From Desulfobacterales bacterium (GTDB lineage: Bacteria; Desulfobacterota; Desulfobacteria; Desulfobacterales; JALSRD01), in NCBI GenBank assembly GCA_026984935.1, contig JALSRD010000002.1, forward strand, positions 31,099 through 95,098: 64,000 bases of DNA, written 5' to 3'. The translations under genes and the position numbers were made by a program. The notes below the pieces were generated by a model. That model had not been told where the DNA came from. It made no database searches and worked only from the letters and a program-made list of their open reading frames with translations. Below, in pieces: positions 1-64,000 of the stretch (positions are counted from its first letter, which is position 1; the number at the start of each line of letters is the position of its first letter).

Positions 1-22
1 TTGGCTGATAGGTCCTTTTCAT
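1..22 (-). CDS. rpmH: 50S ribosomal protein L34, first seven codons (partial)
   Basis: On the minus strand an ATG at 22-20 is followed by codons for MKRTYQP, the nearly invariant N-terminus of ribosomal protein L34, and then runs off the window edge. An AAGGG stretch lies about a dozen bases upstream. L34 is a very small basic protein of the large ribosomal subunit, so seven matching residues at a start codon with an upstream purine run are meaningful but not proof. It lies just downstream of the RNase G gene on the same strand. Confidence 0.7.
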
Positions 23-128
23 GATGATTATTTTCCCTTAACGCTTGTTTTTAATCAGACGCCAAACATGCCGCTTGCCCGGCACCAAATTTACAATCTA
101 TTATTATGAACACTTTTGAATGAGGCTG

Positions 129-1700
129 TCAATGATATTTATGCTGCACCTGGCGGCTTGCCCGCGGCGTGCTTTCGATAATGTCGAACTCCTCGATATG
201 AAATTTCATGTATGGATAGACCACGATTTCTTTTTGAATTTTCTTTTCCAGTGCCTCGATCAGGTGGCTTTGTTCATCGTGCAGGTACTCGGCGATGCGC
301 GGATTCACCCGCAGGGTCAATCGGCTGGCATCGCTCTCCAGCGCACTGTTGCGTATCCGTCGCGCAATATCGTGGCAAACCGTCTGGCGGGAAATGACAA
401 ATCCCTCTCCATCACAGTAAAAACATGGCTCGCAGAGTATTTCGGCCAGCGGTCGGCGAACCCGCTTGCGGGTCATCTGAACCAGCCCCAACTCAGAAAT
501 AGGCAGTACGTGCGTTTTGCTGCGGTCTTTCTTCAAGGCCTCCCGGAATGCACTGAACACCTTTTCCTGGTTGGATTTTTTCTGCATATCGATAAAATCG
601 ATGATAATGATGCCGCCGATGTCCCGCAGCCGGATCTGATAAGCGATTTCGCGCACGGCTTCCAGGTTGGTCTTTAAAATGGTTTCGTCAAGATTGTGTT
701 TTCCCACATAGCGGCCGGTATTGACATCGATGGCCGCCAGTGCTTCCGTCTGTTCGATGACGATGTAACCTCCCGATTTAAGCCATACTTTGCGCGCCAG
801 CACCCGCGAGATATCGCCCTCCAGGTTAAAGGCCTCAAAAATGGGTTCATTCTCACTATACAGCTCGACCGAATCCTTGAGAACCGGCATGCAGGTATCC
901 AGAAATGCCAGCACATCTTCGTAAACCCGCTGCGAATCCGTGACCAGTTTCTGTGCTTCATGCGTCAACAGGTCTCTCACCGCCCGCAGGCTGACACTCA
1001 GTTCCTTGTGCAACAGCGCCGGTGCCGATGTGGTTTGATATTTGGCCTGAATATCCTGCCACAGTTTATTCAAAAATCCCATCTCATACGCTATTTTCTC
1101 CTGTTGCTCACCGTCTGCGGCCGTCCGTACGATGTACCCGAAATTTTCACAGCGTAGGGATTCCACGATTTCCCGCAACCTGGCGCGTTCGACTTCATCT
1201 TCAATTTTTCTGGAGACGCCGATATGTTCGGAAAAAGGCATCAGCACCAGAAAACGGCCCGGCAGGGAAACATAAGTTGTCACACGCGCCCCCTTGGTTC
1301 CCATAGGTGCTTTGGCGACATGCACCATAATTTCCTGGCCCTCTGCAAGCAGGTCTTCTATGGCGGTGCCGGAGCCGCCAATCAGCGCCGCCGGCGCAAC
1401 CTCGCCCAGATCATAACATGGACTTTCGCTGTATGAATGCAAAAGGAAATTTTCGACAAGGTCGGTATCATATTCTTCCACAACGTCGCTGACATGGATA
1501 AAAGCCGCGCGCTCGAGCCCGATATCGACAAAGGCCGCCTGCATGCCGGGCAAAACCCGCTGGACCCGACCTTTATATATGTTGCCGGCGATGTCATTTA
1601 AATCGCGCCTTTCGATGAAAAGCTCGGCCAGGTTCCCATCTTCAATTACCGCGACCCGTGTTTCACGCTCCGAGTCATTGATCACCAGTTTTCTGAACAT
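129..1700 (-). CDS. rng: Ribonuclease G/E family endoribonuclease
   Basis: A 523-residue single-strand endoribonuclease of the RNase E/G family, acting in rRNA 5' end maturation and mRNA decay. The N-terminus (LVINDSERETRVAVIEDG) leads into an S1-type RNA-binding domain at about residues 35-125. The catalytic DNase I-like region holds the AAIDVNTGRYVG and IIIIDFIDM motifs, whose aspartates bind Mg2+. The zinc-link cysteine motif follows near residue 425 (CEPCFYC). It lacks the long C-terminal degradosome scaffold of RNase E, so the length fits RNase G. The rpmH start lies about 105 bp downstream on the same strand. Confidence 0.93.
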   Translation of the reverse strand: MFRKLVINDSERETRVAVIEDGNLAELFIERRDLNDIAGNIYKGRVQRVLPGMQAAFVDIGLERAAFIHVSDVVEEYDTDLVENFLLHSYSESPCYDLGEVAPAALIGGSGTAIEDLLAEGQEIMVHVAKAPMGTKGARVTTYVSLPGRFLVLMPFSEHIGVSRKIEDEVERARLREIVESLRCENFGYIVRTAADGEQQEKIAYEMGFLNKLWQDIQAKYQTTSAPALLHKELSVSLRAVRDLLTHEAQKLVTDSQRVYEDVLAFLDTCMPVLKDSVELYSENEPIFEAFNLEGDISRVLARKVWLKSGGYIVIEQTEALAAIDVNTGRYVGKHNLDETILKTNLEAVREIAYQIRLRDIGGIIIIDFIDMQKKSNQEKVFSAFREALKKDRSKTHVLPISELGLVQMTRKRVRRPLAEILCEPCFYCDGEGFVISRQTVCHDIARRIRNSALESDASRLTLRVNPRIAEYLHDEQSHLIEALEKKIQKEIVVYPYMKFHIEEFDIIESTPRASRQVQHKYH

Positions 1701-1819
1701 ATTCAGGGCACATCCTGTAATCTAGGCTTTGACAGTGGCAGACTTATGGATATTTTATGAATAATATCATCAAAACGGCCGCTGCACAATAGCGCCGCTG
1801 GACTGGAAAGGAAAAGGAC

Positions 1820-2404
1820 ATGCAGACCATCAAAACTGTTTCAAAATTATTGTTTTGTATGACCATTGTCGCCCTTGTGGCCGTACCGGCCGCTTCGGCC
1901 GCCACATACGGCGTGGACCCCGTTCACACCTCGGTGGTCTTCCGTATCCGGCACCTTAACATCTCCTATCTCTATGGCCGCTTCACCGGTGTAACCGGCA
2001 CCCTGCGCTTTGATGAAAAAATGCCGGCTAAAAGCACGTTGACGATCAAGATCAAGTCCGCCAATGTAGACACGGCCAACACCAAGCGGGACCGGGATTT
2101 GAAAAGCGCTAATTTCTTCAATGCCGCCAAGTACCCCGATATCGTCTTTAAAAGCGACAGCTTCGCGCCAACCGGCAAAGACAGTTACGAAGTCAAGGGG
2201 CATCTGACCCTGCTAGGGGTCACCCAGCCGCTGACGGTAACCCTTCACAAAATCGGCAGCGGCAAAGATCCCTGGGGAAACTACCGCATCGGCTTTGAAT
2301 CCCGCTTTACCCTCAAAAGAAGTGCCTTTGGCATGAACTACCTGTTAAAGGGGGTAGGCGACCGTGTCAATCTCATGGTGGCCATTGAGGCCATACGCAA
2401 GTGA
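1820..2404 (+). CDS. YceI family periplasmic lipid-binding protein
   Basis: A 194-residue protein with a clear signal peptide: positively charged start, hydrophobic core, and an Ala-rich cleavage region near residues 25-28. The mature part starts with TYGVDPVHTSVVFRIRHLNIS and contains the YceI-family features GRFTGVTGTLRFDE, DTANTKRDRDLKSANFFNAAKYPDIVFKS (in part) and the closing FGMNYLLKGVGDRVNL. YceI proteins form a lipocalin-like barrel that binds isoprenoid-type lipids in the periplasm; the ligand here is unknown. A GGAAAAGGAC ribosome-binding site precedes the ATG. It stands alone between divergent or convergent neighbours. Confidence 0.9.
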   Translation: MQTIKTVSKLLFCMTIVALVAVPAASAATYGVDPVHTSVVFRIRHLNISYLYGRFTGVTGTLRFDEKMPAKSTLTIKIKSANVDTANTKRDRDLKSANFFNAAKYPDIVFKSDSFAPTGKDSYEVKGHLTLLGVTQPLTVTLHKIGSGKDPWGNYRIGFESRFTLKRSAFGMNYLLKGVGDRVNLMVAIEAIRK

Positions 2405-2632
2405 AGACTCCAGGAGATGCGGTTTTCCCCGGCGGCGGCAGTGCCGCAGCACCGGTCATACGCGCCTTGGTGGTCAGATTCGGAAATACGCTGACGCACC
2501 GCAGCCGTCGAGGCACCCGTCCGGCGCGGCGCGAAAATTTCGGCATATCGGGAAGATGTCGTGGTTTGCGCGCTGCATCCGGACTTCGAGGCCCTGCCGG
2601 ATGAATGCCAGCGTATGTATAAATCGGTCCAC

Positions 2633-4387
2633 TTAGTGCCAGACCTGCCGGACCCGGTCGCGCGGCGCCGACCGCAGCCGCTGGTTTTCGGCATAGGGCG
2701 GAATCCGGATCCACTGTTCGTCAGCAATACGGCGCTGCATCGCAGCCCAGAACTCGGTTTCCAGCACATCGGCGTGGTACTTCATGAAAAGACTTTTTAA
2801 ATCGCTATCCAACCCCATTGTGACGCGAAACGCTTCCGGGTAGACCGTTTCTTCGAACGCAGTGGACAGGGCGGCGGACGGTCCCTTCCAGCTCGAGACG
2901 GCAGGAGGCGCCTCCAGGGAATCGAAACGGCAGGCGTGCAGCGGGCAGAGCTCGTCGTAATCATAAAAAACGATGCGCCCCAGGCGTGTGACGCCGAAGT
3001 TCTTCAGCAGCATATCTCCGGGAAAGATATCGCTCTTGGCGAGATCCTTGATGGCATTGCCGTAATCGATTACCGCGCGATGCGCCGCCACGGTATCGGC
3101 GCGTTTCAGGTAAATGTTCAGGGGTGTCACACGCCGCTCGATGTACGCATGTTTCAGCACCACGTGGCTGGCGTCCACCTCCACCGAGGTCGCGGCATGC
3201 TGTTGCAGCTCGGCAAGCAGCTTTTCGGAAAAACAGGCCCGCGGAAATTTGAGCTGCTCAAATGCCTGTACATCCAGCAGGCGCCCGGCCCGGTCATGGC
3301 GGAAAACGTACTCGTATTTCTGCATCACCCGCTGACGGGTTGTTTTCTTGGGGTATGCGAAACGGTCGCGGATAATTTTGAACACCAGATCATCCGTCGG
3401 GCTGTTGAAAACAATCATCACCATGCCGGGCTCGCCTTCGGACAATTCAAAAGGTGCATTACAAAGATCCGTATGGCTGAGCAGCTCGCGGTAAAGCTCG
3501 GTTTTGCCGTGGCGGTCGAACCCCAGCACCGTGTAAAGCTCAGAAACCCGTTTTCCCGGCAGGATGCTCCGCAGAAATCCCACCCAGTCGGCTGGTCGTT
3601 CTATTTCAACGTGAAAACAGGATCTTGTGTAGCTAAAGAGAATGCTGGCCTGATCCTGGTCCAAGAGGATGCCGTCGATGACGAGCCCTTCGGCGGGGTG
3701 TAGCAGTGACAGAATCAACGGCACGCTGCGGGTGCCGCAAACCAGCCGCCCCACAAGGTATGCGCCGTTGTCCCGAAACAGGGGGTGGTGCAGCATGTCA
3801 ACGCGCTCGAAATTCCGCAGCAACCCCAGAATGTGAAGTTGCTGTTCCACGCGGGCAGCCGACAGCCGGATGTCCCGCTGCAGATTTTTGAATTCGGCCT
3901 GCAGCTGAAAATCCAGCACCAGGCGCTCGAAAAGCCCAATGGTCAAATTCGATTGAAAGTAGCTCCGGTAGGACTGTTCACGGACACCCTCGTCTCTGGC
4001 GCTCAGCGGCAGGTTGACAAATTCAACGCGCGGATCCACACCGACGGTCACCAGCATGCGGCGCGTGACGGAATTAAAAAATGTTTCGGCCAGTTCTGTA
4101 TCCAAACGGTTTTCAAGCCAGCGCCTGTAGGAGCGCTTGACCGCCGACCAGAACCATTTGTCCTGCAGGTTTTCGGCGATGCGTCCCCGGATGCGGTCAA
4201 CAATCCCGGAAAGAACATGGTGGTACAAATCCAGCCGTGCCGCGCATACGGACCGCATCTGCGCCCAGTCGCGAATTTCGAAACATACCCGCGTCTGCCG
4301 CGTCAGCTGCCCGAAGCGTTCGCAATAGCTTTCAAAACCCCGGAAAATAATTTCCGCGCAACGCTCGACAGATCGGCCGTGAATCAT
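2633..4387 (-). CDS. aceK: Isocitrate dehydrogenase kinase/phosphatase
   Basis: AceK reversibly phosphorylates isocitrate dehydrogenase and so sets flux between the TCA cycle and the glyoxylate shunt. From the ATG at 4387 the protein is 584 residues, matching the family's ~580, and SVERCAEIIFRGFESY aligns with the E. coli N-terminus. A longer open frame reaches 4519 with another ATG at 4426, but those extra residues do not look conserved. Visible hallmarks are MVMIVFNSPTDDLVFKIIRDRF (ATP-binding lysine), FPGDMLLKNFGVTRLGR and FYDYDEL, which hold the catalytic and metal-binding aspartates. No aceA or aceB lies in this window. Confidence 0.92.
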   Translation of the reverse strand: MIHGRSVERCAEIIFRGFESYCERFGQLTRQTRVCFEIRDWAQMRSVCAARLDLYHHVLSGIVDRIRGRIAENLQDKWFWSAVKRSYRRWLENRLDTELAETFFNSVTRRMLVTVGVDPRVEFVNLPLSARDEGVREQSYRSYFQSNLTIGLFERLVLDFQLQAEFKNLQRDIRLSAARVEQQLHILGLLRNFERVDMLHHPLFRDNGAYLVGRLVCGTRSVPLILSLLHPAEGLVIDGILLDQDQASILFSYTRSCFHVEIERPADWVGFLRSILPGKRVSELYTVLGFDRHGKTELYRELLSHTDLCNAPFELSEGEPGMVMIVFNSPTDDLVFKIIRDRFAYPKKTTRQRVMQKYEYVFRHDRAGRLLDVQAFEQLKFPRACFSEKLLAELQQHAATSVEVDASHVVLKHAYIERRVTPLNIYLKRADTVAAHRAVIDYGNAIKDLAKSDIFPGDMLLKNFGVTRLGRIVFYDYDELCPLHACRFDSLEAPPAVSSWKGPSAALSTAFEETVYPEAFRVTMGLDSDLKSLFMKYHADVLETEFWAAMQRRIADEQWIRIPPYAENQRLRSAPRDRVRQVWH

Positions 4388-4626
4388 GGGCCCTGGACCA
4401 CCCCCGCTTTTTCGGTTTATGTCCATCCGGCTTCCGGTCAGCTTTTCAAGATAACCGGCTTCCAGCCGGACGTCAACGGCAATCAGCGGGTGTCTCCGCA
4501 AACGCATGCCGCAACCCAAGCGGCACGGCTTGACAGCCCGGTTGATTTTCTATAGTCAGTAGCGAGGCTGGCGCGGCCCTTAAAACCGGCCAGCCAACGC
4601 CAACCCTTTGCGAAAGACCGGAAATT

Positions 4627-5979
4627 ATGGAACTCTCCCCGCTGACCGCCGTGTCACCCATCGACGGCCGCTACCACCGCAGCACGGCGGTGCTGGCAGA
4701 TTTTTTCTCGGAAAGCGCGCTGATGAAATACCGCGTACAAGTGGAAATCGAGTACTTTATCGCGCTCTGCGGCCTGCCGCTGCCCCAGCTCAACGAGGTT
4801 GACCCACACCTGTTTACGGAGCTGCGCCGGTGCTACCGTGAATTTACACCCCGGGATGCGGCCCGCATCAAAGCCATCGAAAAGGTTACCAACCACGACG
4901 TCAAGGCGGTGGAATACGATGTCAAAGACCACTTCGAACGTCTCGGCCTGGGCGCCGTGAAGGAATTCGTACATTTCGGCCTGACATCCCAGGACATCAA
5001 CAACACCGCTATGCCGCTCGCGCTCAAAGACTGCTGCCGGCAGGTGTTACGCCCCGCCATAGATGCTGTCGTCAGCGCCCTGAAAACACGCGCCGGTGAG
5101 TGGCGCGAAATCCCCATGCTGGCCCGCACCCACGGACAGCCCGCCTCTCCGACACGCCTGGGCAAAGAGATTTACGTGTTTGTCGAGCGCCTGCAGCACC
5201 AGCGAGCAATGCTCGACGGCATCCCTTTTTCCGCCAAGTTCGGAGGTGCCACCGGCAATTTCAACGCCCATTGCGCGGCCTATCCCGACGTCGACTGGCC
5301 GGCCTTTGCCGACCGTTTCGTCAACCATACGCTGGGTCTTCGCCGTTCACAAGTCACCACCCAGATCGACCACTACGACAGCCTGGCCGCCTTTTGCGAC
5401 AATTTCAAACGCATCAATACGATTCTGATCGATCTGGACCGCGACCTGTGGGCCTATATCTCGCTGAATTACTTCCGGCAGAAGATCCGCGCCGGCGAGG
5501 TGGGTTCTTCGGCCATGCCCCACAAGGTCAACCCCATCGACTTCGAAAACTCTGAAGGCAACCTGGGGCTGGCCAATGCCATTTTCGAACACCTGTCCGC
5601 CAAACTGCCCATCTCACGGCTGCAGCGCGACCTGACCGACTCAACGGTCAGCCGCAACCTGGGTGTTCCCCTGGCCCACACCCTTATCGGCTTCAGCGCG
5701 TTGATCCGCGGACTGGACAAGCTGATTCTCAACCCGCAGGCCCTGCGCGCCGATCTGGCCGCCAACTGGGCCGTGGTGGCCGAGGCCATTCAGACCATTT
5801 TGCGGCGTGAACGCTATCCCGAACCCTACGAGGCGCTAAAAACCCTGACGCGTACCAACCGGCCGGTGGGCCGGCCGGAAATGGAGGCATTCATCCGCCA
5901 ACTGGACATTCCCCGGCGGGTCAAGCAGGAACTCTTGGCCATCACGCCGGAGAACTATACGGGCGTGTGTAACTTTTAA
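4627..5979 (+). CDS. purB: Adenylosuccinate lyase
   Basis: A 450-residue lyase of the fumarase/aspartase superfamily that splits SAICAR to AICAR and adenylosuccinate to AMP in purine synthesis. It is the E. coli-type subgroup, opening with MELSPLTAVSPIDGRY. It carries the catalytic-histidine motif ARTHGQPASPT near residue 170 and the flexible-loop signature SSAMPHKVNPIDFENSEGN near residue 295 with the active-site serine. The 3' end overlaps the convergent asparaginase gene by 38 bp, so there is no room for a separate terminator between them. Confidence 0.96.
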   Translation: MELSPLTAVSPIDGRYHRSTAVLADFFSESALMKYRVQVEIEYFIALCGLPLPQLNEVDPHLFTELRRCYREFTPRDAARIKAIEKVTNHDVKAVEYDVKDHFERLGLGAVKEFVHFGLTSQDINNTAMPLALKDCCRQVLRPAIDAVVSALKTRAGEWREIPMLARTHGQPASPTRLGKEIYVFVERLQHQRAMLDGIPFSAKFGGATGNFNAHCAAYPDVDWPAFADRFVNHTLGLRRSQVTTQIDHYDSLAAFCDNFKRINTILIDLDRDLWAYISLNYFRQKIRAGEVGSSAMPHKVNPIDFENSEGNLGLANAIFEHLSAKLPISRLQRDLTDSTVSRNLGVPLAHTLIGFSALIRGLDKLILNPQALRADLAANWAVVAEAIQTILRRERYPEPYEALKTLTRTNRPVGRPEMEAFIRQLDIPRRVKQELLAITPENYTGVCNF

Positions 5980-6976
5980 ACACCTCCCGAATGGCCTCCA
6001 GACGGCGAGTTTCCCCCAGCGCCACCATCAGCAGGATGCGTGCCTTGGCCCCTGAAAGGCACCCGCCCAGGATCACCCCCTTTTTCTCCAGGTCGGCCCC
6101 GCCGCCGGCATAGCCGTAAATGGGCCAGACGCCGCCCTGAGGGCACTGGGTGGTGAGCACCACCGGAACGCCGTCCGCCAGCATCCGATCCAACGGTGCG
6201 ACGATCTGCGGCGGCACGTTGCCGGCCCCAAAACCTTCGATCACCAGACCGGCCGTCTTCTGTTGCCGCAGATGGTCAATGAGCGTCGCCGGCATGCCGG
6301 TGTAGCACTGTATCAGCGCCACATGCGGCTCGATGGCCGCAGGCCTTGCCGCCGGCTGGCGGCGGTCCGCGCACCCGGAAGAACAGCGCGTCAGCAGCAC
6401 CGCGTCACCCGCCACGTACCCTATGGGCCCGCTCTCCGGGGCCTCGAAAGCGTCAATATTCAGCGCGTTGACTTTAATGACTTCCCGGGCCGCAAAGAGG
6501 CGGTCGGTCATCAGCAGCACGACCCCGCTATCGGCGGGTATGGGCAGCAGGCAGGCCTTGATGGCATTGAGCAGGTTGCGGATGCCGTCGTACCCGCTCT
6601 CGCTGTAAAACCGCATCGAGCCGGTGTAAACCACCGGTTTCCCGGAGCGGATAATCAGGTCCGCCATGAAAGCCGACTCCACCAGCACATCGGTGCCGTG
6701 CAGCACGACAGCGCCCAGGACCTCCGGATCGGCCAGGGCGGCATCGATGTCCACAGCCAGGCGGAACATGCGCTGTGGCGTCATGTGGGGGCTGGGCAGG
6801 TTGGACCAGTGTACCGCCTCCAACTCAACGTTGGGCATGTGCGGGCCCAGTTCAGACAGAAACCGTTCGACTTCCCGGCTGGGGCCCACACCGCGGCGGC
6901 CGGCCAAAGGCTTCATGGAAATGGTGCCGCCGGTAAAAAACAGTTTGATTTTGCTCTGTAAACGCAACTTCGGCAT
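5942..6976 (-). CDS. Asparaginase (L-asparaginase/glutaminase family)
   Basis: A 344-residue amidohydrolase of the bacterial asparaginase family, expected to convert L-asparagine to aspartate and ammonia. The first catalytic threonine is in FFTGGTISM near residue 17 and the second threonine-aspartate pair is in LHGTDVLVESA near residue 93. The usual HGTDT reads HGTDV here, but the catalytic T and D are kept. No signal peptide is visible, suggesting a cytoplasmic type I enzyme. It overlaps purB convergently and lies 86 bp downstream of the octaheme cytochrome on the same strand. Specificity for asparagine rather than another amide cannot be read from sequence. Confidence 0.88.
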   Translation of the reverse strand: MPKLRLQSKIKLFFTGGTISMKPLAGRRGVGPSREVERFLSELGPHMPNVELEAVHWSNLPSPHMTPQRMFRLAVDIDAALADPEVLGAVVLHGTDVLVESAFMADLIIRSGKPVVYTGSMRFYSESGYDGIRNLLNAIKACLLPIPADSGVVLLMTDRLFAAREVIKVNALNIDAFEAPESGPIGYVAGDAVLLTRCSSGCADRRQPAARPAAIEPHVALIQCYTGMPATLIDHLRQQKTAGLVIEGFGAGNVPPQIVAPLDRMLADGVPVVLTTQCPQGGVWPIYGYAGGGADLEKKGVILGGCLSGAKARILLMVALGETRRLEAIREVFKSYTRPYSSPA

Positions 6977-7062
6977 CTTTTCCCCTCTGGATCAAGCACA
7001 CGGCAATGCATTTCGAATGTGCGCCGCCGCCGGCTCCAGGTTGAAACGCGGCTGTCGGGAAA

Positions 7063-8556
7063 TCAGGGCTTGCAGCGCGCAGCCGCATCGGCCCGAACGG
7101 CCAGTTCAGACAGCCGGCGGCTCAGTTGAAAGCGGCCGTTGGCGAAAACGCCGTAGTCGCCGCCGCCGGCCATGGCGGCGGCAAAGCGGGTTGAGTTGGC
7201 GAAAAAGAGCCATCCCTCGGTCCAGGCTTTTTCCACGGCTTCGTCAAAAGGGTTGACCCCGGCCGCCAGCCCGTGGGCAGCGCCGGAGCGCCAGATCCGC
7301 TGCATGAGCGTGGTCGACAGCTTAATGCTGGCGTTGGTCTGTCCGATGGTGTTTTCGAACCGCTTCCAATGGCCGTTTACCCAGGACGTACTGTGGCATC
7401 CCCGGCAGACCGCTTGCATGGCCTGGCGGCGCTTTTCCTGCTGCAGTGCCCCGATCAGAAAAGCGCTGGCCGGCTCTCCGCCCAGGCTGGTGGGCAAGGG
7501 CCGTCCCTCGCGGTTGCGGATGATGCGGGTGTCGGCCTTTTTGGGGTGCGGGTGGGCATAGACCAGCCCGTAGATGCGCCAGGGCAGGCGGTCGTTCATG
7601 CGGTGGGTCCGGGGGGCGATGACCTCACCGTCATCGTCCGCCAGCAGGCTCACGTGACAGGCCGCGCAGGTGGGGGCGCTGAAATCCCGGCCCACGATCC
7701 AGGGAACAGCGGTAAAATCCCAGTGTCCGCCCAGGGCTGCGTAAAGCCCGCCGTGTTTGCTGGCAGCGTAAATTTTAAAGGCCGGCACGTCCGGCCCCAC
7801 ATGGCACTGTCTGCAGGTAGCGGGCTTGCGGGCCATTTCGATGGCAAAACCGTGACGGGGATGGCAGGCCGTACAGGCACCCCGGCTGCCGTCCAGGTTG
7901 ATGCGCCCGACACCCTGGCTGGGCCAACCGCCGATTTTGGGAAAGATCATCTCACCGGCATCGGTTTCACGGGTCTCCAGCCCTTGGAACGTCAACCGCG
8001 TGCCGTGGCAGGAGTAGCAGGCCTCCGCCCGCGTTTTTTCACCGGCCGGCCGAAAGGTCAATACGCGGTTTTCAAGTTGCGCAGCGCCGATAACCGACAC
8101 CTGCAGCTGGCGATACAAGGTGTTGTCATGCAGGTTGCCGTATGCGTGGGACATCAGGTTCTGGGCGTACTGCGCGTCTTCCTTGGCATGGCAGACCGCG
8201 CAGTCCCTGGGGCTGACCACCACGTGAACGTCATAGCCGTTGTGCTCGAAGGTGTCAGCGTGCCGGCCGGGCCGCAAAGTGTGGCATTCGGCGCAGCCCA
8301 CGGCCACTTTGCTGAGGCGCGCCGGAATGGCCGTGGCTGAAATGCGACGGGTGTTTTGCTGCCCGGCGAGCGCTGTGGCGACGGTCATGGCGGCATGGCG
8401 ACCGGAGCGCCAGTCGCCCACGATCCCGGGTGTCACCGATGCATGGCAGTCGATGCACTCCCGGGTGGCTTCGCTGAGGGGCGCCGCCGCCTGCACGGCC
8501 ACGCTCCACGGCCCGAAAAACACCATTGCCAAACAGACCACCAACTGGTATCGCAT
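7063..8556 (-). CDS. Octaheme cytochrome c, hydroxylamine oxidoreductase family
   Basis: A 497-residue exported cytochrome with an N-terminal signal peptide (cleavage near residue 24) and exactly eight CxxCH motifs: CIDCH (34), CAECH (88), CAVCH (119), CYSCH, CTACH, CRQCH, CAACH and CRGCH. The run IYAASKHGGLY with nearby CAACH and the segment after the last heme (CHSTSWVNGHW) are typical of the HAO/octaheme family. Members oxidise hydroxylamine or hydrazine, or run as nitrite/hydroxylamine reductases in anaerobes. A tyrosine in GGDYGVF near the C-terminus could correspond to the heme-crosslinking tyrosine; this needs alignment. No partner quinol oxidase or haoB is adjacent. Confidence 0.87.
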   Translation of the reverse strand: MRYQLVVCLAMVFFGPWSVAVQAAAPLSEATRECIDCHASVTPGIVGDWRSGRHAAMTVATALAGQQNTRRISATAIPARLSKVAVGCAECHTLRPGRHADTFEHNGYDVHVVVSPRDCAVCHAKEDAQYAQNLMSHAYGNLHDNTLYRQLQVSVIGAAQLENRVLTFRPAGEKTRAEACYSCHGTRLTFQGLETRETDAGEMIFPKIGGWPSQGVGRINLDGSRGACTACHPRHGFAIEMARKPATCRQCHVGPDVPAFKIYAASKHGGLYAALGGHWDFTAVPWIVGRDFSAPTCAACHVSLLADDDGEVIAPRTHRMNDRLPWRIYGLVYAHPHPKKADTRIIRNREGRPLPTSLGGEPASAFLIGALQQEKRRQAMQAVCRGCHSTSWVNGHWKRFENTIGQTNASIKLSTTLMQRIWRSGAAHGLAAGVNPFDEAVEKAWTEGWLFFANSTRFAAAMAGGGDYGVFANGRFQLSRRLSELAVRADAAARCKP

Positions 8557-8768
8557 TGCAACCTCCCGGGCAGATCTTGCCTTGAAGGAATTCGTTTTCT
8601 AAGTGCCGACCCGTTGCTGGATTCCCCCGCGCAAGCCCGGATACTTACCGTGAGCCCTGTGGGCTGGACTGCATGGCGGGACCCCTCGGCAGGCAGAAAT
8701 TTGGGGGAATGCCGCCTTCGAACGCATAGTAGACCCGACCAACCCGAGTGATCCCGTAATCGCGTCGC

Positions 8769-9545
8769 TCAGGAGCGCCGCAGGCAGATCCTGCCCGGAC
8801 CGGGCAGTGGGTCCGCACCGTTTTTTCGACCGGCGCCGGCCGGCGGTTCTTCCGTCGGGCCCCTGTCCAGCATGATCCGGGCATCGGCCACGGTGCAGCG
8901 CCGGGCATCGCAGATCACGGGGTTTAAGTCGATGGAGGCAAAACGTCCCGCAAGGTGCATCACCAGCGCCGAAAAATCGAGGAGCAGACAAGACAGCTTT
9001 TCCATATTGACGGGTTCTGTGCCCCGAAAACCCGAAATCAGCCGGCGGCCCTTGAGGCAATCGATCATCGACGGGATGTCGTGCGCCTCCAGGGGCGCCA
9101 TGCGCACACTGACATCCTGGTATACTTCGACGGCGATACCGCCGATACCCAGCAACACAACCGGCCCGAATTGGTCGTCCATCTTGGCACCGACGATCAG
9201 CTCGACGCCCGCAAGGGTTTCCTCCACCAGAATTCCCTCGAACCCGTCCATGGCATAAAAACGCCGAAACACCCTTTCCAGTTCCGTGTCTCCACCGATA
9301 CCGGTGACAACACCGCCGACCTCGGTCTTATGAATGACCTGGGACGACACGATTTTGGCCACCACGGGATATCCGATACGGCGGGCAAAGCGCTTGGCTT
9401 CCGGCAGGTCCCGCGTCCAGATAAAAGCCGGCGTATCCAGGCCGGCGGTTTTGAGCAGGCGCTTGGCTTCCGGCTCGAACACCCATCCGGCGGTTGCGGC
9501 CTGCGTAAGAATGGCATCAATGGATGGATCTAGCATGGCTGGCAC
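8769..9545 (-). CDS. Acetate-CoA ligase (ADP-forming), beta (ATP-grasp) subunit
   Basis: A 258-residue ATP-grasp protein matching the beta subunit of ADP-forming acyl-CoA synthetase, which converts acetyl-CoA, ADP and phosphate to acetate, CoA and ATP. Recognisable features are GYPVVAKIVSSQVIHKTEVGG in shortened form near residue 40, the VEETLAGVELIVGAKMDDQFGPVV segment with ATP-grasp metal ligands, and the FASIDLNPVI motif near the C-terminus. It overlaps the alpha subunit by 16 bp and is co-transcribed downstream of it. The last ~35 residues are low complexity and probably a tail. It could act on acyl-CoAs other than acetyl-CoA. Confidence 0.9.
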   Translation of the reverse strand: MPAMLDPSIDAILTQAATAGWVFEPEAKRLLKTAGLDTPAFIWTRDLPEAKRFARRIGYPVVAKIVSSQVIHKTEVGGVVTGIGGDTELERVFRRFYAMDGFEGILVEETLAGVELIVGAKMDDQFGPVVLLGIGGIAVEVYQDVSVRMAPLEAHDIPSMIDCLKGRRLISGFRGTEPVNMEKLSCLLLDFSALVMHLAGRFASIDLNPVICDARRCTVADARIMLDRGPTEEPPAGAGRKNGADPLPGPGRICLRRS

Positions 9546-10897
9546 CTCCGCATGGCATCGGCCATCTCGATGGCACCTTCGATGGAAGGGGAAACCGGAA
9601 TACCGTTAAGCTCAAACCCCTCGATGAGCATCCGGTAGCGCTCCACATGGGGGACATAGGCGACCAAGGGCTTTTTCTGGCGCCGGCAGAGCTCGCTCAG
9701 ACGTGCCCCCAGATCGGACGTAATCCCCGGGGAATACGGCAGCAGCAGGATGATGACACACTCGATTTGCTCTAAGCCGCTCAATCCGGCCGCCGCTTCG
9801 ACAAAGTCGTCGTCGGTGGCGCTGCCCGTCAGGTCGATGGGGTTTTTCAAAGAGGCGATTTGGCGGATGTTGCCCGCCAGTCGGCTGCGCAGCCGTTCCT
9901 GCTCTTCGGCGGAAAGCTCGGGAACGGTCAACCCGTGCGCCGCGCACACGTCGACGGACAAAACACCGTGACCGCCACTGCCGGTCAGAATACCCACCCG
10001 GCCGCTGATGCCCCGGGGGTACGCGCTGAGGACTTCACAACAGGAGACCAGTTGGTATTCGTTGACGGCCTCCACGATGCCGTGCTGGGCCAGAACGGCT
10101 GAAAAAACCCTGTAATCGCCGGCGACAGACGCCGTGTGGCTGGAGGCGGCACGGCGTCCACCGGCGCTTTTGCCCGACTTCAGCACGACCACCGGTTTGG
10201 GGCACTCCCTGGCCAGGCGCACAAACCTGCGGCCTTCTCCCTTGGCAAACCCTTCAATATAAAAAGCGATCACGCCGGTTTTGGGATCGTCGGCCAGATA
10301 GTTGAGCAGATCGATTTCACGAATCAAGGCCTTGTTGCCGATACTCACTGCCAGCGCCAGCCCGACGCCTTCTCCGGCGAATTTGACCATCTGGTCCACC
10401 AGTACGCCGCCGGACTGGCTGACGAAAGCCACTTTGCCGGATTCCGGCCGCACAAGGCGCTCGGCCGGCAGGAAAAAGGTGTCCACCACCTCCGGCACAT
10501 AGATTCCGAGGCAGTTGGGTCCGATAAACGGAAAATCCGCCGCACGCGCCATTTCCACCAACTGCTGCTGAAGATCGTGGCGCCCCACTTCGGCAAATCC
10601 GCCCGAGATGATGGTAGCCCCGCCGGCGCCGGCCTCGATGCAGGCGGCCAGCACGCCGGGGACCTGCCCGGCGCGCACCGCGATGACCACCAGGTCGACT
10701 TTATCCGGAATTTCGGAGAGGTTTTGGAACACACGGTTGCCCTGCAACCGGCCGCCGCGGGGGTTGACCGGGTAGACCGTCGCCGGGTAGCGGTGCAGCG
10801 CCTTATTGTAAATCACGTTTGCCGGGTGGCGATGATTGCCCAGGGAAACCCCCACCACCGCCATGGTTTTCGGCGCGAACATCGGTTTAAAATTCAA
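9530..10897 (-). CDS. Acetate-CoA ligase (ADP-forming), alpha subunit
   Basis: A 455-residue subunit with an N-terminal CoA-binding Rossmann domain (FAPKTMAVVGVSLGNHRHPANV), then succinyl-CoA-synthetase-like domains. VSQSGGVLVDQ is the phosphate-handling loop and SSHTASVAGDY carries the histidine that is transiently phosphorylated. Together with the overlapping ATP-grasp subunit it forms the energy-conserving acetyl-CoA synthetase used by many anaerobes and archaea. The start is a TTG at 10897 with AGAGGAAG six bases upstream; the next ATG would remove the conserved beginning of the Rossmann fold. Confidence 0.91.
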   Translation of the reverse strand: MNFKPMFAPKTMAVVGVSLGNHRHPANVIYNKALHRYPATVYPVNPRGGRLQGNRVFQNLSEIPDKVDLVVIAVRAGQVPGVLAACIEAGAGGATIISGGFAEVGRHDLQQQLVEMARAADFPFIGPNCLGIYVPEVVDTFFLPAERLVRPESGKVAFVSQSGGVLVDQMVKFAGEGVGLALAVSIGNKALIREIDLLNYLADDPKTGVIAFYIEGFAKGEGRRFVRLARECPKPVVVLKSGKSAGGRRAASSHTASVAGDYRVFSAVLAQHGIVEAVNEYQLVSCCEVLSAYPRGISGRVGILTGSGGHGVLSVDVCAAHGLTVPELSAEEQERLRSRLAGNIRQIASLKNPIDLTGSATDDDFVEAAAGLSGLEQIECVIILLLPYSPGITSDLGARLSELCRRQKKPLVAYVPHVERYRMLIEGFELNGIPVSPSIEGAIEMADAMRRCQPC

Positions 10898-11088
10898 GGT
10901 CGACTTCCTCTACCGTCGAATCTGTCCGGCAACACGCTGCCGGTCAGGTTCGCGCACGGCAACGCTCCGAAGACGCCGGGTCACGCGGCCGGCGGGGCAC
11001 GAGAATCCCAGCATGTCTGGAATCCGCCACGGTTGGCGCAACACAGCCAGTTCCGCCGGCGTGCCGCCGTAAGGGATGAACCCGGCCA

Positions 11089-11385
11089 TTAGGCCGGAGT
11101 CACGGTAATGACGTTGTTGAAAGACCCGAAGCAGTTTTTACAAAGCTCCTGGTTTTGCGGATCCTGCACCCACTGGCCGTCGACCTGAAAACGGTATTCG
11201 TAGCGTCCGGGGGGAATCATGACGATCTTCTTCCACCTCCCGGATTTTTCTTTGCGCATGGGGTGCTTTTTGGGGTCCCACTGGTTGAAATCTCCCAGCA
11301 GCGTGACTTCCCGCGCTTCGGGACGGTCCAGGTAAAAAGTCACACGCCGGCGTTTCACGCGTGGTTTGAGATGATGTGTGGCCAT
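11089..11385 (-). CDS. Small CBM48 (isoamylase early-set) glycogen-binding domain protein
   Basis: A 98-residue protein that is essentially one carbohydrate-binding module family 48 domain: RRRVTFYLDRPEAREVTLLGDFNQW, then GRWKKIVMIPPGRYEYRF and DGQWVQDPQN. The ATG at 11385 is preceded by AAGGAGA six bases upstream; a longer GTG-started frame to 11475 has no such site. CBM48 domains bind alpha-glucans and usually sit on branching enzymes or AMPK beta. A free-standing one directly downstream of a UDP-glucose pyrophosphorylase suggests a glycogen-targeting or regulatory role. That role is inferred. Confidence 0.82.
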   Translation of the reverse strand: MATHHLKPRVKRRRVTFYLDRPEAREVTLLGDFNQWDPKKHPMRKEKSGRWKKIVMIPPGRYEYRFQVDGQWVQDPQNQELCKNCFGSFNNVITVTPA

Positions 11386-11471
11386 GGCATTCTCCTTGAC
11401 TGCATGAGCGGTTTGCGTTTCATTCGGCAACCGGCCGTTCAATGGCCCGCACGGGTTCTCTGCTTTTCCGA

Positions 11472-12848
11472 TCACAATACCCGGTCACCGTCGATAACGC
11501 TGCCGCTCTTAATAACGGCCGGGGTGCTGCGGGGATTCGAAAGCCGCACTTTTCCGATAATCGTCACGTCGCTTTCGAAGCGCACGTCACCGTGCACGGT
11601 CAGCGCCTCGCAGGCCAGAAGCGAAGGCACCCCCTGGCTGAAACGCATATCAAAATCATCGATTTTCTCATAGTAGCGCGGGTCCAGATCGATGCGGATG
11701 GCACCGATCCGGCGGGCAGGATTGACCTGCAGCCCCTGCTCCCGGGTGTAGATGTAACAGTCCGACCGCAGCGCCAGCAGCTGGTTGCACTTTTTCACCG
11801 GGAAAAAGCGACTGCGCGGCACACGCACGGCCGTGGCGCCCTCGAACACCGATATCGCCGCTCCCATGGCGGTTTCCAGTTGAAAAACGGCGGGACTGCG
11901 CTTGTCCCGTGGATCGAGGGTCTTGGGATTCAGGATCATGGCAAGGGGTACCGTATGCCGCGATTCGATCAGTTCCTTCAGGCGGGTCAGGTCCAGCCAG
12001 AGGGTGTTGGTGTTGAAATAGCGATAGCGCCGGGCATCGCGGAAGGCATCCAGTTCGTTTGCCGGGCACTGGGACACTTCCCGCAGGATCAGGCGGCCGT
12101 CCGATCTGCGCCGGGCCAGATGTCCGCCTTTCAGGTCTGCCGGGGTTCTCTCGGCAACTTCCATCATGAAGGGAAAGCCCTTTTCACAGAAATAGCCCAG
12201 CAGCGCCGGATCCAGCACGGCCCCCAGGTTATCGGAGTTGCAGATAAAGGCGTAGCGCCGGCCGGACGCAAGCAGTTTGGCCAGCATGCCCGATGAGACC
12301 AGAGCCGTATAGATATCGCCGTGTCCGGGTGGATTCCACTCCAGGGCGGGATCCTTGGGCCAGATCGCCGGTGAAAGGTCCTGTTGCAGAATTTTGGGAA
12401 ACTTGTGCTGCAAAAAAATCGCGGGCCGCCGCTTTGGTGCAATTTTACGCAGCATTTTGCGGGTGGGGGCATCCGTTCTGAAGCTGTTCATCAGCATCAG
12501 TTCGACACCCATGCGTTCGGCCTGTTCGATGATGATCTGCAGAAAAGTCCTGTCTCCTTTGGCCGGCAGCAGGGATTTGGGGCCCGTAAGCCCCATGCTG
12601 GTGCCCAGGCCGCCGTTCAAGACGATCATGACGGCCTGATTCAGCACGCGCGCGCCCCTGTCGGCAAAATATGCCAGATCCCCGGCGGCGGGAATTTCTG
12701 ATTCTGTAACCGGTAGCAGCTCCCGATCGCACAACAGGCCCTTTTCTCCCCGCACCACTGACCGGTAGTAGCCGGCGAAAGTGTCCATGACGATGGCCGG
12801 CAGCCCTTCGGTGCGCATTTTTTCAAGAAAGGCAGACAGATGCCCCAC
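11472..12848 (-). CDS. UTP-glucose-1-phosphate uridylyltransferase, eukaryotic (UGP2) type
   Basis: A 458-residue enzyme of the UDPGP family rather than the short bacterial GalU family. The nucleotide-binding motif is VLNGGLGTSMGLTGPKSLL near residue 80; FICNSDNLGAVLDP is the sugar/metal site, and NTNTLWLDL follows. It makes UDP-glucose from UTP and glucose-1-phosphate. The following CBM48 gene is 86 bp downstream on the same strand. UDP-glucose could feed polysaccharide or glycogen synthesis; related UDPGP enzymes also act on N-acetylhexosamine phosphates, though this sequence looks like the glucose branch. Confidence 0.9.
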   Translation of the reverse strand: MGHLSAFLEKMRTEGLPAIVMDTFAGYYRSVVRGEKGLLCDRELLPVTESEIPAAGDLAYFADRGARVLNQAVMIVLNGGLGTSMGLTGPKSLLPAKGDRTFLQIIIEQAERMGVELMLMNSFRTDAPTRKMLRKIAPKRRPAIFLQHKFPKILQQDLSPAIWPKDPALEWNPPGHGDIYTALVSSGMLAKLLASGRRYAFICNSDNLGAVLDPALLGYFCEKGFPFMMEVAERTPADLKGGHLARRRSDGRLILREVSQCPANELDAFRDARRYRYFNTNTLWLDLTRLKELIESRHTVPLAMILNPKTLDPRDKRSPAVFQLETAMGAAISVFEGATAVRVPRSRFFPVKKCNQLLALRSDCYIYTREQGLQVNPARRIGAIRIDLDPRYYEKIDDFDMRFSQGVPSLLACEALTVHGDVRFESDVTIIGKVRLSNPRSTPAVIKSGSVIDGDRVL

Positions 12849-12960
12849 TATGCGGTCTCCTTTTTTACCCCCACCTGCCGCCTTTCAGTTTTGCCGGCGC
12901 TTTTCCCGGATTTTAGGTTTTCTGAACCCTGCAAGCAAGGTTTGTTTTCCGTAAAAAACC

Positions 12961-14022
12961 TTATATCGGCTCGATCCAGCCGTATGCATCGTCATCCTTG
13001 CCGTACTGAATGTTCGTAATGGCATCGAAGAATTTTTGCGCCACAGGCCCCACCCGCCCGTCGCCGATACGGATCACCTGGTCACCGTATTTCAGCTCAC
13101 CCACCGGCGAAATGACAGCGGCGGTGCCGGAACCGAAAATTTCCCTGAGCGCACCACTCTGATGGGCATCCATGACCTCATCGATACTGATCTTACGCTC
13201 GCTGACGTTCATATTCCAGGCGGCGGCCAAAAAAAGCACCGCATCACGGGTGATGCCCGGCAGGATACTGCCGTTGAGTTCCGGCGTAATGAGTTCATCG
13301 CCGATTACGAAAAAAATATTCATGGATCCCACTTCTTCAACATATTTTCTCTCGACACCGTCGAGCCACAACACCTGGGTATACCCCTCGCGGTGCGCTT
13401 TTTCCCCGGCCAGCAGGCTGGCCGCGTAATTCCCGGCGGTTTTGGCGTCGCCCACGCCACCGCGCACGGCGCGCACATGATCCCTGCTGACCATGATCTT
13501 AACAGGGTTGAATCCCTCGGCGTAATAGGCGCCCACCGGCGACAGAATGATAAAAAAGCGGTACGTGTATGAAGCCCGCACCCCCAGAAAAGGGTCGGTG
13601 GCAATTATCGTCGGCCGCACGTAGAGCGATGTACCCGCAGCGCCCGGGACCCATTCCTTTTCAATTTCCACCAGCTTTTTCAGCGCCTGGAGTGTAAAAT
13701 CCAGGTCCACGGGTGGAATGCAGAGCTTTTTGCATGAGCGGTTGAGGCGTTTCAAATTGTCTTTGGGGCGAAATAGCTGCACCGCACCGTCCTGGCGTCG
13801 AAAGGCCTTCAGCCCTTCAAAAACCTCCTGTCCGTAATGCAGCACCATGGTGGCCGGATCCATCTCGATGGGGCCGTAAGGCTCGATGCGCGGGTTGTGC
13901 CAGCCTTTCTCGGGATCGTAATCCATGTTGAACATGTGATCCGTAAATATGTTGCCGAAACCGAGGTTGGTTTCGTCCGGCCGCGGTTTCAACTGGTCCG
14001 CTATGTTGATGGTAAGTTGCAT
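12961..14022 (-). CDS. ilvE: Branched-chain amino acid aminotransferase
   Basis: A 353-residue fold-type IV PLP enzyme of the longer BCAT2-like group, catalysing the last step of leucine, isoleucine and valine synthesis. The PLP lysine lies in GVGDAKTAGNYAASLLA near residue 200. Other family marks are YGQEVFEGLKAFR and VLWLDGVERKYVEEVGSMN. It stands alone between the UGPase operon and ugpC, all on the minus strand. Confidence 0.95.
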   Translation of the reverse strand: MQLTINIADQLKPRPDETNLGFGNIFTDHMFNMDYDPEKGWHNPRIEPYGPIEMDPATMVLHYGQEVFEGLKAFRRQDGAVQLFRPKDNLKRLNRSCKKLCIPPVDLDFTLQALKKLVEIEKEWVPGAAGTSLYVRPTIIATDPFLGVRASYTYRFFIILSPVGAYYAEGFNPVKIMVSRDHVRAVRGGVGDAKTAGNYAASLLAGEKAHREGYTQVLWLDGVERKYVEEVGSMNIFFVIGDELITPELNGSILPGITRDAVLFLAAAWNMNVSERKISIDEVMDAHQSGALREIFGSGTAAVISPVGELKYGDQVIRIGDGRVGPVAQKFFDAITNIQYGKDDDAYGWIEPI

Positions 14023-14137
14023 GGGGCCTCCTTTGATGAGAAAAGTATGTGTACCTTAAACAGCCACAGGGTTACGCCGCCGCCGGAAATGCAAACCGCT
14101 TTCCGGTTCCCGCACCCTGTGCGTTGAGCAATGTTTT

Positions 14138-15229
14138 TCAGTATATCGACTCGCCGGTCTCTGCATCAAAGAGGTGCAGGTGCTCCAGGTTCATGGCCAG
14201 AGAAAGCCGGTCGCCGCGTCGTATACGCCGGTGTCCCTCAATTTTGGCGGTAAAAGAGACGCCTTTCAGGTCCAGGTGCATGAGCGTTTCGCTGCCCAAC
14301 GGTTCAACCACTTCAACCCGGCTGTCCACCCGCCAGTCTTCGGGCAGGTGCCGGCTGTCGGCGTGCAGGTCTTCGGGCCGCAACCCCATGGTCACATCCA
14401 TTTCTTCCCGGACCTGTGCGCCGCTTTTTTCCGGAAGCGGTACACCAAAAGCCTCACCGACATTCAGCCGCAAATGCCCCTTGCGGCGCTCGATCCGGGC
14501 CGGCACCAGGTTCATGGGGGGACTTCCGATGAATCCGGCGACAAAGGTGTTGCGCGGCTTTTCAAACACTTCCAGGGGAGATCCGATCTGCTCGATATAG
14601 CCGTCCTGCATAATAACGATCCGATCCGCCAGACTCATGGCCTCTACCTGATCATGGGTGACATAGATGATGGTTGCCCGCACCTTGTGGTGCAGGAGCT
14701 TGATTTCCGTACGCATCTGCGTGCGCAGCTTGGCATCCAGGTTGGACAGCGGTTCATCAAAGAGAAAAACCGACGGCTCACGCACGATAGCCCTTCCCAT
14801 GGCCACGCGCTGGCGCTGGCCGCCGGAGAGTTCATAGGGTTTGCGCTGTAAAAATTCCTCCAGCCCTAGAATCTTGGCGGCGCCGGCAACGCGTTCCTGT
14901 ATCTCGGCCCTGGGAACCTTCTGCAGTTTCAGACCAAAGGACATGTTCCCAAAAACACTCATGTGGGGATAGAGCGCATAATTCTGAAAGACCATGGCCA
15001 CGTCGCGGTCTTTGGGCGCCACATCATTGACAACCCGGCTGCCGATCCGGATGGTGCCGGCAGACACGCTTTCGAGTCCGGCAACCAGGCGCAGGGTCGT
15101 CGATTTTCCGCAACCCGAAGGTCCCACCAGCACGGCAAACTCATTGTCTCCGATTTCAAGGTTGATGCGGTGCAAAACTTCGGTTTTCCCGAAGCGTTTG
15201 ATCACGTTTTCTAAAGTTACCCCGGCCAT
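14138..15229 (-). CDS. ugpC: sn-glycerol-3-phosphate ABC importer ATP-binding protein
   Basis: A 363-residue CUT1-family ABC ATPase. Motifs are Walker A GPSGCGKST near residue 36, Q-loop MVFQNYALYPHMSV, signature LSGGQRQRVAMGRA, Walker B VFLFDEPLSNLDAK and H-loop VTHDQ. A C-terminal TOBE/MalK-like regulatory domain covers about residues 235-363. The ATG at 15229 has an AGGA site eight bases upstream; the frame extends 11 codons further without a better start. It is divergent from ugpB, ugpA and ugpE and is the only ATPase in the locus, so it should power that importer. Confidence 0.88.
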   Translation of the reverse strand: MAGVTLENVIKRFGKTEVLHRINLEIGDNEFAVLVGPSGCGKSTTLRLVAGLESVSAGTIRIGSRVVNDVAPKDRDVAMVFQNYALYPHMSVFGNMSFGLKLQKVPRAEIQERVAGAAKILGLEEFLQRKPYELSGGQRQRVAMGRAIVREPSVFLFDEPLSNLDAKLRTQMRTEIKLLHHKVRATIIYVTHDQVEAMSLADRIVIMQDGYIEQIGSPLEVFEKPRNTFVAGFIGSPPMNLVPARIERRKGHLRLNVGEAFGVPLPEKSGAQVREEMDVTMGLRPEDLHADSRHLPEDWRVDSRVEVVEPLGSETLMHLDLKGVSFTAKIEGHRRIRRGDRLSLAMNLEHLHLFDAETGESIY

Positions 15230-15540
15230 GTATATTGTCCTGCCTGCTGCATGTACACGCAAAGCCGCCCAACGCGCGCTTTACAAAATTTTATTAAGAC
15301 CATGATGTCCGGCGCAAGTCAAGCGATCCGAAAAAGTTTTTGCGGGTGATGCCAGAAAGTTTCCGGGGTACTGAACGGCAGCGGCAAAGGGCCCGGGGGA
15401 AAGTGGTTTGCAGGAATTTAACGCTTGACTCATCGATCAATCGCTTCTACCTTTACTCCTGTTGATCTGCATTGAGAAACGGTCATGTTTTCCAATTCCG
15501 GTGCAGTGTTGCCAATCATCAGACAGACAGGAGGGAATCA
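15230..15540. other. Divergent intergenic control region, ugpC / ugpB
   Basis: A 311-bp non-coding stretch between divergent ugp genes. The left third is AT-rich near 15280-15300. The right third carries a plausible sigma-70 promoter for ugpB and an AGGAGG ribosome-binding site at 15529-15534. No clear Pho box or other operator could be recognised by eye. Confidence 0.6.
15425..15453 (+). promoter_or_regulatory. Candidate sigma-70 promoter for ugpB
   Basis: TTGACT at 15425-15430 is followed after 17 bases by TACCTT at 15448-15453. The first coding base of ugpB lies about 88 bp downstream. The -35 is good and the -10 is weak. Confidence 0.4.
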
Positions 15541-16872
15541 ATGAAAATCAAAAAAGGGTTCACGGTGCTCGGCTTGCTGGTGCTTTCGGTTTTTTTGGCC
15601 GGACAGGTACTGGCCAAACCGATTACGATCAACTGGTGGCATGCCATGCGCAGTGCCCGGGGCAAGGTCGTCAATGAAATGATCAAACAGTTTAACGCGT
15701 CCCAGGACAAGTATGTGGTCGTGGGAACCAACAAGGGCAACTACGATGAAACCGTAAACGCCGGCATCGCGGCTATTCGGGCCGGCAAGCAACCGCACAT
15801 CCTGCAGTCCTTCGAAGTCGGCACCCAGACCATGATGCTCTCCGGTGCTGTTTATCCGGTTTACAAGCTGATGAAGGACATGGGCTACAATGTCAACTGG
15901 AAGGACTATCTGCAGCCCGTGCTGTCCTATTATATGAACGCCGACGGCAATCTGATGTCCATGCCGTTCAATTCTTCCACGCCGGTGATGTACTACAACG
16001 TGGATTTGTTTAAAAAAATCGGTGTCGGCCGGCTCTCCAAAACCCAACCCATCACCTGGGATCAACTGGGCGAAATCTGCGCCAAACTGGTGAAAGCCGG
16101 CGTCCAGGAAGGCATGGTGACGGCCTGGCAGTCTTGGATCCAGATTGAAAATTACAGCGCCATCCACGATCTCCCACTGGCCACGCGTGCCAATGGATAC
16201 GAGGGGCTGGACTGCAAACTGACGATCAACAACCCCAAGGTAGTGCATCATATCGCCCAACTCAAAGCCTGGATGGCCGACAAGCGCTTCTTTTACGCCG
16301 GCCAGAAATACCAGGGCCCCAAGTCCGAATTTATCGCCCAGAAGGCCGGGGTTTACATGGACTCCATCAGTGCCATTGCCAAGCTGCAGAAAGCAGTCAA
16401 GGACTTTGAATGGGATGCAGCGCCCCTGCCGGTGGAATCCTGGATGAAAAAACCCCAGAACAGCATCATCGGCGGTGCCTCCAACTGGGTGCTCAAGGGA
16501 CACAGCAAGGCCGAGTACAAGGGTGTGGCCGCTTTTCTGGCTTTTTTGGCCACCAACAAAATGCAGGAGTACTGGCACGAACACACCGGATACTTTCCCA
16601 TCACTCTGACGGCCTACCGGGATCTGAAAGCCAAGGGATACTATGCCAAACACCCCTATCAGGAAGTCGGCATCCATCAGATGACGCGGCGCGACCCCAC
16701 CAAGAATTCCAGGGGAATCCGCCTGGGTTACTTTATCCAGATCCGCAACATCATCAACGAGGAACTGGAACTGGTGTGGAACGGCAGCAAGACCGCCCAG
16801 GCGGCGCTGGACAGCGCCGTCAAACGCAGCAACATCAAGCTGCGCGAATTTGAAAAAACCTATAAGCAGTAA
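15541..16872 (+). CDS. ugpB: sn-glycerol-3-phosphate ABC importer substrate-binding protein
   Basis: A 443-residue extracytoplasmic solute-binding protein family 1 member. It has a signal peptide ending at about VLAKP (residue 25) and then ITINWWHAMRS, the typical UgpB opening. Further marks are GKQPHILQSFEVGTQTMM, NSSTPVMYYNVDLFKK, GGASNWVLKGHS and the late TRRDPTKNSRGIRLGYF segment. The ATG at 15541 follows AGGAGG with ideal spacing; an upstream GTG-type extension is unlikely because it would bury the signal peptide. It captures glycerol-3-phosphate or glycerophosphodiesters for the UgpA/UgpE pore. Confidence 0.92.
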   Translation: MKIKKGFTVLGLLVLSVFLAGQVLAKPITINWWHAMRSARGKVVNEMIKQFNASQDKYVVVGTNKGNYDETVNAGIAAIRAGKQPHILQSFEVGTQTMMLSGAVYPVYKLMKDMGYNVNWKDYLQPVLSYYMNADGNLMSMPFNSSTPVMYYNVDLFKKIGVGRLSKTQPITWDQLGEICAKLVKAGVQEGMVTAWQSWIQIENYSAIHDLPLATRANGYEGLDCKLTINNPKVVHHIAQLKAWMADKRFFYAGQKYQGPKSEFIAQKAGVYMDSISAIAKLQKAVKDFEWDAAPLPVESWMKKPQNSIIGGASNWVLKGHSKAEYKGVAAFLAFLATNKMQEYWHEHTGYFPITLTAYRDLKAKGYYAKHPYQEVGIHQMTRRDPTKNSRGIRLGYFIQIRNIINEELELVWNGSKTAQAALDSAVKRSNIKLREFEKTYKQ

Positions 16873-16973
16873 CAGTTAAAAACCCCGGCAAACGGCGCCA
16901 TCGACAAAGCCGGAACACGTCGAGCCCCTATTTGCCGGGGCTGATCGAGAACACGCGAAATGCAATAGCAACG

Positions 16974-17008
16974 GCGCGCGCTTTCCCGCAGGCCGGGAAA
17001 GCGCGCGC
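16974..17008 (+). repeat. Perfect 15-bp inverted repeat (hairpin) between ugpB and ugpA
   Basis: Arms GCGCGCGCTTTCCCG (16974-16988) and CGGGAAAGCGCGCGC (16994-17008) flank a five-base loop. No T-run follows, so it is not a classic intrinsic terminator. The position between binding-protein and permease genes suits an mRNA-stabilising or partial-termination hairpin that favours UgpB over UgpA/E. Confidence 0.85.
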
Positions 17009-17028
17009 TGTTCGCGGTCATACGCGTT

Positions 17029-17919
17029 ATGATTAAACGCTCCATTTTCAAATCCAAGCTGTTGCCCTACCTGCTGATCGGCCCGCAGATTCTGGTAACG
17101 GCGGCGTTTTTTTACTGGCCGGCGGCCCAGGGTGTCGTGCAGTCCATGATGCGCAGTGATCCCTTTGGACTGCACAACCGATTTATCTGGTTTGACAATT
17201 TCAGCGCCCTTTTTTCCGATCCGCTTTACCTGAAATCCATTGCGATCACCCTGACTTTCAGTGGGGCCACGGCATTGACCTCGATTTCCCTGGGCCTGTT
17301 CATTGCCGCCATGGCCAACCGGGTCTTTAAGGCCAAAACCGCCATCCGCACCCTGCTGATCTGGCCCTACGCCGTGGCGCCGGCCATATCAGGCATCCTG
17401 TGGCTCTTTCTCCTGCACCCTTCCTACGGCATCATTGCGCTGGCCATCAAACGCTGGCTGGGTGTGAACTGGAACCCGGTGTTAAACGGCAACGATGCAC
17501 TGGCCATGGTGGTCATGGCCAGCGCCTGGAAGGAGATCAGCTACAACTTTGTCTTTTTTCTGGCCGGCATGCAATCCATTCCCCATTCCCTGATCGAGGC
17601 CGCCGCCATGGATGGAGCCAGCCCTTTCCGGCGTTTTTGGGCCATTACCATGCCCCTGCTTTCACCCACCTTGTTTTTCGTGACCGTGATGAACATCATC
17701 TATTCGTTTTTCGACACCTTTGGTGTCATTCACACCGTCACCCAGGGTGGCCCCGGCGGGGCTACCAATATTCTGGTCTACAAGGTTTACCAGGATGGCT
17801 TCATCGGCTTGAACCTGGGTTCGTCAGCCGCCCAGTCCATCGTCCTGATGACTCTGATTATCATCATCACCGTACTGCAGTTTAAATATGTTGAAAAAAA
17901 GGTGCACTATACCATCTGA
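17029..17919 (+). CDS. ugpA: sn-glycerol-3-phosphate ABC importer permease
   Basis: A 296-residue integral membrane protein with six predicted helices, starting LLPYLLIGPQILVTAAFFYWPA. The CUT1 permease EAA loop, EAAAMDGASPFRRFWAITMPLL near residue 200, docks onto the UgpC ATPase. The ATG lies about 20 bases after a strong hairpin and has no recognisable Shine-Dalgarno sequence, suggesting low or hairpin-dependent translation. It pairs with UgpE. Confidence 0.93.
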   Translation: MIKRSIFKSKLLPYLLIGPQILVTAAFFYWPAAQGVVQSMMRSDPFGLHNRFIWFDNFSALFSDPLYLKSIAITLTFSGATALTSISLGLFIAAMANRVFKAKTAIRTLLIWPYAVAPAISGILWLFLLHPSYGIIALAIKRWLGVNWNPVLNGNDALAMVVMASAWKEISYNFVFFLAGMQSIPHSLIEAAAMDGASPFRRFWAITMPLLSPTLFFVTVMNIIYSFFDTFGVIHTVTQGGPGGATNILVYKVYQDGFIGLNLGSSAAQSIVLMTLIIIITVLQFKYVEKKVHYTI

Positions 17920-17969
17920 GGCGACCATCTCCAAGGAACCGTCGGGCAGGTAAAATTCACTGAACGATC

Positions 17970-18890
17970 ATGGTTGAAAAAACACCCATTCTGGACACAC
18001 TGACTTACGTTTTTCTCATGCTGGGCATCGGGATCGTTTGTTTCCCGATTCTGTACGCCATCATCGCGGCCACCCTGCCCCTGGACCAGGTCAGCCGGGT
18101 ACCCATGCCGATGATACCGGGAAATCAGTTCTGGGTGAACATTCAGGCGGCCTGGGCACGGGGGAACCTGGGAACGCAGCTGTTTAACTCCTTTATCATG
18201 GCCGGCGGTATCACAGCGGGCAAGATCGTGGTTTCCATGCTGGGAGCCTATTCCATCGTCTACTTCGACTACCGATTCCGCACCGTGGCTTTTGTCACCG
18301 TTTTCTGCACCCTGATGCTGCCGGTGGAAGTGCGCATTCTGCCCACCTATGAAATGGCTTCCAATCTGCTGGGCCCTGTGCAGCCACTGTGGAATTTCCT
18401 GCATCTCAACGCCCTGGCCAGTTGGATTGCCGGCCACCATGTCAAGGTGACACTGGAGCTGAGCCTGCTGGACAGCTATGCCGGCCTGATCCTGCCGCTG
18501 GTGGCTTCGGCCACCTGCACCTTCCTGTTCCGCCAGTTTTTTCTGACCATCCCCGAAGAGCTCTGCGAAGCCGCCAAAATGGACGGTGCATCGGCCATGA
18601 CATTTTTCCGAAAGATTCTGCTGCCGCTCTCCAAGACCAACATCGCCGCGCTGGTTGTCATCGAATTCGTCTACGGCTGGAACCAATACCTGTGGCCGCT
18701 GCTGATCACCACCAACCCAAAAATGACCACGGCGGTAATCGGCCTGCAGAACCTCATCCCCCAGGCCGACGATCTGCCCGAGTGGAACGTCGCCATGGCG
18801 GCCGCCCTGATCGTGATGCTGCCGCCGGTACTGGTGGTCCTGTTCATGCAGCGCTGGTTTGTAAAGGGATTGGTGGAAAGGGATAAGTAG
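17970..18890 (+). CDS. ugpE: sn-glycerol-3-phosphate ABC importer permease
   Basis: A 306-residue permease with the EAA loop ELCEAAKMDGASAMTFFRKILLPL near residue 205 and the family ending FMQRWFVKGLVERDK. It forms a heterodimer with UgpA. It is about 25 residues longer than E. coli UgpE. The extra length falls between the third and fourth membrane segments, around the stretch MASNLLGPVQPLWNFLHLNA. It starts 50 bp after ugpA and is the last gene of the operon. Confidence 0.93.
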   Translation: MVEKTPILDTLTYVFLMLGIGIVCFPILYAIIAATLPLDQVSRVPMPMIPGNQFWVNIQAAWARGNLGTQLFNSFIMAGGITAGKIVVSMLGAYSIVYFDYRFRTVAFVTVFCTLMLPVEVRILPTYEMASNLLGPVQPLWNFLHLNALASWIAGHHVKVTLELSLLDSYAGLILPLVASATCTFLFRQFFLTIPEELCEAAKMDGASAMTFFRKILLPLSKTNIAALVVIEFVYGWNQYLWPLLITTNPKMTTAVIGLQNLIPQADDLPEWNVAMAAALIVMLPPVLVVLFMQRWFVKGLVERDK

Positions 18891-18986
18891 GCCGGAACGG
18901 CGGGCGCAACCGAACAGCGGTTGCCAATGGCCGAAAACGTGCGCGTGTCTTCTTCCGGATGGAACACATGGACTGCGGCCGGCGCT

Positions 18987-19775
18987 TTACGCGAGCAGGT
19001 GCATCGTCATTTCGGCAAAGCCGAAGCCGCCTTCCTCTTCGGTCACCCATACCGGTTCTGAAGCCAGTGCATGGGCAAATTTCAAAATGTTGGCCACCCC
19101 CACCGAGTGTCGGAAAAAGGCGAACATGGGGCTGTCGTTGGGCGAGTCGCCGATGAAGAGCATCCGGTCATTTTCACGATCGATGTCCACACCGAAAACT
19201 TCCGCAAACAGTTTGCGCGTCATGGCCAGCTTGTCGTAGTCGCCGAACCAGCCGTTGACATGGATGGAGCTGATCTTGGCCTGTGCGCCGGCCTGTGAGA
19301 AAATCGCGACGATGCGCTCGACCGAGGCCGGCGGCAGGGGGGGCACGTCTTCACAGAAGTCGATGGCCAGGTCCGCCTCGCGAAAAGCCTGGTCGGCCGA
19401 CACGCGGCAGCCGTCAACCTCCTGTAAAATGCGCTTGCGGATGGCGTCCAACCTGGTGCGGTCCTGCCGGCGCTGCGTTTCGGTTTTCCAGTACCGCCGC
19501 CGCATTTTCCTGTTTTTACCGTCATAGCAAAAATAAAAGGCGCCGTTTTCGCCCACCACGCCGTCGGCCGGCCACATGCGGGCGATGTGGTCGCACCAGC
19601 CGGCCGGCCGGCCGGTGATAGGTACCACGGCAATACCGGCCTTTTGCAGATTCTCCATGGCCGCCAAGGCCGCCGAGGGCAGCTTTCCGTTGACGGTCAG
19701 GGTATCGTCGATGTCGGTCAGTACGAACCGGATTTCCCGGGCAACTGTTTTTGGAAACAGGGAAAAGGGTTTCAT
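18987..19775 (-). CDS. HAD-superfamily (Cof/IIB type) phosphatase
   Basis: A 262-residue haloacid-dehalogenase hydrolase. Motif I is FVLTDIDDTLTVNG (nucleophile DxD), motif II is VVPITGRPAGW, and motif IV is FIGDSPNDSPMF. The cap insert resembles the IIB sugar-phosphatase group, which includes mannosyl-3-phosphoglycerate, sucrose and trehalose phosphatases; the substrate cannot be assigned. The ATG at 19775 gives the expected start; the open frame runs 32 codons further upstream in non-conserved sequence. It is convergent with the ugp operon, with no shared transcript. Confidence 0.8.
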   Translation of the reverse strand: MKPFSLFPKTVAREIRFVLTDIDDTLTVNGKLPSAALAAMENLQKAGIAVVPITGRPAGWCDHIARMWPADGVVGENGAFYFCYDGKNRKMRRRYWKTETQRRQDRTRLDAIRKRILQEVDGCRVSADQAFREADLAIDFCEDVPPLPPASVERIVAIFSQAGAQAKISSIHVNGWFGDYDKLAMTRKLFAEVFGVDIDRENDRMLFIGDSPNDSPMFAFFRHSVGVANILKFAHALASEPVWVTEEEGGFGFAEMTMHLLA

Positions 19776-19933
19776 GTCGGACGCTCTTTCACATGCAGCG
19801 CCAGGCAGCGCACAGACACCCCGTTGCGTGCTGGCAGTCAAACATCTCCATTTCAGCCACCCCGCGGTCACTCCTTTTACGTCCCATGCAAAGCCCGCCA
19901 GTGACTCAGTGAGACCATCTACACTTCAGCATA

Positions 19934-21229
19934 TCACAACAAATCGGCCGCTGGAATCCCGTGAGCGGACAGCTTTGCCTTGCGGGGTGAAAGCCAGTCA
20001 AAGGCCCCTTTGGCAGCCCGACGGTTGGCTTTACGGCCGGTCCTGCTGCCTGGCCGTTGCTGCGCACGGCGGCCTCTGCAAGGATTTGCTTTGACACGTG
20101 CAGAAGCATGATAATTGAAATCCGCCAAAACGCGTTGCTCCACCGGCACTCCAATGACCCGCTGAATGGCCTTCACCATCTGCCGGTCTTCATCGGTGAT
20201 CATCGTAAAAGCCTCTCCCCGGCGCTCGGCCCGGCCGGTTCTCCCGATGCGGTGGATATAAGCTTCGGGCGTACCGGGTATATCGTAATTGATGACATGC
20301 GAAACCTTGGAGACGTCAATGCCGCGCGCTGCAATGTCGGTCGCCACCAGCACCTGATATTTGCCCGACTTGAAGCCGTTCATGGCGTTCTGACGCCGCG
20401 CCTGCGACAGGTTCCCCTGGAGGGAGGTCGAACGATAACCGGCTTTGGCCAGTTTTTCTCCCAACTGCCGGGCGCGATGTTTGGTGCGCGTGAAAACCAG
20501 GACGGCACCGATGTGCGTATTGCCAAGCAACTCGAGCAAAAGCGCCGTCTTCAAATGCCTGGCAACAGGATAAAAGGCGTGGTTGACCGTGTCCGCAGGT
20601 GCCTCGTGCCCGGCCTGTACCCGGACATGCTTCTTCTCTAAAAGGTCACCAGCCAGACGACGAATTTGAATGGGCATGGTGGCCGAAAACAATAAAGTCT
20701 GGCGATGCGATTGTGGCAGGTGGGACAAAATCCGCCGGATATCCGGCAAAAAACCCATATCAAACATCTGGTCGGCTTCGTCGAGCACCAGCACTTCCAG
20801 GTGGGAAAGATCCACGGTCTGCCGGTGGATATGGTCGAGAAGCCGCCCCGGGCAGGCAACCACAATATCCGCGCTTTTCAGCAACTGCACCTGGCGCTGA
20901 ATGCCAACGCCACCATAAACCGTGGCACTGCGCAAGCCGGTTTTGATTCCCAGCATTTCAATGTCCTGGTGAATCTGCTCAGCCAATTCACGGGTGGGGG
21001 CAAGAATCAGGGCGCGCACAGCTCTCCGTCGCCCATGCAACAGCCGATGTAAGATCGGCAACACAAAGGCGGCGGTTTTTCCGGTGCCGGTCTGGGCCAA
21101 TCCCATTACATCACAACCCTGCATGACTCTTGGAATAGCGCGGGTCTGAATGGGCGTGGGGGTGGAATAGCCTGCAGCGGCAACGCCGGCTGCAATCGGG
21201 GGGTGAAATGAAAAGTCTTTAAAATTCAA
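19934..21229 (-). CDS. DEAD-box ATP-dependent RNA helicase (RhlE-like)
   Basis: A 431-residue RNA helicase. Motifs are Q-motif FSFHPPIAAGVAAAGYSTPTPIQ, Walker A AQTGTGKTAAF, LILAPTRELAEQ, VLDEADQMFDMGF, SAT, ATDIAARGIDV and HRIGRTGRAERRG. The last ~60 residues are rich in R, K and A and probably form a flexible RNA-binding tail. The likely start is a TTG at 21229 with AGGA upstream. It lies 259 bp downstream of a cold-shock protein gene on the same strand, a pairing seen in cold adaptation and ribosome assembly. Confidence 0.92.
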   Translation of the reverse strand: MNFKDFSFHPPIAAGVAAAGYSTPTPIQTRAIPRVMQGCDVMGLAQTGTGKTAAFVLPILHRLLHGRRRAVRALILAPTRELAEQIHQDIEMLGIKTGLRSATVYGGVGIQRQVQLLKSADIVVACPGRLLDHIHRQTVDLSHLEVLVLDEADQMFDMGFLPDIRRILSHLPQSHRQTLLFSATMPIQIRRLAGDLLEKKHVRVQAGHEAPADTVNHAFYPVARHLKTALLLELLGNTHIGAVLVFTRTKHRARQLGEKLAKAGYRSTSLQGNLSQARRQNAMNGFKSGKYQVLVATDIAARGIDVSKVSHVINYDIPGTPEAYIHRIGRTGRAERRGEAFTMITDEDRQMVKAIQRVIGVPVEQRVLADFNYHASARVKANPCRGRRAQQRPGSRTGRKANRRAAKGAFDWLSPRKAKLSAHGIPAADLL

Positions 21230-21488
21230 GCGATATAATTCCTTGTAGTTTCAACGACCCTTTGGCAGCAGGGCCGGTTGGTTGTTATCTGTCCGGTAAA
21301 AGCGGGGAAACGCCGCTTGCGATGGACGTATCGGGTTGTAAACCCGAAAAAAGGGTAAGAGTGAAACACCCGAAGGGGGTACAAGAGGCATGAGCAGGCG
21401 TGCGGCCATTTTAGCCGGAAATCACTCTAAACGGCAAAGAGCATCTCCCCAAGCCCTGGAGACATGCCCTTTTTACAGGTCTTAAAAT

Positions 21489-21689
21489 TTAAATCCCATT
21501 GACATTCGCTGCACCCGGACCTTTTGGCCCCTGTAAGATGTCAAAGGAAACCCGGTCGCCTTCACTGAGGCTTTTAAAACCACTTGCATGAATCGCGGAA
21601 TGGTGAACGCACACATCGGGTCCGTCTTTCTGCTCAATAAAGCCAAACCCTTTTGCGTCGTTAAACCATTTAACAGTTCCTTCGGCCAT
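21489..21689 (-). CDS. Cold-shock domain protein (CspA family)
   Basis: A 66-residue single cold-shock domain that binds single-stranded RNA or [23 protein letters not shown] contains intact RNP1 (KGFGFI). RNP2, usually VFVHHSAI, reads VCVHHSAI here, so one aromatic nucleic-acid-stacking residue is replaced by cysteine. An AGGAGG-like site lies just upstream of the ATG. It is upstream of the DEAD-box helicase on the same strand. Confidence 0.93.
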
Positions 21690-21950
21690 GGTGACATCCT
21701 CCTTTCTATAAAATATTCAAAATCTTAGACTGGAGGATGTAAGGCTGAAAACGATTTGCTCCTTCAGAAAAAAACCGCCCCGCAATATGCACGCGGGGCC
21801 ATGTTGACAAGCACATAATAACTCTTTTTATGGCGAAAGCAAGCGATTTATTTTTAAATACCCCTCCAGACACCGGATCGACGTATGTGGCCCGAAAAAT
21901 AGCGGCATCTCTCTTGGCGATTTCAGATGGAATTTGTTGCAATTCTGTTT

Positions 21951-22356
21951 TCAGGCTTTGAACCGGCCGACCAGTTGATTGAGCTTGCACGACAGCTTGG
22001 ACAGATCGTTGGAGCGGCGCAGGTTAACATGACTGCTGGAATTGACCATCTCTCCTGCTGCATGGGTCACCTCGGTGATGTCTTTTGCAATCTCCGAGGC
22101 ACGGCGGAGGTTTGCACCACATTCTGGTTGACTTCCCCGATCCCGTCCGCAGCGTGGTTGACATTGGCGGCAATTTTCTTTACCTTGCCGATTTCCTGTG
22201 CCGCCTGTCCCCGTTTCCCCACCTGCACGCCGGCATTGGCCGACTGGCTGACCGCGTGTCCCTTGATTTCGCGCGCTTTTTCCGTGTTCGCGGCTGTCCC
22301 GCCGATTACCCTGGTCATCTCCCCGGCCGCCGAGGCCACCATATGGTCTGCTCAGT
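21951..22356 (-). pseudogene. Methyl-accepting chemotaxis protein remnant (degraded)
   Basis: Minus-strand translation gives recognisable pieces of an MCP signalling domain: ADHMVASAAGEMTRVIGGTA after an in-frame TGA near 22356, then AAQEIGKV joined directly to KIAANVNHAADGIGEVNQNV. The conserved hairpin tip that should lie between these two pieces is missing (junction near 22180). After QTSAV the frame shifts near 22100 and continues as ASEIAKDITEVTHAAGEM, ending GRFKA and TGA at 21951. It therefore has an N-terminal truncation, an internal deletion and a frameshift, and is not functional. Confidence 0.82.
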
Positions 22357-22692
22357 CGGTATCCTTCCTATAACCGTATCAGTATGGAAGCAGCGGACTT
22401 TAATGGTTTTGTGACCCAACATAAAGAACGCACGATAACAACACTTGTCTTGACGGCGATTGTGAAATCATGCTTAATGAAAATAAAAAGGTGAAGCCTG
22501 ACAGAATCGTAAAAGGTCGTTTTCGGGCCGGTTTCAAGCCTCTTCGGTAAGAAAGCGCTGCACATCTCCCGAAAAGGTTTGCACAAGCGACAACTCCGGA
22601 CTTTTTACGAACGCATCCGCCTTAAAGCCCAGAAAAATATTCAACCGCCGGCCTCCGCCGGAAATATTGCTCGAATAGAAAACGTGACGACC
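22357..22692. other. Intergenic region with palindromic repeat, upstream of nadA
   Basis: About 335 bp without a supported gene between the chemotaxis remnant and nadA. It is AT-rich at 22400-22500 and contains the long inverted repeat listed separately. A frame in phase with nadA extends left to 22579 but looks non-conserved. Confidence 0.6.
22507..22610. repeat. Interspersed palindromic repeat, copy 1
   Basis: TCGTAAAAGGTC at 22507-22518 and GACTTTTTACGA at 22599-22610 form a 12-bp inverted repeat with one mismatch spanning 104 bp. The same core occurs at 24173-24216 and 56210-56280. Confidence 0.6.
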
Positions 22693-23784
22693 ATGAAAAC
22701 CATACAATCCATAGCCATTGATAAAGACCGTATTCAAAATCTGGCCGCACAGGCGCGCGCAGCAATTCCGCCCGTCGGCGCACAAAAGGAAAAGCTTGTT
22801 GCCCGTATCAAGGAACTGCTCAAGGAAAAAAACGCGGTTCTGCTGGCCCACTATTATGTGGACGAAGACCTTCAGGTTCTGGCGGATGAAACCGGCGGCT
22901 GCGTTTCGGACTCGCTGGAAATGGCGCGTTTCGGCCATGACCATCCGGCTGCAACCATCGTGGTGGCAGGCGTGCGCTTCATGGGCGAAACCGCCAAGAT
23001 TCTCAATCCGGAAAAAAGGGTGCTGATGCCCTCTTTAGAGGCGGAATGCTCCCTGGACCTGAGCTGTAATGCAGAAGTGTTCAGGCGTTTTTGTGACCGG
23101 CATCCCGATCGCACCAGTGTCGTTTACGCCAATACCAGTGCCGAGGTCAAGGCCTGCGCCGACTGGGTCGTGACGTCGAGCATCGGCACCAGGATCGTTG
23201 CGCACCTGCAGGCAAAGGGTGAAAAGATCCTCTGGGCGCCCGACCGCTACCTGGGGGCCTACATCCAAAAGGTCACTGGTGCGGACATGCTGCTCTGGCC
23301 GGGATACTGCGTGGTTCACGACGCCTTCAAAGCAGACGCGTTACTGCGCCTGCGCAAAAAATATCCGGCTGCCGCCGTGCTGGTGCACCCGGAATCGCCC
23401 ATGGAAGTGATCGATCAGGCCGACGCGGTGGGCTCCACGACCCAGCTGATCCGCGCGGTGACAAAACTGCCGCACGAGCTTTTCATCGTGGCCACCGACC
23501 ACGGCATTTTTCACAAAATGCGCCAGGCCGCTCCGCAAAAGCGCTTTATCGAAGCCCCCCTGGGCGGTACCGGCGCCAGCTGCCTGAGCTGTGCCCACTG
23601 CCCGTGGATGGCCACAAACGGCCTGGTCAACCTGGCGCACACCCTGGAAACGGGTGAAAACGAAGTGTTGGTGGATCCTGAGGTGGGGCGCCGGGCCATG
23701 GTACCTGTCCGGCGCATGCTCGACTTCGCCCGCCGCATCAAAACACGGGCCACCGGTGAAGCAAACATTGCTTCACCGGCCTGA
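22693..23784 (+). CDS. nadA: Quinolinate synthase A
   Basis: A 363-residue [4Fe-4S] enzyme that condenses iminoaspartate with dihydroxyacetone phosphate to quinolinate in NAD synthesis. Diagnostic segments are [66 protein letters not shown] and the C-terminal cluster region [16 protein letters not shown]. The ATG at 22693 gives the expected length; the open frame reaches 22579 without conserved sequence. Neither nadB nor nadC is adjacent. Confidence 0.94.
23753..23779 (+). terminator. Hairpin at the nadA 3' end
   Basis: A perfect 10-bp inverted repeat, CCGGTGAAGC / GCTTCACCGG with a seven-base loop, covers the last codons of nadA. No T-run follows, so termination is uncertain; it may only stabilise the 3' end. 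Confidence 0.35.
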
Positions 23785-23822
23785 ACGTGAATGATTGCGT
23801 TTCACAACCGTCAACGTCAACT

Positions 23823-24137
23823 TCACGGTCTCTCCGATTCCAGTTGTTGCATCTGCGCTTCTATGCGTTGCACGGAATTTTTCATGTTTTCATAATCCCG
23901 CGATGCACACTGATCTTCTATTTTCTTGGCCATCTCGGAGATTGTCATCAGTCCCAAGTTTCCGGACGCGCCTTTGAGTGAATGCGCGACACGGCGGATT
24001 TCAGTTTCATCTTTTGCTTCGACGGCTTCTTTGAGTTGCTCAAGCTGGGGTTTTCCGGTTTCCACAAAAAGATCGACCAGTTCCATGAATTCGTCTTTTT
24101 CCAGCCCCAGGTTTTCAGCCAGTTCGTTAAAATTCAT
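23823..24137 (-). CDS. Histidine phosphotransfer (Hpt) domain protein
   Basis: A 104-residue all-helical Hpt protein that relays phosphate between hybrid sensor kinases and response regulators. The phosphorylatable histidine is residue 52 in RRVAHSLKGASGNLGL. No other domain is fused, and no kinase or regulator is adjacent, so its partner is encoded elsewhere. It is convergent with nadA, 38 bp apart. Confidence 0.88.
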   Translation of the reverse strand: MNFNELAENLGLEKDEFMELVDLFVETGKPQLEQLKEAVEAKDETEIRRVAHSLKGASGNLGLMTISEMAKKIEDQCASRDYENMKNSVQRIEAQMQQLESERP

Positions 24138-24172
24138 TTAAACTTCCCCTTCAGTATACAAAATTGATGATT

Positions 24173-24216
24173 TCGTAAAAACTCCGGACTTCTCGCTGCT
24201 GCAGGACTTTTTACGA
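24173..24216. repeat. Interspersed palindromic repeat, copy 2
   Basis: TCGTAAAAACTC at 24173-24184 and GACTTTTTACGA at 24205-24216 form a compact inverted repeat with one mismatch. It shares the core of the copies near 22.5 and 56.2 kb and lies just upstream of the Hpt gene. Confidence 0.65.
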
Positions 24217-24599
24217 ACCTGTTAAAATTAAATGGCCCCCGTCCGGATTAAAGCCCGGGAAGGAATAAATCCACAGATCACGGCGTATTTTGGTTCGGCG
24301 GCAGGGCGCGCCGGTAGTTTCATACTGGTTGTAGGGAACAATCGGCCGGACTCGGTAACCGGGCCAAAAGACAAGTCAGATCGGTACTTTTATTATTCCG
24401 GCGGGGGCTTCAGTATAACCCGTTTTTCAAAAAACAGAGGACCGTAAATACTGCCGGGCCACCGCGTAGGTTTTTGCTTATATGGTTTTCATCGGCCGCG
24501 TATGCCATCGGCCCCGTAATCATCTATCTTCTTGGCGTTATTATCCGGTTTTTTTTCAACGAACTTTAGCCAATTCCCCGGCGCTAAAAAAATGATAAA
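24217..24599. other. Intergenic region downstream of gyrB
   Basis: A 383-bp stretch without a confident gene. One plus-strand frame without a usual start encodes a very hydrophobic C-terminus (SSAAYAIGPVIIYLLGVII, stop at 24569), perhaps a remnant of a membrane protein. A 71-codon frame at 24232-24447 has no recognisable homology or ribosome-binding site. Confidence 0.5.
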
Positions 24600-27086
<2,487 letters not shown>

Positions 27087-28205
27087 TTATATTCGCATGG
27101 GCATCACGACGCTCAGGTAGCTCTTGTCCTGCGCGCCCTGAATGTAGCAGGGTTTTTCGTTGTTCTTGATGCTGACAATCACCTGGTCATCTTCAATGAC
27201 ATTGAGTGAATCGATAAAAAAGCGTGGGTTGAAGGCTGCTTCCACGGGATCACCCGTAAAACCGATAGGCATGTCCTCCTTGGATTCGCCAATTTCCGGA
27301 TTCGTGGAGTTGATCAGCAGAACATCATCTTTAAAATTAAATATCACACACTTATAGCTATCCGTGGAGAGAATGGACATGCGTTTCAACATCATCAAAA
27401 ACAAATTTCGATCCATAACGATTTCGGTATAGCCGGATTGATCGACAATCTCGCTGTAGTCCGGAAATTCTCCTTCCAGCAGGCGAATCACTAAAGTTTC
27501 CTTTTCCTTTTTCACCACCAGGTGATTGTCCATGAACCCCATCTGCACGAACTCGTCGCCTTCCAGAAATTTTCCGACTTCAACCAACTCCTTTTTGGAA
27601 ATCAGCACCCCTTTTTCAAAGGGAACCTGCATTTCTTCTTTGAGTGCATAATCGACTTTGGACAAACGGCTGCCGTCTGTTGAAACCATTCGGATATAGT
27701 GTTTGTCGCCTTGTCGCAGGCATTCGAAAAAAACACCGATAACGTGGGCCCGTTTATCATCGCCGGCACCGGTGATAACCACGGACCGTTCAATCATTTT
27801 CTTAAGTGCGGAAGACTTCATTTCAAAAAAGGGAATATCCTGGATTTCCGGGTTGCCGGGAAAATCTTCCGGATTCATACCGACAATATGATAGAGCACT
27901 TTTTCGTTGCCGATCTCGATCCAGTGATTTTCAAGCTCATTGATTCGGATTTCTTCACTGGGAAAATCTCTTACAATTTCAAAAAGTTTCTTGGCATTAA
28001 TCACCACCATACCTTCGGAGCGCACTTTTGCGGTAAAATGTCCCTCATACCCGGTTTCAAGATCGGTTGCCGCCAGTACGACGCCGGTATCGCTGGTTTT
28101 CATCAGCAGGGACGATGTAATGGCCAGGCTGCTCTTTCTGCCGGTCAACCCCTGTATCTTGGACAATACATCCAAAAAATCGCTTCGTTTGATGGCAATG
28201 TTCAT
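27087..28205 (-). CDS. dnaN: DNA polymerase III beta subunit (sliding clamp)
   Basis: A 372-residue ring-forming clamp that tethers replicative polymerase. It starts MNIAIKRSDFLDVLSKIQGLTGRKSS (in part) and ends with the clamp-loader and polymerase-binding groove region and YLSVVMPMRI. GAGG lies five bases before the ATG at 28205; an adjacent GTG at 28208 is too close to it. It is upstream of gyrB in the same direction. No dnaA is present in the window, and I see no cluster of DnaA boxes in the region upstream. Confidence 0.96.
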   Translation of the reverse strand: MNIAIKRSDFLDVLSKIQGLTGRKSSLAITSSLLMKTSDTGVVLAATDLETGYEGHFTAKVRSEGMVVINAKKLFEIVRDFPSEEIRINELENHWIEIGNEKVLYHIVGMNPEDFPGNPEIQDIPFFEMKSSALKKMIERSVVITGAGDDKRAHVIGVFFECLRQGDKHYIRMVSTDGSRLSKVDYALKEEMQVPFEKGVLISKKELVEVGKFLEGDEFVQMGFMDNHLVVKKEKETLVIRLLEGEFPDYSEIVDQSGYTEIVMDRNLFLMMLKRMSILSTDSYKCVIFNFKDDVLLINSTNPEIGESKEDMPIGFTGDPVEAAFNPRFFIDSLNVIEDDQVIVSIKNNEKPCYIQGAQDKSYLSVVMPMRI

Positions 28206-28245
28206 CACAACCTCTTTTTTCTTTTTTTATTTAAAAACAAGGGAG

Positions 28246-28275
28246 ATTATAATGGCTTGTCAATAAATCCAATAA
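28246..28275 (-). promoter_or_regulatory. Candidate promoter of dnaN
   Basis: On the minus strand a perfect TATAAT (28251-28246) lies about 40 bp upstream of the dnaN start in AT-rich sequence, with a weak TTATTG about 18 bases further upstream. Confidence 0.4.
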
Positions 28276-28423
28276 GCTTTCAATACTGTGTTTTAAAAAG
28301 AAAAAAAGATTCAATTCTGATTCCATAAGAAAAGGCTTCCGCCATTGATAAAGGCCTGTTTGAAAACATGCCGTGCAAGTATGTCAATAACCGCAGGGTT
28401 ATTGTATTTTTGTAAACGCGTTA

Positions 28424-28942
28424 TCAACGGTCCATCCAGCGACTGATCTGCGGGCGTGTTTTGGTTTCCCAGGCATCCGACAGGCGCTCTTTGACGAAGA
28501 CTTGAAAAAGCGTTTCGATTTTTGCAATGATTTGCTCGCAAAGATAAATCCGGTTCAAGGCGGCGCCCTCGAGATCTTCTTTGGTTTCAACGAGCTCGGT
28601 TTCCGGAAAACTGAGGTTGGATATGGCCAGGCTCTCGGCTTTGAGGGTAAAACGCCATTTCAGGTTTGCCTGGCTGTAAGTAAGGTTGGCCTCGGAAACC
28701 CCGGCGCCCTTGCGAAGGGCGATGAAGGCCTCTTCAAAGCCGGCGTCATCTCCCTTGATGGTGATGGTTTCCAGTCCCTCGCGGGATCGGTTTTCCAAAA
28801 CGATGCGGTTTCCCATCTGAAAGACGCCATCGTCCGGTGAATCCGTTTCGTGGTTCTGGGTGTCGATTCGATGCCAAAGCCATGTTAAAAATTCGTATCC
28901 CAAAAATTTATAGCGGTTATAGGCGACTGCCAGATCAAGCAT
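28424..28942 (-). CDS. RdgC C-terminal-half protein (split recombination-associated RdgC)
   Basis: A 172-residue protein whose segment around residues 75-110 (GAGVSEANLTYSQANLKWRF then LKAESLAISNLSFPE) resembles the C-terminal half of RdgC, where a lysine/threonine-rich strand precedes FVLTEKLQLKRLKFLD in E. coli. It begins within the last codons of the upstream gene (8-bp overlap), which encodes an N-terminal RdgC-like half. RdgC is a ring-shaped DNA-binding protein that restrains RecA. The match is by eye and modest, but the adjacency and order support it. Confidence 0.6.
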   Translation of the reverse strand: MLDLAVAYNRYKFLGYEFLTWLWHRIDTQNHETDSPDDGVFQMGNRIVLENRSREGLETITIKGDDAGFEEAFIALRKGAGVSEANLTYSQANLKWRFTLKAESLAISNLSFPETELVETKEDLEGAALNRIYLCEQIIAKIETLFQVFVKERLSDAWETKTRPQISRWMDR

Positions 28943-29561
28943 GCGACCCCTCCCGAAAAGAAACCGGCGAAAGTTGGAGCAGCCTGTCTTGCTCTGAATG
29001 ACTGAGTTCCGATGCCAGTACCGCCTGGGTATAGGGAAAGAGCCTGACCAGCGACAGGTTGAAGGACTTTAAAAACAGGGCTTCCAATTCTTCATTGGCC
29101 GATTTTAGGGTCGAAAAGAGCCAGAGGCGTTCCTTTTCATAGTCCCATATCAGATCGTAGATATTGGGGGTGGCCGGAATCTGGCGGCAAAGGTTCTGCA
29201 CGATCTGTTCTTTCAGCAGTTTTTTTTCGTTACTGGAAAGAAAACCGCGGCCGTTTTCACGTTTGCGTTTCTCGATTTCGAGACTGCAATGTTTGCGGAT
29301 GGTTTTGGCCGCAAGCGTTTTTTTGTCGATTCGAAGGGCAAACAGAAAATACGTACCGATCATAAAGGAAGATCCGCGGAAGTCGGGCTGAAAGGGCGTC
29401 TGCCAGGATGTCCAGCCGGCACTTTTTTCATCAGTCTGCTGATCAATTTCCATAATACAGTTTTTACGAAGGCCCGTGAAAACGGATTCCACCGCTGAAG
29501 ATTCAAATTTACCGTTTACTTTGTAGCGGCTGACCGATACGCTGGAAGACAGCAATCCCAT
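28935..29561 (-). CDS. rdgC: RdgC N-terminal-half protein (split recombination-associated RdgC)
   Basis: A 208-residue protein resembling the N-terminal two-thirds of RdgC. It has a leading beta-strand region (SSVSVSRYKVNG), a GWTSWQTPFQPDF segment like the RdgC GWVSP region, FALRIDKKTLAAKTIRKHCSLE (in part), and ELLKEQI-like helices followed by the YDLIWDYEKERLWLFST strand. Canonical RdgC is about 300 residues in one chain; here the chain stops and a second gene starts in another frame with an 8-bp overlap, implying translational coupling. It diverges from the EndoQ-UvrD gene. Confidence 0.72.
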   Translation of the reverse strand: MGLLSSSVSVSRYKVNGKFESSAVESVFTGLRKNCIMEIDQQTDEKSAGWTSWQTPFQPDFRGSSFMIGTYFLFALRIDKKTLAAKTIRKHCSLEIEKRKRENGRGFLSSNEKKLLKEQIVQNLCRQIPATPNIYDLIWDYEKERLWLFSTLKSANEELEALFLKSFNLSLVRLFPYTQAVLASELSHSEQDRLLQLSPVSFREGSHA

Positions 29562-29673
29562 GCGGCAACCCCCGTTATTTTAAATAGTTTTATTAAATTC
29601 CGACTATACGCCGTTTCGGTCAAATAAACAAGTAAATATTTATTATTAAAGCAATAAAAAGACAGCTTGACCC

Positions 29674-32600
29674 ATGAAATTTATCGCGGATCTGCATGTG
29701 CATTCAAAGTTTTCCAGGGCGACTTCCAAAACCCTGGATCTCGCAAGCATCTTTGTGGCGGCGCGCCTGAAGGGAATTGGCGTCGTCGCCACCGGTGATT
29801 TTACGCATCCGGCCTGGTTTGCGGAAATTAACGCCAAACTGGTTGCGGCCGAACCCGGCTTCTTTCGGCTGGAAGATGAACTTTGGGCAGCCTGTGAAGA
29901 AAAAATACCGCCGGGAATCCATGGAGAGGTCCGGTTCGTGCTGGTTGCGGAAATCAGCAACATCTATAAAAAAGATGGCCGGGTGCGCAAGAATCACAAC
30001 CTGGTTTTCATGCCGGACCTGGAAAGCTGTGCGCGTTTTAATCAAAAACTTGAAAAAATCGGTAACATCCAATCGGACGGCCGGCCCATCCTGGGCCTGG
30101 ATGCGCGCAACCTGCTCGAAATCGTAATGGAAGTTTCCGAAGATGCTTTTCTGATACCCGCCCACATCTGGACCCCCTGGTTTTCGGTGCTGGGGTCCAA
30201 ATCCGGTTTCGAGTCGCTGCAGGCGTGTTTCGAAGACCTGACCAAATACATTTTTGCCGTCGAAACCGGGCTTTCTTCGGATCCGGGAATGAACTGGCAG
30301 GTATCCGAACTGGACCGCATGACCCTGGTTTCAAATTCCGACGCCCATTCCGCCGACAAACTGGGGCGCGAAGCCAATTGGTTCGACACCGATTATAACT
30401 ACTTCGGCATCCGCAGGGCCCTGGAATTTCCGGAGAGAAAGGAATTGCTGGGAACATTTGAATTCTACGCCCAGGAGGGAAAGTATCATTTTGACGGTCA
30501 CCGCAAATGCGGCGTGAGTCTCAGCCCGGCGGAAACCCGATCTCTCGACGGAAAATGCCCGGAATGCGGAAAACCGCTGACCCTGGGAGTCCTGAATCGC
30601 GTTATGCAGCTGGCGGACCGCCGGCCTGGTTTCGAGCCACCCGATGCACGCCCCTATTTCAGTATCTTGCCGCTGCGCGAAGTCCTGTCGCAGATCCTGC
30701 GCGTGGGGCCCAATTCCAAGAAAGTTGCGCGATACTACCGTCGGGCGCTGGAAAAATTCGGCAGCGAGTTTGACATCCTGCACCACATAAAGCCTCAGCA
30801 CCTGAACAGTACGGAAATACCGCTTTTGGGAAAAGCCATCGAAAAAATGCGCCGCGGCCGGATCAAGATACTTCCCGGGTTTGACGGGCAATTCGGCAAA
30901 CTCCAGCTCTTTGACGACCAGGAACGCGAACAGCTGCTGGGCCAGGCCAGCCTTTTTGCGGTTCCGCCGGCGTTGGAACATACGCTTAGCAGCCGGACGG
31001 TCCCGGTCGCGGCCACCGCCGGCACAATGGCGCCGGAAAAGCGCAGAAGCATATCGCAAGCTCCCGGACATCAGCGCAAAGCGGAAATTGGCCGGGATTT
31101 AAACGCGGCCCAGCGCCAGGCAGTTTTATGCGTCCGCGAACCGCTGCTGATCGTGGCCGGTCCGGGTACGGGAAAAACCCGCACCCTGACACACAAGGCC
31201 GCCTACCTGATGGTCGACAAAAAAATCGCCGCGGAGCAGATTCTGGCCCTGACCTTTACCAAACGGGCGGCGACGGAAATGCAGACCCGCCTGGAAAGGC
31301 TCGCCGGAGCGCGCTGCAGATCTGCAACGGTAACCACTTTTCACGGCCTCTGCCGGCAGCTTCTGGCGGGTTCCGGGAGCTATCTGCTCGACGCGCTGGC
31401 GCAGCGCAACTGGGTCAGAGAAGCGCTGGCGATGGTCAAAAAGAGAAGCGAAAAATTATCCTCGCGTGATTTGGAGCGGGCACTGTCCACTATCGCTTCG
31501 GCCAAACAGCAGCTGTTGTCGCCGGCGCGGTTTTTTGAAAAAAGAGGGCGCCTCCAGGCGGCAGATGCACAGCATAAAGTCTATGCCGCCTATCAGCGGC
31601 TGTTGGACAGCCAGAATATCGTGGACTATGAGGATCTGATTTTTAATGTGGTGCATGATCTGGAAGAGAATGCCGTTTTGCGCAAGACACTCCGGCAGCG
31701 GTTTCGATATATCCTTGTCGATGAATACCAGGACATCAATTACGCGCAGTACCGCCTGATTCGGCTGCTGGGTGCAACTGCCGAACAGGTGTGCGCCATT
31801 GGAGACCCGAATCAGTCCATCTATGGCTTCAGGGGGTCGAATCCGCAGTATTTCCTCAATTTCATGCAGGATTATCCCAACGCCAGGCTGGTTGTGCTTA
31901 ACAGAAATTATCGTTCCACGCGCACCATTTTGAGCGCAGCGGCACAGGTCATCAAGGGATACGAACTGGCTGTCGACACGGCATCGGATTTTCGGTCCAG
32001 ACAGGTAAAAGCCGTGGATTCCGGCATCCGGGGTTATCCGCAGGTGGATCTCATCGAAGCTTCCTCACCGCGGGCGGAAGCCGTTGCAGTGGGCAGGGTC
32101 ATTGAAAATATGGTCGGCGGCCTGTCGCTGCATTCCATTGACAGCGGCAAGGTCTCGCCTTACACCAAGTCCGCCAACAGGAGTTTTGCCGACTTTGCGG
32201 TGCTGTACCGCACGGCTGAGGACGGCAGGCTTTTTTCCGATGTTTTCCGCCGGGCGGGCATCCCGCACCAGGTATCTGCCCGTGAACATGCGCTGGACCG
32301 CGGAGGCGTGCGCGACCTGCTGGACCTGTTGAAGCTGGTTGAACGACAGGCCAGTCTGCTCGATTTTGAGAAAGTCGCCGGCCTGCATGTGAGCGGCCGG
32401 AGAATCAGCCGGCATTCCTGGCGATGCTTCAAGTCCTGGTGTTTTGATCGCAAATTGGATTTACAGGCAGCCGCCGCGCACCTGCAGCGTTTTCCGGTCC
32501 CCGGGTTAAGCACGGCCCAGCAGCGCGAATTGAACACGTTTGCAGCGGCCGTCGAGGACGTAAGGGCACAGATTAAAGACCTGCCCGTGGCCCGCAAACT

Positions 32601-33114
32601 GGTGCATTTGAGCCGTCATGATGACTTTCCGCACCTGAAAAGCGTCTTTGAATCCGACGAAGGTGCGTGCCGGGAATTGAAAAACCTGCTTGCGGAAGCC
32701 GGGCAAGCCGGATTCAAGGCCGATGCTTTTCTGGCCGATATTAGCTTAAGGACCGACGCGGACCTGCTTAAAGCCGGTGTTGAAAAGGTTGCCCTCATGA
32801 CCATGCACGCGGCCAAGGGCCTCGAATTTCCGGTGGTTTTTATTGCAGGCTGCAGCCAGGGAAATATTCCCTATATCCGCGAAAAAGATGAGGCCGACGT
32901 GGACGAGGAGCGTCGCCTGCTTTACGTGGCGATGACGCGCGCTAGGGAGAGGCTGTTTTTTACACGGGCGGAAAAACGGCGGGTTTACGGCCAATGGATC
33001 GGTTGCCGGATTTCACAATTTATTGAAAGCATCGATGGCAGATTGATAAAATACAGCCAATCAGGTGTCCAGAGGCCTGTCGGGCGAACGGGTGTGCAGC
33101 TGAAGCTTTTTTGA
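29674..33114 (+). CDS. Endonuclease Q-like PHP nuclease fused to UvrD/Rep superfamily 1 helicase
   Basis: An 1146-residue fusion. Residues 1-~420 match the PHP-domain endonuclease Q family: metal motif DLHVHSKFSRATSKTLD near residue 6, ATGDFTHPAWF, IPAHIWTPWFSVLGSKSGF, VSNSDAHS, and a zinc-finger-like C-G..CPECG at about 278-297. Residues ~470-1146 are a UvrD-type helicase: Walker A GPGTGKTRT near 495, DEYQD near 683, GFRGSNPQYF, MTMHAAKGLEFPVVF, and motif VI YVAMTRARERLFF near 1084. EndoQ nicks 5' of deaminated bases and abasic sites; the helicase could unwind from that nick. The start has only a weak ribosome-binding site. Confidence 0.9.
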   Translation: MKFIADLHVHSKFSRATSKTLDLASIFVAARLKGIGVVATGDFTHPAWFAEINAKLVAAEPGFFRLEDELWAACEEKIPPGIHGEVRFVLVAEISNIYKKDGRVRKNHNLVFMPDLESCARFNQKLEKIGNIQSDGRPILGLDARNLLEIVMEVSEDAFLIPAHIWTPWFSVLGSKSGFESLQACFEDLTKYIFAVETGLSSDPGMNWQVSELDRMTLVSNSDAHSADKLGREANWFDTDYNYFGIRRALEFPERKELLGTFEFYAQEGKYHFDGHRKCGVSLSPAETRSLDGKCPECGKPLTLGVLNRVMQLADRRPGFEPPDARPYFSILPLREVLSQILRVGPNSKKVARYYRRALEKFGSEFDILHHIKPQHLNSTEIPLLGKAIEKMRRGRIKILPGFDGQFGKLQLFDDQEREQLLGQASLFAVPPALEHTLSSRTVPVAATAGTMAPEKRRSISQAPGHQRKAEIGRDLNAAQRQAVLCVREPLLIVAGPGTGKTRTLTHKAAYLMVDKKIAAEQILALTFTKRAATEMQTRLERLAGARCRSATVTTFHGLCRQLLAGSGSYLLDALAQRNWVREALAMVKKRSEKLSSRDLERALSTIASAKQQLLSPARFFEKRGRLQAADAQHKVYAAYQRLLDSQNIVDYEDLIFNVVHDLEENAVLRKTLRQRFRYILVDEYQDINYAQYRLIRLLGATAEQVCAIGDPNQSIYGFRGSNPQYFLNFMQDYPNARLVVLNRNYRSTRTILSAAAQVIKGYELAVDTASDFRSRQVKAVDSGIRGYPQVDLIEASSPRAEAVAVGRVIENMVGGLSLHSIDSGKVSPYTKSANRSFADFAVLYRTAEDGRLFSDVFRRAGIPHQVSAREHALDRGGVRDLLDLLKLVERQASLLDFEKVAGLHVSGRRISRHSWRCFKSWCFDRKLDLQAAAAHLQRFPVPGLSTAQQRELNTFAAAVEDVRAQIKDLPVARKLVHLSRHDDFPHLKSVFESDEGACRELKNLLAEAGQAGFKADAFLADISLRTDADLLKAGVEKVALMTMHAAKGLEFPVVFIAGCSQGNIPYIREKDEADVDEERRLLYVAMTRARERLFFTRAEKRRVYGQWIGCRISQFIESIDGRLIKYSQSGVQRPVGRTGVQLKLF

Positions 33115-33126
33115 CCGGAAGAAACG

Positions 33127-33726
33127 ATGCGATTTTTTTCAATATACGGGCAACACGGCGTACGAATCCTGCTCTGGTGCGGCGCCTGGTTCGTGCTGAT
33201 GACCTGCCTGCCCGCCAAAGCCGATATTTATGTCTATCGTGACCGGCAGGGCGTGCTGCACTTTTCCAACGCACCGGCATCGGCGAAATATCAACTCTAC
33301 TTTAAGAACCGCCAGCGCTTTGCCGTGCGCCGTGGTACCCGCAGGTCTTTTCAGAGCGTCATCGCCGAGGCCGCCAGAAAGAACGGCGTTTCCGAGGCCC
33401 TGCTGAAGGCCGTCATTGAAGTCGAATCCGACTATGATCCCCAGGCCGTGTCGCGCAAGGGCGCCAAGGGGCTCATGCAGATCATGCCGCAGAACTTCGC
33501 CCGCTGTAATATCCACGATCCTTTCGATCCCCAGCAGAACATCATGGGGGGTTCCCGTTACCTCAAAAGCCTGATCGAGCACTTTGGCGGCGACCTGGGC
33601 AAGGCGCTGGCCGCTTATAATGCCGGCGTCGGAGCCGTCGAACGCAGCGAGGGTATTCCGCCCATCGCCGAAACGCGAAACTATGTTGCCAGGGTACTGA
33701 AGCTGTACCGCCACTACCGGCGCTAA
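33127..33726 (+). CDS. Lytic transglycosylase (SLT domain) with DUF4124-like N-terminus
   Basis: A 199-residue exported muramidase-like enzyme that cleaves peptidoglycan with formation of anhydromuramic acid. A signal peptide or anchor covers residues 1-32, followed by a short DUF4124-like strand region (DIYVYRDRQGVLHFSNAP). The SLT domain has the catalytic glutamate in AVIEVESDYDPQAVS near residue 100, then GAKGLMQIMP and LAAYNAGVGAVE. It begins 12 bp after the EndoQ-UvrD gene and overlaps the convergent glgB by 4 bp. Confidence 0.92.
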   Translation: MRFFSIYGQHGVRILLWCGAWFVLMTCLPAKADIYVYRDRQGVLHFSNAPASAKYQLYFKNRQRFAVRRGTRRSFQSVIAEAARKNGVSEALLKAVIEVESDYDPQAVSRKGAKGLMQIMPQNFARCNIHDPFDPQQNIMGGSRYLKSLIEHFGGDLGKALAAYNAGVGAVERSEGIPPIAETRNYVARVLKLYRHYRR

Positions 33727-35798
33727 TCCGGGCCGCTGCCCAGGTACTCCAGAACCTGCGCCGTGCGGCAGGGAAGGTAAAGGCTGAGAAAATTTCCTTC
33801 CGTGGAGCTGTCGTAAAGGGTGAAATGCTCCTGGGCCGGCGCAAGCCGGCCGAAACCGCCGTATTCCGGGCCATCGCTGTCGAAGCACAGACGGTATTTT
33901 CCGGCCGGCGCCGTGATGCGGTAATGTTCGAAGGAAGTTTGCGGGTGAAAGTTGAAAACAAAAATCAGCGCCGCGCGCGTAAAGGCGATGATTTTATGCG
34001 TTGAATGTTCCAGCAGCAGCTGTGGTGCGCCGTCTTCCAGAATTGCCGTCTTTCGGGCCAGGCGAAGCATGTCGCGGTCGAAGCGTCCCAGAAAGTGGTA
34101 GCGCAGGTTTTCGTCATCGGCCAGATGCCACTGGCGGCGGGCGTAGTGCAGCGACCAGTTGTTGCCGGCGCGTGGAAAGTCGATCCACTCGGGATGGCCG
34201 AATTCGTTTCCCATGAAATTGAGATACCCGTGGCCAGCGGTTGCCAGGGTGATCAAGCGGATCATCTTGTGCAGCGCCATGCCGCGGTCCACGGCCGGGC
34301 TTTGGCTGTCGACGTGCATGCGGTCGTACATGTCGGCCCCGACCATGCGGAAAATCAGTGTCTGGTCGCCGACCAGCGCCTGGTCGTGGCATTCGGCATA
34401 GCTGATGCTTTTCTCCCCGTGGCGGCGGTTGGTCAGTTCATGCCACAGATCCCCCATGTGCCAGTTTTCATCCGGCACGTCCTTGAGCAGTTTGATCCAG
34501 TAATCCGCGATGCCCATGGCAAAGCGGTAGTCGAAGCCATAGCCCCCTTTTTCCAGCGGTCTGGCCAGCCCGGGCATGCCGCTGATGTCCTCGGCAATGG
34601 TAATGCTTCGGGGGCGCAGCCGGTGGATCAGCCGGTTGGCCAGTGCCAGGTAGACCAGCGCGGATTCGTCGACCTGGCTGTTGAAATAATCCGCGTAGGA
34701 CGTAAAAGACCTGCCGAGGCCGTGGTGGGTGTAGAGCATGCTGGTGACACCGTCGAAACGAAAACCGTCCACATGAAACGCATCCACCCAGTAGCGGCAG
34801 TTGGACAGGAGAAAGTGAAGCACCTGGGGTTTGGCGTAATCGAAGCAGCGGGAGTTCCAGGCCACATGTTCCCCGCGTGCGCCTTCATGAAAATACTGGT
34901 AGGCGGTACCGTCGAAACGGCTCAGGCCTTCGACTTCGTTGCGCACGGCGTGGGAGTGAACCAGATCCATGATGACCACCAGACCGGCACCGTGGGCCGT
35001 ATCGATCAGATATTTAAGGTCCTCCGGCGTACCGAAGCGCGAGCTGGGTGCGAAGAAACTGGAGACCTGGTAGCCGAAGGATGCGTAGTAGGGGTGCTCC
35101 TGAATGGCCATCAACTGCAGGGCGTTGTAACCGGATCTGACGATGCGGGGAATGACTTGCGCTGCGAATTCGCGGTACGTGCCGACTTTTTCAGCATCCT
35201 GGGCCATGCCCACGTGGGCTTCGTATATGAATAGGGCATCGGGCGTTGGCTCGATTTCAGGAGATTGCCAACGATAAGGATTGCGCGGTTTCCAGACCTG
35301 GGCGTTGAAAATCAGCGTTTGCGGATCCTGGACCACCCGCCGGCAGTAGGCCGGCAGGCGGTCGCCGCTGCCGCCGCGCCAGGTGATGAAAAGCCGGTAA
35401 AGGTCGCCGTGGTGCAGCTGCTCGGGCGGCAGGCGGATTTCCCACACCCCATCGGTGTTGATGCGCGTCAGGCGGTAAGCGTCATCGGCGTGCCAACGGC
35501 TGAAATCGCCGATCAGGTATATGGCCGTGGCATTGGGGGCCCATTCGCGCAGCACCCAGGAACCGGACCGGAAATGAAGGCCGAAGTACTCGTGTCCGGC
35601 CGCAAAATGCTCCAGCGGTTTTTTGCCCAGCGTCAGTTTTTTTTGTGTCGCTTCGATGAGCGCGAGGCGTCTTTTCAGATGGGATTTGAACGGCGTTAGC
35701 GCCGGGTCGTCGGCCAGCGCGCTTTTCAGGCGCATGCTTACGGCGGCTATACCGCCTTCGGTGCGTGGGTGGCGGCTGTTTTCGGAGCTTTTATGCAT
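33723..35798 (-). CDS. glgB: 1,4-alpha-glucan branching enzyme, eukaryote-like type
   Basis: A 691-residue GH13 enzyme that makes alpha-1,6 branches in glycogen. A CBM48 domain (WVLREWAPNATAIYLIGDF) precedes the barrel. Catalytic motifs are VIMDLVHSHAVRN, VDGFRFDGVTSMLY (nucleophile Asp), ITIAEDISGMPG (acid Glu) and SYAECHDQALVGD (third Asp). The sequence resembles eukaryotic GBE1-type enzymes (DGVTSMLYTHHG, FMGNEFGHPEWIDFPR) more than the E. coli type. It is the last gene of the glycogen cluster, 42 bp after glgA. Confidence 0.94.
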   Translation of the reverse strand: MHKSSENSRHPRTEGGIAAVSMRLKSALADDPALTPFKSHLKRRLALIEATQKKLTLGKKPLEHFAAGHEYFGLHFRSGSWVLREWAPNATAIYLIGDFSRWHADDAYRLTRINTDGVWEIRLPPEQLHHGDLYRLFITWRGGSGDRLPAYCRRVVQDPQTLIFNAQVWKPRNPYRWQSPEIEPTPDALFIYEAHVGMAQDAEKVGTYREFAAQVIPRIVRSGYNALQLMAIQEHPYYASFGYQVSSFFAPSSRFGTPEDLKYLIDTAHGAGLVVIMDLVHSHAVRNEVEGLSRFDGTAYQYFHEGARGEHVAWNSRCFDYAKPQVLHFLLSNCRYWVDAFHVDGFRFDGVTSMLYTHHGLGRSFTSYADYFNSQVDESALVYLALANRLIHRLRPRSITIAEDISGMPGLARPLEKGGYGFDYRFAMGIADYWIKLLKDVPDENWHMGDLWHELTNRRHGEKSISYAECHDQALVGDQTLIFRMVGADMYDRMHVDSQSPAVDRGMALHKMIRLITLATAGHGYLNFMGNEFGHPEWIDFPRAGNNWSLHYARRQWHLADDENLRYHFLGRFDRDMLRLARKTAILEDGAPQLLLEHSTHKIIAFTRAALIFVFNFHPQTSFEHYRITAPAGKYRLCFDSDGPEYGGFGRLAPAQEHFTLYDSSTEGNFLSLYLPCRTAQVLEYLGSGPD

Positions 35799-35840
35799 GG
35801 TGGCCCCGGAAGGCGCGAGTGTTGGGCATACGGTGCCGGT

Positions 35841-37349
35841 TTATTGAATCAGGGGGCGTTTCAGCATCTTTTCATACAGTTCGATATAGTGGCGGGCGGT
35901 TACGTCATGATTGAAAGCGGCCAGGCTTTCCCTCATGATGCGCTGAACCTGCTTTTGCTTCACGGCCGACGGGCGGCCGAAAAAGGCCATGGCCTCGGAA
36001 ATCGCCCAGAACAGGCCCTGGGCGTCAAAAGTTTCGAACAAGAAACCATTGCCCGTGTCTTTTTCGACAGCCAGGTTGGATACGGTGTCGTGAATACCGC
36101 CGGTATCGTGGGCCACCGGCAGCGCGCCGTATATGGCGCCGATCATCTGCGGCAGGCCGCAGGGCTCGAAAAGCGAGGGCATCATCACGAAATCGGAAGC
36201 CGCGTAGGCCAGGTGCTCCAACCGTACGTCGAAGTCGCAGACGGCGACCCGCTGGTGAAAGCCGTGGAAGGCGACGATGTTCTTAAAGTACTCCTGATAC
36301 GGACCGTTGGCCACAAAGACGATCTGCAGGTTGCGGTCCCAGTAGGTCGAAATCACCTGGTAGAGAATGTCGGCCAGCAACTGGCACCCTTTTTGGACCG
36401 GATCCAGGCGGGAAGGCCAGAAAAACAGGGCTGCTTGGTCGTCTTGCGCCAGGCCCAGGCGTTTCTGCAGGTAGCGTTTATTTTCAACTTTTCCCGCCGC
36501 GTGGTCTTCGGGGCCGTAGGTCCGGACTATGTCTTTGTCTTTGGCCGGATTGAAAGACGGGTCCGGGGCATTCAGGATTCCGGAAGCGCAGCCGGCATGC
36601 CACTTGTTCGCAAGTTCCCGGTGCAGCGGCGCTTCGATGAAACTGTGGCGCTGGTCAACAATTTCTCTTAAAAAGGTCGGGCTGACGGTGTTGACGAAGT
36701 GGGCGGCGAAAACTCCGCTGACCAGAAAATCCACCGGGTTGTTTTCGCGGGTGCTTTCATAGTCGTAGGCCATGTTTTCGTAGTAGAGGTTCTGCCAGAA
36801 ATAGGCGGCGTCGATGCCGCGGTCCTCGATATGCGCCAGCGTGCTTTTCACGGTGTGGATGTTGTGGATGGTGAACAGGCAGGGGATCCCCAGTTTTCTG
36901 GACATGGCGGGAATCAGGCCGGTCATCCAGTCGTTGCAGTGAATCAGGTCGGGCTGGACGCGGGCCACGATGTTGTTGATCACCTCGCGCTGGAAAGCCA
37001 GCGCCAGTTTGGTGTTTTCGTTTCCGGAAGTGGCGTAAACCCGGTTGAGGTAAAAAAAGGCGCGGTCTTCGGCCAGGTGGATGCGGTCGTCGGGCATTTT
37101 GCGTTCGAAACGACTGAGTTCTTTTCGCAGGCGGGGTGCCAGCCGGTCGTGGAAGATGGCACGGTAGTTGGGCAGCGCCACATGCACATCGGCGCCCTGC
37201 TCGAAAAGCGCGCTGACCAGTGCGGCGGAAACGTCCGCCAGTCCTCCGGCCTTGGCCGTCAGGTAGTGCGAGAAACTGCCCATGCGGTCCGGAAGGTAGG
37301 TGACTTCCGGGGTGACCACCAGAATACGCGGATTTTTTTGGGTTTGCAT
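35841..37349 (-). CDS. glgA: Glycogen synthase
   Basis: A 502-residue GT5 glycosyltransferase. The nucleotide-sugar loop is KAGGLADVSAAL near residue 35, where bacterial ADP-glucose enzymes usually read KTGGLGDV. Later marks are HCNDWMTGLIPA, FTIHNIHTVKS, ending with the acceptor-site region MMPSLFEPCGLPQMIGAIYG. The ATG at 37349 has AGGTG seven bases upstream; the frame opens five codons earlier. The donor could be ADP- or UDP-glucose; no glgC is in the window, but a UDP-glucose pyrophosphorylase is. Confidence 0.92.
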   Translation of the reverse strand: MQTQKNPRILVVTPEVTYLPDRMGSFSHYLTAKAGGLADVSAALVSALFEQGADVHVALPNYRAIFHDRLAPRLRKELSRFERKMPDDRIHLAEDRAFFYLNRVYATSGNENTKLALAFQREVINNIVARVQPDLIHCNDWMTGLIPAMSRKLGIPCLFTIHNIHTVKSTLAHIEDRGIDAAYFWQNLYYENMAYDYESTRENNPVDFLVSGVFAAHFVNTVSPTFLREIVDQRHSFIEAPLHRELANKWHAGCASGILNAPDPSFNPAKDKDIVRTYGPEDHAAGKVENKRYLQKRLGLAQDDQAALFFWPSRLDPVQKGCQLLADILYQVISTYWDRNLQIVFVANGPYQEYFKNIVAFHGFHQRVAVCDFDVRLEHLAYAASDFVMMPSLFEPCGLPQMIGAIYGALPVAHDTGGIHDTVSNLAVEKDTGNGFLFETFDAQGLFWAISEAMAFFGRPSAVKQKQVQRIMRESLAAFNHDVTARHYIELYEKMLKRPLIQ

Positions 37350-37364
37350 GGCTTGGCACCTCAA

Positions 37365-39926
37365 TCAGGCGGCCGACGCCCAGGTGATGAGGCCGGGGAT
37401 GTTTTTCTGCCAGTCGTCCCCCTTGGGAATCGCGCGGGCGGAAAAGCCATAGCGGCCTGAGGCGTGGCAGTTCAATTCACTGCTGTAAAGATAATTTCCG
37501 TCACCTAAGTGTTTTTCAACGTTCATTTCCCTGGTCCGGCTGGACTGAACGGTTTCGGTGGCCGACATTTTGCCGTAGTAGATCTGAACACTGACCTCGT
37601 CGGGCCGCAGGGCACCCAGGTGAACGTCGGCGCTGACACGAAATGTATCGCCCACCCGAAAGGGGCCTTCGCTCTCAGCCCGGGGTGCATCGATGCGGAT
37701 GTGCCGCCAGTGTTCGAGCAGTCGTTTCCGCTGGGCAGCCAGTTCGCGCGCCAGTTCAGACTGGTTGGCGACCAGTTCGTCATGCCAGCGGGCGGCCGGA
37801 AAGTAAAACCGGTTTTCATATTCGTGAACCATACGCAGTCCGGAAAATTTTTTCATGGTCATTTGCATGGCGGCGCGCATCATGCGAATCCACTGCTTGG
37901 GTGAATCGCCGTTTTTGCGGTCGTAAAATGCGGGCAGAACGTCGTTTTCCAGCACGTTGTACAAGGCCTGCGCTTCCAGCGCATCCTGAAAGGCGGGGTC
38001 GTTGAACCCCTCCTCGCCGTCTGCAATGCGCCACCCCACCGATTCGCGGTACCCTTCCGCCCACCAGCCGTCCAGGATGCTGACGTTCAGCACGCCGTTG
38101 ATGGCGGCTTTCATACCCGAAGTGCCGCAGGCCTCGAAGGGGCGCCGTGGCGTGTTGAGCCAGACATCCGCCCCCTGGCACAGGCAGCGCGCCAGGTGCA
38201 TGTCGTAGTCTTCGAGAAAAATAACCTTGTCCCGCACACTGTCTTTCTGGGCAAACTGGAACAGACGCTGGATGATGCCCTTGCCCTCGTTGTCGCTGGG
38301 ATGGGCCTTGCCGGCAAAAATGATCTGAACGGGATAGCGCTTGGAATTCAGGATCGCCTCGAAACGCTCCTCGTCGTGTAAAAGCAGATAGGCGCGTTTG
38401 TAGGTGGCGAAGCGGCGTGCAAAGCCGATGGTCAGCACATCCGGATCGAGCACGCTGCGCGCCTCTTCCAGGATCGCCTTGGGCGCATTGCGGCGTCGGT
38501 ACTGCTTAACCAGCTGCTGGCGGCAGGTGCGCACCAGGCGTGCGCGGGCCGTTTCATGGGCGTGCCACAGCTCGTCGTCGTAGATGTCCTCAATGCGCCG
38601 GGTCTGTTTGGGGTTGTGCGGGCTGCGGTGCCACAGCGGCCCCAGGTAGCGCTCGAAGAGCAGTGCGATTTCCGGGGAAAGCCAGCTCGCCAGGTGTACC
38701 CCGTTGGTGATGTGGGAAATTGGCACCTCGTCGACGGGTTTTGCCGGCCATTCGTGGGCCCACATCTGCCGGGCCACGCGGCCGTGCAGCCGGCTGACGC
38801 CGTTGCAGTACTGGGACATGCGCTGGCCCAGGTAGAACATGGACAGTTTGCCGTCGGGAGCCGTTCCCTTGGCCTGGCCCCAGGACAGTATTTCCTGGGC
38901 TGAAGCACCGATGCGTTCTTCAAAAGGTTTGAGAACCGGTTTCACCAGGTCCGCCGCAAATTCGTCGTGCCCGGCGGCAACCGGTGTGTGGGTGGTGAAA
39001 ACGGTCGTGCGCGGAACGATTTCCAGGGCCGTCTTCAAATCCACGCCGTGGGTGGACATGGTGAGGGACAGCCGTTCCAGGCTGCTGAAGGCCGAGTGCC
39101 CTTCGTTCATGTGGCAAACCTTGGGGTACAGGTTCATGGCGGTCAGGGCGCGGATACCGCCGATACCCAGCACAAGTTCCTGGCAGAGGCGCTCTTTGGG
39201 ATCGGAAACGTACAGGTTGGAGGTGATGCCGCGGTATGCCGGCGGATTGTCGTGCAGATTGGTGTCCAGCAGAAAAAGCGCAACACGGCCCACCTGGATT
39301 TTCCAGACCGTAGCCAGAATGTCTCCATCGGGCCCGGGGACGGACAACACGACCTCCCTGCCGGCGTGGTCCCTGGCCCGCCTGGCGGGCAGGCTGTAGA
39401 GATCGGCGGCCGGATACTCCTCCTGCTGCTGTCCGTGGGCATCCAGCACCTGGCGAAAATACCCATGGCGGTACAAGAGACCCACACCGGTAATGGGCAG
39501 CGACAGGTCGGAGGCCGCTTTGAGGTGGTCGCCGGCCAGAATCCCCAATCCGCCGGCAAAGATGGGAATCGATTCGTGCAGGCCGAACTCCATGGAAAAA
39601 TAGGCGATGGTTTCGTTTTCGCCCAGCGGGACGTTTTTCTGCAGCGGGGGCACGGCAACGCCCTTTTCGAAGCGCTTTTTGATTTCCTGCATGTGGGCCA
39701 GAAAACTTTCATCGCCCGCAAGGTCTTCCATGCGGGCCTGGGGCAGGCGGGTGAGAAAGACCAGCGGGTTGCGGCCGCATTCGTCCCAGAGGCGCGGATC
39801 GATGCGCCGGAACAGCTCCACGGCACCGGATTTCCAGCTCCACCACAGGTTGCGGCCCAGCTCTTCGAGAAACGCCAGGGGTTCCGGAAGGTTGGGAAAT
39901 ACCTGAAAAGTAAACAGTTTATTCAT
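37365..39926 (-). CDS. glgP: Alpha-glucan (glycogen) phosphorylase
   Basis: An 853-residue GT35 enzyme that releases glucose-1-phosphate from glycogen ends. The N-terminal DUF3417-like region (PEPLAFLEELGRNLWWSWKSG in part) marks the bacterial/archaeal alpha-glucan phosphorylase subgroup. Then come NEGHSAF, THTPVAAGHDEF, and the PLP-binding segment FEACGTSGMKAAINGVLN near residue 605. AAAGGAATG precedes the ATG with eight-base spacing. It lies between the debranching gene (45 bp) and glgA (15 bp). Confidence 0.95.
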   Translation of the reverse strand: MNKLFTFQVFPNLPEPLAFLEELGRNLWWSWKSGAVELFRRIDPRLWDECGRNPLVFLTRLPQARMEDLAGDESFLAHMQEIKKRFEKGVAVPPLQKNVPLGENETIAYFSMEFGLHESIPIFAGGLGILAGDHLKAASDLSLPITGVGLLYRHGYFRQVLDAHGQQQEEYPAADLYSLPARRARDHAGREVVLSVPGPDGDILATVWKIQVGRVALFLLDTNLHDNPPAYRGITSNLYVSDPKERLCQELVLGIGGIRALTAMNLYPKVCHMNEGHSAFSSLERLSLTMSTHGVDLKTALEIVPRTTVFTTHTPVAAGHDEFAADLVKPVLKPFEERIGASAQEILSWGQAKGTAPDGKLSMFYLGQRMSQYCNGVSRLHGRVARQMWAHEWPAKPVDEVPISHITNGVHLASWLSPEIALLFERYLGPLWHRSPHNPKQTRRIEDIYDDELWHAHETARARLVRTCRQQLVKQYRRRNAPKAILEEARSVLDPDVLTIGFARRFATYKRAYLLLHDEERFEAILNSKRYPVQIIFAGKAHPSDNEGKGIIQRLFQFAQKDSVRDKVIFLEDYDMHLARCLCQGADVWLNTPRRPFEACGTSGMKAAINGVLNVSILDGWWAEGYRESVGWRIADGEEGFNDPAFQDALEAQALYNVLENDVLPAFYDRKNGDSPKQWIRMMRAAMQMTMKKFSGLRMVHEYENRFYFPAARWHDELVANQSELARELAAQRKRLLEHWRHIRIDAPRAESEGPFRVGDTFRVSADVHLGALRPDEVSVQIYYGKMSATETVQSSRTREMNVEKHLGDGNYLYSSELNCHASGRYGFSARAIPKGDDWQKNIPGLITWASAA

Positions 39927-39971
39927 TAAAACATTCCTTTGGAAGTGTTAAACCGGGATGAATTTGTATGT

Positions 39972-42900
39972 CTATCCGTTTTCTGCCAGCGCGAGCCAGA
40001 CGCGGATGAATTCACTCAACCCCCACGCCTGGGCGTCGCAGCCCCGCTGAACATGGGGGTAGTCGCCGTCCAGGATCTCCGGGATGTGGCCCACACAGCC
40101 ATCGCGGACCAGTTGCAGGCTGCTGCCCAGAAGCGCCCGTGCGGATGCCGCTGCTGTCCGGCCGTAGGCCGCCACCCATGCTTCGCAGAATGATGGAAAC
40201 AGCCACGTCCAGGCGGTGCCGTTGTGGTAGGCCGGTTTGCGGTCGGTATCCTCATCCCCGGCGTAGGTGCCCCGGTAAGGGTGATGGGGATCATTCAATA
40301 ACTTTCCCTTATGCCAGATTTCCAGTGCATGTGCAACGCTTTGGTCCGCCAGGCTGCGAATCGCACCCGGCACCAGCAGACGTTGGCAGGCATTGACGAT
40401 GCAACGCCGCATGGCGGTGCTTTTAACGGCGCCCAGGGTAACCGCCAGCAGTTGGTTGGGCCGCAGGGCGTCGTCGGCCACCGCGTCGGCGGCGGTGGTA
40501 TGGGGTTCGGCATGCAGGCAGTCGGAGAAATATCCCGCGCTCTTAAGGCAGAAGCGGCTGCTCACGGAACGCCGGACCGTTTCGGCCAGGCGCGACCACT
40601 TTTTGTGTTCGGCAGCGGCGGCGATTTTTTGCCGGAAACGCAGCGCTGCGTACCAGAGGGCCTGAATTTCAATGGGGTATCCCTGCCGCGGGGTTCCGGC
40701 CGGGTGGTTGGTGTCCATCCATGTGAAATGCACCGGGCTGAAAACCAGGCCGGATCCGGCATCCACCATAATCCCGTTGGGTGTGCCGTTGAGATAGCTG
40801 TCGATGATGGAGTTAAGCACCTGTTCGATCTTCCGGCCGCCGCAGTCGGCCTGCAGGAATGCGGGGCGCTTTTCACTACGGACGAGTTCGGCGCAGGCCA
40901 GCACGAACCACAGAGGGGCATCCGAGGTGTCGCGGTTGGCGGCGGTTTCTCCCTGGATCATGTTGGGCAGGGTGCCGTTTTCTTCGAAGCGGCCGAATTG
41001 CAGCAGGACCTTGCGGGCCAGTTCATGGCGTCCGGCGGCAATCAGCCCGCGCGTGAAAATCAGGGCATCGCGTCCCCAGTCCAGAAACCAGGGATAGCCG
41101 GCGATCACGCTTTTGGCGTCCCCGCGGTCGACGACATAGGCCTCCAGTAAATCGGCCAGCCAGCGTACCGGGCGGCGGTGATGCTGGCTGTCGGCCTCTT
41201 CCGGGGTATTCTGCGCGGCACCGCGTTGCGGCGACGGCCCGGGCTTTGAATCCATAGGGCGCACGCAGGCCGTCAATTCCTCGGGCGTGTCCCCCCGGAG
41301 CTCAAGTTCAAAATAGCCCGGGCTGAAGAGATCGGAGTCCGGATCCTGTCCGCGCTGGGCGTCCAGCCTCCGGTGCACCATGTAGCGCCACTCAGGTTCC
41401 GGGACGAAACTTCCAGAAGAAACCCGGACCTCGAGCCTCCGGTCGTCGGCGGGTTGGAAAACAAATCCCGCCGCATGCGCCGAGACGGTGGCCGGCCAGG
41501 CATGCTCGGGACCGGTATACGCTTTGGTCAGATCGTGAAAATTGCGGTCTTCGATGTCCGGCCGCAGGATGAGCGTCACCGGGATGCCGCTGCCGAGAAT
41601 GCCATTTTGCTCGCGGCCGGCAAGACGCCGGAAGGTCAGGCGGACTTCATTTTTAAAGGGGATCATGCGCAGGGAGATGGCCAGGTGCACATGCTGGCCC
41701 TGGCCGGTGGGCAGGTTGAAATGCCAGCTGCCGCCATGCGCATCGAAGCGAAAAGACGAAAGGCAACGGTTGTCAACCTGCGTTGAAAAGCCCTGAAAGC
41801 GCAGCCAGGCCCGGCAGCGCGTGAACATGATGCGGCGGTCGTCCGGGTAGTCCCTGTTCAGATTGGCGGCCAGCAGAGCGTCGTAACGGCTGTAAAGCCG
41901 GCCCCACGGCACGGCTGCGCGCAGCATGGCGCCCCGGCCGTTGGTCGACAGCAGGAGGTGCGGTTTCGCCAGCAGCTCGGCTCGCGGATAGAGGGTCCGG
42001 ATGACAGCGTGTTCGGCGGGGGGCAGATACAGCAACGGGGCTTCCAGATGCCGGCCGGCCGGCCGGGTGTAGAGGGAGAGCACAAGCTGCAGCACGCGCG
42101 GTTTGCGGGGTTCGGGCAGCGGGGAGAAGAGTGCGAAAAAAGTGCCGTCGCTGCGCGCAAGGCTCTTCTCACAGGCCAGCGTGGCCTTTTCCGATGCGAT
42201 GCGGGCGCGGAAGGGAAATGGGGCCGCCACCAGCAGGAAATGGCCGGGAGGCACCATCACCTGGCGGTTTTCGTCGGCCGGAAAATTCCACTGGGCCACA
42301 TGCGGTTCGTCACCTTGGGGGTTCATCCGGCTGCAAAAGGCCAGGGGGTCTTCGGCCAGGCGGGCGGCGGCGCGTTCCGGGTGCATGTCGCCGATATGGC
42401 GCGTTCCGTTAAAGGCGCAGAAGACATCGAGGGCCTTGGCCCGCAGCAACTGGTCGTGGATGCGTGCAGGCCGGGATGTGGTGCGGTCGTCGGTGTTTTG
42501 TATGATTTCCATGTCCCGGGACTCCGCAAGGCAGTACACCTGTCCGGGAGCCAGGTCCAGGTGAAAGCGATCGCCACGGCGTTCGGGATAGATCTTGCGG
42601 CCGCTCAACAGGTCCAGGAAAGGCGGTCGCCACGGATGCGTGTGTGCAGCCGACCAGGCACAGGGGTTGTTTCGGGAATCGTCCAGGTTGACGGCCACCA
42701 CGAGACGTTTTCCGGAAGGAAGGTGATGCCGCAGCAGCGCCAGACTGTTGCCGTCGCCTTCCCCGATGATCGATATTCGGCAGCCGTCGAAAAAGGCCGG
42801 GTGGGTTTTCAGCAGGTGATTGATGCGGCGGATGAAATCCACCTGGTTGTCCGGCGCACCCCAGTTCAGGGAGGGGGCGTCGTGCACATCGATCTTTTCG

Positions 42901-44270
42901 GTGGCATACCATTCGACACCGTTGGCGAAGCCGAAGGCGCCGTTCTGGGAGGCCAGGGCGCACAGGGCGGTGCGCATGCGCGCCCAGGTGGGCGAGCGGG
43001 CGGCCAGGCGGTTGTTGTCATGGGTTTCGGCGAAATGCACCATCAGCCCCTGGCCGGCGGCGATTTCCAGCGCCTCGGGAAGGTAGGCCGATATCTGGCG
43101 GCGGTCGTAGTTCTGAAAGAGTTCCGAGTAGGCCCAGTTCAAATTGGCGTTGTCCAGCAGGCGGCGGGTGACCGAGATTTTGCCACCCAGGCCTTCGAGA
43201 AAAAACAGGGTATCCGGATACTGCCGGCGCACTTTGGCCACAATGTACTCCCAGGCCGCCTCCGGGATCATGTAACCCGCATCGCAGCGGAAGCCGTCCA
43301 CGCCCCGGCGGCACCAGATGAGAAAAACGCCCGCCATGTAGCGCCACAGGTCCCGGTGCGAATAGTCCAGACGCGTGAGATCCTCCCAGCGGACACCCCA
43401 GGCGCCGGGGACTTCGATGCGCCCGTCGGGGTCGCGCACGAGCCATTCGGGATGGGTTTCGTGCAGCCGCGCCGCCCAGCCGGTGTGGTTGATGGCGATG
43501 TCGATGATGACCCTGGCGTCCCGGCTGTGGGCGGCGTCGACGAGCTCGATGAACTGCTCCAGCGGCGTTGCGCGCGGGTCGAATTCGGCCAGCGCCGAAT
43601 CCACCTCCGTAAAGCTGAGCGCGGCGAAGGGGCTGCCGAAACGCCCCATGCGCGCATACGTAGTCGGCGTCGGGAAGATGGGCAGAAGCTGCAGAATGCG
43701 GCAGCCCAGATAATCGATGATAAAATCGAGCTTTTCGATCAGGTTGCGAAAGGTGCCCGAAGGCGGAATCAGGGTGTACCCCTGTTTATCGAGCGTTTCG
43801 GTGGGCAGCCTTTCGAGCAGGTCGAAGCCCCCGCCGGATTGGTTGGGCCCGAACTGGCGCACAAAGGCGTTGTAAATCATGTTGGCACAGCAGGTGTCCG
43901 CCGGTTCGACATTGAGCGTTACATTTTCCCCGGGCGGCCAGGATGGATCGGGGCGGTTCTTTTCCAGAAAAAAAGCCTTGGCCTCGAAATGACCGGTTTC
44001 CACCAGCGGCAGGATGAGCTCGAAGTGCGTATCGGAAACACGCTGCATGGGGATGTCGAACCAGTCGCGGGCCAGGCGGGTTTCCTGATGGTCGATCTGG
44101 CGCGTGATTTCACGGCGTTGTATGGCGGCGCGGCCGAGGTTGGTGCGCAGCCAGGCGCCGCCCGGCACAGCGTCGGCCAGCCTGAGGGTGAAACGCTGGC
44201 AGTCGCCGCAAAACCGCAGGTGGCGGGTTCCGGGAGCCGGCGTCTGTATCAGTGGATGGGGTCGGGTCAT
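39972..44270 (-). CDS. Bifunctional-type glycogen debranching enzyme: GH13 amylase-like + GH133 amylo-1,6-glucosidase
   Basis: A 1432-residue protein combining two catalytic regions. The first half is a GH13 barrel with VIIDIAINHTGW, VDGFRCDAGYMIP (nucleophile), FFLEGLGG (acid) and HFAETHDNNR (third Asp). The C-terminal half is an amylo-alpha-1,6-glucosidase (GDE_C): DWGRDALIFTRGLIAAGRHE, NGTLPNMIQGETAANRDTSD, HNGTAWTWLFPSFCEAW. This order and size mirror eukaryotic AGL. The ATG at 44270 is chosen because residues further upstream are an out-of-frame reading of the neighbouring 173-aa gene; its ribosome-binding site is weak. It should remove limit-dextrin branches left by GlgP. Confidence 0.88.
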   Translation of the reverse strand: MTRPHPLIQTPAPGTRHLRFCGDCQRFTLRLADAVPGGAWLRTNLGRAAIQRREITRQIDHQETRLARDWFDIPMQRVSDTHFELILPLVETGHFEAKAFFLEKNRPDPSWPPGENVTLNVEPADTCCANMIYNAFVRQFGPNQSGGGFDLLERLPTETLDKQGYTLIPPSGTFRNLIEKLDFIIDYLGCRILQLLPIFPTPTTYARMGRFGSPFAALSFTEVDSALAEFDPRATPLEQFIELVDAAHSRDARVIIDIAINHTGWAARLHETHPEWLVRDPDGRIEVPGAWGVRWEDLTRLDYSHRDLWRYMAGVFLIWCRRGVDGFRCDAGYMIPEAAWEYIVAKVRRQYPDTLFFLEGLGGKISVTRRLLDNANLNWAYSELFQNYDRRQISAYLPEALEIAAGQGLMVHFAETHDNNRLAARSPTWARMRTALCALASQNGAFGFANGVEWYATEKIDVHDAPSLNWGAPDNQVDFIRRINHLLKTHPAFFDGCRISIIGEGDGNSLALLRHHLPSGKRLVVAVNLDDSRNNPCAWSAAHTHPWRPPFLDLLSGRKIYPERRGDRFHLDLAPGQVYCLAESRDMEIIQNTDDRTTSRPARIHDQLLRAKALDVFCAFNGTRHIGDMHPERAAARLAEDPLAFCSRMNPQGDEPHVAQWNFPADENRQVMVPPGHFLLVAAPFPFRARIASEKATLACEKSLARSDGTFFALFSPLPEPRKPRVLQLVLSLYTRPAGRHLEAPLLYLPPAEHAVIRTLYPRAELLAKPHLLLSTNGRGAMLRAAVPWGRLYSRYDALLAANLNRDYPDDRRIMFTRCRAWLRFQGFSTQVDNRCLSSFRFDAHGGSWHFNLPTGQGQHVHLAISLRMIPFKNEVRLTFRRLAGREQNGILGSGIPVTLILRPDIEDRNFHDLTKAYTGPEHAWPATVSAHAAGFVFQPADDRRLEVRVSSGSFVPEPEWRYMVHRRLDAQRGQDPDSDLFSPGYFELELRGDTPEELTACVRPMDSKPGPSPQRGAAQNTPEEADSQHHRRPVRWLADLLEAYVVDRGDAKSVIAGYPWFLDWGRDALIFTRGLIAAGRHELARKVLLQFGRFEENGTLPNMIQGETAANRDTSDAPLWFVLACAELVRSEKRPAFLQADCGGRKIEQVLNSIIDSYLNGTPNGIMVDAGSGLVFSPVHFTWMDTNHPAGTPRQGYPIEIQALWYAALRFRQKIAAAAEHKKWSRLAETVRRSVSSRFCLKSAGYFSDCLHAEPHTTAADAVADDALRPNQLLAVTLGAVKSTAMRRCIVNACQRLLVPGAIRSLADQSVAHALEIWHKGKLLNDPHHPYRGTYAGDEDTDRKPAYHNGTAWTWLFPSFCEAWVAAYGRTAAASARALLGSSLQLVRDGCVGHIPEILDGDYPHVQRGCDAQAWGLSEFIRVWLALAENG

Positions 44271-44319
44271 TTTAGGCAAGCGCTGCAGAAGATACGCAAA
44301 TTGTGATTGATTGAGTGTC

Positions 44320-44841
44320 TTACCGCAGTATCCGGTCGGACTGATAGGCATCCAGGGCGCCGATGATGAAAGCTTCCAGGAATGCGTCGACAACGGCTTG
44401 CCGGATATCTTCGACCAGGTGGGTTTCACGCTTTTCTTCCACCACGTTGGTGAGGCGTTCGGGAAAGCGGAACGAGAATTCGATCTTGCGCAGATCGCCC
44501 GTGGCGGCAAAAAGCGATTGGTAGGCCCGTTTCAGTAAAAGCCGCTCATCGGCCGTGGAAGAGACCCGTTCAGGGATGAAACTCAGAGCGGCGCTCTTGA
44601 GAAAAGGTGTGTCCGACGACGCGTGCGAGGACTGCGCGATATTGATCTGGTTCCAGTAGCCGGCCTGCTGCAGGTCTCTTTCGACATCATAGATGGCCGG
44701 CAGGATATATCTTGAAAAGCAGGCGGTTACCTTTTTCCGTAAGGCCCGGATCTCTGTTTCAACCGCCTGGTCGGGCTGTGCGTGTCCGTCCGGCGATGTT
44801 TGCTTTTCTTCAAATGTTTTCAAAATCTTGCTGATTCCCAT
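44320..44841 (-). CDS. Conserved-looking protein of unknown function heading the glycogen cluster
   Basis: A 173-residue soluble protein with no domain I recognise. It is predicted mostly helical, with heptad-like stretches (ETEIRALRKKVTACFSRYIL) and a charged C-terminal half (RLTNVVEEKRETHLVEDIRQ). The ATG at 44841 has GGAGG seven bases upstream; a longer frame to 44979 lacks a site. The next gene, the debranching enzyme, begins 49 bp later on the same strand, so it is probably the first gene of the glycogen operon and may be an accessory or regulatory factor. Confidence 0.72.
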   Translation of the reverse strand: MGISKILKTFEEKQTSPDGHAQPDQAVETEIRALRKKVTACFSRYILPAIYDVERDLQQAGYWNQINIAQSSHASSDTPFLKSAALSFIPERVSSTADERLLLKRAYQSLFAATGDLRKIEFSFRFPERLTNVVEEKRETHLVEDIRQAVVDAFLEAFIIGALDAYQSDRILR

Positions 44842-45078
44842 GTGGAGGCCTCCCGGGTTTTGTGTCTTGTGCCTTTTGCCACTATAGCCTCTGACGGTAA
44901 AAATGGCAATGCCGCCGGAGTTTCCGGCGGCAGAAAAAGCCCTGCCGGCGCTGATCGTGTTTTTCACCGCCCGGTTCAAAGCTTGCCTGCCGGCGACAGT
45001 TGCGCTACGCTACGTACCGTGATGCTGGAATGGGTCGGGAACGCGTTTTTACAAAAACGGCAGGCGGTAAGGTGCGTG

Positions 45079-46089
45079 ATGCACGCTTCTCACTTTTCGA
45101 TGGGGCAACTGGCCGGCCAGCGCTTGATGGTCGGTTTTGACGGTACGCAGATGAACCGCGGGCTTGCGGAAATGATCACGGATTTCAAGGTCGGCGGCCT
45201 GATCCTCTTTTCGCGCAACCTGCGGGCACCGGAGCAGATTGAAAAACTGTGCGCATCGGCCCAGGCCCGGGCAGCGGCCTGCGGTCAGCCCCCGCTGTTT
45301 ATCGCCATCGACCAGGAGGGCGGCACGGTGGCCCGGCTCGGGCCACCCTTTACGCGTTTTGCCGGCAATGCCAGCATGCGCACGCTGGCCGATGCCCAAT
45401 GGTTTGCCCGCATCACGGCCGGTGAGCTGCGCAGCGCGGGAATCAACATGAACATGGCGCCGGTGCTGGATGTCGCCCACGATGACCGCAGCATCATGCG
45501 CCGGCGCGCTTTCGGCGGGGATGCACAGCAGGTGGCCCGCATGGGCGCCGCGGTCATCGACACGCTGCAGCAAAACGGGATCATGGCGGTGGCCAAACAC
45601 TTTCCGGGCATCGGCCGCACCACCCTGGATTCACACCTGGATCTGCCCGACCTGGACGTCGATGCCGTTGAACTGCACCGGGCGGACCTGGTGCCCTTTG
45701 CAGAGGCCGTCCGTCGGAAAGTCTGCGGCATCATGCTCTCGCACATCCGCTATACCGGCCTCGATGCGCGCTGGCCGGCCAGCCTCTCGGTGACCATCGC
45801 CCGCGACATCCTGCGGCGCCGGATGGGTTTCCAGGGCCTGGTGCTGACCGACGATCTGGATATGGGCGCCATTTGCCGGTACTACGACATCGAAACGGCG
45901 GTCGGCCGCATCCTGGCCGCCGACATCGACGTGGCCCTGATCTGCCACCAGGGACCGACCATCCGGCGCGCCTTCGACTGCCTGGTCGAACAGCTTGAAA
46001 ATTCGGCCGGACTCCGTCAGCGCGGCCGGGAGTCCGTCCGCCGGATCCTGGCCGCAAAGTCCCGCTTTATGCGGTCGCAGACGGAGTAG
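45079..46089 (+). CDS. nagZ: Beta-N-acetylhexosaminidase (GH3, NagZ-like)
   Basis: A 336-residue GH3 enzyme that removes GlcNAc from anhydromuropeptides in cytoplasmic peptidoglycan recycling. Marks are KVGGLILFSRNLRAPEQ, FIAIDQEGGTVARL, MAPVLDVAHDD, VAKHFPGIGRTTLDSHLDLP with the acid/base His in DSH, and LVLTDDLDMGAI with the nucleophile Asp. The common KHFPGHG reads KHFPGIG here. The open frame extends far upstream to 44782, overlapping the divergent 173-aa gene; the ATG at 45079 has AAGGTG just upstream and gives the family length. No signal peptide. Confidence 0.88.
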   Translation: MHASHFSMGQLAGQRLMVGFDGTQMNRGLAEMITDFKVGGLILFSRNLRAPEQIEKLCASAQARAAACGQPPLFIAIDQEGGTVARLGPPFTRFAGNASMRTLADAQWFARITAGELRSAGINMNMAPVLDVAHDDRSIMRRRAFGGDAQQVARMGAAVIDTLQQNGIMAVAKHFPGIGRTTLDSHLDLPDLDVDAVELHRADLVPFAEAVRRKVCGIMLSHIRYTGLDARWPASLSVTIARDILRRRMGFQGLVLTDDLDMGAICRYYDIETAVGRILAADIDVALICHQGPTIRRAFDCLVEQLENSAGLRQRGRESVRRILAAKSRFMRSQTE

Positions 46090-46594
46090 AGGGCTTTTAC
46101 CATTGAACACGATCCCGTTTTTTTAGAAACGCCCCACCCGCCGCCATAACTTGTCACCTTAAAACCAGAATCTTGCACAGGCAATTTTGAAAACGTATAA
46201 AATTATAATGTTATCTCATGGTTGTCTATGGATGCAGCGCGATAATTTTTAGCGTCATTGGTATGTTCGGAAACCTTCCATTTTGACTTCAAAATTGTCC
46301 GCCCTGCGGGAGCGCCGATTTTACCGCCTCTACTGTGATGCAGGGCATTTGCGTCTGTACACTACAGCTGCATGCCCTGCGCCTTGTATAGGCGGCAAAC
46401 GCGACGCTTGCAAAATTCAGGTAAAAACCCGAAAAAGTTGTCCCGGCATCGGGGTCCACCCGGGTTTCCGCCCTGCTGATCGATTATGGAAAATACCAGC
46501 TAAACATATCGGTGATGCGGGTTCCAATTCGATGCCGGCTTTTCTGCGTCGGTTGTCGCTATGCAATTTTCTTTATCTCTAAAGGGGGAAAACG
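46090..46594. other. Intergenic region nagZ to glyA remnant, with large stem-loop
   Basis: About 505 bp without a convincing gene; a 99-codon frame at 46283-46582 overlaps the stem-loop and looks non-coding. The left half is AT-rich. The structured element at 46324-46395 is listed separately. Confidence 0.6.
46324..46395 (+). ncRNA. Three-tier imperfect stem-loop, possible structured RNA or leader
   Basis: Three nested inverted repeats: CCGCCTCTAC (46324-46333) with GTATAGGCGG (46386-46395, one mismatch), GCAGGGCAT (46340-46348) with ATGCCCTGC (46372-46380), and CTGTA (46355-46359) with TACAG (46363-46367). Internal loops are small. There is no trailing T-run. It lies about 200 bp upstream of the glyA-like start; a leader RNA, transposon-end-like palindrome or REP-type element are all possible. 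Confidence 0.4.
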
Positions 46595-46690
46595 ATGCTC
46601 TATGTTTCTCAAGATGACCCCGGTATCGCGGAATTAATTAAAAAGGAAAAAATCAGGATAGAAAGCACAGCCGTTGGAGCGCCTTTTTAA
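46595..46690 (+). pseudogene. 5' remnant of serine hydroxymethyltransferase gene (glyA-like)
   Basis: A 31-codon frame starting at an ATG with a strong GGGGG ribosome-binding site seven bases upstream. SQDDPGIAELIKKEKIRIES resembles the N-terminus of GlyA (DPEI...LI.KE..R.E...IELIASEN), but after EST the conserved ELIASEN is absent and a stop follows. The rest of the enzyme is missing: the next gene is on the opposite strand 66 bp away. Best read as the stub of a deleted gene. Confidence 0.45.
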
Positions 46691-46756
46691 GATTCGTGGA
46701 AGGAGCCGACATCTGTATTGCCGCCGGGACCGCTCTATCGCCGTCTGCGATGGCCC

Positions 46757-47755
46757 TCAGATGCCGGTGCGGGAGTATACGTCGGCGTCAAGGGCGGCGC
46801 GCCGGCCGGCGGTAAACTCGTGATACCCGGCGGCGGCGACCATGGCCGCGTTGTCGCCGCAGTATTCGACCGGCGGCAGGTGGAGCGTCAGGTTGTTTTC
46901 GGCCGCCATGCCGGACACCTTTTCGCGCAGCCGCCGGTTGGCGGCCACGCCGCCCACCAGTGCCAGGCGCGTGCAGTCGCTGTGGCGCGCGGCGCTCAGG
47001 AGCTTGAACGAAAGGACCTCGACCACCGCTTCCTGGAAAGCGGCGGCGATGTCGGGCATGTCCTGCGCCAGCGTTTCGGCGTGGGTCTGGATGTGGCGCA
47101 TGACGGCCGTCTTCAGCCCGCTGAAGCTGAAATCAAAGCCGGATTTGTCCAGATAGGCGCGTGGAAAGACGATGGCGGCCGGGTTGCCGCGGCGCGCCAA
47201 CTCGGAGATGACACGCCCGCCGGGGTAGCCCAGGCCCAGCATCTTGGCCACCTTGTCGAAAGCCTCGCCGGCCGCGTCATCGCGGGTTTGCCCCATGGGT
47301 TTCATCCGGGTATGCGATTCTACATAATAGATGGCGGTATGGCCGCCCGAGGCCAGCAGGGCGACGAACGGAAAAGCCGGTGCGCCGGCGGTCAGAAAAA
47401 CGGAGTTGATATGTCCGTTCAGGTGGTTGACGCCCACGCAGGGCAGACTGCGCGCGAAGGCATAGGCCTTGGCGAAGGAGAAGCCGACCAGCAGGGCGCC
47501 CACCAGCCCGGGGCCCTGGGTGGCGGCCACCGCATCCAGACCGTCGGGTCGAAGGCCGGCGCGTTCGAGGGCCTCGGAAACCACCGGGACGATGGCCTCG
47601 ATGTGTTGGCGGGACGCCAGTTCGGGCACGACGCCGCCGTAATGGTGGTGTACCGCCACCTGCGTGGCGACAACCGACGAAAGTACGCGGCTTCCGTCGG
47701 CCACCACGGCGGCCGCCGTTTCATCGCAGGAGGTTTCAATGCCCAGAATGTTCAT
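46757..47755 (-). CDS. tsaD: tRNA N6-adenosine threonylcarbamoyltransferase
   Basis: A 332-residue ASKHA-fold enzyme that transfers threonylcarbamoyl to A37 of ANN-decoding tRNAs, with TsaB, TsaE and TsaC. It starts MNILGIETSCDETAAAVV. Metal-binding histidines are in GVNHLNGHINS; VALLASGGHTAIY, GEAFDKVAKMLGLGYPGG and FDFSFSGLKTAV follow, and VGGVAANRRLR is the nucleotide-binding loop. The ATG at 47755 has AGGA five bases upstream; the frame is open to 47848, overlapping the previous gene's end. Confidence 0.96.
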   Translation of the reverse strand: MNILGIETSCDETAAAVVADGSRVLSSVVATQVAVHHHYGGVVPELASRQHIEAIVPVVSEALERAGLRPDGLDAVAATQGPGLVGALLVGFSFAKAYAFARSLPCVGVNHLNGHINSVFLTAGAPAFPFVALLASGGHTAIYYVESHTRMKPMGQTRDDAAGEAFDKVAKMLGLGYPGGRVISELARRGNPAAIVFPRAYLDKSGFDFSFSGLKTAVMRHIQTHAETLAQDMPDIAAAFQEAVVEVLSFKLLSAARHSDCTRLALVGGVAANRRLREKVSGMAAENNLTLHLPPVEYCGDNAAMVAAAGYHEFTAGRRAALDADVYSRTGI

Positions 47756-47813
47756 GGTTTCCTGCCAGTGGCCGAGAGCCCGGCAACGGGCAGACTCCGC
47801 CGGTGCGCGTTTC

Positions 47814-49655
47814 TCAATTATCCTGCTGCCCCTGATGGTTGTCGGCATCCAGGTCTTCCAGGTGGATACGGAAGCGTTTAACGTTCAGGCCCAGGCGCCG
47901 GCCGGCCGCTTTCAGGGCTTCGCGTTGCTGTTTTTTAAGGCCGGCAAAAGCAATCAGCAGCCCATCGATACGCTGCTGTGCCGCAATGGATTCCAGGGAC
48001 TGAAAATTTCCCAGAACCGGAAAGCCCTGCAGCTTCTTGCCGGTTTTCAGAGGGTCGTCATCGATAAACCCCACCGGTACAACCCCCATGCGTCGGTTGT
48101 TTAAAATTTCACGCAGCAGGATCTCGCCGCCCCGGCCGGCGCCGTAGATCAGCACGCGCTGGCCGCTTAAGGTCTTGCGTTTCATGAAATCCCCGGAAAG
48201 GCGGAAAAAACCGCGCGAACCCAGCAGAGCGGCCGTTGTCAGCAACCAGTCGATGACGAAAATCCCCTTGGAGAAGTGCTGAAAGCGGAAGAGAAAGGTC
48301 ACGGCGGCGATAGAGATCAGCGAGGCCGCGGAAGAGGCCTTCAGATAGACCAGCACTTCGCTGGAGCTCATAAATCCCCAGATGCCGCGGTATGTGCCGA
48401 TGATGAAAAAGGCCACGAGCTTGCAGGCGATCACCGCCGGCAGCGACCGCAGAAAGATTTTGAAAAATACCGGGAAAGCGGCGGCGCTGAACCGCAGGCG
48501 GTAGGATAAATAATAGCAGAAAGCCACCATGCCCAGGTCGAAAATGACCAGCAGAAGCTGGCGTTTGTAGGTCAGCTCGATCAGCACCGGGGTGAAGGTG
48601 TGGCCGCGCAGCACCGAGAACTCCTTTTCGGGGTAGACCCGCAGTTGAGCCAGGTAAACGCCCATGAGCACGACGGCCGTAAGCAGCGGGATGATGACTG
48701 AAGGCGACGTGAGCGTGTCGCTGCGGCTGACAAAAAGAGCCGCCAGGCCTGAAATGGCGCCGATCAGGTACAGGAACAAAACGGCTTTTTTTTCGCTCAG
48801 CCCCATGAGCACCAAGCGGTGAGAGGTGTGGTCCTTGCCGCCGGCAAACGCCCGCCGGCCGCTCAAAAGGCGGATCAGCGTGACCATGGTGGTGTCCAGA
48901 ATGGGAACCAGCATGACCAGGATGGGTACGGCCATGGCGGAAAGGCGGTTGCCGGTGGTTTCCGAATAGTAAAGGCTCAGCACCGCCAGTGCAAATCCGA
49001 TGACCAGGCTGCCGCAGTCTCCCATAAAAATGGATGCCGGGTTGAAATTGTAGACCAGAAAAGCCGCCAGCGCGCCCGCCAGAATCAGGCACAGCAGCCC
49101 GGCTTGGGGGCTGCGACTGCCGAACACCGCCGCCAGCGACAGCGCGGCCACCGCACCGGTTCCCGCGCAGAGTCCGTCCATGTTGTCCAGCAGGTTGAAA
49201 GCATTGGTGATCCCCACGATCCAGAAGATGGTAAACATGGTATCCAGCGTCAGCGAAGAAAACCAGTGCAGTCTCAAGCCCAGAAAGGCAATCAGCGAGG
49301 CCGACAGGATCTGGCCCACCAGTTTGGAGTGCGGTTTCAGGTTGATGAAGTCATCCACCAGGCCCAGAACGAACAAAAAGGTCATGCCCAGCCAGATGAC
49401 GGCGGCCACGAAAGAAGGGGATTTGGCAACAGCCGCCATCATCGGCAGGTGGATGGCATGCGTATCGATGGCCAGCAGCAGCGCTGTTGAGGTGCCGATA
49501 TAAATGGCAATGCCGCCCAACAGGGCGGTGGGTCGCTTGTGCCAGCGGTCCTTAACCGGCTGCGCCATCCAGCCGCGACGGCTGGAAACACGCTTGACCA
49601 CCGGTGTCAGTGCCAGACAGATCAGAAAAGAGAACAGCGGCAGACTGAAGCCCAT
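47814..49655 (-). CDS. GT4-family undecaprenyl-phosphate sugar-1-phosphate transferase fused to a membrane/Rossmann nucleotide-sugar domain
   Basis: A 613-residue integral membrane protein. Residues 1-~345 are a WecA/MraY-family (PNPT) transferase: GGIAIYIG, GLVDDFINLKPHSKLVGQ, NAFNLLDNMDGLCAG, FMGDCGSLVIGF and GKDHTSHRLVLMGLS. It should move a sugar-1-phosphate to undecaprenyl phosphate. The C-terminal part adds about four more helices and a Rossmann segment (VLIYGAGRGGEILLREIL, VGFIDDDPLKTGKKLQGFPV), as in the N-terminal half of CapD/PglF-type proteins but without the epimerase domain. AGGA lies upstream of the ATG at 49655. A surface-polysaccharide role is inferred. Confidence 0.85.
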   Translation of the reverse strand: MGFSLPLFSFLICLALTPVVKRVSSRRGWMAQPVKDRWHKRPTALLGGIAIYIGTSTALLLAIDTHAIHLPMMAAVAKSPSFVAAVIWLGMTFLFVLGLVDDFINLKPHSKLVGQILSASLIAFLGLRLHWFSSLTLDTMFTIFWIVGITNAFNLLDNMDGLCAGTGAVAALSLAAVFGSRSPQAGLLCLILAGALAAFLVYNFNPASIFMGDCGSLVIGFALAVLSLYYSETTGNRLSAMAVPILVMLVPILDTTMVTLIRLLSGRRAFAGGKDHTSHRLVLMGLSEKKAVLFLYLIGAISGLAALFVSRSDTLTSPSVIIPLLTAVVLMGVYLAQLRVYPEKEFSVLRGHTFTPVLIELTYKRQLLLVIFDLGMVAFCYYLSYRLRFSAAAFPVFFKIFLRSLPAVIACKLVAFFIIGTYRGIWGFMSSSEVLVYLKASSAASLISIAAVTFLFRFQHFSKGIFVIDWLLTTAALLGSRGFFRLSGDFMKRKTLSGQRVLIYGAGRGGEILLREILNNRRMGVVPVGFIDDDPLKTGKKLQGFPVLGNFQSLESIAAQQRIDGLLIAFAGLKKQQREALKAAGRRLGLNVKRFRIHLEDLDADNHQGQQDN

Positions 49656-50001
49656 GCAACTTTTCCTGTCAAGAGGAAGCACAGCGGCCCGGGAAGGTCT
49701 CAGGCCGCGACTTTTTGCCATGAGAAAAGCCAGGCTGGCCGCCCCACCGCAGCACATCGGTCGCGGCGCAGATTTTCCTGGCCCTGTTTCGGCCGCCGCC
49801 GGCAGGTCGCCTATTGCGGAGGCTTATTTTTTTTCCTGGTGGAAGGCGCCCAACTGGCACCGCTGCCGGAGGCGCCTCAGCCCGAGCAAAAGGGCGCCTC
49901 GGCGCTTCCCCTGACTACCCACTGGAAAAGCTTTCGCAGCCCATGGCGAATGCCGCGGCGCCTGTTCTGTTTGCCGGAGGACGCGGCGGTATGCCTTCTG
50001 G
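49656..50001. other. Intergenic region between purM and the GT4 gene
   Basis: A 346-bp stretch with no supported gene. It includes an 8-bp inverted repeat GAGGCGCC / GGCGCCTC at 49869-49900 and a plus-strand T8 run near 49830 after a weak 4-bp stem. No clear terminator for purM on the minus strand is visible. Confidence 0.55.
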
Positions 50002-51048
50002 TTACTGGATCCATTGAATCCGCCCGCCCGTTTCTTTTCGCTCCACGATCTCACCGATAACAAAGGCTTTCTCGTCAAGTGCATCGAGGCGCTCCAGCAC
50101 CTCCTGGGTGACCTTTTCGGGCACTACCAGCACCAGCCCGATGCCGTTGTTGAAGGTGCGCAGCATCTCGTGGTCGGAAACCCGGCCGGCGCGCTGCAGT
50201 ACACTGAAAATAGGGGGAATATCCCAGCTGCCGCGTTTCAGGACCGCACCGCAGGCATTGGGCAGGATGCGCACCACGTTTTCGGCGATTCCGCCGCCCG
50301 TAATATGCGCCAGGCCATGGATGGGAAAATCCCGGATCAGGCGCAAAATGGTCTGGGCGTAAATGCGCGTCGGCCTGAGCAGTTCTTCACCGATGCTGCA
50401 TCCTATCTCGGCAATGTGGGCGTCTATTTTCAACTTCAGGATATCGAAGCAGATTTTGCGGACCAGTGAATAGCCGTTGCTGTGCAGGCCGCTGGATGCA
50501 ACGCCCACCAACTGGTTGTCAACCCCGATGTCCGAACCGTCGATGATTTTGGCGTTTTCCACGATGCCCACGGCAAAGCCGGCCAGGTCATATTCGCCCG
50601 GTGCGTACATGCCCGGCATTTCAGCGGTTTCACCGCCTATCAGGGCGCACTTGGCCTGCCGGCAGCCTTCGGCGATGCCTCTCAGTACAGAGGTGGCGAT
50701 TTTCGTGTCCAGTTTTCCCATGGACAGATAATCCAGGAAAAAAAGGGGTTTGGAACCCTGCACGGCGATATCGTTGACGGACATGGCCACCAGATCGATG
50801 CCGATGGTATCGTGTTTGTCCATCATAAAGGCGATTTTCAGTTTGGTGCCCACGCCGTCGGTGGAGCTGACCAGCACCGGTGTGTCCAGATTTTCGGTGG
50901 TCAACGAAAAAAGCCCGCCGAAGCCGCCGATTTCGCCCATCACACCGGGGGTAAACGTCTGTTTGGCGAGTTCTTTGACCTCTTTCACGAAAAGGTCGGC
51001 TTTGTCGATATCGACACCGGCATCTTTGTATGTGAGCGGATCGGCCAT
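50002..51048 (-). CDS. purM: Phosphoribosylformylglycinamidine cyclo-ligase (AIR synthetase)
   Basis: A 348-residue enzyme that closes the imidazole ring in purine synthesis, forming AIR from FGAM with ATP. It starts LTYKDAGVDIDKADLFVKEV and shows VSSTDGVGTKLKIAF, DLVAMSVNDIAVQGSKPLFFLDYLS (in part), ECR-like GGETAEMPGMY, and HITGGGIAENVVRILP. AGGAG lies seven bases before the ATG. It diverges from the aminotransferase gene across an AT-rich control region. Confidence 0.96.
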   Translation of the reverse strand: MADPLTYKDAGVDIDKADLFVKEVKELAKQTFTPGVMGEIGGFGGLFSLTTENLDTPVLVSSTDGVGTKLKIAFMMDKHDTIGIDLVAMSVNDIAVQGSKPLFFLDYLSMGKLDTKIATSVLRGIAEGCRQAKCALIGGETAEMPGMYAPGEYDLAGFAVGIVENAKIIDGSDIGVDNQLVGVASSGLHSNGYSLVRKICFDILKLKIDAHIAEIGCSIGEELLRPTRIYAQTILRLIRDFPIHGLAHITGGGIAENVVRILPNACGAVLKRGSWDIPPIFSVLQRAGRVSDHEMLRTFNNGIGLVLVVPEKVTQEVLERLDALDEKAFVIGEIVERKETGGRIQWIQ

Positions 51049-51097
51049 AGTTAGCTCCTGATATCCTTAGATATATATTGAATTATGAGCTTATCCG

Positions 51098-51162
51098 TAA
51101 TTAGTCCCAATGGATGCAAAAGTCAAAACAATTTTGACATCGAATACGCAATGGTCTAATTA
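51098..51162. promoter_or_regulatory. Back-to-back promoters and central inverted repeat, purM / aminotransferase
   Basis: Plus strand: TTGACA at 51134-51139, then 17 bases, then TAATTA at 51157-51162 (a TCTAAT two bases earlier is an alternative -10). Minus strand: TTGACT at 51126-51121, 17 bases, TAATTA at 51103-51098. Both -35 boxes lie in the arms of the inverted repeat GTCAAAA-caa-TTTTGAC (51122-51138), which could also be an operator. Confidence 0.5.
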
Positions 51163-51203
51163 AGTTATGAAAAATGGTAAACCCGCAAACCGGGAGATGG
51201 AAA

Positions 51204-52370
51204 ATGCGTGAATTCGCCAGACTGGATCGGCTGCCGCCTTATATCTTTGCCACCGTCAACGAAATCAAGATGAAAGCCAGACGGGCCGGACAGGATGTCA
51301 TCGACCTGGGGATGGGCAACCCGGATCTCGGCACCCCGGAGCACATCGTCGACAAGCTCGTGGAAGCCGCGCGCAAACCCCACAACCACCGCTATTCGGC
51401 CAGCATGGGCATCACCAAGCTGCGCATGGCGATTGCCGACTGGTACCGGCGGCGCTACGATGTGGATATCGACCCTGAGAGCGAGGCCATCGTGACCATC
51501 GGTGTCAAAGAGGGCCTGTCGCACCTGATCCTGGTCACCATCCGTCCGGGGGATGTGGTTTTTACGCCCAACCCGACGTATCCCATCCACCCCTATTCGG
51601 CCATTATCGCGGGCGGTGACGTACGCGGCATTCCACTGGCGCCCGAAAGCGATTTCTTCGAAAACCTGCTGCAGGCCACCAAGCAGACCTGGCCTCGGCC
51701 CAAGGTGCTGATCCTGTGTTTTCCGCACAACCCCACCACCGAAACCGTGGACCTGGCTTTCTTTGAAAAAATAGTGGACTACGCGCGCGAACACGGCATC
51801 ATGGTGATCCACGATTTTGCTTACGCGGACCTGACCTTTGACGGCTATCAGGCCCCCAGTTTCCTGCAGGTCGCCGGCGCCAAGGAAGTCGGCGTCGAGT
51901 TTTTCTCGGTATCCAAAAGCTACAGCATGCCGGGCTGGCGGGTGGGATTCTGTGTCGGCAATGCCGAAATCATCGCCGCCCTGCGGCGCATCAAGAGCTA
52001 TCTGGACTACGGTATTTTCCAACCCATTCAGATTGCCTCCATCATCGCCTTAAACGGCCCCCAGGATTGCGTTGCCGCAATCCGGGACACTTACCGCGAG
52101 CGCCGCGATACCCTGATCAAGGGCCTGAACCGCATCGGCTGGCCGGTGAAGCGCCCCCGCGGCACCATGTTCGTGTGGGCGCGCATTCCGAAGCAACACC
52201 TGCACATGGGATCGGTGGAGTTTTCCAAGTTCCTGATTCGCGAAGCCCAGGTGGCCGTGTCGCCGGGACTGGGTTTCGGTGAATACGGCAACGATTACGT
52301 GCGCTTTGCACTCATTGAAAACAACATGCGCATCAACCAGGCCGTGCGTGGGATCCGCCGGGTCATGTGA
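51204..52370 (+). CDS. PLP-dependent aminotransferase, alanine-synthesising (AlaC-like)
   Basis: A 388-residue class I/II aminotransferase. It opens [20 protein letters not shown], as in AlaC-type glutamate-pyruvate transaminases, with [17 protein letters not shown], the PLP lysine in [17 protein letters not shown] near residue 240, and [14 protein letters not shown]. The ATG at 51204 follows a GGGAG site; ten codons upstream are open. LL-diaminopimelate aminotransferase is a related possibility. The neighbouring hom and thrH genes point to amino-acid synthesis. Confidence 0.88.
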
Positions 52371-52380
52371 CGGCTTGAAA

Positions 52381-52418
52381 CGCCCGCCGGATGTTTCACC
52401 CCCGGCGGGCGGAAATTT
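52381..52418 (+). terminator. Probable intrinsic terminator after the aminotransferase
   Basis: A perfect 10-bp GC-rich inverted repeat, CGCCCGCCGG (52381-52390) and CCGGCGGGCG (52402-52411), begins 10 bp after the stop codon and is followed by GAAATTTT. The T-tract is short. Confidence 0.55.
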
Positions 52419-52563
52419 TCGGTTGACTTTGGGGCGGCGGTCCTGCACATAGCGACGGAGTGCCGTCGGCCGCCTGCCGCTTGCGGGGGCGGCTGCGAAT
52501 GCCGGAAGGCCCGCAAAAACAGGGAACCAGTTTGCGAAAACATTTTATCCCGGGAGAATCTGA

Positions 52564-53880
52564 ATGCCAAAAGTCCATATCGGTCTGATCGGGTGCGGTA
52601 CCGTCGGTGCCGGCGTCGCCAGGATCCTCCTTCACAACCAGGATGTGCTTGAAGCCCGCGTGGGCGCTGAACTCAATCTGAAGTCCGTCGCTGACCTGGA
52701 TATCGAGACCGACCGGGGGGTCGCCTTTGCGCCCGGCGTGCTGACCACCGATGCCATGGCCGTGGTCAACGATCCGCAGATCGACATCATCGTGGAAATG
52801 ATCGGCGGTGAAACCTTTGCCAAAGATGTGATTTTGGCGGCCGTCGCCAACGGCAAGCCGGTGGTGACGGCCAACAAGGCGCTGCTGGCCAAACATGGCG
52901 ACGGTATCTTTGCCGCGGCATCCGAAAAAGGTGTGGACGTGGCTTTCGAAGCCAGCATCGGCGGCTGCATGCCGATCGTCAAAACCCTGCGCGAATCACT
53001 GGTCGGGGACCGCGTTCGGTCGATGGTCGGAATTCTGAACGGCACCTGCAACTACATTCTCTCCAAGATCACCGATGAGGGCATCCCCATCGAAACCGCC
53101 CTGGCCGATGCCCAGCAGAACGGCTACGCCGAAACGGACCCCACACTGGATGTGGAGGGTATCGATGCCGCCCACAAACTGACGTTGCTCTCATCGCTGG
53201 CTTTCGGCATGCAGCTGGATTTCGACAGCCTGTACATCGAGGGGATTCAGGGGATCAGCCCCATGGATATCGAGTATGCCACGGCATTCGGCTACCGCAT
53301 CAAACTGCTGGCCATCAGCAAGTTGCGCCAAAACGGTGTCGAGGCCCGAATCCACCCGGCCATGATTCCCGTCGGCGACCTGCTTTCCAACGTCAACGGT
53401 TCTTTGAATGCCATTATGATCCACGCCGATGCTGTGGGCGATATGCTGCTTTATGGCCACGGCGCCGGCATGATGCCCACGGCCAGCGCCGTGGTGGGCG
53501 ACATCGTCGACATCGCCCGCAATTTGATGAACAGGTCGCCCGGAAGAGTTCCCCTGCTGGGCTATCAGACGGAAAATGTACGCCGGATTCCGATCATTGC
53601 CATCGACGACATTGTGCTGCACTACTACATTCGCTTTTCGGCTCTGGACCGGCCGGGCGTACTCTCCAGGATTTCCGGTGTCCTGGGAAACTACGGTATC
53701 AGCATCCAGAGCGTGCACCAGAAGGGCCGCAAGACCAACGGGGCCGTGCCGCTGGTGATGCTCACCCATCGGTCGCGGGAGGCGGACATCAAGGCGGCGC
53801 TGGCCGAAATCCAGCAGATGGCCGTCATCAAGGAGCGCCCTGTGCTGATCCGCATCGAAGAGAAAAACAGCGTAGATTAA
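52564..53880 (+). CDS. hom: Homoserine dehydrogenase
   Basis: A 438-residue NAD(P)-dependent enzyme that reduces aspartate semialdehyde to homoserine. An N-terminal Rossmann domain (HIGLIGCGTVGAGVARIL) is followed by the catalytic domain with VTANKALLAKHG, FEASIGGCMPIVKTLRESL, GILNGTCNYIL and DPTLDVEGIDAAHKLTLL. A C-terminal ACT domain from about residue 355 (IRFSALDRPGVLSRISGVL) suggests threonine feedback. GGGAGA precedes the ATG. The thrH gene follows 22 bp later. Confidence 0.96.
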   Translation: MPKVHIGLIGCGTVGAGVARILLHNQDVLEARVGAELNLKSVADLDIETDRGVAFAPGVLTTDAMAVVNDPQIDIIVEMIGGETFAKDVILAAVANGKPVVTANKALLAKHGDGIFAAASEKGVDVAFEASIGGCMPIVKTLRESLVGDRVRSMVGILNGTCNYILSKITDEGIPIETALADAQQNGYAETDPTLDVEGIDAAHKLTLLSSLAFGMQLDFDSLYIEGIQGISPMDIEYATAFGYRIKLLAISKLRQNGVEARIHPAMIPVGDLLSNVNGSLNAIMIHADAVGDMLLYGHGAGMMPTASAVVGDIVDIARNLMNRSPGRVPLLGYQTENVRRIPIIAIDDIVLHYYIRFSALDRPGVLSRISGVLGNYGISIQSVHQKGRKTNGAVPLVMLTHRSREADIKAALAEIQQMAVIKERPVLIRIEEKNSVD

Positions 53881-53902
53881 ATTGGAAGAGGAATCGAAAC
53901 AC

Positions 53903-54514
53903 ATGTACATCGTATGTGCGGACCTGGAGGGGGTCTTCGTTCCCGAAATATGGATCGAATTTGCCCAAAGAACACAGATCCCGGAATTGCGCCTGACCAC
54001 GCGCGACATCCCGGATTATGACCGGCTGATGGAGAGACGCCTGGCCATACTCATGGAAAAGGGGTTAAAATTAAAGGACATCCAGGAAACGATCGCCGGC
54101 ATGCAGCCCCTGGCGGGAGCAGTCGAATTTCTGGACTGGCTGCGGGCGCGGCTGCAGGTGGTCATTATTTCAGACACCTTTGTGGAATTCGCCAGACCCC
54201 TGATGGAAAAACTCAAGTGGCCCATGCTGTTGTGCCACAGTCTCGCAGTGGCGCAAGACGGCACCATCAGCGGTTACAGGCTGCGTCAGCGCGACGGCAA
54301 AAAGCGCGCCCTGCTGGCCTTCAGGAGCCTGAACTACGGCATCATCGCCGTGGGCGACTCGTACAACGACGTCGACATGCTGCTTTCGGCCGACCGCGGC
54401 ATCCTGTTTAAACCGCCGCAGAACGTGGTTGACGAATTTCCCCAGTTGCCGGTGGCAGAAGATTACGAAGCGCTTAAAGGGATCATCCGCCGGACCATCG
54501 GGGACACGGTCTGA
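53903..54514 (+). CDS. thrH: Bifunctional phosphoserine phosphatase / homoserine phosphotransferase
   Basis: A 203-residue HAD protein closely matching Pseudomonas ThrH along its length: YIVCADLEGVFVPEIWIEFA (DxE nucleophile motif), TTRDIPDYDRLM, GLKLKDIQETIAGMQPL, VVIISDTFVEFA and AVGDSYNDVDML. ThrH dephosphorylates phosphoserine and can transfer that phosphate to homoserine. Placement 22 bp after hom supports the second role, replacing ThrB in threonine synthesis. The ATG at 53903 has GAGGAA upstream; a TTG at 53882 is possible. Confidence 0.92.
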   Translation: MYIVCADLEGVFVPEIWIEFAQRTQIPELRLTTRDIPDYDRLMERRLAILMEKGLKLKDIQETIAGMQPLAGAVEFLDWLRARLQVVIISDTFVEFARPLMEKLKWPMLLCHSLAVAQDGTISGYRLRQRDGKKRALLAFRSLNYGIIAVGDSYNDVDMLLSADRGILFKPPQNVVDEFPQLPVAEDYEALKGIIRRTIGDTV

Positions 54515-54516
54515 AT

Positions 54517-54939
54517 ATGCACACCCGGGCGCACCGCTGTTTTTCCCGTGTCATCTACGGCGATACCGACAACATGGGTTACGCCTACTACGCCAATTAC
54601 CTGCGCTGGTTCGAAATCGGACGCACCGAACTTTTCCGCGCCTGGGGCCTGACCTATCGCACCATCGAGGAGCGCGGCATTTTTTTGCCGGTGGCGGAGG
54701 CTCACTGCAAGTATATCCGGCCGTTGAGCTATGACGACCGGCTGACCATCGAAACGCGGCTGGATCTCACCGTCCGGGCCGGCATGAAATTCGACTACCG
54801 GATTCTGGATGACAGCGGGGAGCTGCGCGTCGCCGAGGGGTACACCCGCCACCCTTACGTGGACCACGGCGGCCGCGTCGTGCGCCCGCCGCAGTTTATC
54901 ACCGAGTTAATTCGTGCGCATAAGCAACCTGCGGCCTGA
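54517..54939 (+). CDS. Acyl-CoA thioesterase, YbgC/4-hydroxybenzoyl-CoA thioesterase family
   Basis: A 140-residue hot-dog-fold thioesterase. The active-site segment VIYGDTDNMGYAYYANYLRW carries the catalytic aspartate and is followed by FEIGRTELFRAWGLTY. YbgC-family proteins hydrolyse short acyl-CoAs or acyl-ACP and are often linked to the Tol-Pal system; no tol genes are here. It starts 2 bp after the thrH stop and is probably in the same transcript. Confidence 0.88.
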   Translation: MHTRAHRCFSRVIYGDTDNMGYAYYANYLRWFEIGRTELFRAWGLTYRTIEERGIFLPVAEAHCKYIRPLSYDDRLTIETRLDLTVRAGMKFDYRILDDSGELRVAEGYTRHPYVDHGGRVVRPPQFITELIRAHKQPAA

Positions 54940-54993
54940 CGTGTCTTTCGGAAAGCCTTGCACGCACAGCCGTGAAAGTTGGCGCCACACACC

Positions 54994-55311
54994 ATGGAAC
55001 TGCGAACCAGCGACAGAGGCATTACGTTTAATGTGCGTGTGCAACCCAAAGCCTCCCGCAACGAAATCGTGGGGCTTTATGGCGCGGCATTGAAAATCCG
55101 GCTCAAGGCACCGCCGGTGGAAGGCGCCGCCAACCGCATGTGTCTCAAGTTTCTGGCAAAGATTTTAAAGGTGCCCAAAACCCGCCTGGAAATCGTGTCC
55201 GGTGCTGCTTCACGCAACAAGACGGTTCTGTACCGCTGTTCGGGCGGCGAGCAGCGGCAGGAGTTCGAACGCTTAAAGAAATTGATGCAGCCCTATTTGT
55301 CGCCGCGATAG
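54994..55311 (+). CDS. DUF167 (YggU) family protein
   Basis: A 105-residue protein with the DUF167 hallmarks FNVRVQPKASRNEIVGLYG, LKIRLKAPPVEGAANRMCLKFLA (in part), and KTRLEIVSGAASRNKTV. The fold is known but the function is not. The ATG at 54994 is likely; the frame is open from a TTG at 54979, and neither has a strong ribosome-binding site. It follows the thioesterase by 54 bp. Confidence 0.88.
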   Translation: MELRTSDRGITFNVRVQPKASRNEIVGLYGAALKIRLKAPPVEGAANRMCLKFLAKILKVPKTRLEIVSGAASRNKTVLYRCSGGEQRQEFERLKKLMQPYLSPR

Positions 55312-55395
55312 ACGGGACCAGACAAAGCGGCTCTGAAATAATGTAACACGGTGATCACCGCCGCTTTTCGAACCGGTCCGGATAAGGAGAAAATC

Positions 55396-55809
55396 ATGCC
55401 CACAACCACCGTCCGTTGGATCGGCGGCCGCACGTTTGTCGGCACGGATTCGCGCAACCACTCCGTGGTGCTTTCCGGAGATCAGCCGCCGCGCGGGGTC
55501 AGCCCGTCTGAAATGCTGCTCGTGGCGCTGTCGGCCTGTTCGGCCTACGATGTCGTTGCCATTCTGGCCAAAAAACGCCTGGCATTGACTTTTCTGGAGG
55601 TTACCGCCAGCGGCGACCGGCCGTCAGAGCCCCCCTGGCCTTACGAGAGCATTCACGTGCACTACAAGCTGGCCGGCAGCGGGCTGACCGACAAAGCCGT
55701 CTCTGCGGCCATCGAATTGTCGGAAAAAACATACTGTTCCGTGGCCGCCACGGTGCGCGGCGTCGCACAGGTGACCACTTCTTTCGAAATCGTCGGGGCT
55801 GTGGACTGA
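55396..55809 (+). CDS. OsmC/Ohr family protein
   Basis: A 137-residue OsmC-like protein. TFVGTDSRNHSVVLSGDQPP, GVSPSEMLLVALSACSAYDVV with the first redox cysteine in SACSAYD, and ELSEKTYCSVAATV with the second cysteine match the family of thiol peroxidases and YhfA-like relatives. AAGGAGA lies six bases before the ATG at 55396; the frame is open 15 codons further upstream. The substrate cannot be determined. It is the last gene before the tRNA. Confidence 0.88.
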   Translation: MPTTTVRWIGGRTFVGTDSRNHSVVLSGDQPPRGVSPSEMLLVALSACSAYDVVAILAKKRLALTFLEVTASGDRPSEPPWPYESIHVHYKLAGSGLTDKAVSAAIELSEKTYCSVAATVRGVAQVTTSFEIVGAVD

Positions 55810-55935
55810 ATCGGACACCGGTCGGCTACAGCTCGGCACCGGCGCACAGAGACCGCGACCCCTGCGCGGTACAGATGTGAAGCTTCACGGCATTGGATAC
55901 CAAAAGCGGGGCAGCCGGCCAGCGCCACAAAAAAC

Positions 55936-55964
55936 TTGACACTTATGGGACCTGCGCTTATATT
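55936..55964 (+). promoter_or_regulatory. Sigma-70 promoter of tRNA-fMet
   Basis: TTGACA at 55936-55941, a 17-base spacer, and TATATT at 55959-55964. The tRNA starts 20 bp after the -10 box. This is the clearest promoter in the window. Confidence 0.8.
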
Positions 55965-55983
55965 GGTTTTTCAGGAAAATTGA

Positions 55984-56060
<77 letters not shown>

Positions 56061-56068
56061 ATGATTAC

Positions 56069-56102
56069 AAGGGGTTACGGCGTTTCGTCGTAGCCCCTTT
56101 TT
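56069..56102 (+). terminator. Intrinsic terminator after tRNA-fMet
   Basis: Stem AAGGGGTTACG (56069-56079) and CGTAGCCCCTT (56089-56099) with one G-T wobble and a nine-base loop, followed by a T-run to 56102. Confidence 0.85.
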
Positions 56103-56395
56103 CATGGGGGTGTGTCGTTTTGTGCCATTTCCACAAAACAGGTGGATCACTTTGCCTTCCCCGGAGCGCCTGTAAATGTGCAAATAGTTTGAGCTAAAAT
56201 TTGACGATCTCGTAAAAAGTCGAAAATCTGAATTGCTACCACAATATATCGTGTGCGGATCTGATTTAAGACTATTTTACAGCGCGAACTCCATTCATGT
56301 TGAATGTCTTGCGAAAGTTTGATGAATTAGGTGTTAGCGCTACTTGCCTCAGGAAGTGGCAATAATGGATACACAAAAATAGAATGGAGCGATAT
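56103..56395. other. AT-richer spacer between tRNA-fMet and the hydrolase gene
   Basis: No gene seen. It contains a degenerate third copy of the interspersed palindrome. Base composition drops compared with the left side of the tRNA, suggesting a boundary of acquired DNA. Confidence 0.5.
56210..56280. repeat. Interspersed palindromic repeat, copy 3 (degenerate)
   Basis: TCGTAAAAAGTC at 56210-56221 matches the core of copies 1 and 2. The right arm GACTATTTTAC at 56270-56280 is decayed. Confidence 0.45.
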
Positions 56396-56947
56396 ATGCA
56401 ACCGGGTTTACTGTTAGTCGATATCCAGAACGATTATTTTGTCGGTGGCAACATGGCGCTTGTTGGCATGCAACAGGCCGCCGAACAGGCAGCCGAACTC
56501 CTGCAGGATTTCAGAAACAGACAATCGCCAGTTTTTCATATCCGGCATGTCTCCAAACGCCCGGGGGCTACATTTTTTCTGGAAGGCACACGCGGCGCTG
56601 AAATACATTCACTAGTCGCACCGCAACCGGGTGAAATCGTCATCGAGAAAAACTTTCCCAACAGTTTTAGAGACACCTCGCTGTTTGACTGCCTCAAAGA
56701 CGCCCAAGTCCAGGAAGTCGTTATTTGCGGGGCAATGAGCCATATGTGTGTTGATGCAACAACACGGGCGGCATTTGATTTTGGATTCAACTGTACTGTC
56801 ATTGATGATGCCTGTGCGACACTAGATCTCAGCCATAAAGGCATCTTCGTTAAAGCGTCAGATGTACATGCGGCTTTCATGGCTGCGCTGGCAGCTGTCT
56901 ATGCCAATGTGATTTCCGCCACAGAGTTTTTTTCTCGCTTGAAATAA
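56396..56947 (+). CDS. Isochorismatase-family cysteine hydrolase
   Basis: A 183-residue alpha/beta hydrolase of the isochorismatase/nicotinamidase superfamily. The catalytic Asp is in LLLVDIQNDYF, the Lys in IVIEKNFPNSF, and the nucleophile Cys in ICGAMSHMCVDATTRAA. GGAG lies six bases before the ATG at 56396; an ATG four codons earlier overlaps that site. The substrate is unknown. Its composition is less GC-rich than the chromosomal genes to the left, consistent with recent transfer. Confidence 0.88.
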   Translation: MQPGLLLVDIQNDYFVGGNMALVGMQQAAEQAAELLQDFRNRQSPVFHIRHVSKRPGATFFLEGTRGAEIHSLVAPQPGEIVIEKNFPNSFRDTSLFDCLKDAQVQEVVICGAMSHMCVDATTRAAFDFGFNCTVIDDACATLDLSHKGIFVKASDVHAAFMAALAAVYANVISATEFFSRLK

Positions 56948-57029
56948 CCACCGGCCGCCAATTTTCTCCCGGCAAGCCTGATGCGTCTTGATCGGGCTTG
57001 CCAGGAGCGTTGGGCCGCCCCTTGTCCTC

Positions 57030-57163
57030 GACCTGGTCATCATGTTCCGCGAGTTGCCTCGTCTCAAGAGGATAATTCGGAAGGCGGACCCCAATGCCTT
57101 TGTGGTAGTGACAGACACGCTCGAAGTGATGGGCTTGGTATCGGTAACCAGCCCCATTGGTAG
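57030..57163 (+). pseudogene. DUF2179 (YitT-type C-terminal) remnant, frameshifted
   Basis: LVIMFRELPRLKRIIRKADP followed by NAFVVVTDTLEVMG matches the C-terminal DUF2179 domain of YitT-like membrane proteins. The expected ending (GIGNQPHW then stop at 57163) is found in a different frame after a shift near 57130. The upstream membrane part is absent. It is a decayed gene end. Confidence 0.6.
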
Positions 57164-57596
57164 GCTTGGCCTACGCAAAAGAGTGGTGCTCAGAAACGGA
57201 AGATCAACAAAGAGGGCGCCATGCGACGGGTATCAAAATAGATGTCACCTGAAACGAAAAAGTTAAGCCGCTTTCTTGGCCGGCGGTGATCGTTGCGCGC
57301 TGGAGGCGACAACTACCCTGACACAGGGGGGTTTTGCCTTCGGATTTGAACATCTTGAACACCTCGCGGCAAAACATCTCATCCACGATCTTATGATCCG
57401 GATTGGTGCGGGGAAAAAATTTGCCCTCCCCGGGTGTCAAAATCGTAATCGGTAATGTCCCCAAAAAATAAAATACTGTAAATGCAGGCAGATGTGCTTT
57501 GGCATGCATGATGCTTGCAAACTTTACTGAATGTGGCGCAAGTGTGCCGTATCCCGAAAGCACCGGCAAAAAAACATGCGCCAGAGGGGATGGGTC
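57164..57596. other. Unassigned region upstream of the pilin gene
   Basis: About 430 bp with no gene I can name. A minus-strand frame (57204-57911) reads sensibly only in a short stretch (KIVDEMFCREVFKMFKSEG) and otherwise overlaps the pilin gene in antisense, so it is not called. Confidence 0.5.
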
Positions 57597-57905
57597 ATGG
57601 CAGAAAAATACCGGCTGGCGGCTGCATGCAGCATCCTGACGTTGACACCAGGTCACGTTTGTGCCGCCGGCACGGGCATGCCCTGGGAAGCACCGCTGGA
57701 TCAGCTCCTGAGCTCGATCACGGCTCCATGGCTGAAGCTCGGTACAGTGGCGGCCATTGTGGTGGTGGGCCTGTTGCTGGGTTTTTCCGAGACCGGCGGT
57801 TTCTTCCGTCGGGTGATGTACGTGGTGTTCGGCTTGTTGCTGGCCTGCGCAGGCGCCAGCTGGGGCTTGACCTTTTTCGGATTTACCGGCGGACGGCTGG
57901 TGTGA
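57597..57905 (+). CDS. VirB2/TrbC-type conjugative pilin
   Basis: A 102-residue pilin precursor. A signal sequence (about residues 1-30, ending HVCAAGTG) is followed by MPWEAPLDQLLSSI and two hydrophobic segments, LGTVAAIVVVGLLLGF and VVFGLLLACAGASWGLTFFG, as in VirB2/TrbC pilins. GAGGGG lies eight bases before the ATG at 57597. It is separated from the rest of the conjugation genes, and the next gene, virB3-like, is broken, so it may be an orphan. TrbB at the right edge suggests another pilin gene may follow there. Confidence 0.82.
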   Translation: MAEKYRLAAACSILTLTPGHVCAAGTGMPWEAPLDQLLSSITAPWLKLGTVAAIVVVGLLLGFSETGGFFRRVMYVVFGLLLACAGASWGLTFFGFTGGRLV

Positions 57906-57909
57906 CTTC

Positions 57910-57977
57910 ATGAAAATTCCGCTTTACGCCGCCACCACTGGCGTATCCTGATGGGGGCCATGGATCGGCAAACCTAA
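57910..57977 (+). pseudogene. VirB3/TrbD-like gene stub, frameshifted
   Basis: Four bases after the pilin stop an ATG starts MKIPLYAATT and soon stops. The overlapping frame continues HWRILMGAMDRQT to a stop at 57977. Together they resemble the N-terminus of VirB3/TrbD, which normally follows VirB2, so the reading frame is broken and the rest deleted. Confidence 0.5.
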
Positions 57978-58213
57978 AGCGGCGGTGGCATCCGCCGGCT
58001 GCTAAAAATATCGGGCCGAACCGGCTTGGTGATTGAGGCAACAGACTGAATAGAAAGTAAACGGAACGCGGACCGACAGCCATCATGGCAGCGGTGGCTT
58101 CGGGGTCCGGATAAACCGCCGCACATCGAGAAGATGGTTAGGGCGGATCTCCGGGGGGGCTTCATCGGCTTTTGCAATATCGCACAACCCGTATCGTAAT
58201 TACAAAAACAACC
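57978..58213. other. Spacer upstream of the TetR gene
   Basis: About 235 bp with no gene seen; together with the broken virB3 stub this makes a stretch of over 300 bp without an intact gene. No clear palindromic TetR operator could be picked out. Confidence 0.45.
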
Positions 58214-58873
58214 ATGGGCATTCGGGAACGCAAGCAAAGAGAACGCGAAAGGCGAAATCAGCAAATCATGACCGCCGCCAGGCGGGTTTTGACCCGCAAG
58301 GGTTTTAATTCGACAACCATGGAAGACATCGCCAAAGAGGCCGAGCTGAGCCCGGGCACCTTGTATCTGTATTTTTCCGGCAAAGAGGCGCTGTACGCGT
58401 CCTTGTCGCTGCGCGTGCTGCAGTTCATGAACATGCGCTTGAAAAGTATTGCCCGCAAAACAGATATGAGCTGCCGGCGGCGCCTGGCCCTCATGGCACA
58501 GGCCATGTATGATGTCTATCAGTTTGATCCCCTGATCGTTGTCAACATGTCACACATGCAATCCAGCGAGATCCTGCTGAACCTGTCAGAGGAAGTTTTG
58601 GAACAGATCAAGGCGCTGTCGCGAGCAACTACCGGAGCGGTGGCCGGGTTGATAAGCGAAGGCATCGAAAAGGGTGTTTTCGTCGACCGGAATCCCACGG
58701 CTCTGGCGGATATATTCTGGGCTATATTTTCCGGTCTCGTACTGTGGGAGGAAAGCAAAAAGCGCCTCAACAGCCGGAAGGATTTTTTGAAGGACACCCT
58801 GGAGCTGGCCTACCGGATTTTTATTAAGGGTATTGAAAAGCATGCATGGCCGGGGTACCCGCCACAGGCGTAG
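58214..58873 (+). CDS. TetR/AcrR family transcriptional regulator
   Basis: A 219-residue repressor-type regulator. The N-terminal helix-turn-helix is clear: QIMTAARRVLTRKGFNSTTM, EDIAKEAELSPGTLYLYFSGKEALY. The C-terminal ligand domain (~residues 70-219) includes a WAIFSGLVLWEESKKR helix typical of this fold. The ATG at 58214 is chosen by the domain start; no good ribosome-binding site is visible. Targets may include the flanking conjugation genes, but nothing in the sequence shows that. Confidence 0.88.
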   Translation: MGIRERKQRERERRNQQIMTAARRVLTRKGFNSTTMEDIAKEAELSPGTLYLYFSGKEALYASLSLRVLQFMNMRLKSIARKTDMSCRRRLALMAQAMYDVYQFDPLIVVNMSHMQSSEILLNLSEEVLEQIKALSRATTGAVAGLISEGIEKGVFVDRNPTALADIFWAIFSGLVLWEESKKRLNSRKDFLKDTLELAYRIFIKGIEKHAWPGYPPQA

Positions 58874-59213
58874 AGGCCTGTCGATGGAGAATAAATCGTT
58901 CGCCGTCAACTTTTGGGACAGCGTTTCAGCGCCTGTGCGTCCACGCAGGACATGAACGGCGACGGATTCGTGGCGGCGGGAAAAAACTGCCGGAGCGCGT
59001 GCCGTTGTCCTGGGGCCGCCGGGTATTTCCGGGCGGCGCCTCAATTTTGATTGACCGCATGGCGGTGGGTGTTCAGGCCGTCGCTGCGGGCCTGAAAGAC
59101 CGCGTCGGCAGCCACTATCCAAAACTCGCCGCCGCAATTCTGATGAAAACCATCGGGGCCGGCCCGATTTTCCGTTTCATGTGCGGTCAGCGTCGGCATG
59201 ATCCCAATGCCCG
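58874..59213. other. Unassigned 340-bp stretch between TetR and TraF genes
   Basis: Several short frames are open, including one of 143 codons that begins inside the TetR gene (58846-59277), but none has recognisable homology plus a ribosome-binding site. It may hold a decayed conjugation gene. Confidence 0.45.
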
Positions 59214-59759
59214 ATGCGAGGTGACATGCAGCCACGCTATTTATCCAAACCCCGGCACCGGTTCCGGCCGCTTGTGATCGGACTGCTGATCGCGGCCGTG
59301 CTGCTGGTCGGTTTGAAACTGGCCAGCACGCGCGTGATCCTGCAGGTCACCGGCAGCCTGCCGAAGGGCATCTACGCCGTACATGCGCCCGGGCGGATCG
59401 AACCCGGCATGCTGGTGGTTTTCGACATACCGCGGCGGGTGAGGGGCCTGGTCCTGGCGCGCGGCTGGATCCCCAAACACCTGCGTTACTACCTGATGAA
59501 GCCCGTGGCGGCCGTCGCCGGTGACAGCGTCATCGTTTGCGAAAAGGGGCTGTATGTCAACGGCAGCTATTGGGGCGCCGTCAAGAGATACGACAGCCGG
59601 GGGCTGGTCCTGCCGGCGCTGAACAAAAGCTACGTCCTTGACGCCGGCCAGTATTTTACGGCCTGCCGCGGTGACGATTCTTTCGATGGCCGGTACTTCG
59701 GGCCCATCAAACGAAAAGAGATCCGCGCGGTGGCGACCCCGCTGTGGGTTTTCAACTGA
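59214..59759 (+). CDS. TraF-type conjugative transfer signal peptidase (S26)
   Basis: A 181-residue membrane-anchored S26 peptidase, like TraF of RP4, which matures and cyclises the conjugative pilin. One N-terminal membrane segment (VIGLLIAAVLLVGLKLA) precedes the catalytic serine in VTGSLPKGIY and the general-base lysine in LMKPVAAVAGDSV. A DDSFDGRYFGPI segment near the C-terminus is typical. A second ATG at 59226 follows GAGGTGAC and may be the true start. It is upstream of the coupling protein gene by about 100 bp. Confidence 0.88.
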   Translation: MRGDMQPRYLSKPRHRFRPLVIGLLIAAVLLVGLKLASTRVILQVTGSLPKGIYAVHAPGRIEPGMLVVFDIPRRVRGLVLARGWIPKHLRYYLMKPVAAVAGDSVIVCEKGLYVNGSYWGAVKRYDSRGLVLPALNKSYVLDAGQYFTACRGDDSFDGRYFGPIKRKEIRAVATPLWVFN

Positions 59760-59862
59760 AAAAGGTCTTTTCACGGGGCAAAAAGACCACCCAGACGTAC
59801 TGAGCGGCCCGTATACGGGCGATCGGCACAAAACCCATACATTGGTATGTAAAAGACGGCAA

Positions 59863-61647
59863 ATGCGGCGCTATCGCAAAATCAACGAGAGCTACGAGGG
59901 ATTTGAGACCTGGTACAACGCCCTGCGCATGGCGGTGCGCATGCACGTGCAGATCTTCGTTTTCCTGCTGGTGGTCAACCTGCTGTGCTTTGCCGCGGGC
60001 GTCTACCTGGTGCTGGGGCCTTTTGCCACCCGGGCCACGGCCGGCTGGGTGGCGGCCAAAGCGGCCGCAACGGTTTTTCCACGGGCCACGGTGGTCTACC
60101 GGAACCCCGATGGCAGCCGGGTCCGCACGACCGCGCGGGCGCTGGCCGAAAATGCGGCCGTCAGGGACTTCGCTCTGGCCGGCCTGAAGCGCGCCGGGTG
60201 GATCTATTTGTTTTCGCTGGGGGTGTTTTTGCTCTGGCCGCTGGTGCTGGGAAGGTTTGCACGCCGGGCCAGGGCCCAGGCCGACCGGCAGTACATCCGC
60301 GGATCCAGGCTGATAACGGCGCGGCAGTTCACGCGCCGGGCCAGGAAAAGAAAGCAGGCCCTGGACCTGCCGTTCGGGTCGGTGCGCATGCCGCGCAAAG
60401 AGGAAGTCAAGCACACCTTCATCATCGGCCGGCCGGGCAGCGGCAAGACCCAGCTTTTGACACCCATCCTGCAGCGATTGAAACAGCGCGGCGCGCGCGC
60501 CGTGGTCTACGACTACAAGGGCGACTACGTGTCCCGGTTCTTCGATCCGGCCACGGATATTATCTTTAACCCTCTGGACAAGCGCTCCGTGGGCTGGAAT
60601 TTGTTCAACGAGATAAAAAGCCGTCCGGACATCGACGCCATCAGCTACTCGCTGATCCCGCCGGCGCTGTCAAACAGCGATCCTTTCTGGCGCGATGCCG
60701 CCCGCGGCGTGTTCGCCGGCATCCTGCACTACCTGCACGACCAGGGGCTCGGCACCAACGAGGGCATCTGGCGCCATGTGAGCGCCGACGGCGAGCAGAT
60801 CGCCGCCTGCCTGAAAGCCACCCCCGGGGGAAAGGCCGGCCACCGCTACATCGAAAGCCCCCGCTCGCGCCAGGCGCTGGGGGTGTTCGCGGTCATGATG
60901 CAGCAGGCGCGCTGCTTCGCGTACCTGGCCGGCCACGACGGTGATTTTTGCATCAACGACTGGATGCAACACGGCCGCGGCATGATCTTTATCACCAACT
61001 ACGAGATGGTGCAGGACACGTTGCGGCCGATGCTGTCGTTGTTCATCGACTTGCTGGCGCGCCGGCTGCTGTCCATGGCGGATGACCACCGGCGGCGGCT
61101 GTTCTTCTTGTTGGACGAGTTCGGCACGCTGCAGCGCCTGGATGCCCTGGTGAAGCTTTTGACCGGGTCGCGCTCCAAGGGCGGGTGCGTGTTTTTGGGC
61201 ATCCAGGACATCGGCCAGCTGGATGTGCTCTACGGCCGGGACCTGCGCAAGAGCATCGTCAACGCCTGCGGCAATACCGCCATCTTTGCGGTGGGCGATC
61301 CGGACAACGCGCGCTTTTTGTCCGACAAGATCAGCGACACCGAGTACAGCGAGATGGAGACCAGTTATTCCATGGGGGTGGAGGACTTCCGGGACGGCAC
61401 CAGCTTGAGCCAGCGCAAGCGCAAGGAGCCGCTCTTTCTACCGGCCGATATCATGCGCCTGCCGGACATGACCGCCATCGTCAGGTTCGCCAACCATGAC
61501 CACCTGATCTCCAGGTTCACTTACCGGAGCTTTGCCGATGTGAACCCGCGTTTTGAGCTCAGGGACGATCTTCGGATGCGGGCAAGCGCTGTTGCAAGAG
61601 ACGCTGAAGATGCCGGGCGCCTGGATGTCTGCTTCGAGGGTGTATGA
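59863..61647 (+). CDS. Type IV coupling protein (TraD/VirD4/TrwB-like ATPase)
   Basis: A 594-residue inner-membrane ATPase that links the relaxosome to the secretion channel. Two N-terminal membrane helices (about residues 30-55 and 110-130) precede the ATPase: Walker A FIIGRPGSGKTQLL near residue 190, VVYDYKGDYVSRFFDP, WNLFNEI, and Walker B RLFFLLDEFGTLQRLD near residue 415. GSRSKGGCVFLGIQDIGQL and GNTAIFAVGDPDNARFLSDK (in part) are conserved in TraD/TrwB. The ATG at 59863 is chosen because upstream sequence overlaps traF out of frame. Its stop overlaps the next start (ATGA). Confidence 0.9.
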   Translation: MRRYRKINESYEGFETWYNALRMAVRMHVQIFVFLLVVNLLCFAAGVYLVLGPFATRATAGWVAAKAAATVFPRATVVYRNPDGSRVRTTARALAENAAVRDFALAGLKRAGWIYLFSLGVFLLWPLVLGRFARRARAQADRQYIRGSRLITARQFTRRARKRKQALDLPFGSVRMPRKEEVKHTFIIGRPGSGKTQLLTPILQRLKQRGARAVVYDYKGDYVSRFFDPATDIIFNPLDKRSVGWNLFNEIKSRPDIDAISYSLIPPALSNSDPFWRDAARGVFAGILHYLHDQGLGTNEGIWRHVSADGEQIAACLKATPGGKAGHRYIESPRSRQALGVFAVMMQQARCFAYLAGHDGDFCINDWMQHGRGMIFITNYEMVQDTLRPMLSLFIDLLARRLLSMADDHRRRLFFLLDEFGTLQRLDALVKLLTGSRSKGGCVFLGIQDIGQLDVLYGRDLRKSIVNACGNTAIFAVGDPDNARFLSDKISDTEYSEMETSYSMGVEDFRDGTSLSQRKRKEPLFLPADIMRLPDMTAIVRFANHDHLISRFTYRSFADVNPRFELRDDLRMRASAVARDAEDAGRLDVCFEGV

Positions 61648-62750
61648 AGGTGCTACCTGAAGACAATATCGTCGGCCGGTCCAGGATCGACCGGGCGCTG
61701 CTGGTCTCGGCCGACTGGCAGGCGGCCAAGGAGGGCTTCGACACGGCGGCCGCCGGGCGCATCGTGGATGCGCTGTGGTCCGGCCGAAAGACGCAACAGC
61801 TAAAGGCGCTGTTGCCCACGCCCGAAACCACGCTGCTGCTGACCCAGCCGAGCACGTCCAAGACCAATGTGATCCCCGTCTGTTTTGCCGAAAGGCTTGC
61901 CCGGGAGATCGGCGCGCCGTACCTGGTGGGCGATGCCTATTTTAAGTCGCTGCACGGCCGCCAGGCCAAGCACATGAGCCGGTCGGAGCGCATCTTCAAC
62001 CGGCGGCGGTACGCGCCGTTTGATGCAAACGAATTTAAGGAACGGATCGGCGCAAGACAAATCGTCATCGTCGAGGACATCCTGACCACCGGGGGATCGG
62101 TGGCCGAGTTTGCAAGCTGTCTGGACGGTCTGGGGCTTAAAATAAAATCGGTGGCCGGCCTGATGGGCGACAGGCGCCTGAACGTTGATGAAAAGACGCG
62201 CCAACGTCTGCAACAGGCGCTGGCGGCCAAACAACTGCCGGCCGGGGATCTGGCAAGTATTTTAACGCGCACCGAGGCTGGCGCTTTGATCATGATCGCA
62301 AACAACGTAAGGACAGAACATGCCCGCGAAAAACTTGCCCGTAACATACAAGGGTTACTTGACAGAGGAACTGCTAAAGACCTGGGAAGAGATCCGCAGC
62401 CCGGAAGGCACCCGGGCGCCGGAGGAGATGATCGCGGCCCTGAACGAACTGCTCAAAGAGTACGACCTGGGGCTGTTCGGGGTGCTGAAAACCGACCGGA
62501 AGTAACCGGGTTTTACGAGATCACCGCCGTTTACAAAGAAGGTGAACGTATGCGGGAGGTTGTCACCGAGGTTTGCGTTTGCCCGGGGCTGGACCGCGAG
62601 CAGCTCAAAGCGGTGCTGAGACAAGAGGCCTACCGGTTCGTGCGGGACCACCCGGGCATCGCTTATCCGGAAAACGCCCGCGTGCTGATCCGGCCGGTTG
62701 TAAAACAGGTTGCGTTTGCCAAACCGATCGAGAAGGGCAGGGGGCTTTAG
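61644..62750 (+). CDS. Phosphoribosyltransferase-domain protein in the conjugation operon
   Basis: A 368-codon frame starting in an ATGA overlap with the coupling protein. Residues ~50-215 look like a PRTase fold: TNVIPVCFAERLAREIGAPYLV (in part), and the PRPP motif RQIVIVEDILTTGGSVAEF near residue 145. After about residue 235 the sequence becomes G/R/P-rich for ~50 residues, exactly where another frame encodes a plausible 61-aa protein. It then becomes protein-like again (YEITAVYKEGERMREVVTEV). The 3' part may be a separate gene starting at the ATG near 62550. The role in transfer is unknown. Confidence 0.68.
   Translation: MKVLPEDNIVGRSRIDRALLVSADWQAAKEGFDTAAAGRIVDALWSGRKTQQLKALLPTPETTLLLTQPSTSKTNVIPVCFAERLAREIGAPYLVGDAYFKSLHGRQAKHMSRSERIFNRRRYAPFDANEFKERIGARQIVIVEDILTTGGSVAEFASCLDGLGLKIKSVAGLMGDRRLNVDEKTRQRLQQALAAKQLPAGDLASILTRTEAGALIMIANNVRTEHAREKLARNIQGLLDRGTAKDLGRDPQPGRHPGAGGDDRGPERTAQRVRPGAVRGAENRPEVTGFYEITAVYKEGERMREVVTEVCVCPGLDREQLKAVLRQEAYRFVRDHPGIAYPENARVLIRPVVKQVAFAKPIEKGRGL
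62320..62505 (+). CDS. Small protein overlapping the PRTase frame
   Basis: A 61-residue frame with AAGGA seven bases before its ATG. The sequence is well balanced and helical (YLTEELLKTWEEIRSPEG, EEMIAALNELLKEYDLG), whereas the same DNA in the PRTase frame reads as a G/R/P-rich tract. This suggests the small frame is the coding one here. No homology recognised. Confidence 0.55.
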   Translation: MPAKNLPVTYKGYLTEELLKTWEEIRSPEGTRAPEEMIAALNELLKEYDLGLFGVLKTDRK

Positions 62751-62851
62751 CTTAACCGGCCGTTTTTGATTTTATGCGAAGGTTTTTAGCGTAACAGGTT
62801 GTTCTGTATTTCATGCGAAAGGATAGAGAAGATAATAGAGAGGGGGATCAC

Positions 62852-63091
62852 ATGGCCATACTGCGCATCAGCCGGGTCAGCGGCCGAAAACATCCGCGTG
62901 AGATCGCCAAGCTGAAACTCTGCGATCATGAGTGGGACCGTCTGCGCTGCCGCATGACGCCGCAACAACCCTGTACATGCCGCCTGGATCTGATGGATGA
63001 CAACGGAAAAGACCGGCTGTACGCGCCCATTTGCATCAGTGCGGCGCAAACAGACCATCTGTTGCGCGATGTCTTCATGCTGCGCGGGTAG
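62852..63091 (+). CDS. Small protein of unknown function upstream of trbB
   Basis: A 79-residue protein with GAGGGGG six bases before its ATG. It has charged sequence and several cysteines (KLCDHEWDRLRCRM, QPCTCRLDLMDDNG), possibly metal binding. It ends 10 bp before trbB and is likely in the same operon. No family recognised. Confidence 0.65.
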   Translation: MAILRISRVSGRKHPREIAKLKLCDHEWDRLRCRMTPQQPCTCRLDLMDDNGKDRLYAPICISAAQTDHLLRDVFMLRG

Positions 63092-63101
63092 GGGAGATGC
63101 C

Positions 63102-64000
63102 ATGGAGTCCTTCGGGGTCGTCGATTTTAAAAAGCGCGAAAGGGAAAAGCAAAAGCGGGTCTACGGCATGCTTTTGTCTTCCATGGGGGATCTCATCTGC
63201 CGGCTTTTAAAAGACGACACGGTCAGCGATATCACGGTCAATCCCGACGGGCGCCTGTGGGTGGACCGCCTTGCAGTGGGCCGCAGCGACAGCGGCGAGA
63301 CGCTGTCGGAAGCCGATGCCGAGCGCATCATCCGCATCGTGGCATCGAGTTTAAACACCGTCTGCAACCGCGAAAACCCCGTCCTGTCGGCCGAGCTGCC
63401 CGGCACGGGCAGCCGGTTCCAGGGGCTGTTGCCGCCGGTGGTCCCGAAGCCCTGTTTTGCCATCCGCAAGCACGCCGTCCGGGTGTTCACGCTGGATGAC
63501 TATGTCCGCGACGGCATCATGGAAAAAGGCCATGCCGTCCGCATCCGGCAGGCGGTCAAACAAAGGGAGAACATCCTGATCGTGGGCGGCACGGGGTCGG
63601 GCAAGACCACCCTGGCCAACGCGATTTTAGACGAGATCGCCAGGTACAACGACAGGGTGGTATTGATCGAGGACACACTCGAATTGCAGTGCCGGGTGGA
63701 CGATTTTGTATCGCTTCGCACCAAAGACGGCGTGGCCGACATGACCGCCCTTTTAAAAGCCACCTTGCGCCTGCGGCCGGACCGCATCATCGTGGGGGAG
63801 GTGAGGGGAGGGGAGGCCCTGGCGCTGTTAAAGGCCTGGAACACGGGCCACCCCGGCGGGCTATCCACGGTGCACGCCAACGGGCCGCGCCAGGGGCTCA
63901 TCCGCCTGGAGCAGCTCATCCAGGAGGCGGCCGCCGGCATCCCCCGGGCGCTGATCGCAGAGGCCGTGGACCTGGTGGTCTATATCGAGCGCTGCGGGGT
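63102..64000 (+). CDS. trbB: Conjugative transfer ATPase TrbB (VirB11 family), truncated by window end
   Basis: An open frame of 299 codons to the window edge. It encodes a VirB11/TrbB-type hexameric ATPase: N-terminal domain with DDTVSDITVNPDGRLWVDRL (in part), Walker A ILIVGGTGSGKTTLANAI near residue 165, VVLIEDTLELQC (Asp box), LRLRPDRIIVGEVRGGEAL (Walker B), and HPGGLSTVHANGPRQGL (His box). GGGGAG lies six bases before the ATG at 63102. TrbB usually begins a trb operon encoding the mating-pair channel, which should continue past the window. Confidence 0.93.
   Translation, partial: MESFGVVDFKKREREKQKRVYGMLLSSMGDLICRLLKDDTVSDITVNPDGRLWVDRLAVGRSDSGETLSEADAERIIRIVASSLNTVCNRENPVLSAELPGTGSRFQGLLPPVVPKPCFAIRKHAVRVFTLDDYVRDGIMEKGHAVRIRQAVKQRENILIVGGTGSGKTTLANAILDEIARYNDRVVLIEDTLELQCRVDDFVSLRTKDGVADMTALLKATLRLRPDRIIVGEVRGGEALALLKAWNTGHPGGLSTVHANGPRQGLIRLEQLIQEAAAGIPRALIAEAVDLVVYIERCG

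Follow-up and report, generated by a model that had tools for sequence, protein, structure and literature searches.

A single open reading frame in the window, i.e., the 64,000 nt stretch of DNA analyzed here, encodes an endonuclease Q (EndoQ)-type domain and a UvrD-type helicase in one 1146 aa chain (Table 1). This is the fusion described in the initial annotation, and profile and PDB matches to both halves bear it out. Both halves look active, as active-site residues are conserved in the EndoQ part (157 aligned rows) and in the helicase part (64 rows). It is fairly probable that this one chain, with an intact EndoQ and an intact helicase and likely docked on the beta clamp, would incise 5' of hypoxanthine, uracil or an abasic site, after which its helicase would unwind the strand with the lesion ahead of the new 3'-OH.

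A frameshift or chimeric artefact as the source of the fusion is ruled out by many intact fused frames. A strict filter gives 44 intact fused ORFs among loci L002–L066, a count that takes in the window's own locus (L002) and in which L007 and L059 are apparently the same locus. An EndoQ-containing match is present in 38 of 40 relatives (own genome included), with a frame of at least 880 aa in 35. Separation of the two domains by a frameshift, which the initial annotation had named as a finding that would refute it, is thus not seen in most relatives. The other three relatives with an EndoQ match are G001, a genome of the same genus in which the match is divided between two contigs, and G024 and G027, where EndoQ occurs but the fused helicase does not.

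Table 1. Features of the fusion gene and its surroundings (nt positions in the window; residues are those of the fusion protein)
Feature	Position	Strand	Remarks
gyrB	24600..27044	-	conserved neighbor
dnaN (beta clamp)	27087..28208	-	predicted docking partner; protein ends MPMRI
second rdgC-region ORF	28424..28942	-	172 aa, starts MLD; no Pfam/NCBIfam match; conserved neighbor
RdgC N-terminal-part ORF	28935..29561	-	RdgC match; conserved neighbor
EndoQ-UvrD fusion gene	29674..33114	+	1146 aa, ATG to stop, no internal stops
EndoQ-type domain	29686..30915	+	residues 5-414; PHP metal center, base pocket, zinc ribbon
QASLF, internal clamp-type pentapeptide	30943..30957	+	residues 424-428, directly past EndoQ domain
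SF1A UvrD/PcrA-type helicase	31099..33063	+	residues ~476-1130
helicase motifs			Walker A AGPGTGKT 495-502; DEYQD 683-687; GDPNQSIYGFRG 710-721; motif V ~1042-1052; R1089
QLKLF, C-terminal beta-clamp-binding-type pentapeptide	33097..33111	+	residues 1142-1146
ORF 13 bases past fusion stop	33127..33726	+	conserved neighbor

Conserved residues of the two halves

A PDB sequence search matches residues 5–414 to the EndoQ structures 5zb8 and 7k30 with an E value of about 1e-50. The NCBIfam profile TIGR00375 matches residues 5–409 (E 1.5e-45). The EndoQ identity given to the N-terminal part in the initial annotation thus stands. The TIGR00375 score of 156.2 bits does not reach the curated cut-off of 326.6 bits, and by this score the fusion is not assigned to the equivalog; the cut-off is not taken as defining EndoQ because one of the three matching control genomes is likewise below it. 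Another PHP family, such as PolX or histidinol phosphatase, was considered for the N-terminal domain and rejected. The PDB sequence search gave three distinct sequences, all EndoQ, and the match of the predicted structure covers the entire EndoQ core, i.e., the PHP, Zn-binding and C-terminal domains.

The PHP metal center consists of H8, H10, E93, H108, H164, D223 and H225. In an alignment of 157 fused rows with PfuEndoQ, which includes the window's protein and is dominated by close relatives picked by score, the equivalents of PfuEndoQ E76, H84, H139, G169, S171, D193 and H195 are unchanged in all 157 rows. H8 and H10 are kept in 156, and the remaining row has a gap. The catalytic residues E76, H84 and H139 correspond to E93, H108 and H164 in the fusion, and the base-selecting residues H139, G169 and S171 correspond to H164, G199 and S201. 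In PfuEndoQ, the substitutions E76A, H84A and H139A abolish cleavage, and H139, G169 and S171 exclude normal bases, as described in PMC8307549. The zinc ribbon has the form H276-x2-C279...C295-x2-C298. C279, C295 and C298 are invariant in 64 fused rows, as is H276, a histidine at the first position of what in EndoQ is a CPxCG-type zinc site of four cysteines. The PHP metal motifs that had been read from the sequence are present, with the metal center and base pocket residues conserved, and the zinc-finger region is a putative one.

The C-terminal part is matched by PF00580 and PF13361 (Pfam), by the PcrA, Rep and UvrD models of NCBIfam (residues ~475–1133) and by PcrA, UvrD and Rep structures in the PDB search, in agreement with the UvrD-type identity first assigned to it. 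The predicted fold is that of UvrD/PcrA and has the helicase-motif residues in place. Among 64 diverse fused proteins there is no variation at the key residues of Walker A, DExQD, motif III and the YR pair or at the arginine of motif VI. Bit scores to the pcrA, uvrD and rep equivalogs are 411.8, 319.2 and 348.4, all below the curated cut-offs; on these scores the helicase is placed in the same group as the three but is none of these equivalogs.

Clamp-binding-type peptides

The consensus for bacterial clamp-binding peptides is QL[S/D]LF, or more generally QxxLF, as given in PMC12309361. A QxxLF peptide is found within the last 25 residues of 58 of 66 closed fused frames. When the tails of the same 66 frames are shuffled, the motif occurs in 0.7 frames on average and never in more than 4. 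None of the 52 closed frames of unfused UvrD/PcrA proteins, a group to which the own genome and its relatives contribute 19, has the motif in its final 25 residues, and extending the stretch to 120 residues gives the same result. Q1142, L1145 and F1146 are each at least 90% conserved in 64 fused rows, and the rest of the tail varies. The QLKLF peptide sits in a tail (1133–1146) that is modeled as disordered, with pLDDT <50. From this pattern, the C-terminal QxxLF peptide likely docks the fusion on the beta clamp. The QxxLF ends may instead be coincidental or bind a partner other than the clamp, given that the motif is short and that 8/66 fused frames and 13/38 standalone EndoQs are without it, but its absence from the unfused helicases, its rarity in shuffled tails and the conservation of three positions in an otherwise variable tail make this quite unlikely. 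Among the eight fused frames that miss the motif, those of L032, L036, L044 and L064 stop before the homologous stretch ends (L064 by 18 bases), three have near-forms (L052 QLTLC, L055 QMTLI and L140 QTHLSLF), and L057 is without the motif.

A match to the pentapeptide alone is no proof of clamp binding, since the peptide of B. subtilis DnaE, QMGLF, binds at about 78 uM according to PMC12309361. Probable clamp clients in the own genome also have the motif, i.e., DnaE (QMGLF), a second polymerase of the DnaE type (QQPLF) and an ORF of 333 aa (QLDLF). The last two adjoin each other on contig C64 (locus L183), and the pair presumably resembles an ImuB-DnaE2 mutagenesis cassette.

The internal peptide QASLF is at the edge of a linker (425–469) that is modeled as disordered. 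In a set made up largely of Desulfobacterales, 147 of 157 rows have a QxxLF in the stretch aligned to residues 405–475, which is a wide one. The broad set has it in only 35 of 66 fused frames, where the mis-extracted linkers of L025, L060 and L126 are counted as misses. An internal clamp motif as a universal feature is rejected on this count, and the distribution of the sequences indicates that the motif is lineage-specific.

The C-terminal motif is also found in proteins that have no motor. A terminal QxxLF is present in 25 of 38 standalone EndoQs. Archaeal EndoQ binds PCNA via a C-terminal PIP box with a KD of 55 nM and is stimulated by PCNA, and clamp motifs in bacterial EndoQ homologs were noted earlier, both in PMC4858679. 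The clamp tether therefore seems older than the motor, which would sit between the EndoQ domain and the terminal tether.

Distribution and origin

A search with residues 1–440 gives at least 7,994 protein clusters, all with E <1e-3, from a candidate list of proteins 0.55–1.75 times the fusion length. The best 120 of the 7,994 clusters carry the PF00580 helicase domain. The EndoQ domain is present in two thirds of the phylum (132 of 198 genomes); with a frame length of at least 880 aa as a proxy for fusion, 52 of these are fused-length, 76 are standalone-length and four are short pieces. In two of the 52 fused-length genomes, G041 and G133, the matched stretch is interrupted by a stop. According to their record titles, loci with fused frames belong to Desulfobacterota, Myxococcota, Acidobacteriota (Holophagae), Gemmatimonadota, Bacillota, Spirochaetota and Alphaproteobacteria. 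The sources are mostly MAGs, although Chelativorans intermedius LMG 28482, Desulfosarcina widdelii and Desulfonema magnum are named strains. The fusion is rare in the class of the Chelativorans record (L046, alphaproteobacterial), where three of 115 genomes match, the genome of the record itself among them, with two fused-length frames and one fragment. The survey of genomes thus extends the fusion beyond this genome and beyond Desulfobacterota; it is a widespread family and not a curiosity of one genome.

Trees were made by short searches with SH-aLRT support only. The EndoQ tree of 104 rows places all 65 fused rows and seven standalone rows in one clade (SH-aLRT 99), and the fused/standalone label requires eight changes vs a shuffled mean of 31. 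The single clade and the few label changes are consistent with one fusion event, followed by some seven losses or splits. The outgroup PfuEndoQ has a long branch, so that the root of this tree is unsure. The helicase tree needs two changes for fused plus adjacent rows and three for fused rows alone, with labels as given; one row labeled as a paralog (L058_P) resembles a fused gene cut off by the end of its contig.

Six of the seven standalone EndoQs within the fused clade have no helicase frame inside about 3 kb. The seventh, L062 (5977–8951), is split into two overlapping genes, EndoQ and helicase, with QxxLF near the ends of both frames (QLTLF in the helicase). L121 represents a loss in place, as dnaN and the rdgC pair are followed by a 446 aa EndoQ-only frame and then the downstream gene. 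These seven proteins imply that the motor can be lost and is dispensable in those lineages. Outside the fused EndoQ clade, L105 (4265–5965) has EndoQ followed directly downstream by a separate helicase that ends in QMELFS; it may be a pre-fusion pair or, alternatively, a separate event.

The losses bear on the question of which half is primary. The helicase could be the main function, e.g., in clearing fork or transcription conflicts in the manner of PcrA or Rep, with EndoQ as an occasional accessory. PcrA and Rep are the best-scoring helicase models and a clamp tail suits fork work, but the EndoQ residues show no change across the 157 fused rows, and the half lost from the fused clade is the helicase, a comparison that is biased because a sample seeking EndoQ would miss helicases that had lost it. 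A helicase-first role is considered rather improbable.

Gene neighborhood

The initial annotation described the fusion as diverging from a split rdgC beside dnaN and gyrB. The gene order and strands hold, and an RdgC match is found only in the first rdgC-region ORF. The two ORFs overlap in the window, and they are separate ORFs in 19/19 loci, a number that includes the window's own locus and the apparent duplicate pair L007 and L059. A broken gene or frameshift is rejected on this basis. The rdgC pair is either a conserved two-gene form of RdgC or RdgC with a new partner gene.

In L022, L036, L059 and L065, gyrB, dnaN and the rdgC pair are on one strand and the fusion and downstream ORF are on the other. 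Other Desulfobacterales loci have subsets of these neighbors, partly owing to short flanks. The neighborhood is conserved within Desulfobacterales, though function is not shown by position. The proposed coupling to replication is better supported by the conserved clamp-binding-type C-terminus than by the dnaN/gyrB setting, which is conserved but silent on function.

The setting does bear on a possible antiviral role, in which the nuclease-helicase would act against phages with uracil or hypoxanthine DNA. Such a role was suggested for Bacillus EndoQ in a review (PMC8307549). It is very unlikely here, in that the conserved gyrB/dnaN/rdgC position in several Desulfobacterales loci resembles that of a housekeeping gene and not a defense island, and the frequency of the EndoQ domain in the phylum (132/198 genomes) is also housekeeping-like.

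The ORF downstream of the fusion has no obvious repair role, and from its sequence it resembles a periplasmic lytic transglycosylase. A run of glycogen/alpha-glucan genes (33723–44510, minus strand) adjoins the repair and replication genes. As read from translations, these presumably encode a branching enzyme, glycogen synthase, phosphorylase and a very large amylase-type ORF. The first two genes of the run lie close to the fusion in loci L029 and L036 as well.

Lesions and proposed mechanism

Profile searches of the own genome give two matches to the UDG family (PF03167) and also find Xth, which means that other enzymes are available for uracil and AP sites. PF03167 matches are present in 38 of 40 genomes, own included, and absent from G001 of the same genus; EndoQ as a replacement for UDG is rejected on this count. 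Xth is above the cut-off in 28/40 genomes, and its presence in the own genome rejects EndoQ as the only AP endonuclease there. Nfo is above the cut-off in 20/40 genomes, and the own genome has only a sub-cut-off Nfo-like match. The same searches give no match in the own genome to EndoV or to PF02245. With UDG and Xth present and these results for EndoV, PF02245 and Nfo, hypoxanthine may be the lesion for which the fusion matters most.

After a 5' nick the lesion stays in place, and repair of deaminated bases that begins with an endonuclease in bacteria has still to be completed. A nuclease, a motor and a clamp tether in one conserved chain represent a direct, testable answer as to how the repair is finished. 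The nicking chemistry of PfuEndoQ is already known. In the proposed mechanism the C-terminal peptide, joined in Desulfobacterales by the peptide after the EndoQ domain, would bind the clamp. The clamp would bring the fusion to new DNA, where it would share a site with the polymerase. Judging by its conserved residues, the EndoQ domain would flip the deaminated base and nick its 5' side, leaving a 3'-OH and a 5'-phosphate. A 3'-5' helicase on the uncut strand travels away from the 3'-OH of a nick, toward the lesion-bearing end. Given the polarity of its family and this geometry, the fused helicase would move 3'-5' along the uncut strand and peel off the lesion-bearing 5' end. Synthesis from the 3'-OH by a clamp-bound polymerase would follow, with a flap nuclease and a ligase to finish the repair.

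Docking on the clamp, which would direct the fusion to new DNA, is also compatible with a strand-marking nickase and helicase for mismatch repair, where EndoQ nicks new-strand uracil and the UvrD part unwinds to the mismatch, like MutH and UvrD. The helicase family is that of the mismatch-repair UvrD, but an unfused UvrD-type paralog (L162) in the own genome could serve mismatch repair, and we regard this role as unlikely.

Incision followed by unwinding can be extended to a wider but more tentative model, to which we give somewhat less than even credence. The fusion would be a glycosylase-independent excision machine on the clamp. It would locate deaminated bases behind the fork, nick the DNA, unwind the damaged strand and pass the 3' end on to a clamp-bound polymerase. 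In Desulfobacterales the two peptides, one per half, could fill both pockets of a single beta ring. The motor would have been added once and would now be present in seven phyla.

Comparison with known systems

EndoQ, UvrD and clamp motifs are each already known, and the fused chain is generically named in databases. Names among the matches listed are 'UvrD-helicase domain-containing protein', 'TIGR00375 family', PcrA-type helicase and hypothetical protein. No description of the fusion was found in the open-licence PMC literature, and the domain figure of a 2015 paper (Desulfovibrio homologs) may show it. The present analysis predicts a function for this large protein family.

None of the 52 unfused UvrD/PcrA/Rep SF1A helicases ends in QxxLF. 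Many end in a longer C-terminal region, presumably the PcrA RNAP-binding domain, which the fusion does not have. Bacterial standalone EndoQ (B. pumilus, B. subtilis and many Desulfobacterota) shares the EndoQ domain and, in 25 of the 38 frames of this set, the QxxLF C-terminus, but the helicase is absent from the chain. FacAGT-EndoV, an alkyltransferase-EndoV protein, is similar in that a deaminated-base endonuclease is fused to a second repair domain (named in PMC4357722); it differs in its nuclease family and is without a motor.

The archaeal EndoQ of Pyrococcus furiosus and Thermococcus kodakarensis (5zb8, 7k30) shares with the fusion the predicted fold, metal center, base-pocket residues and position of the zinc ribbon, as well as a C-terminal clamp tether, which is a PIP box for PCNA in archaea. 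It is about 400–424 aa and has no helicase, whereas the fusion has H276 at the first zinc-ribbon position and a QxxLF tether that ends the helicase. The fusion would give bacteria the connection between EndoQ and the replication clamp that archaea have, and the excision machine, if correct, would be the bacterial equivalent of EndoQ-PCNA repair in archaea, supplemented by a motor.
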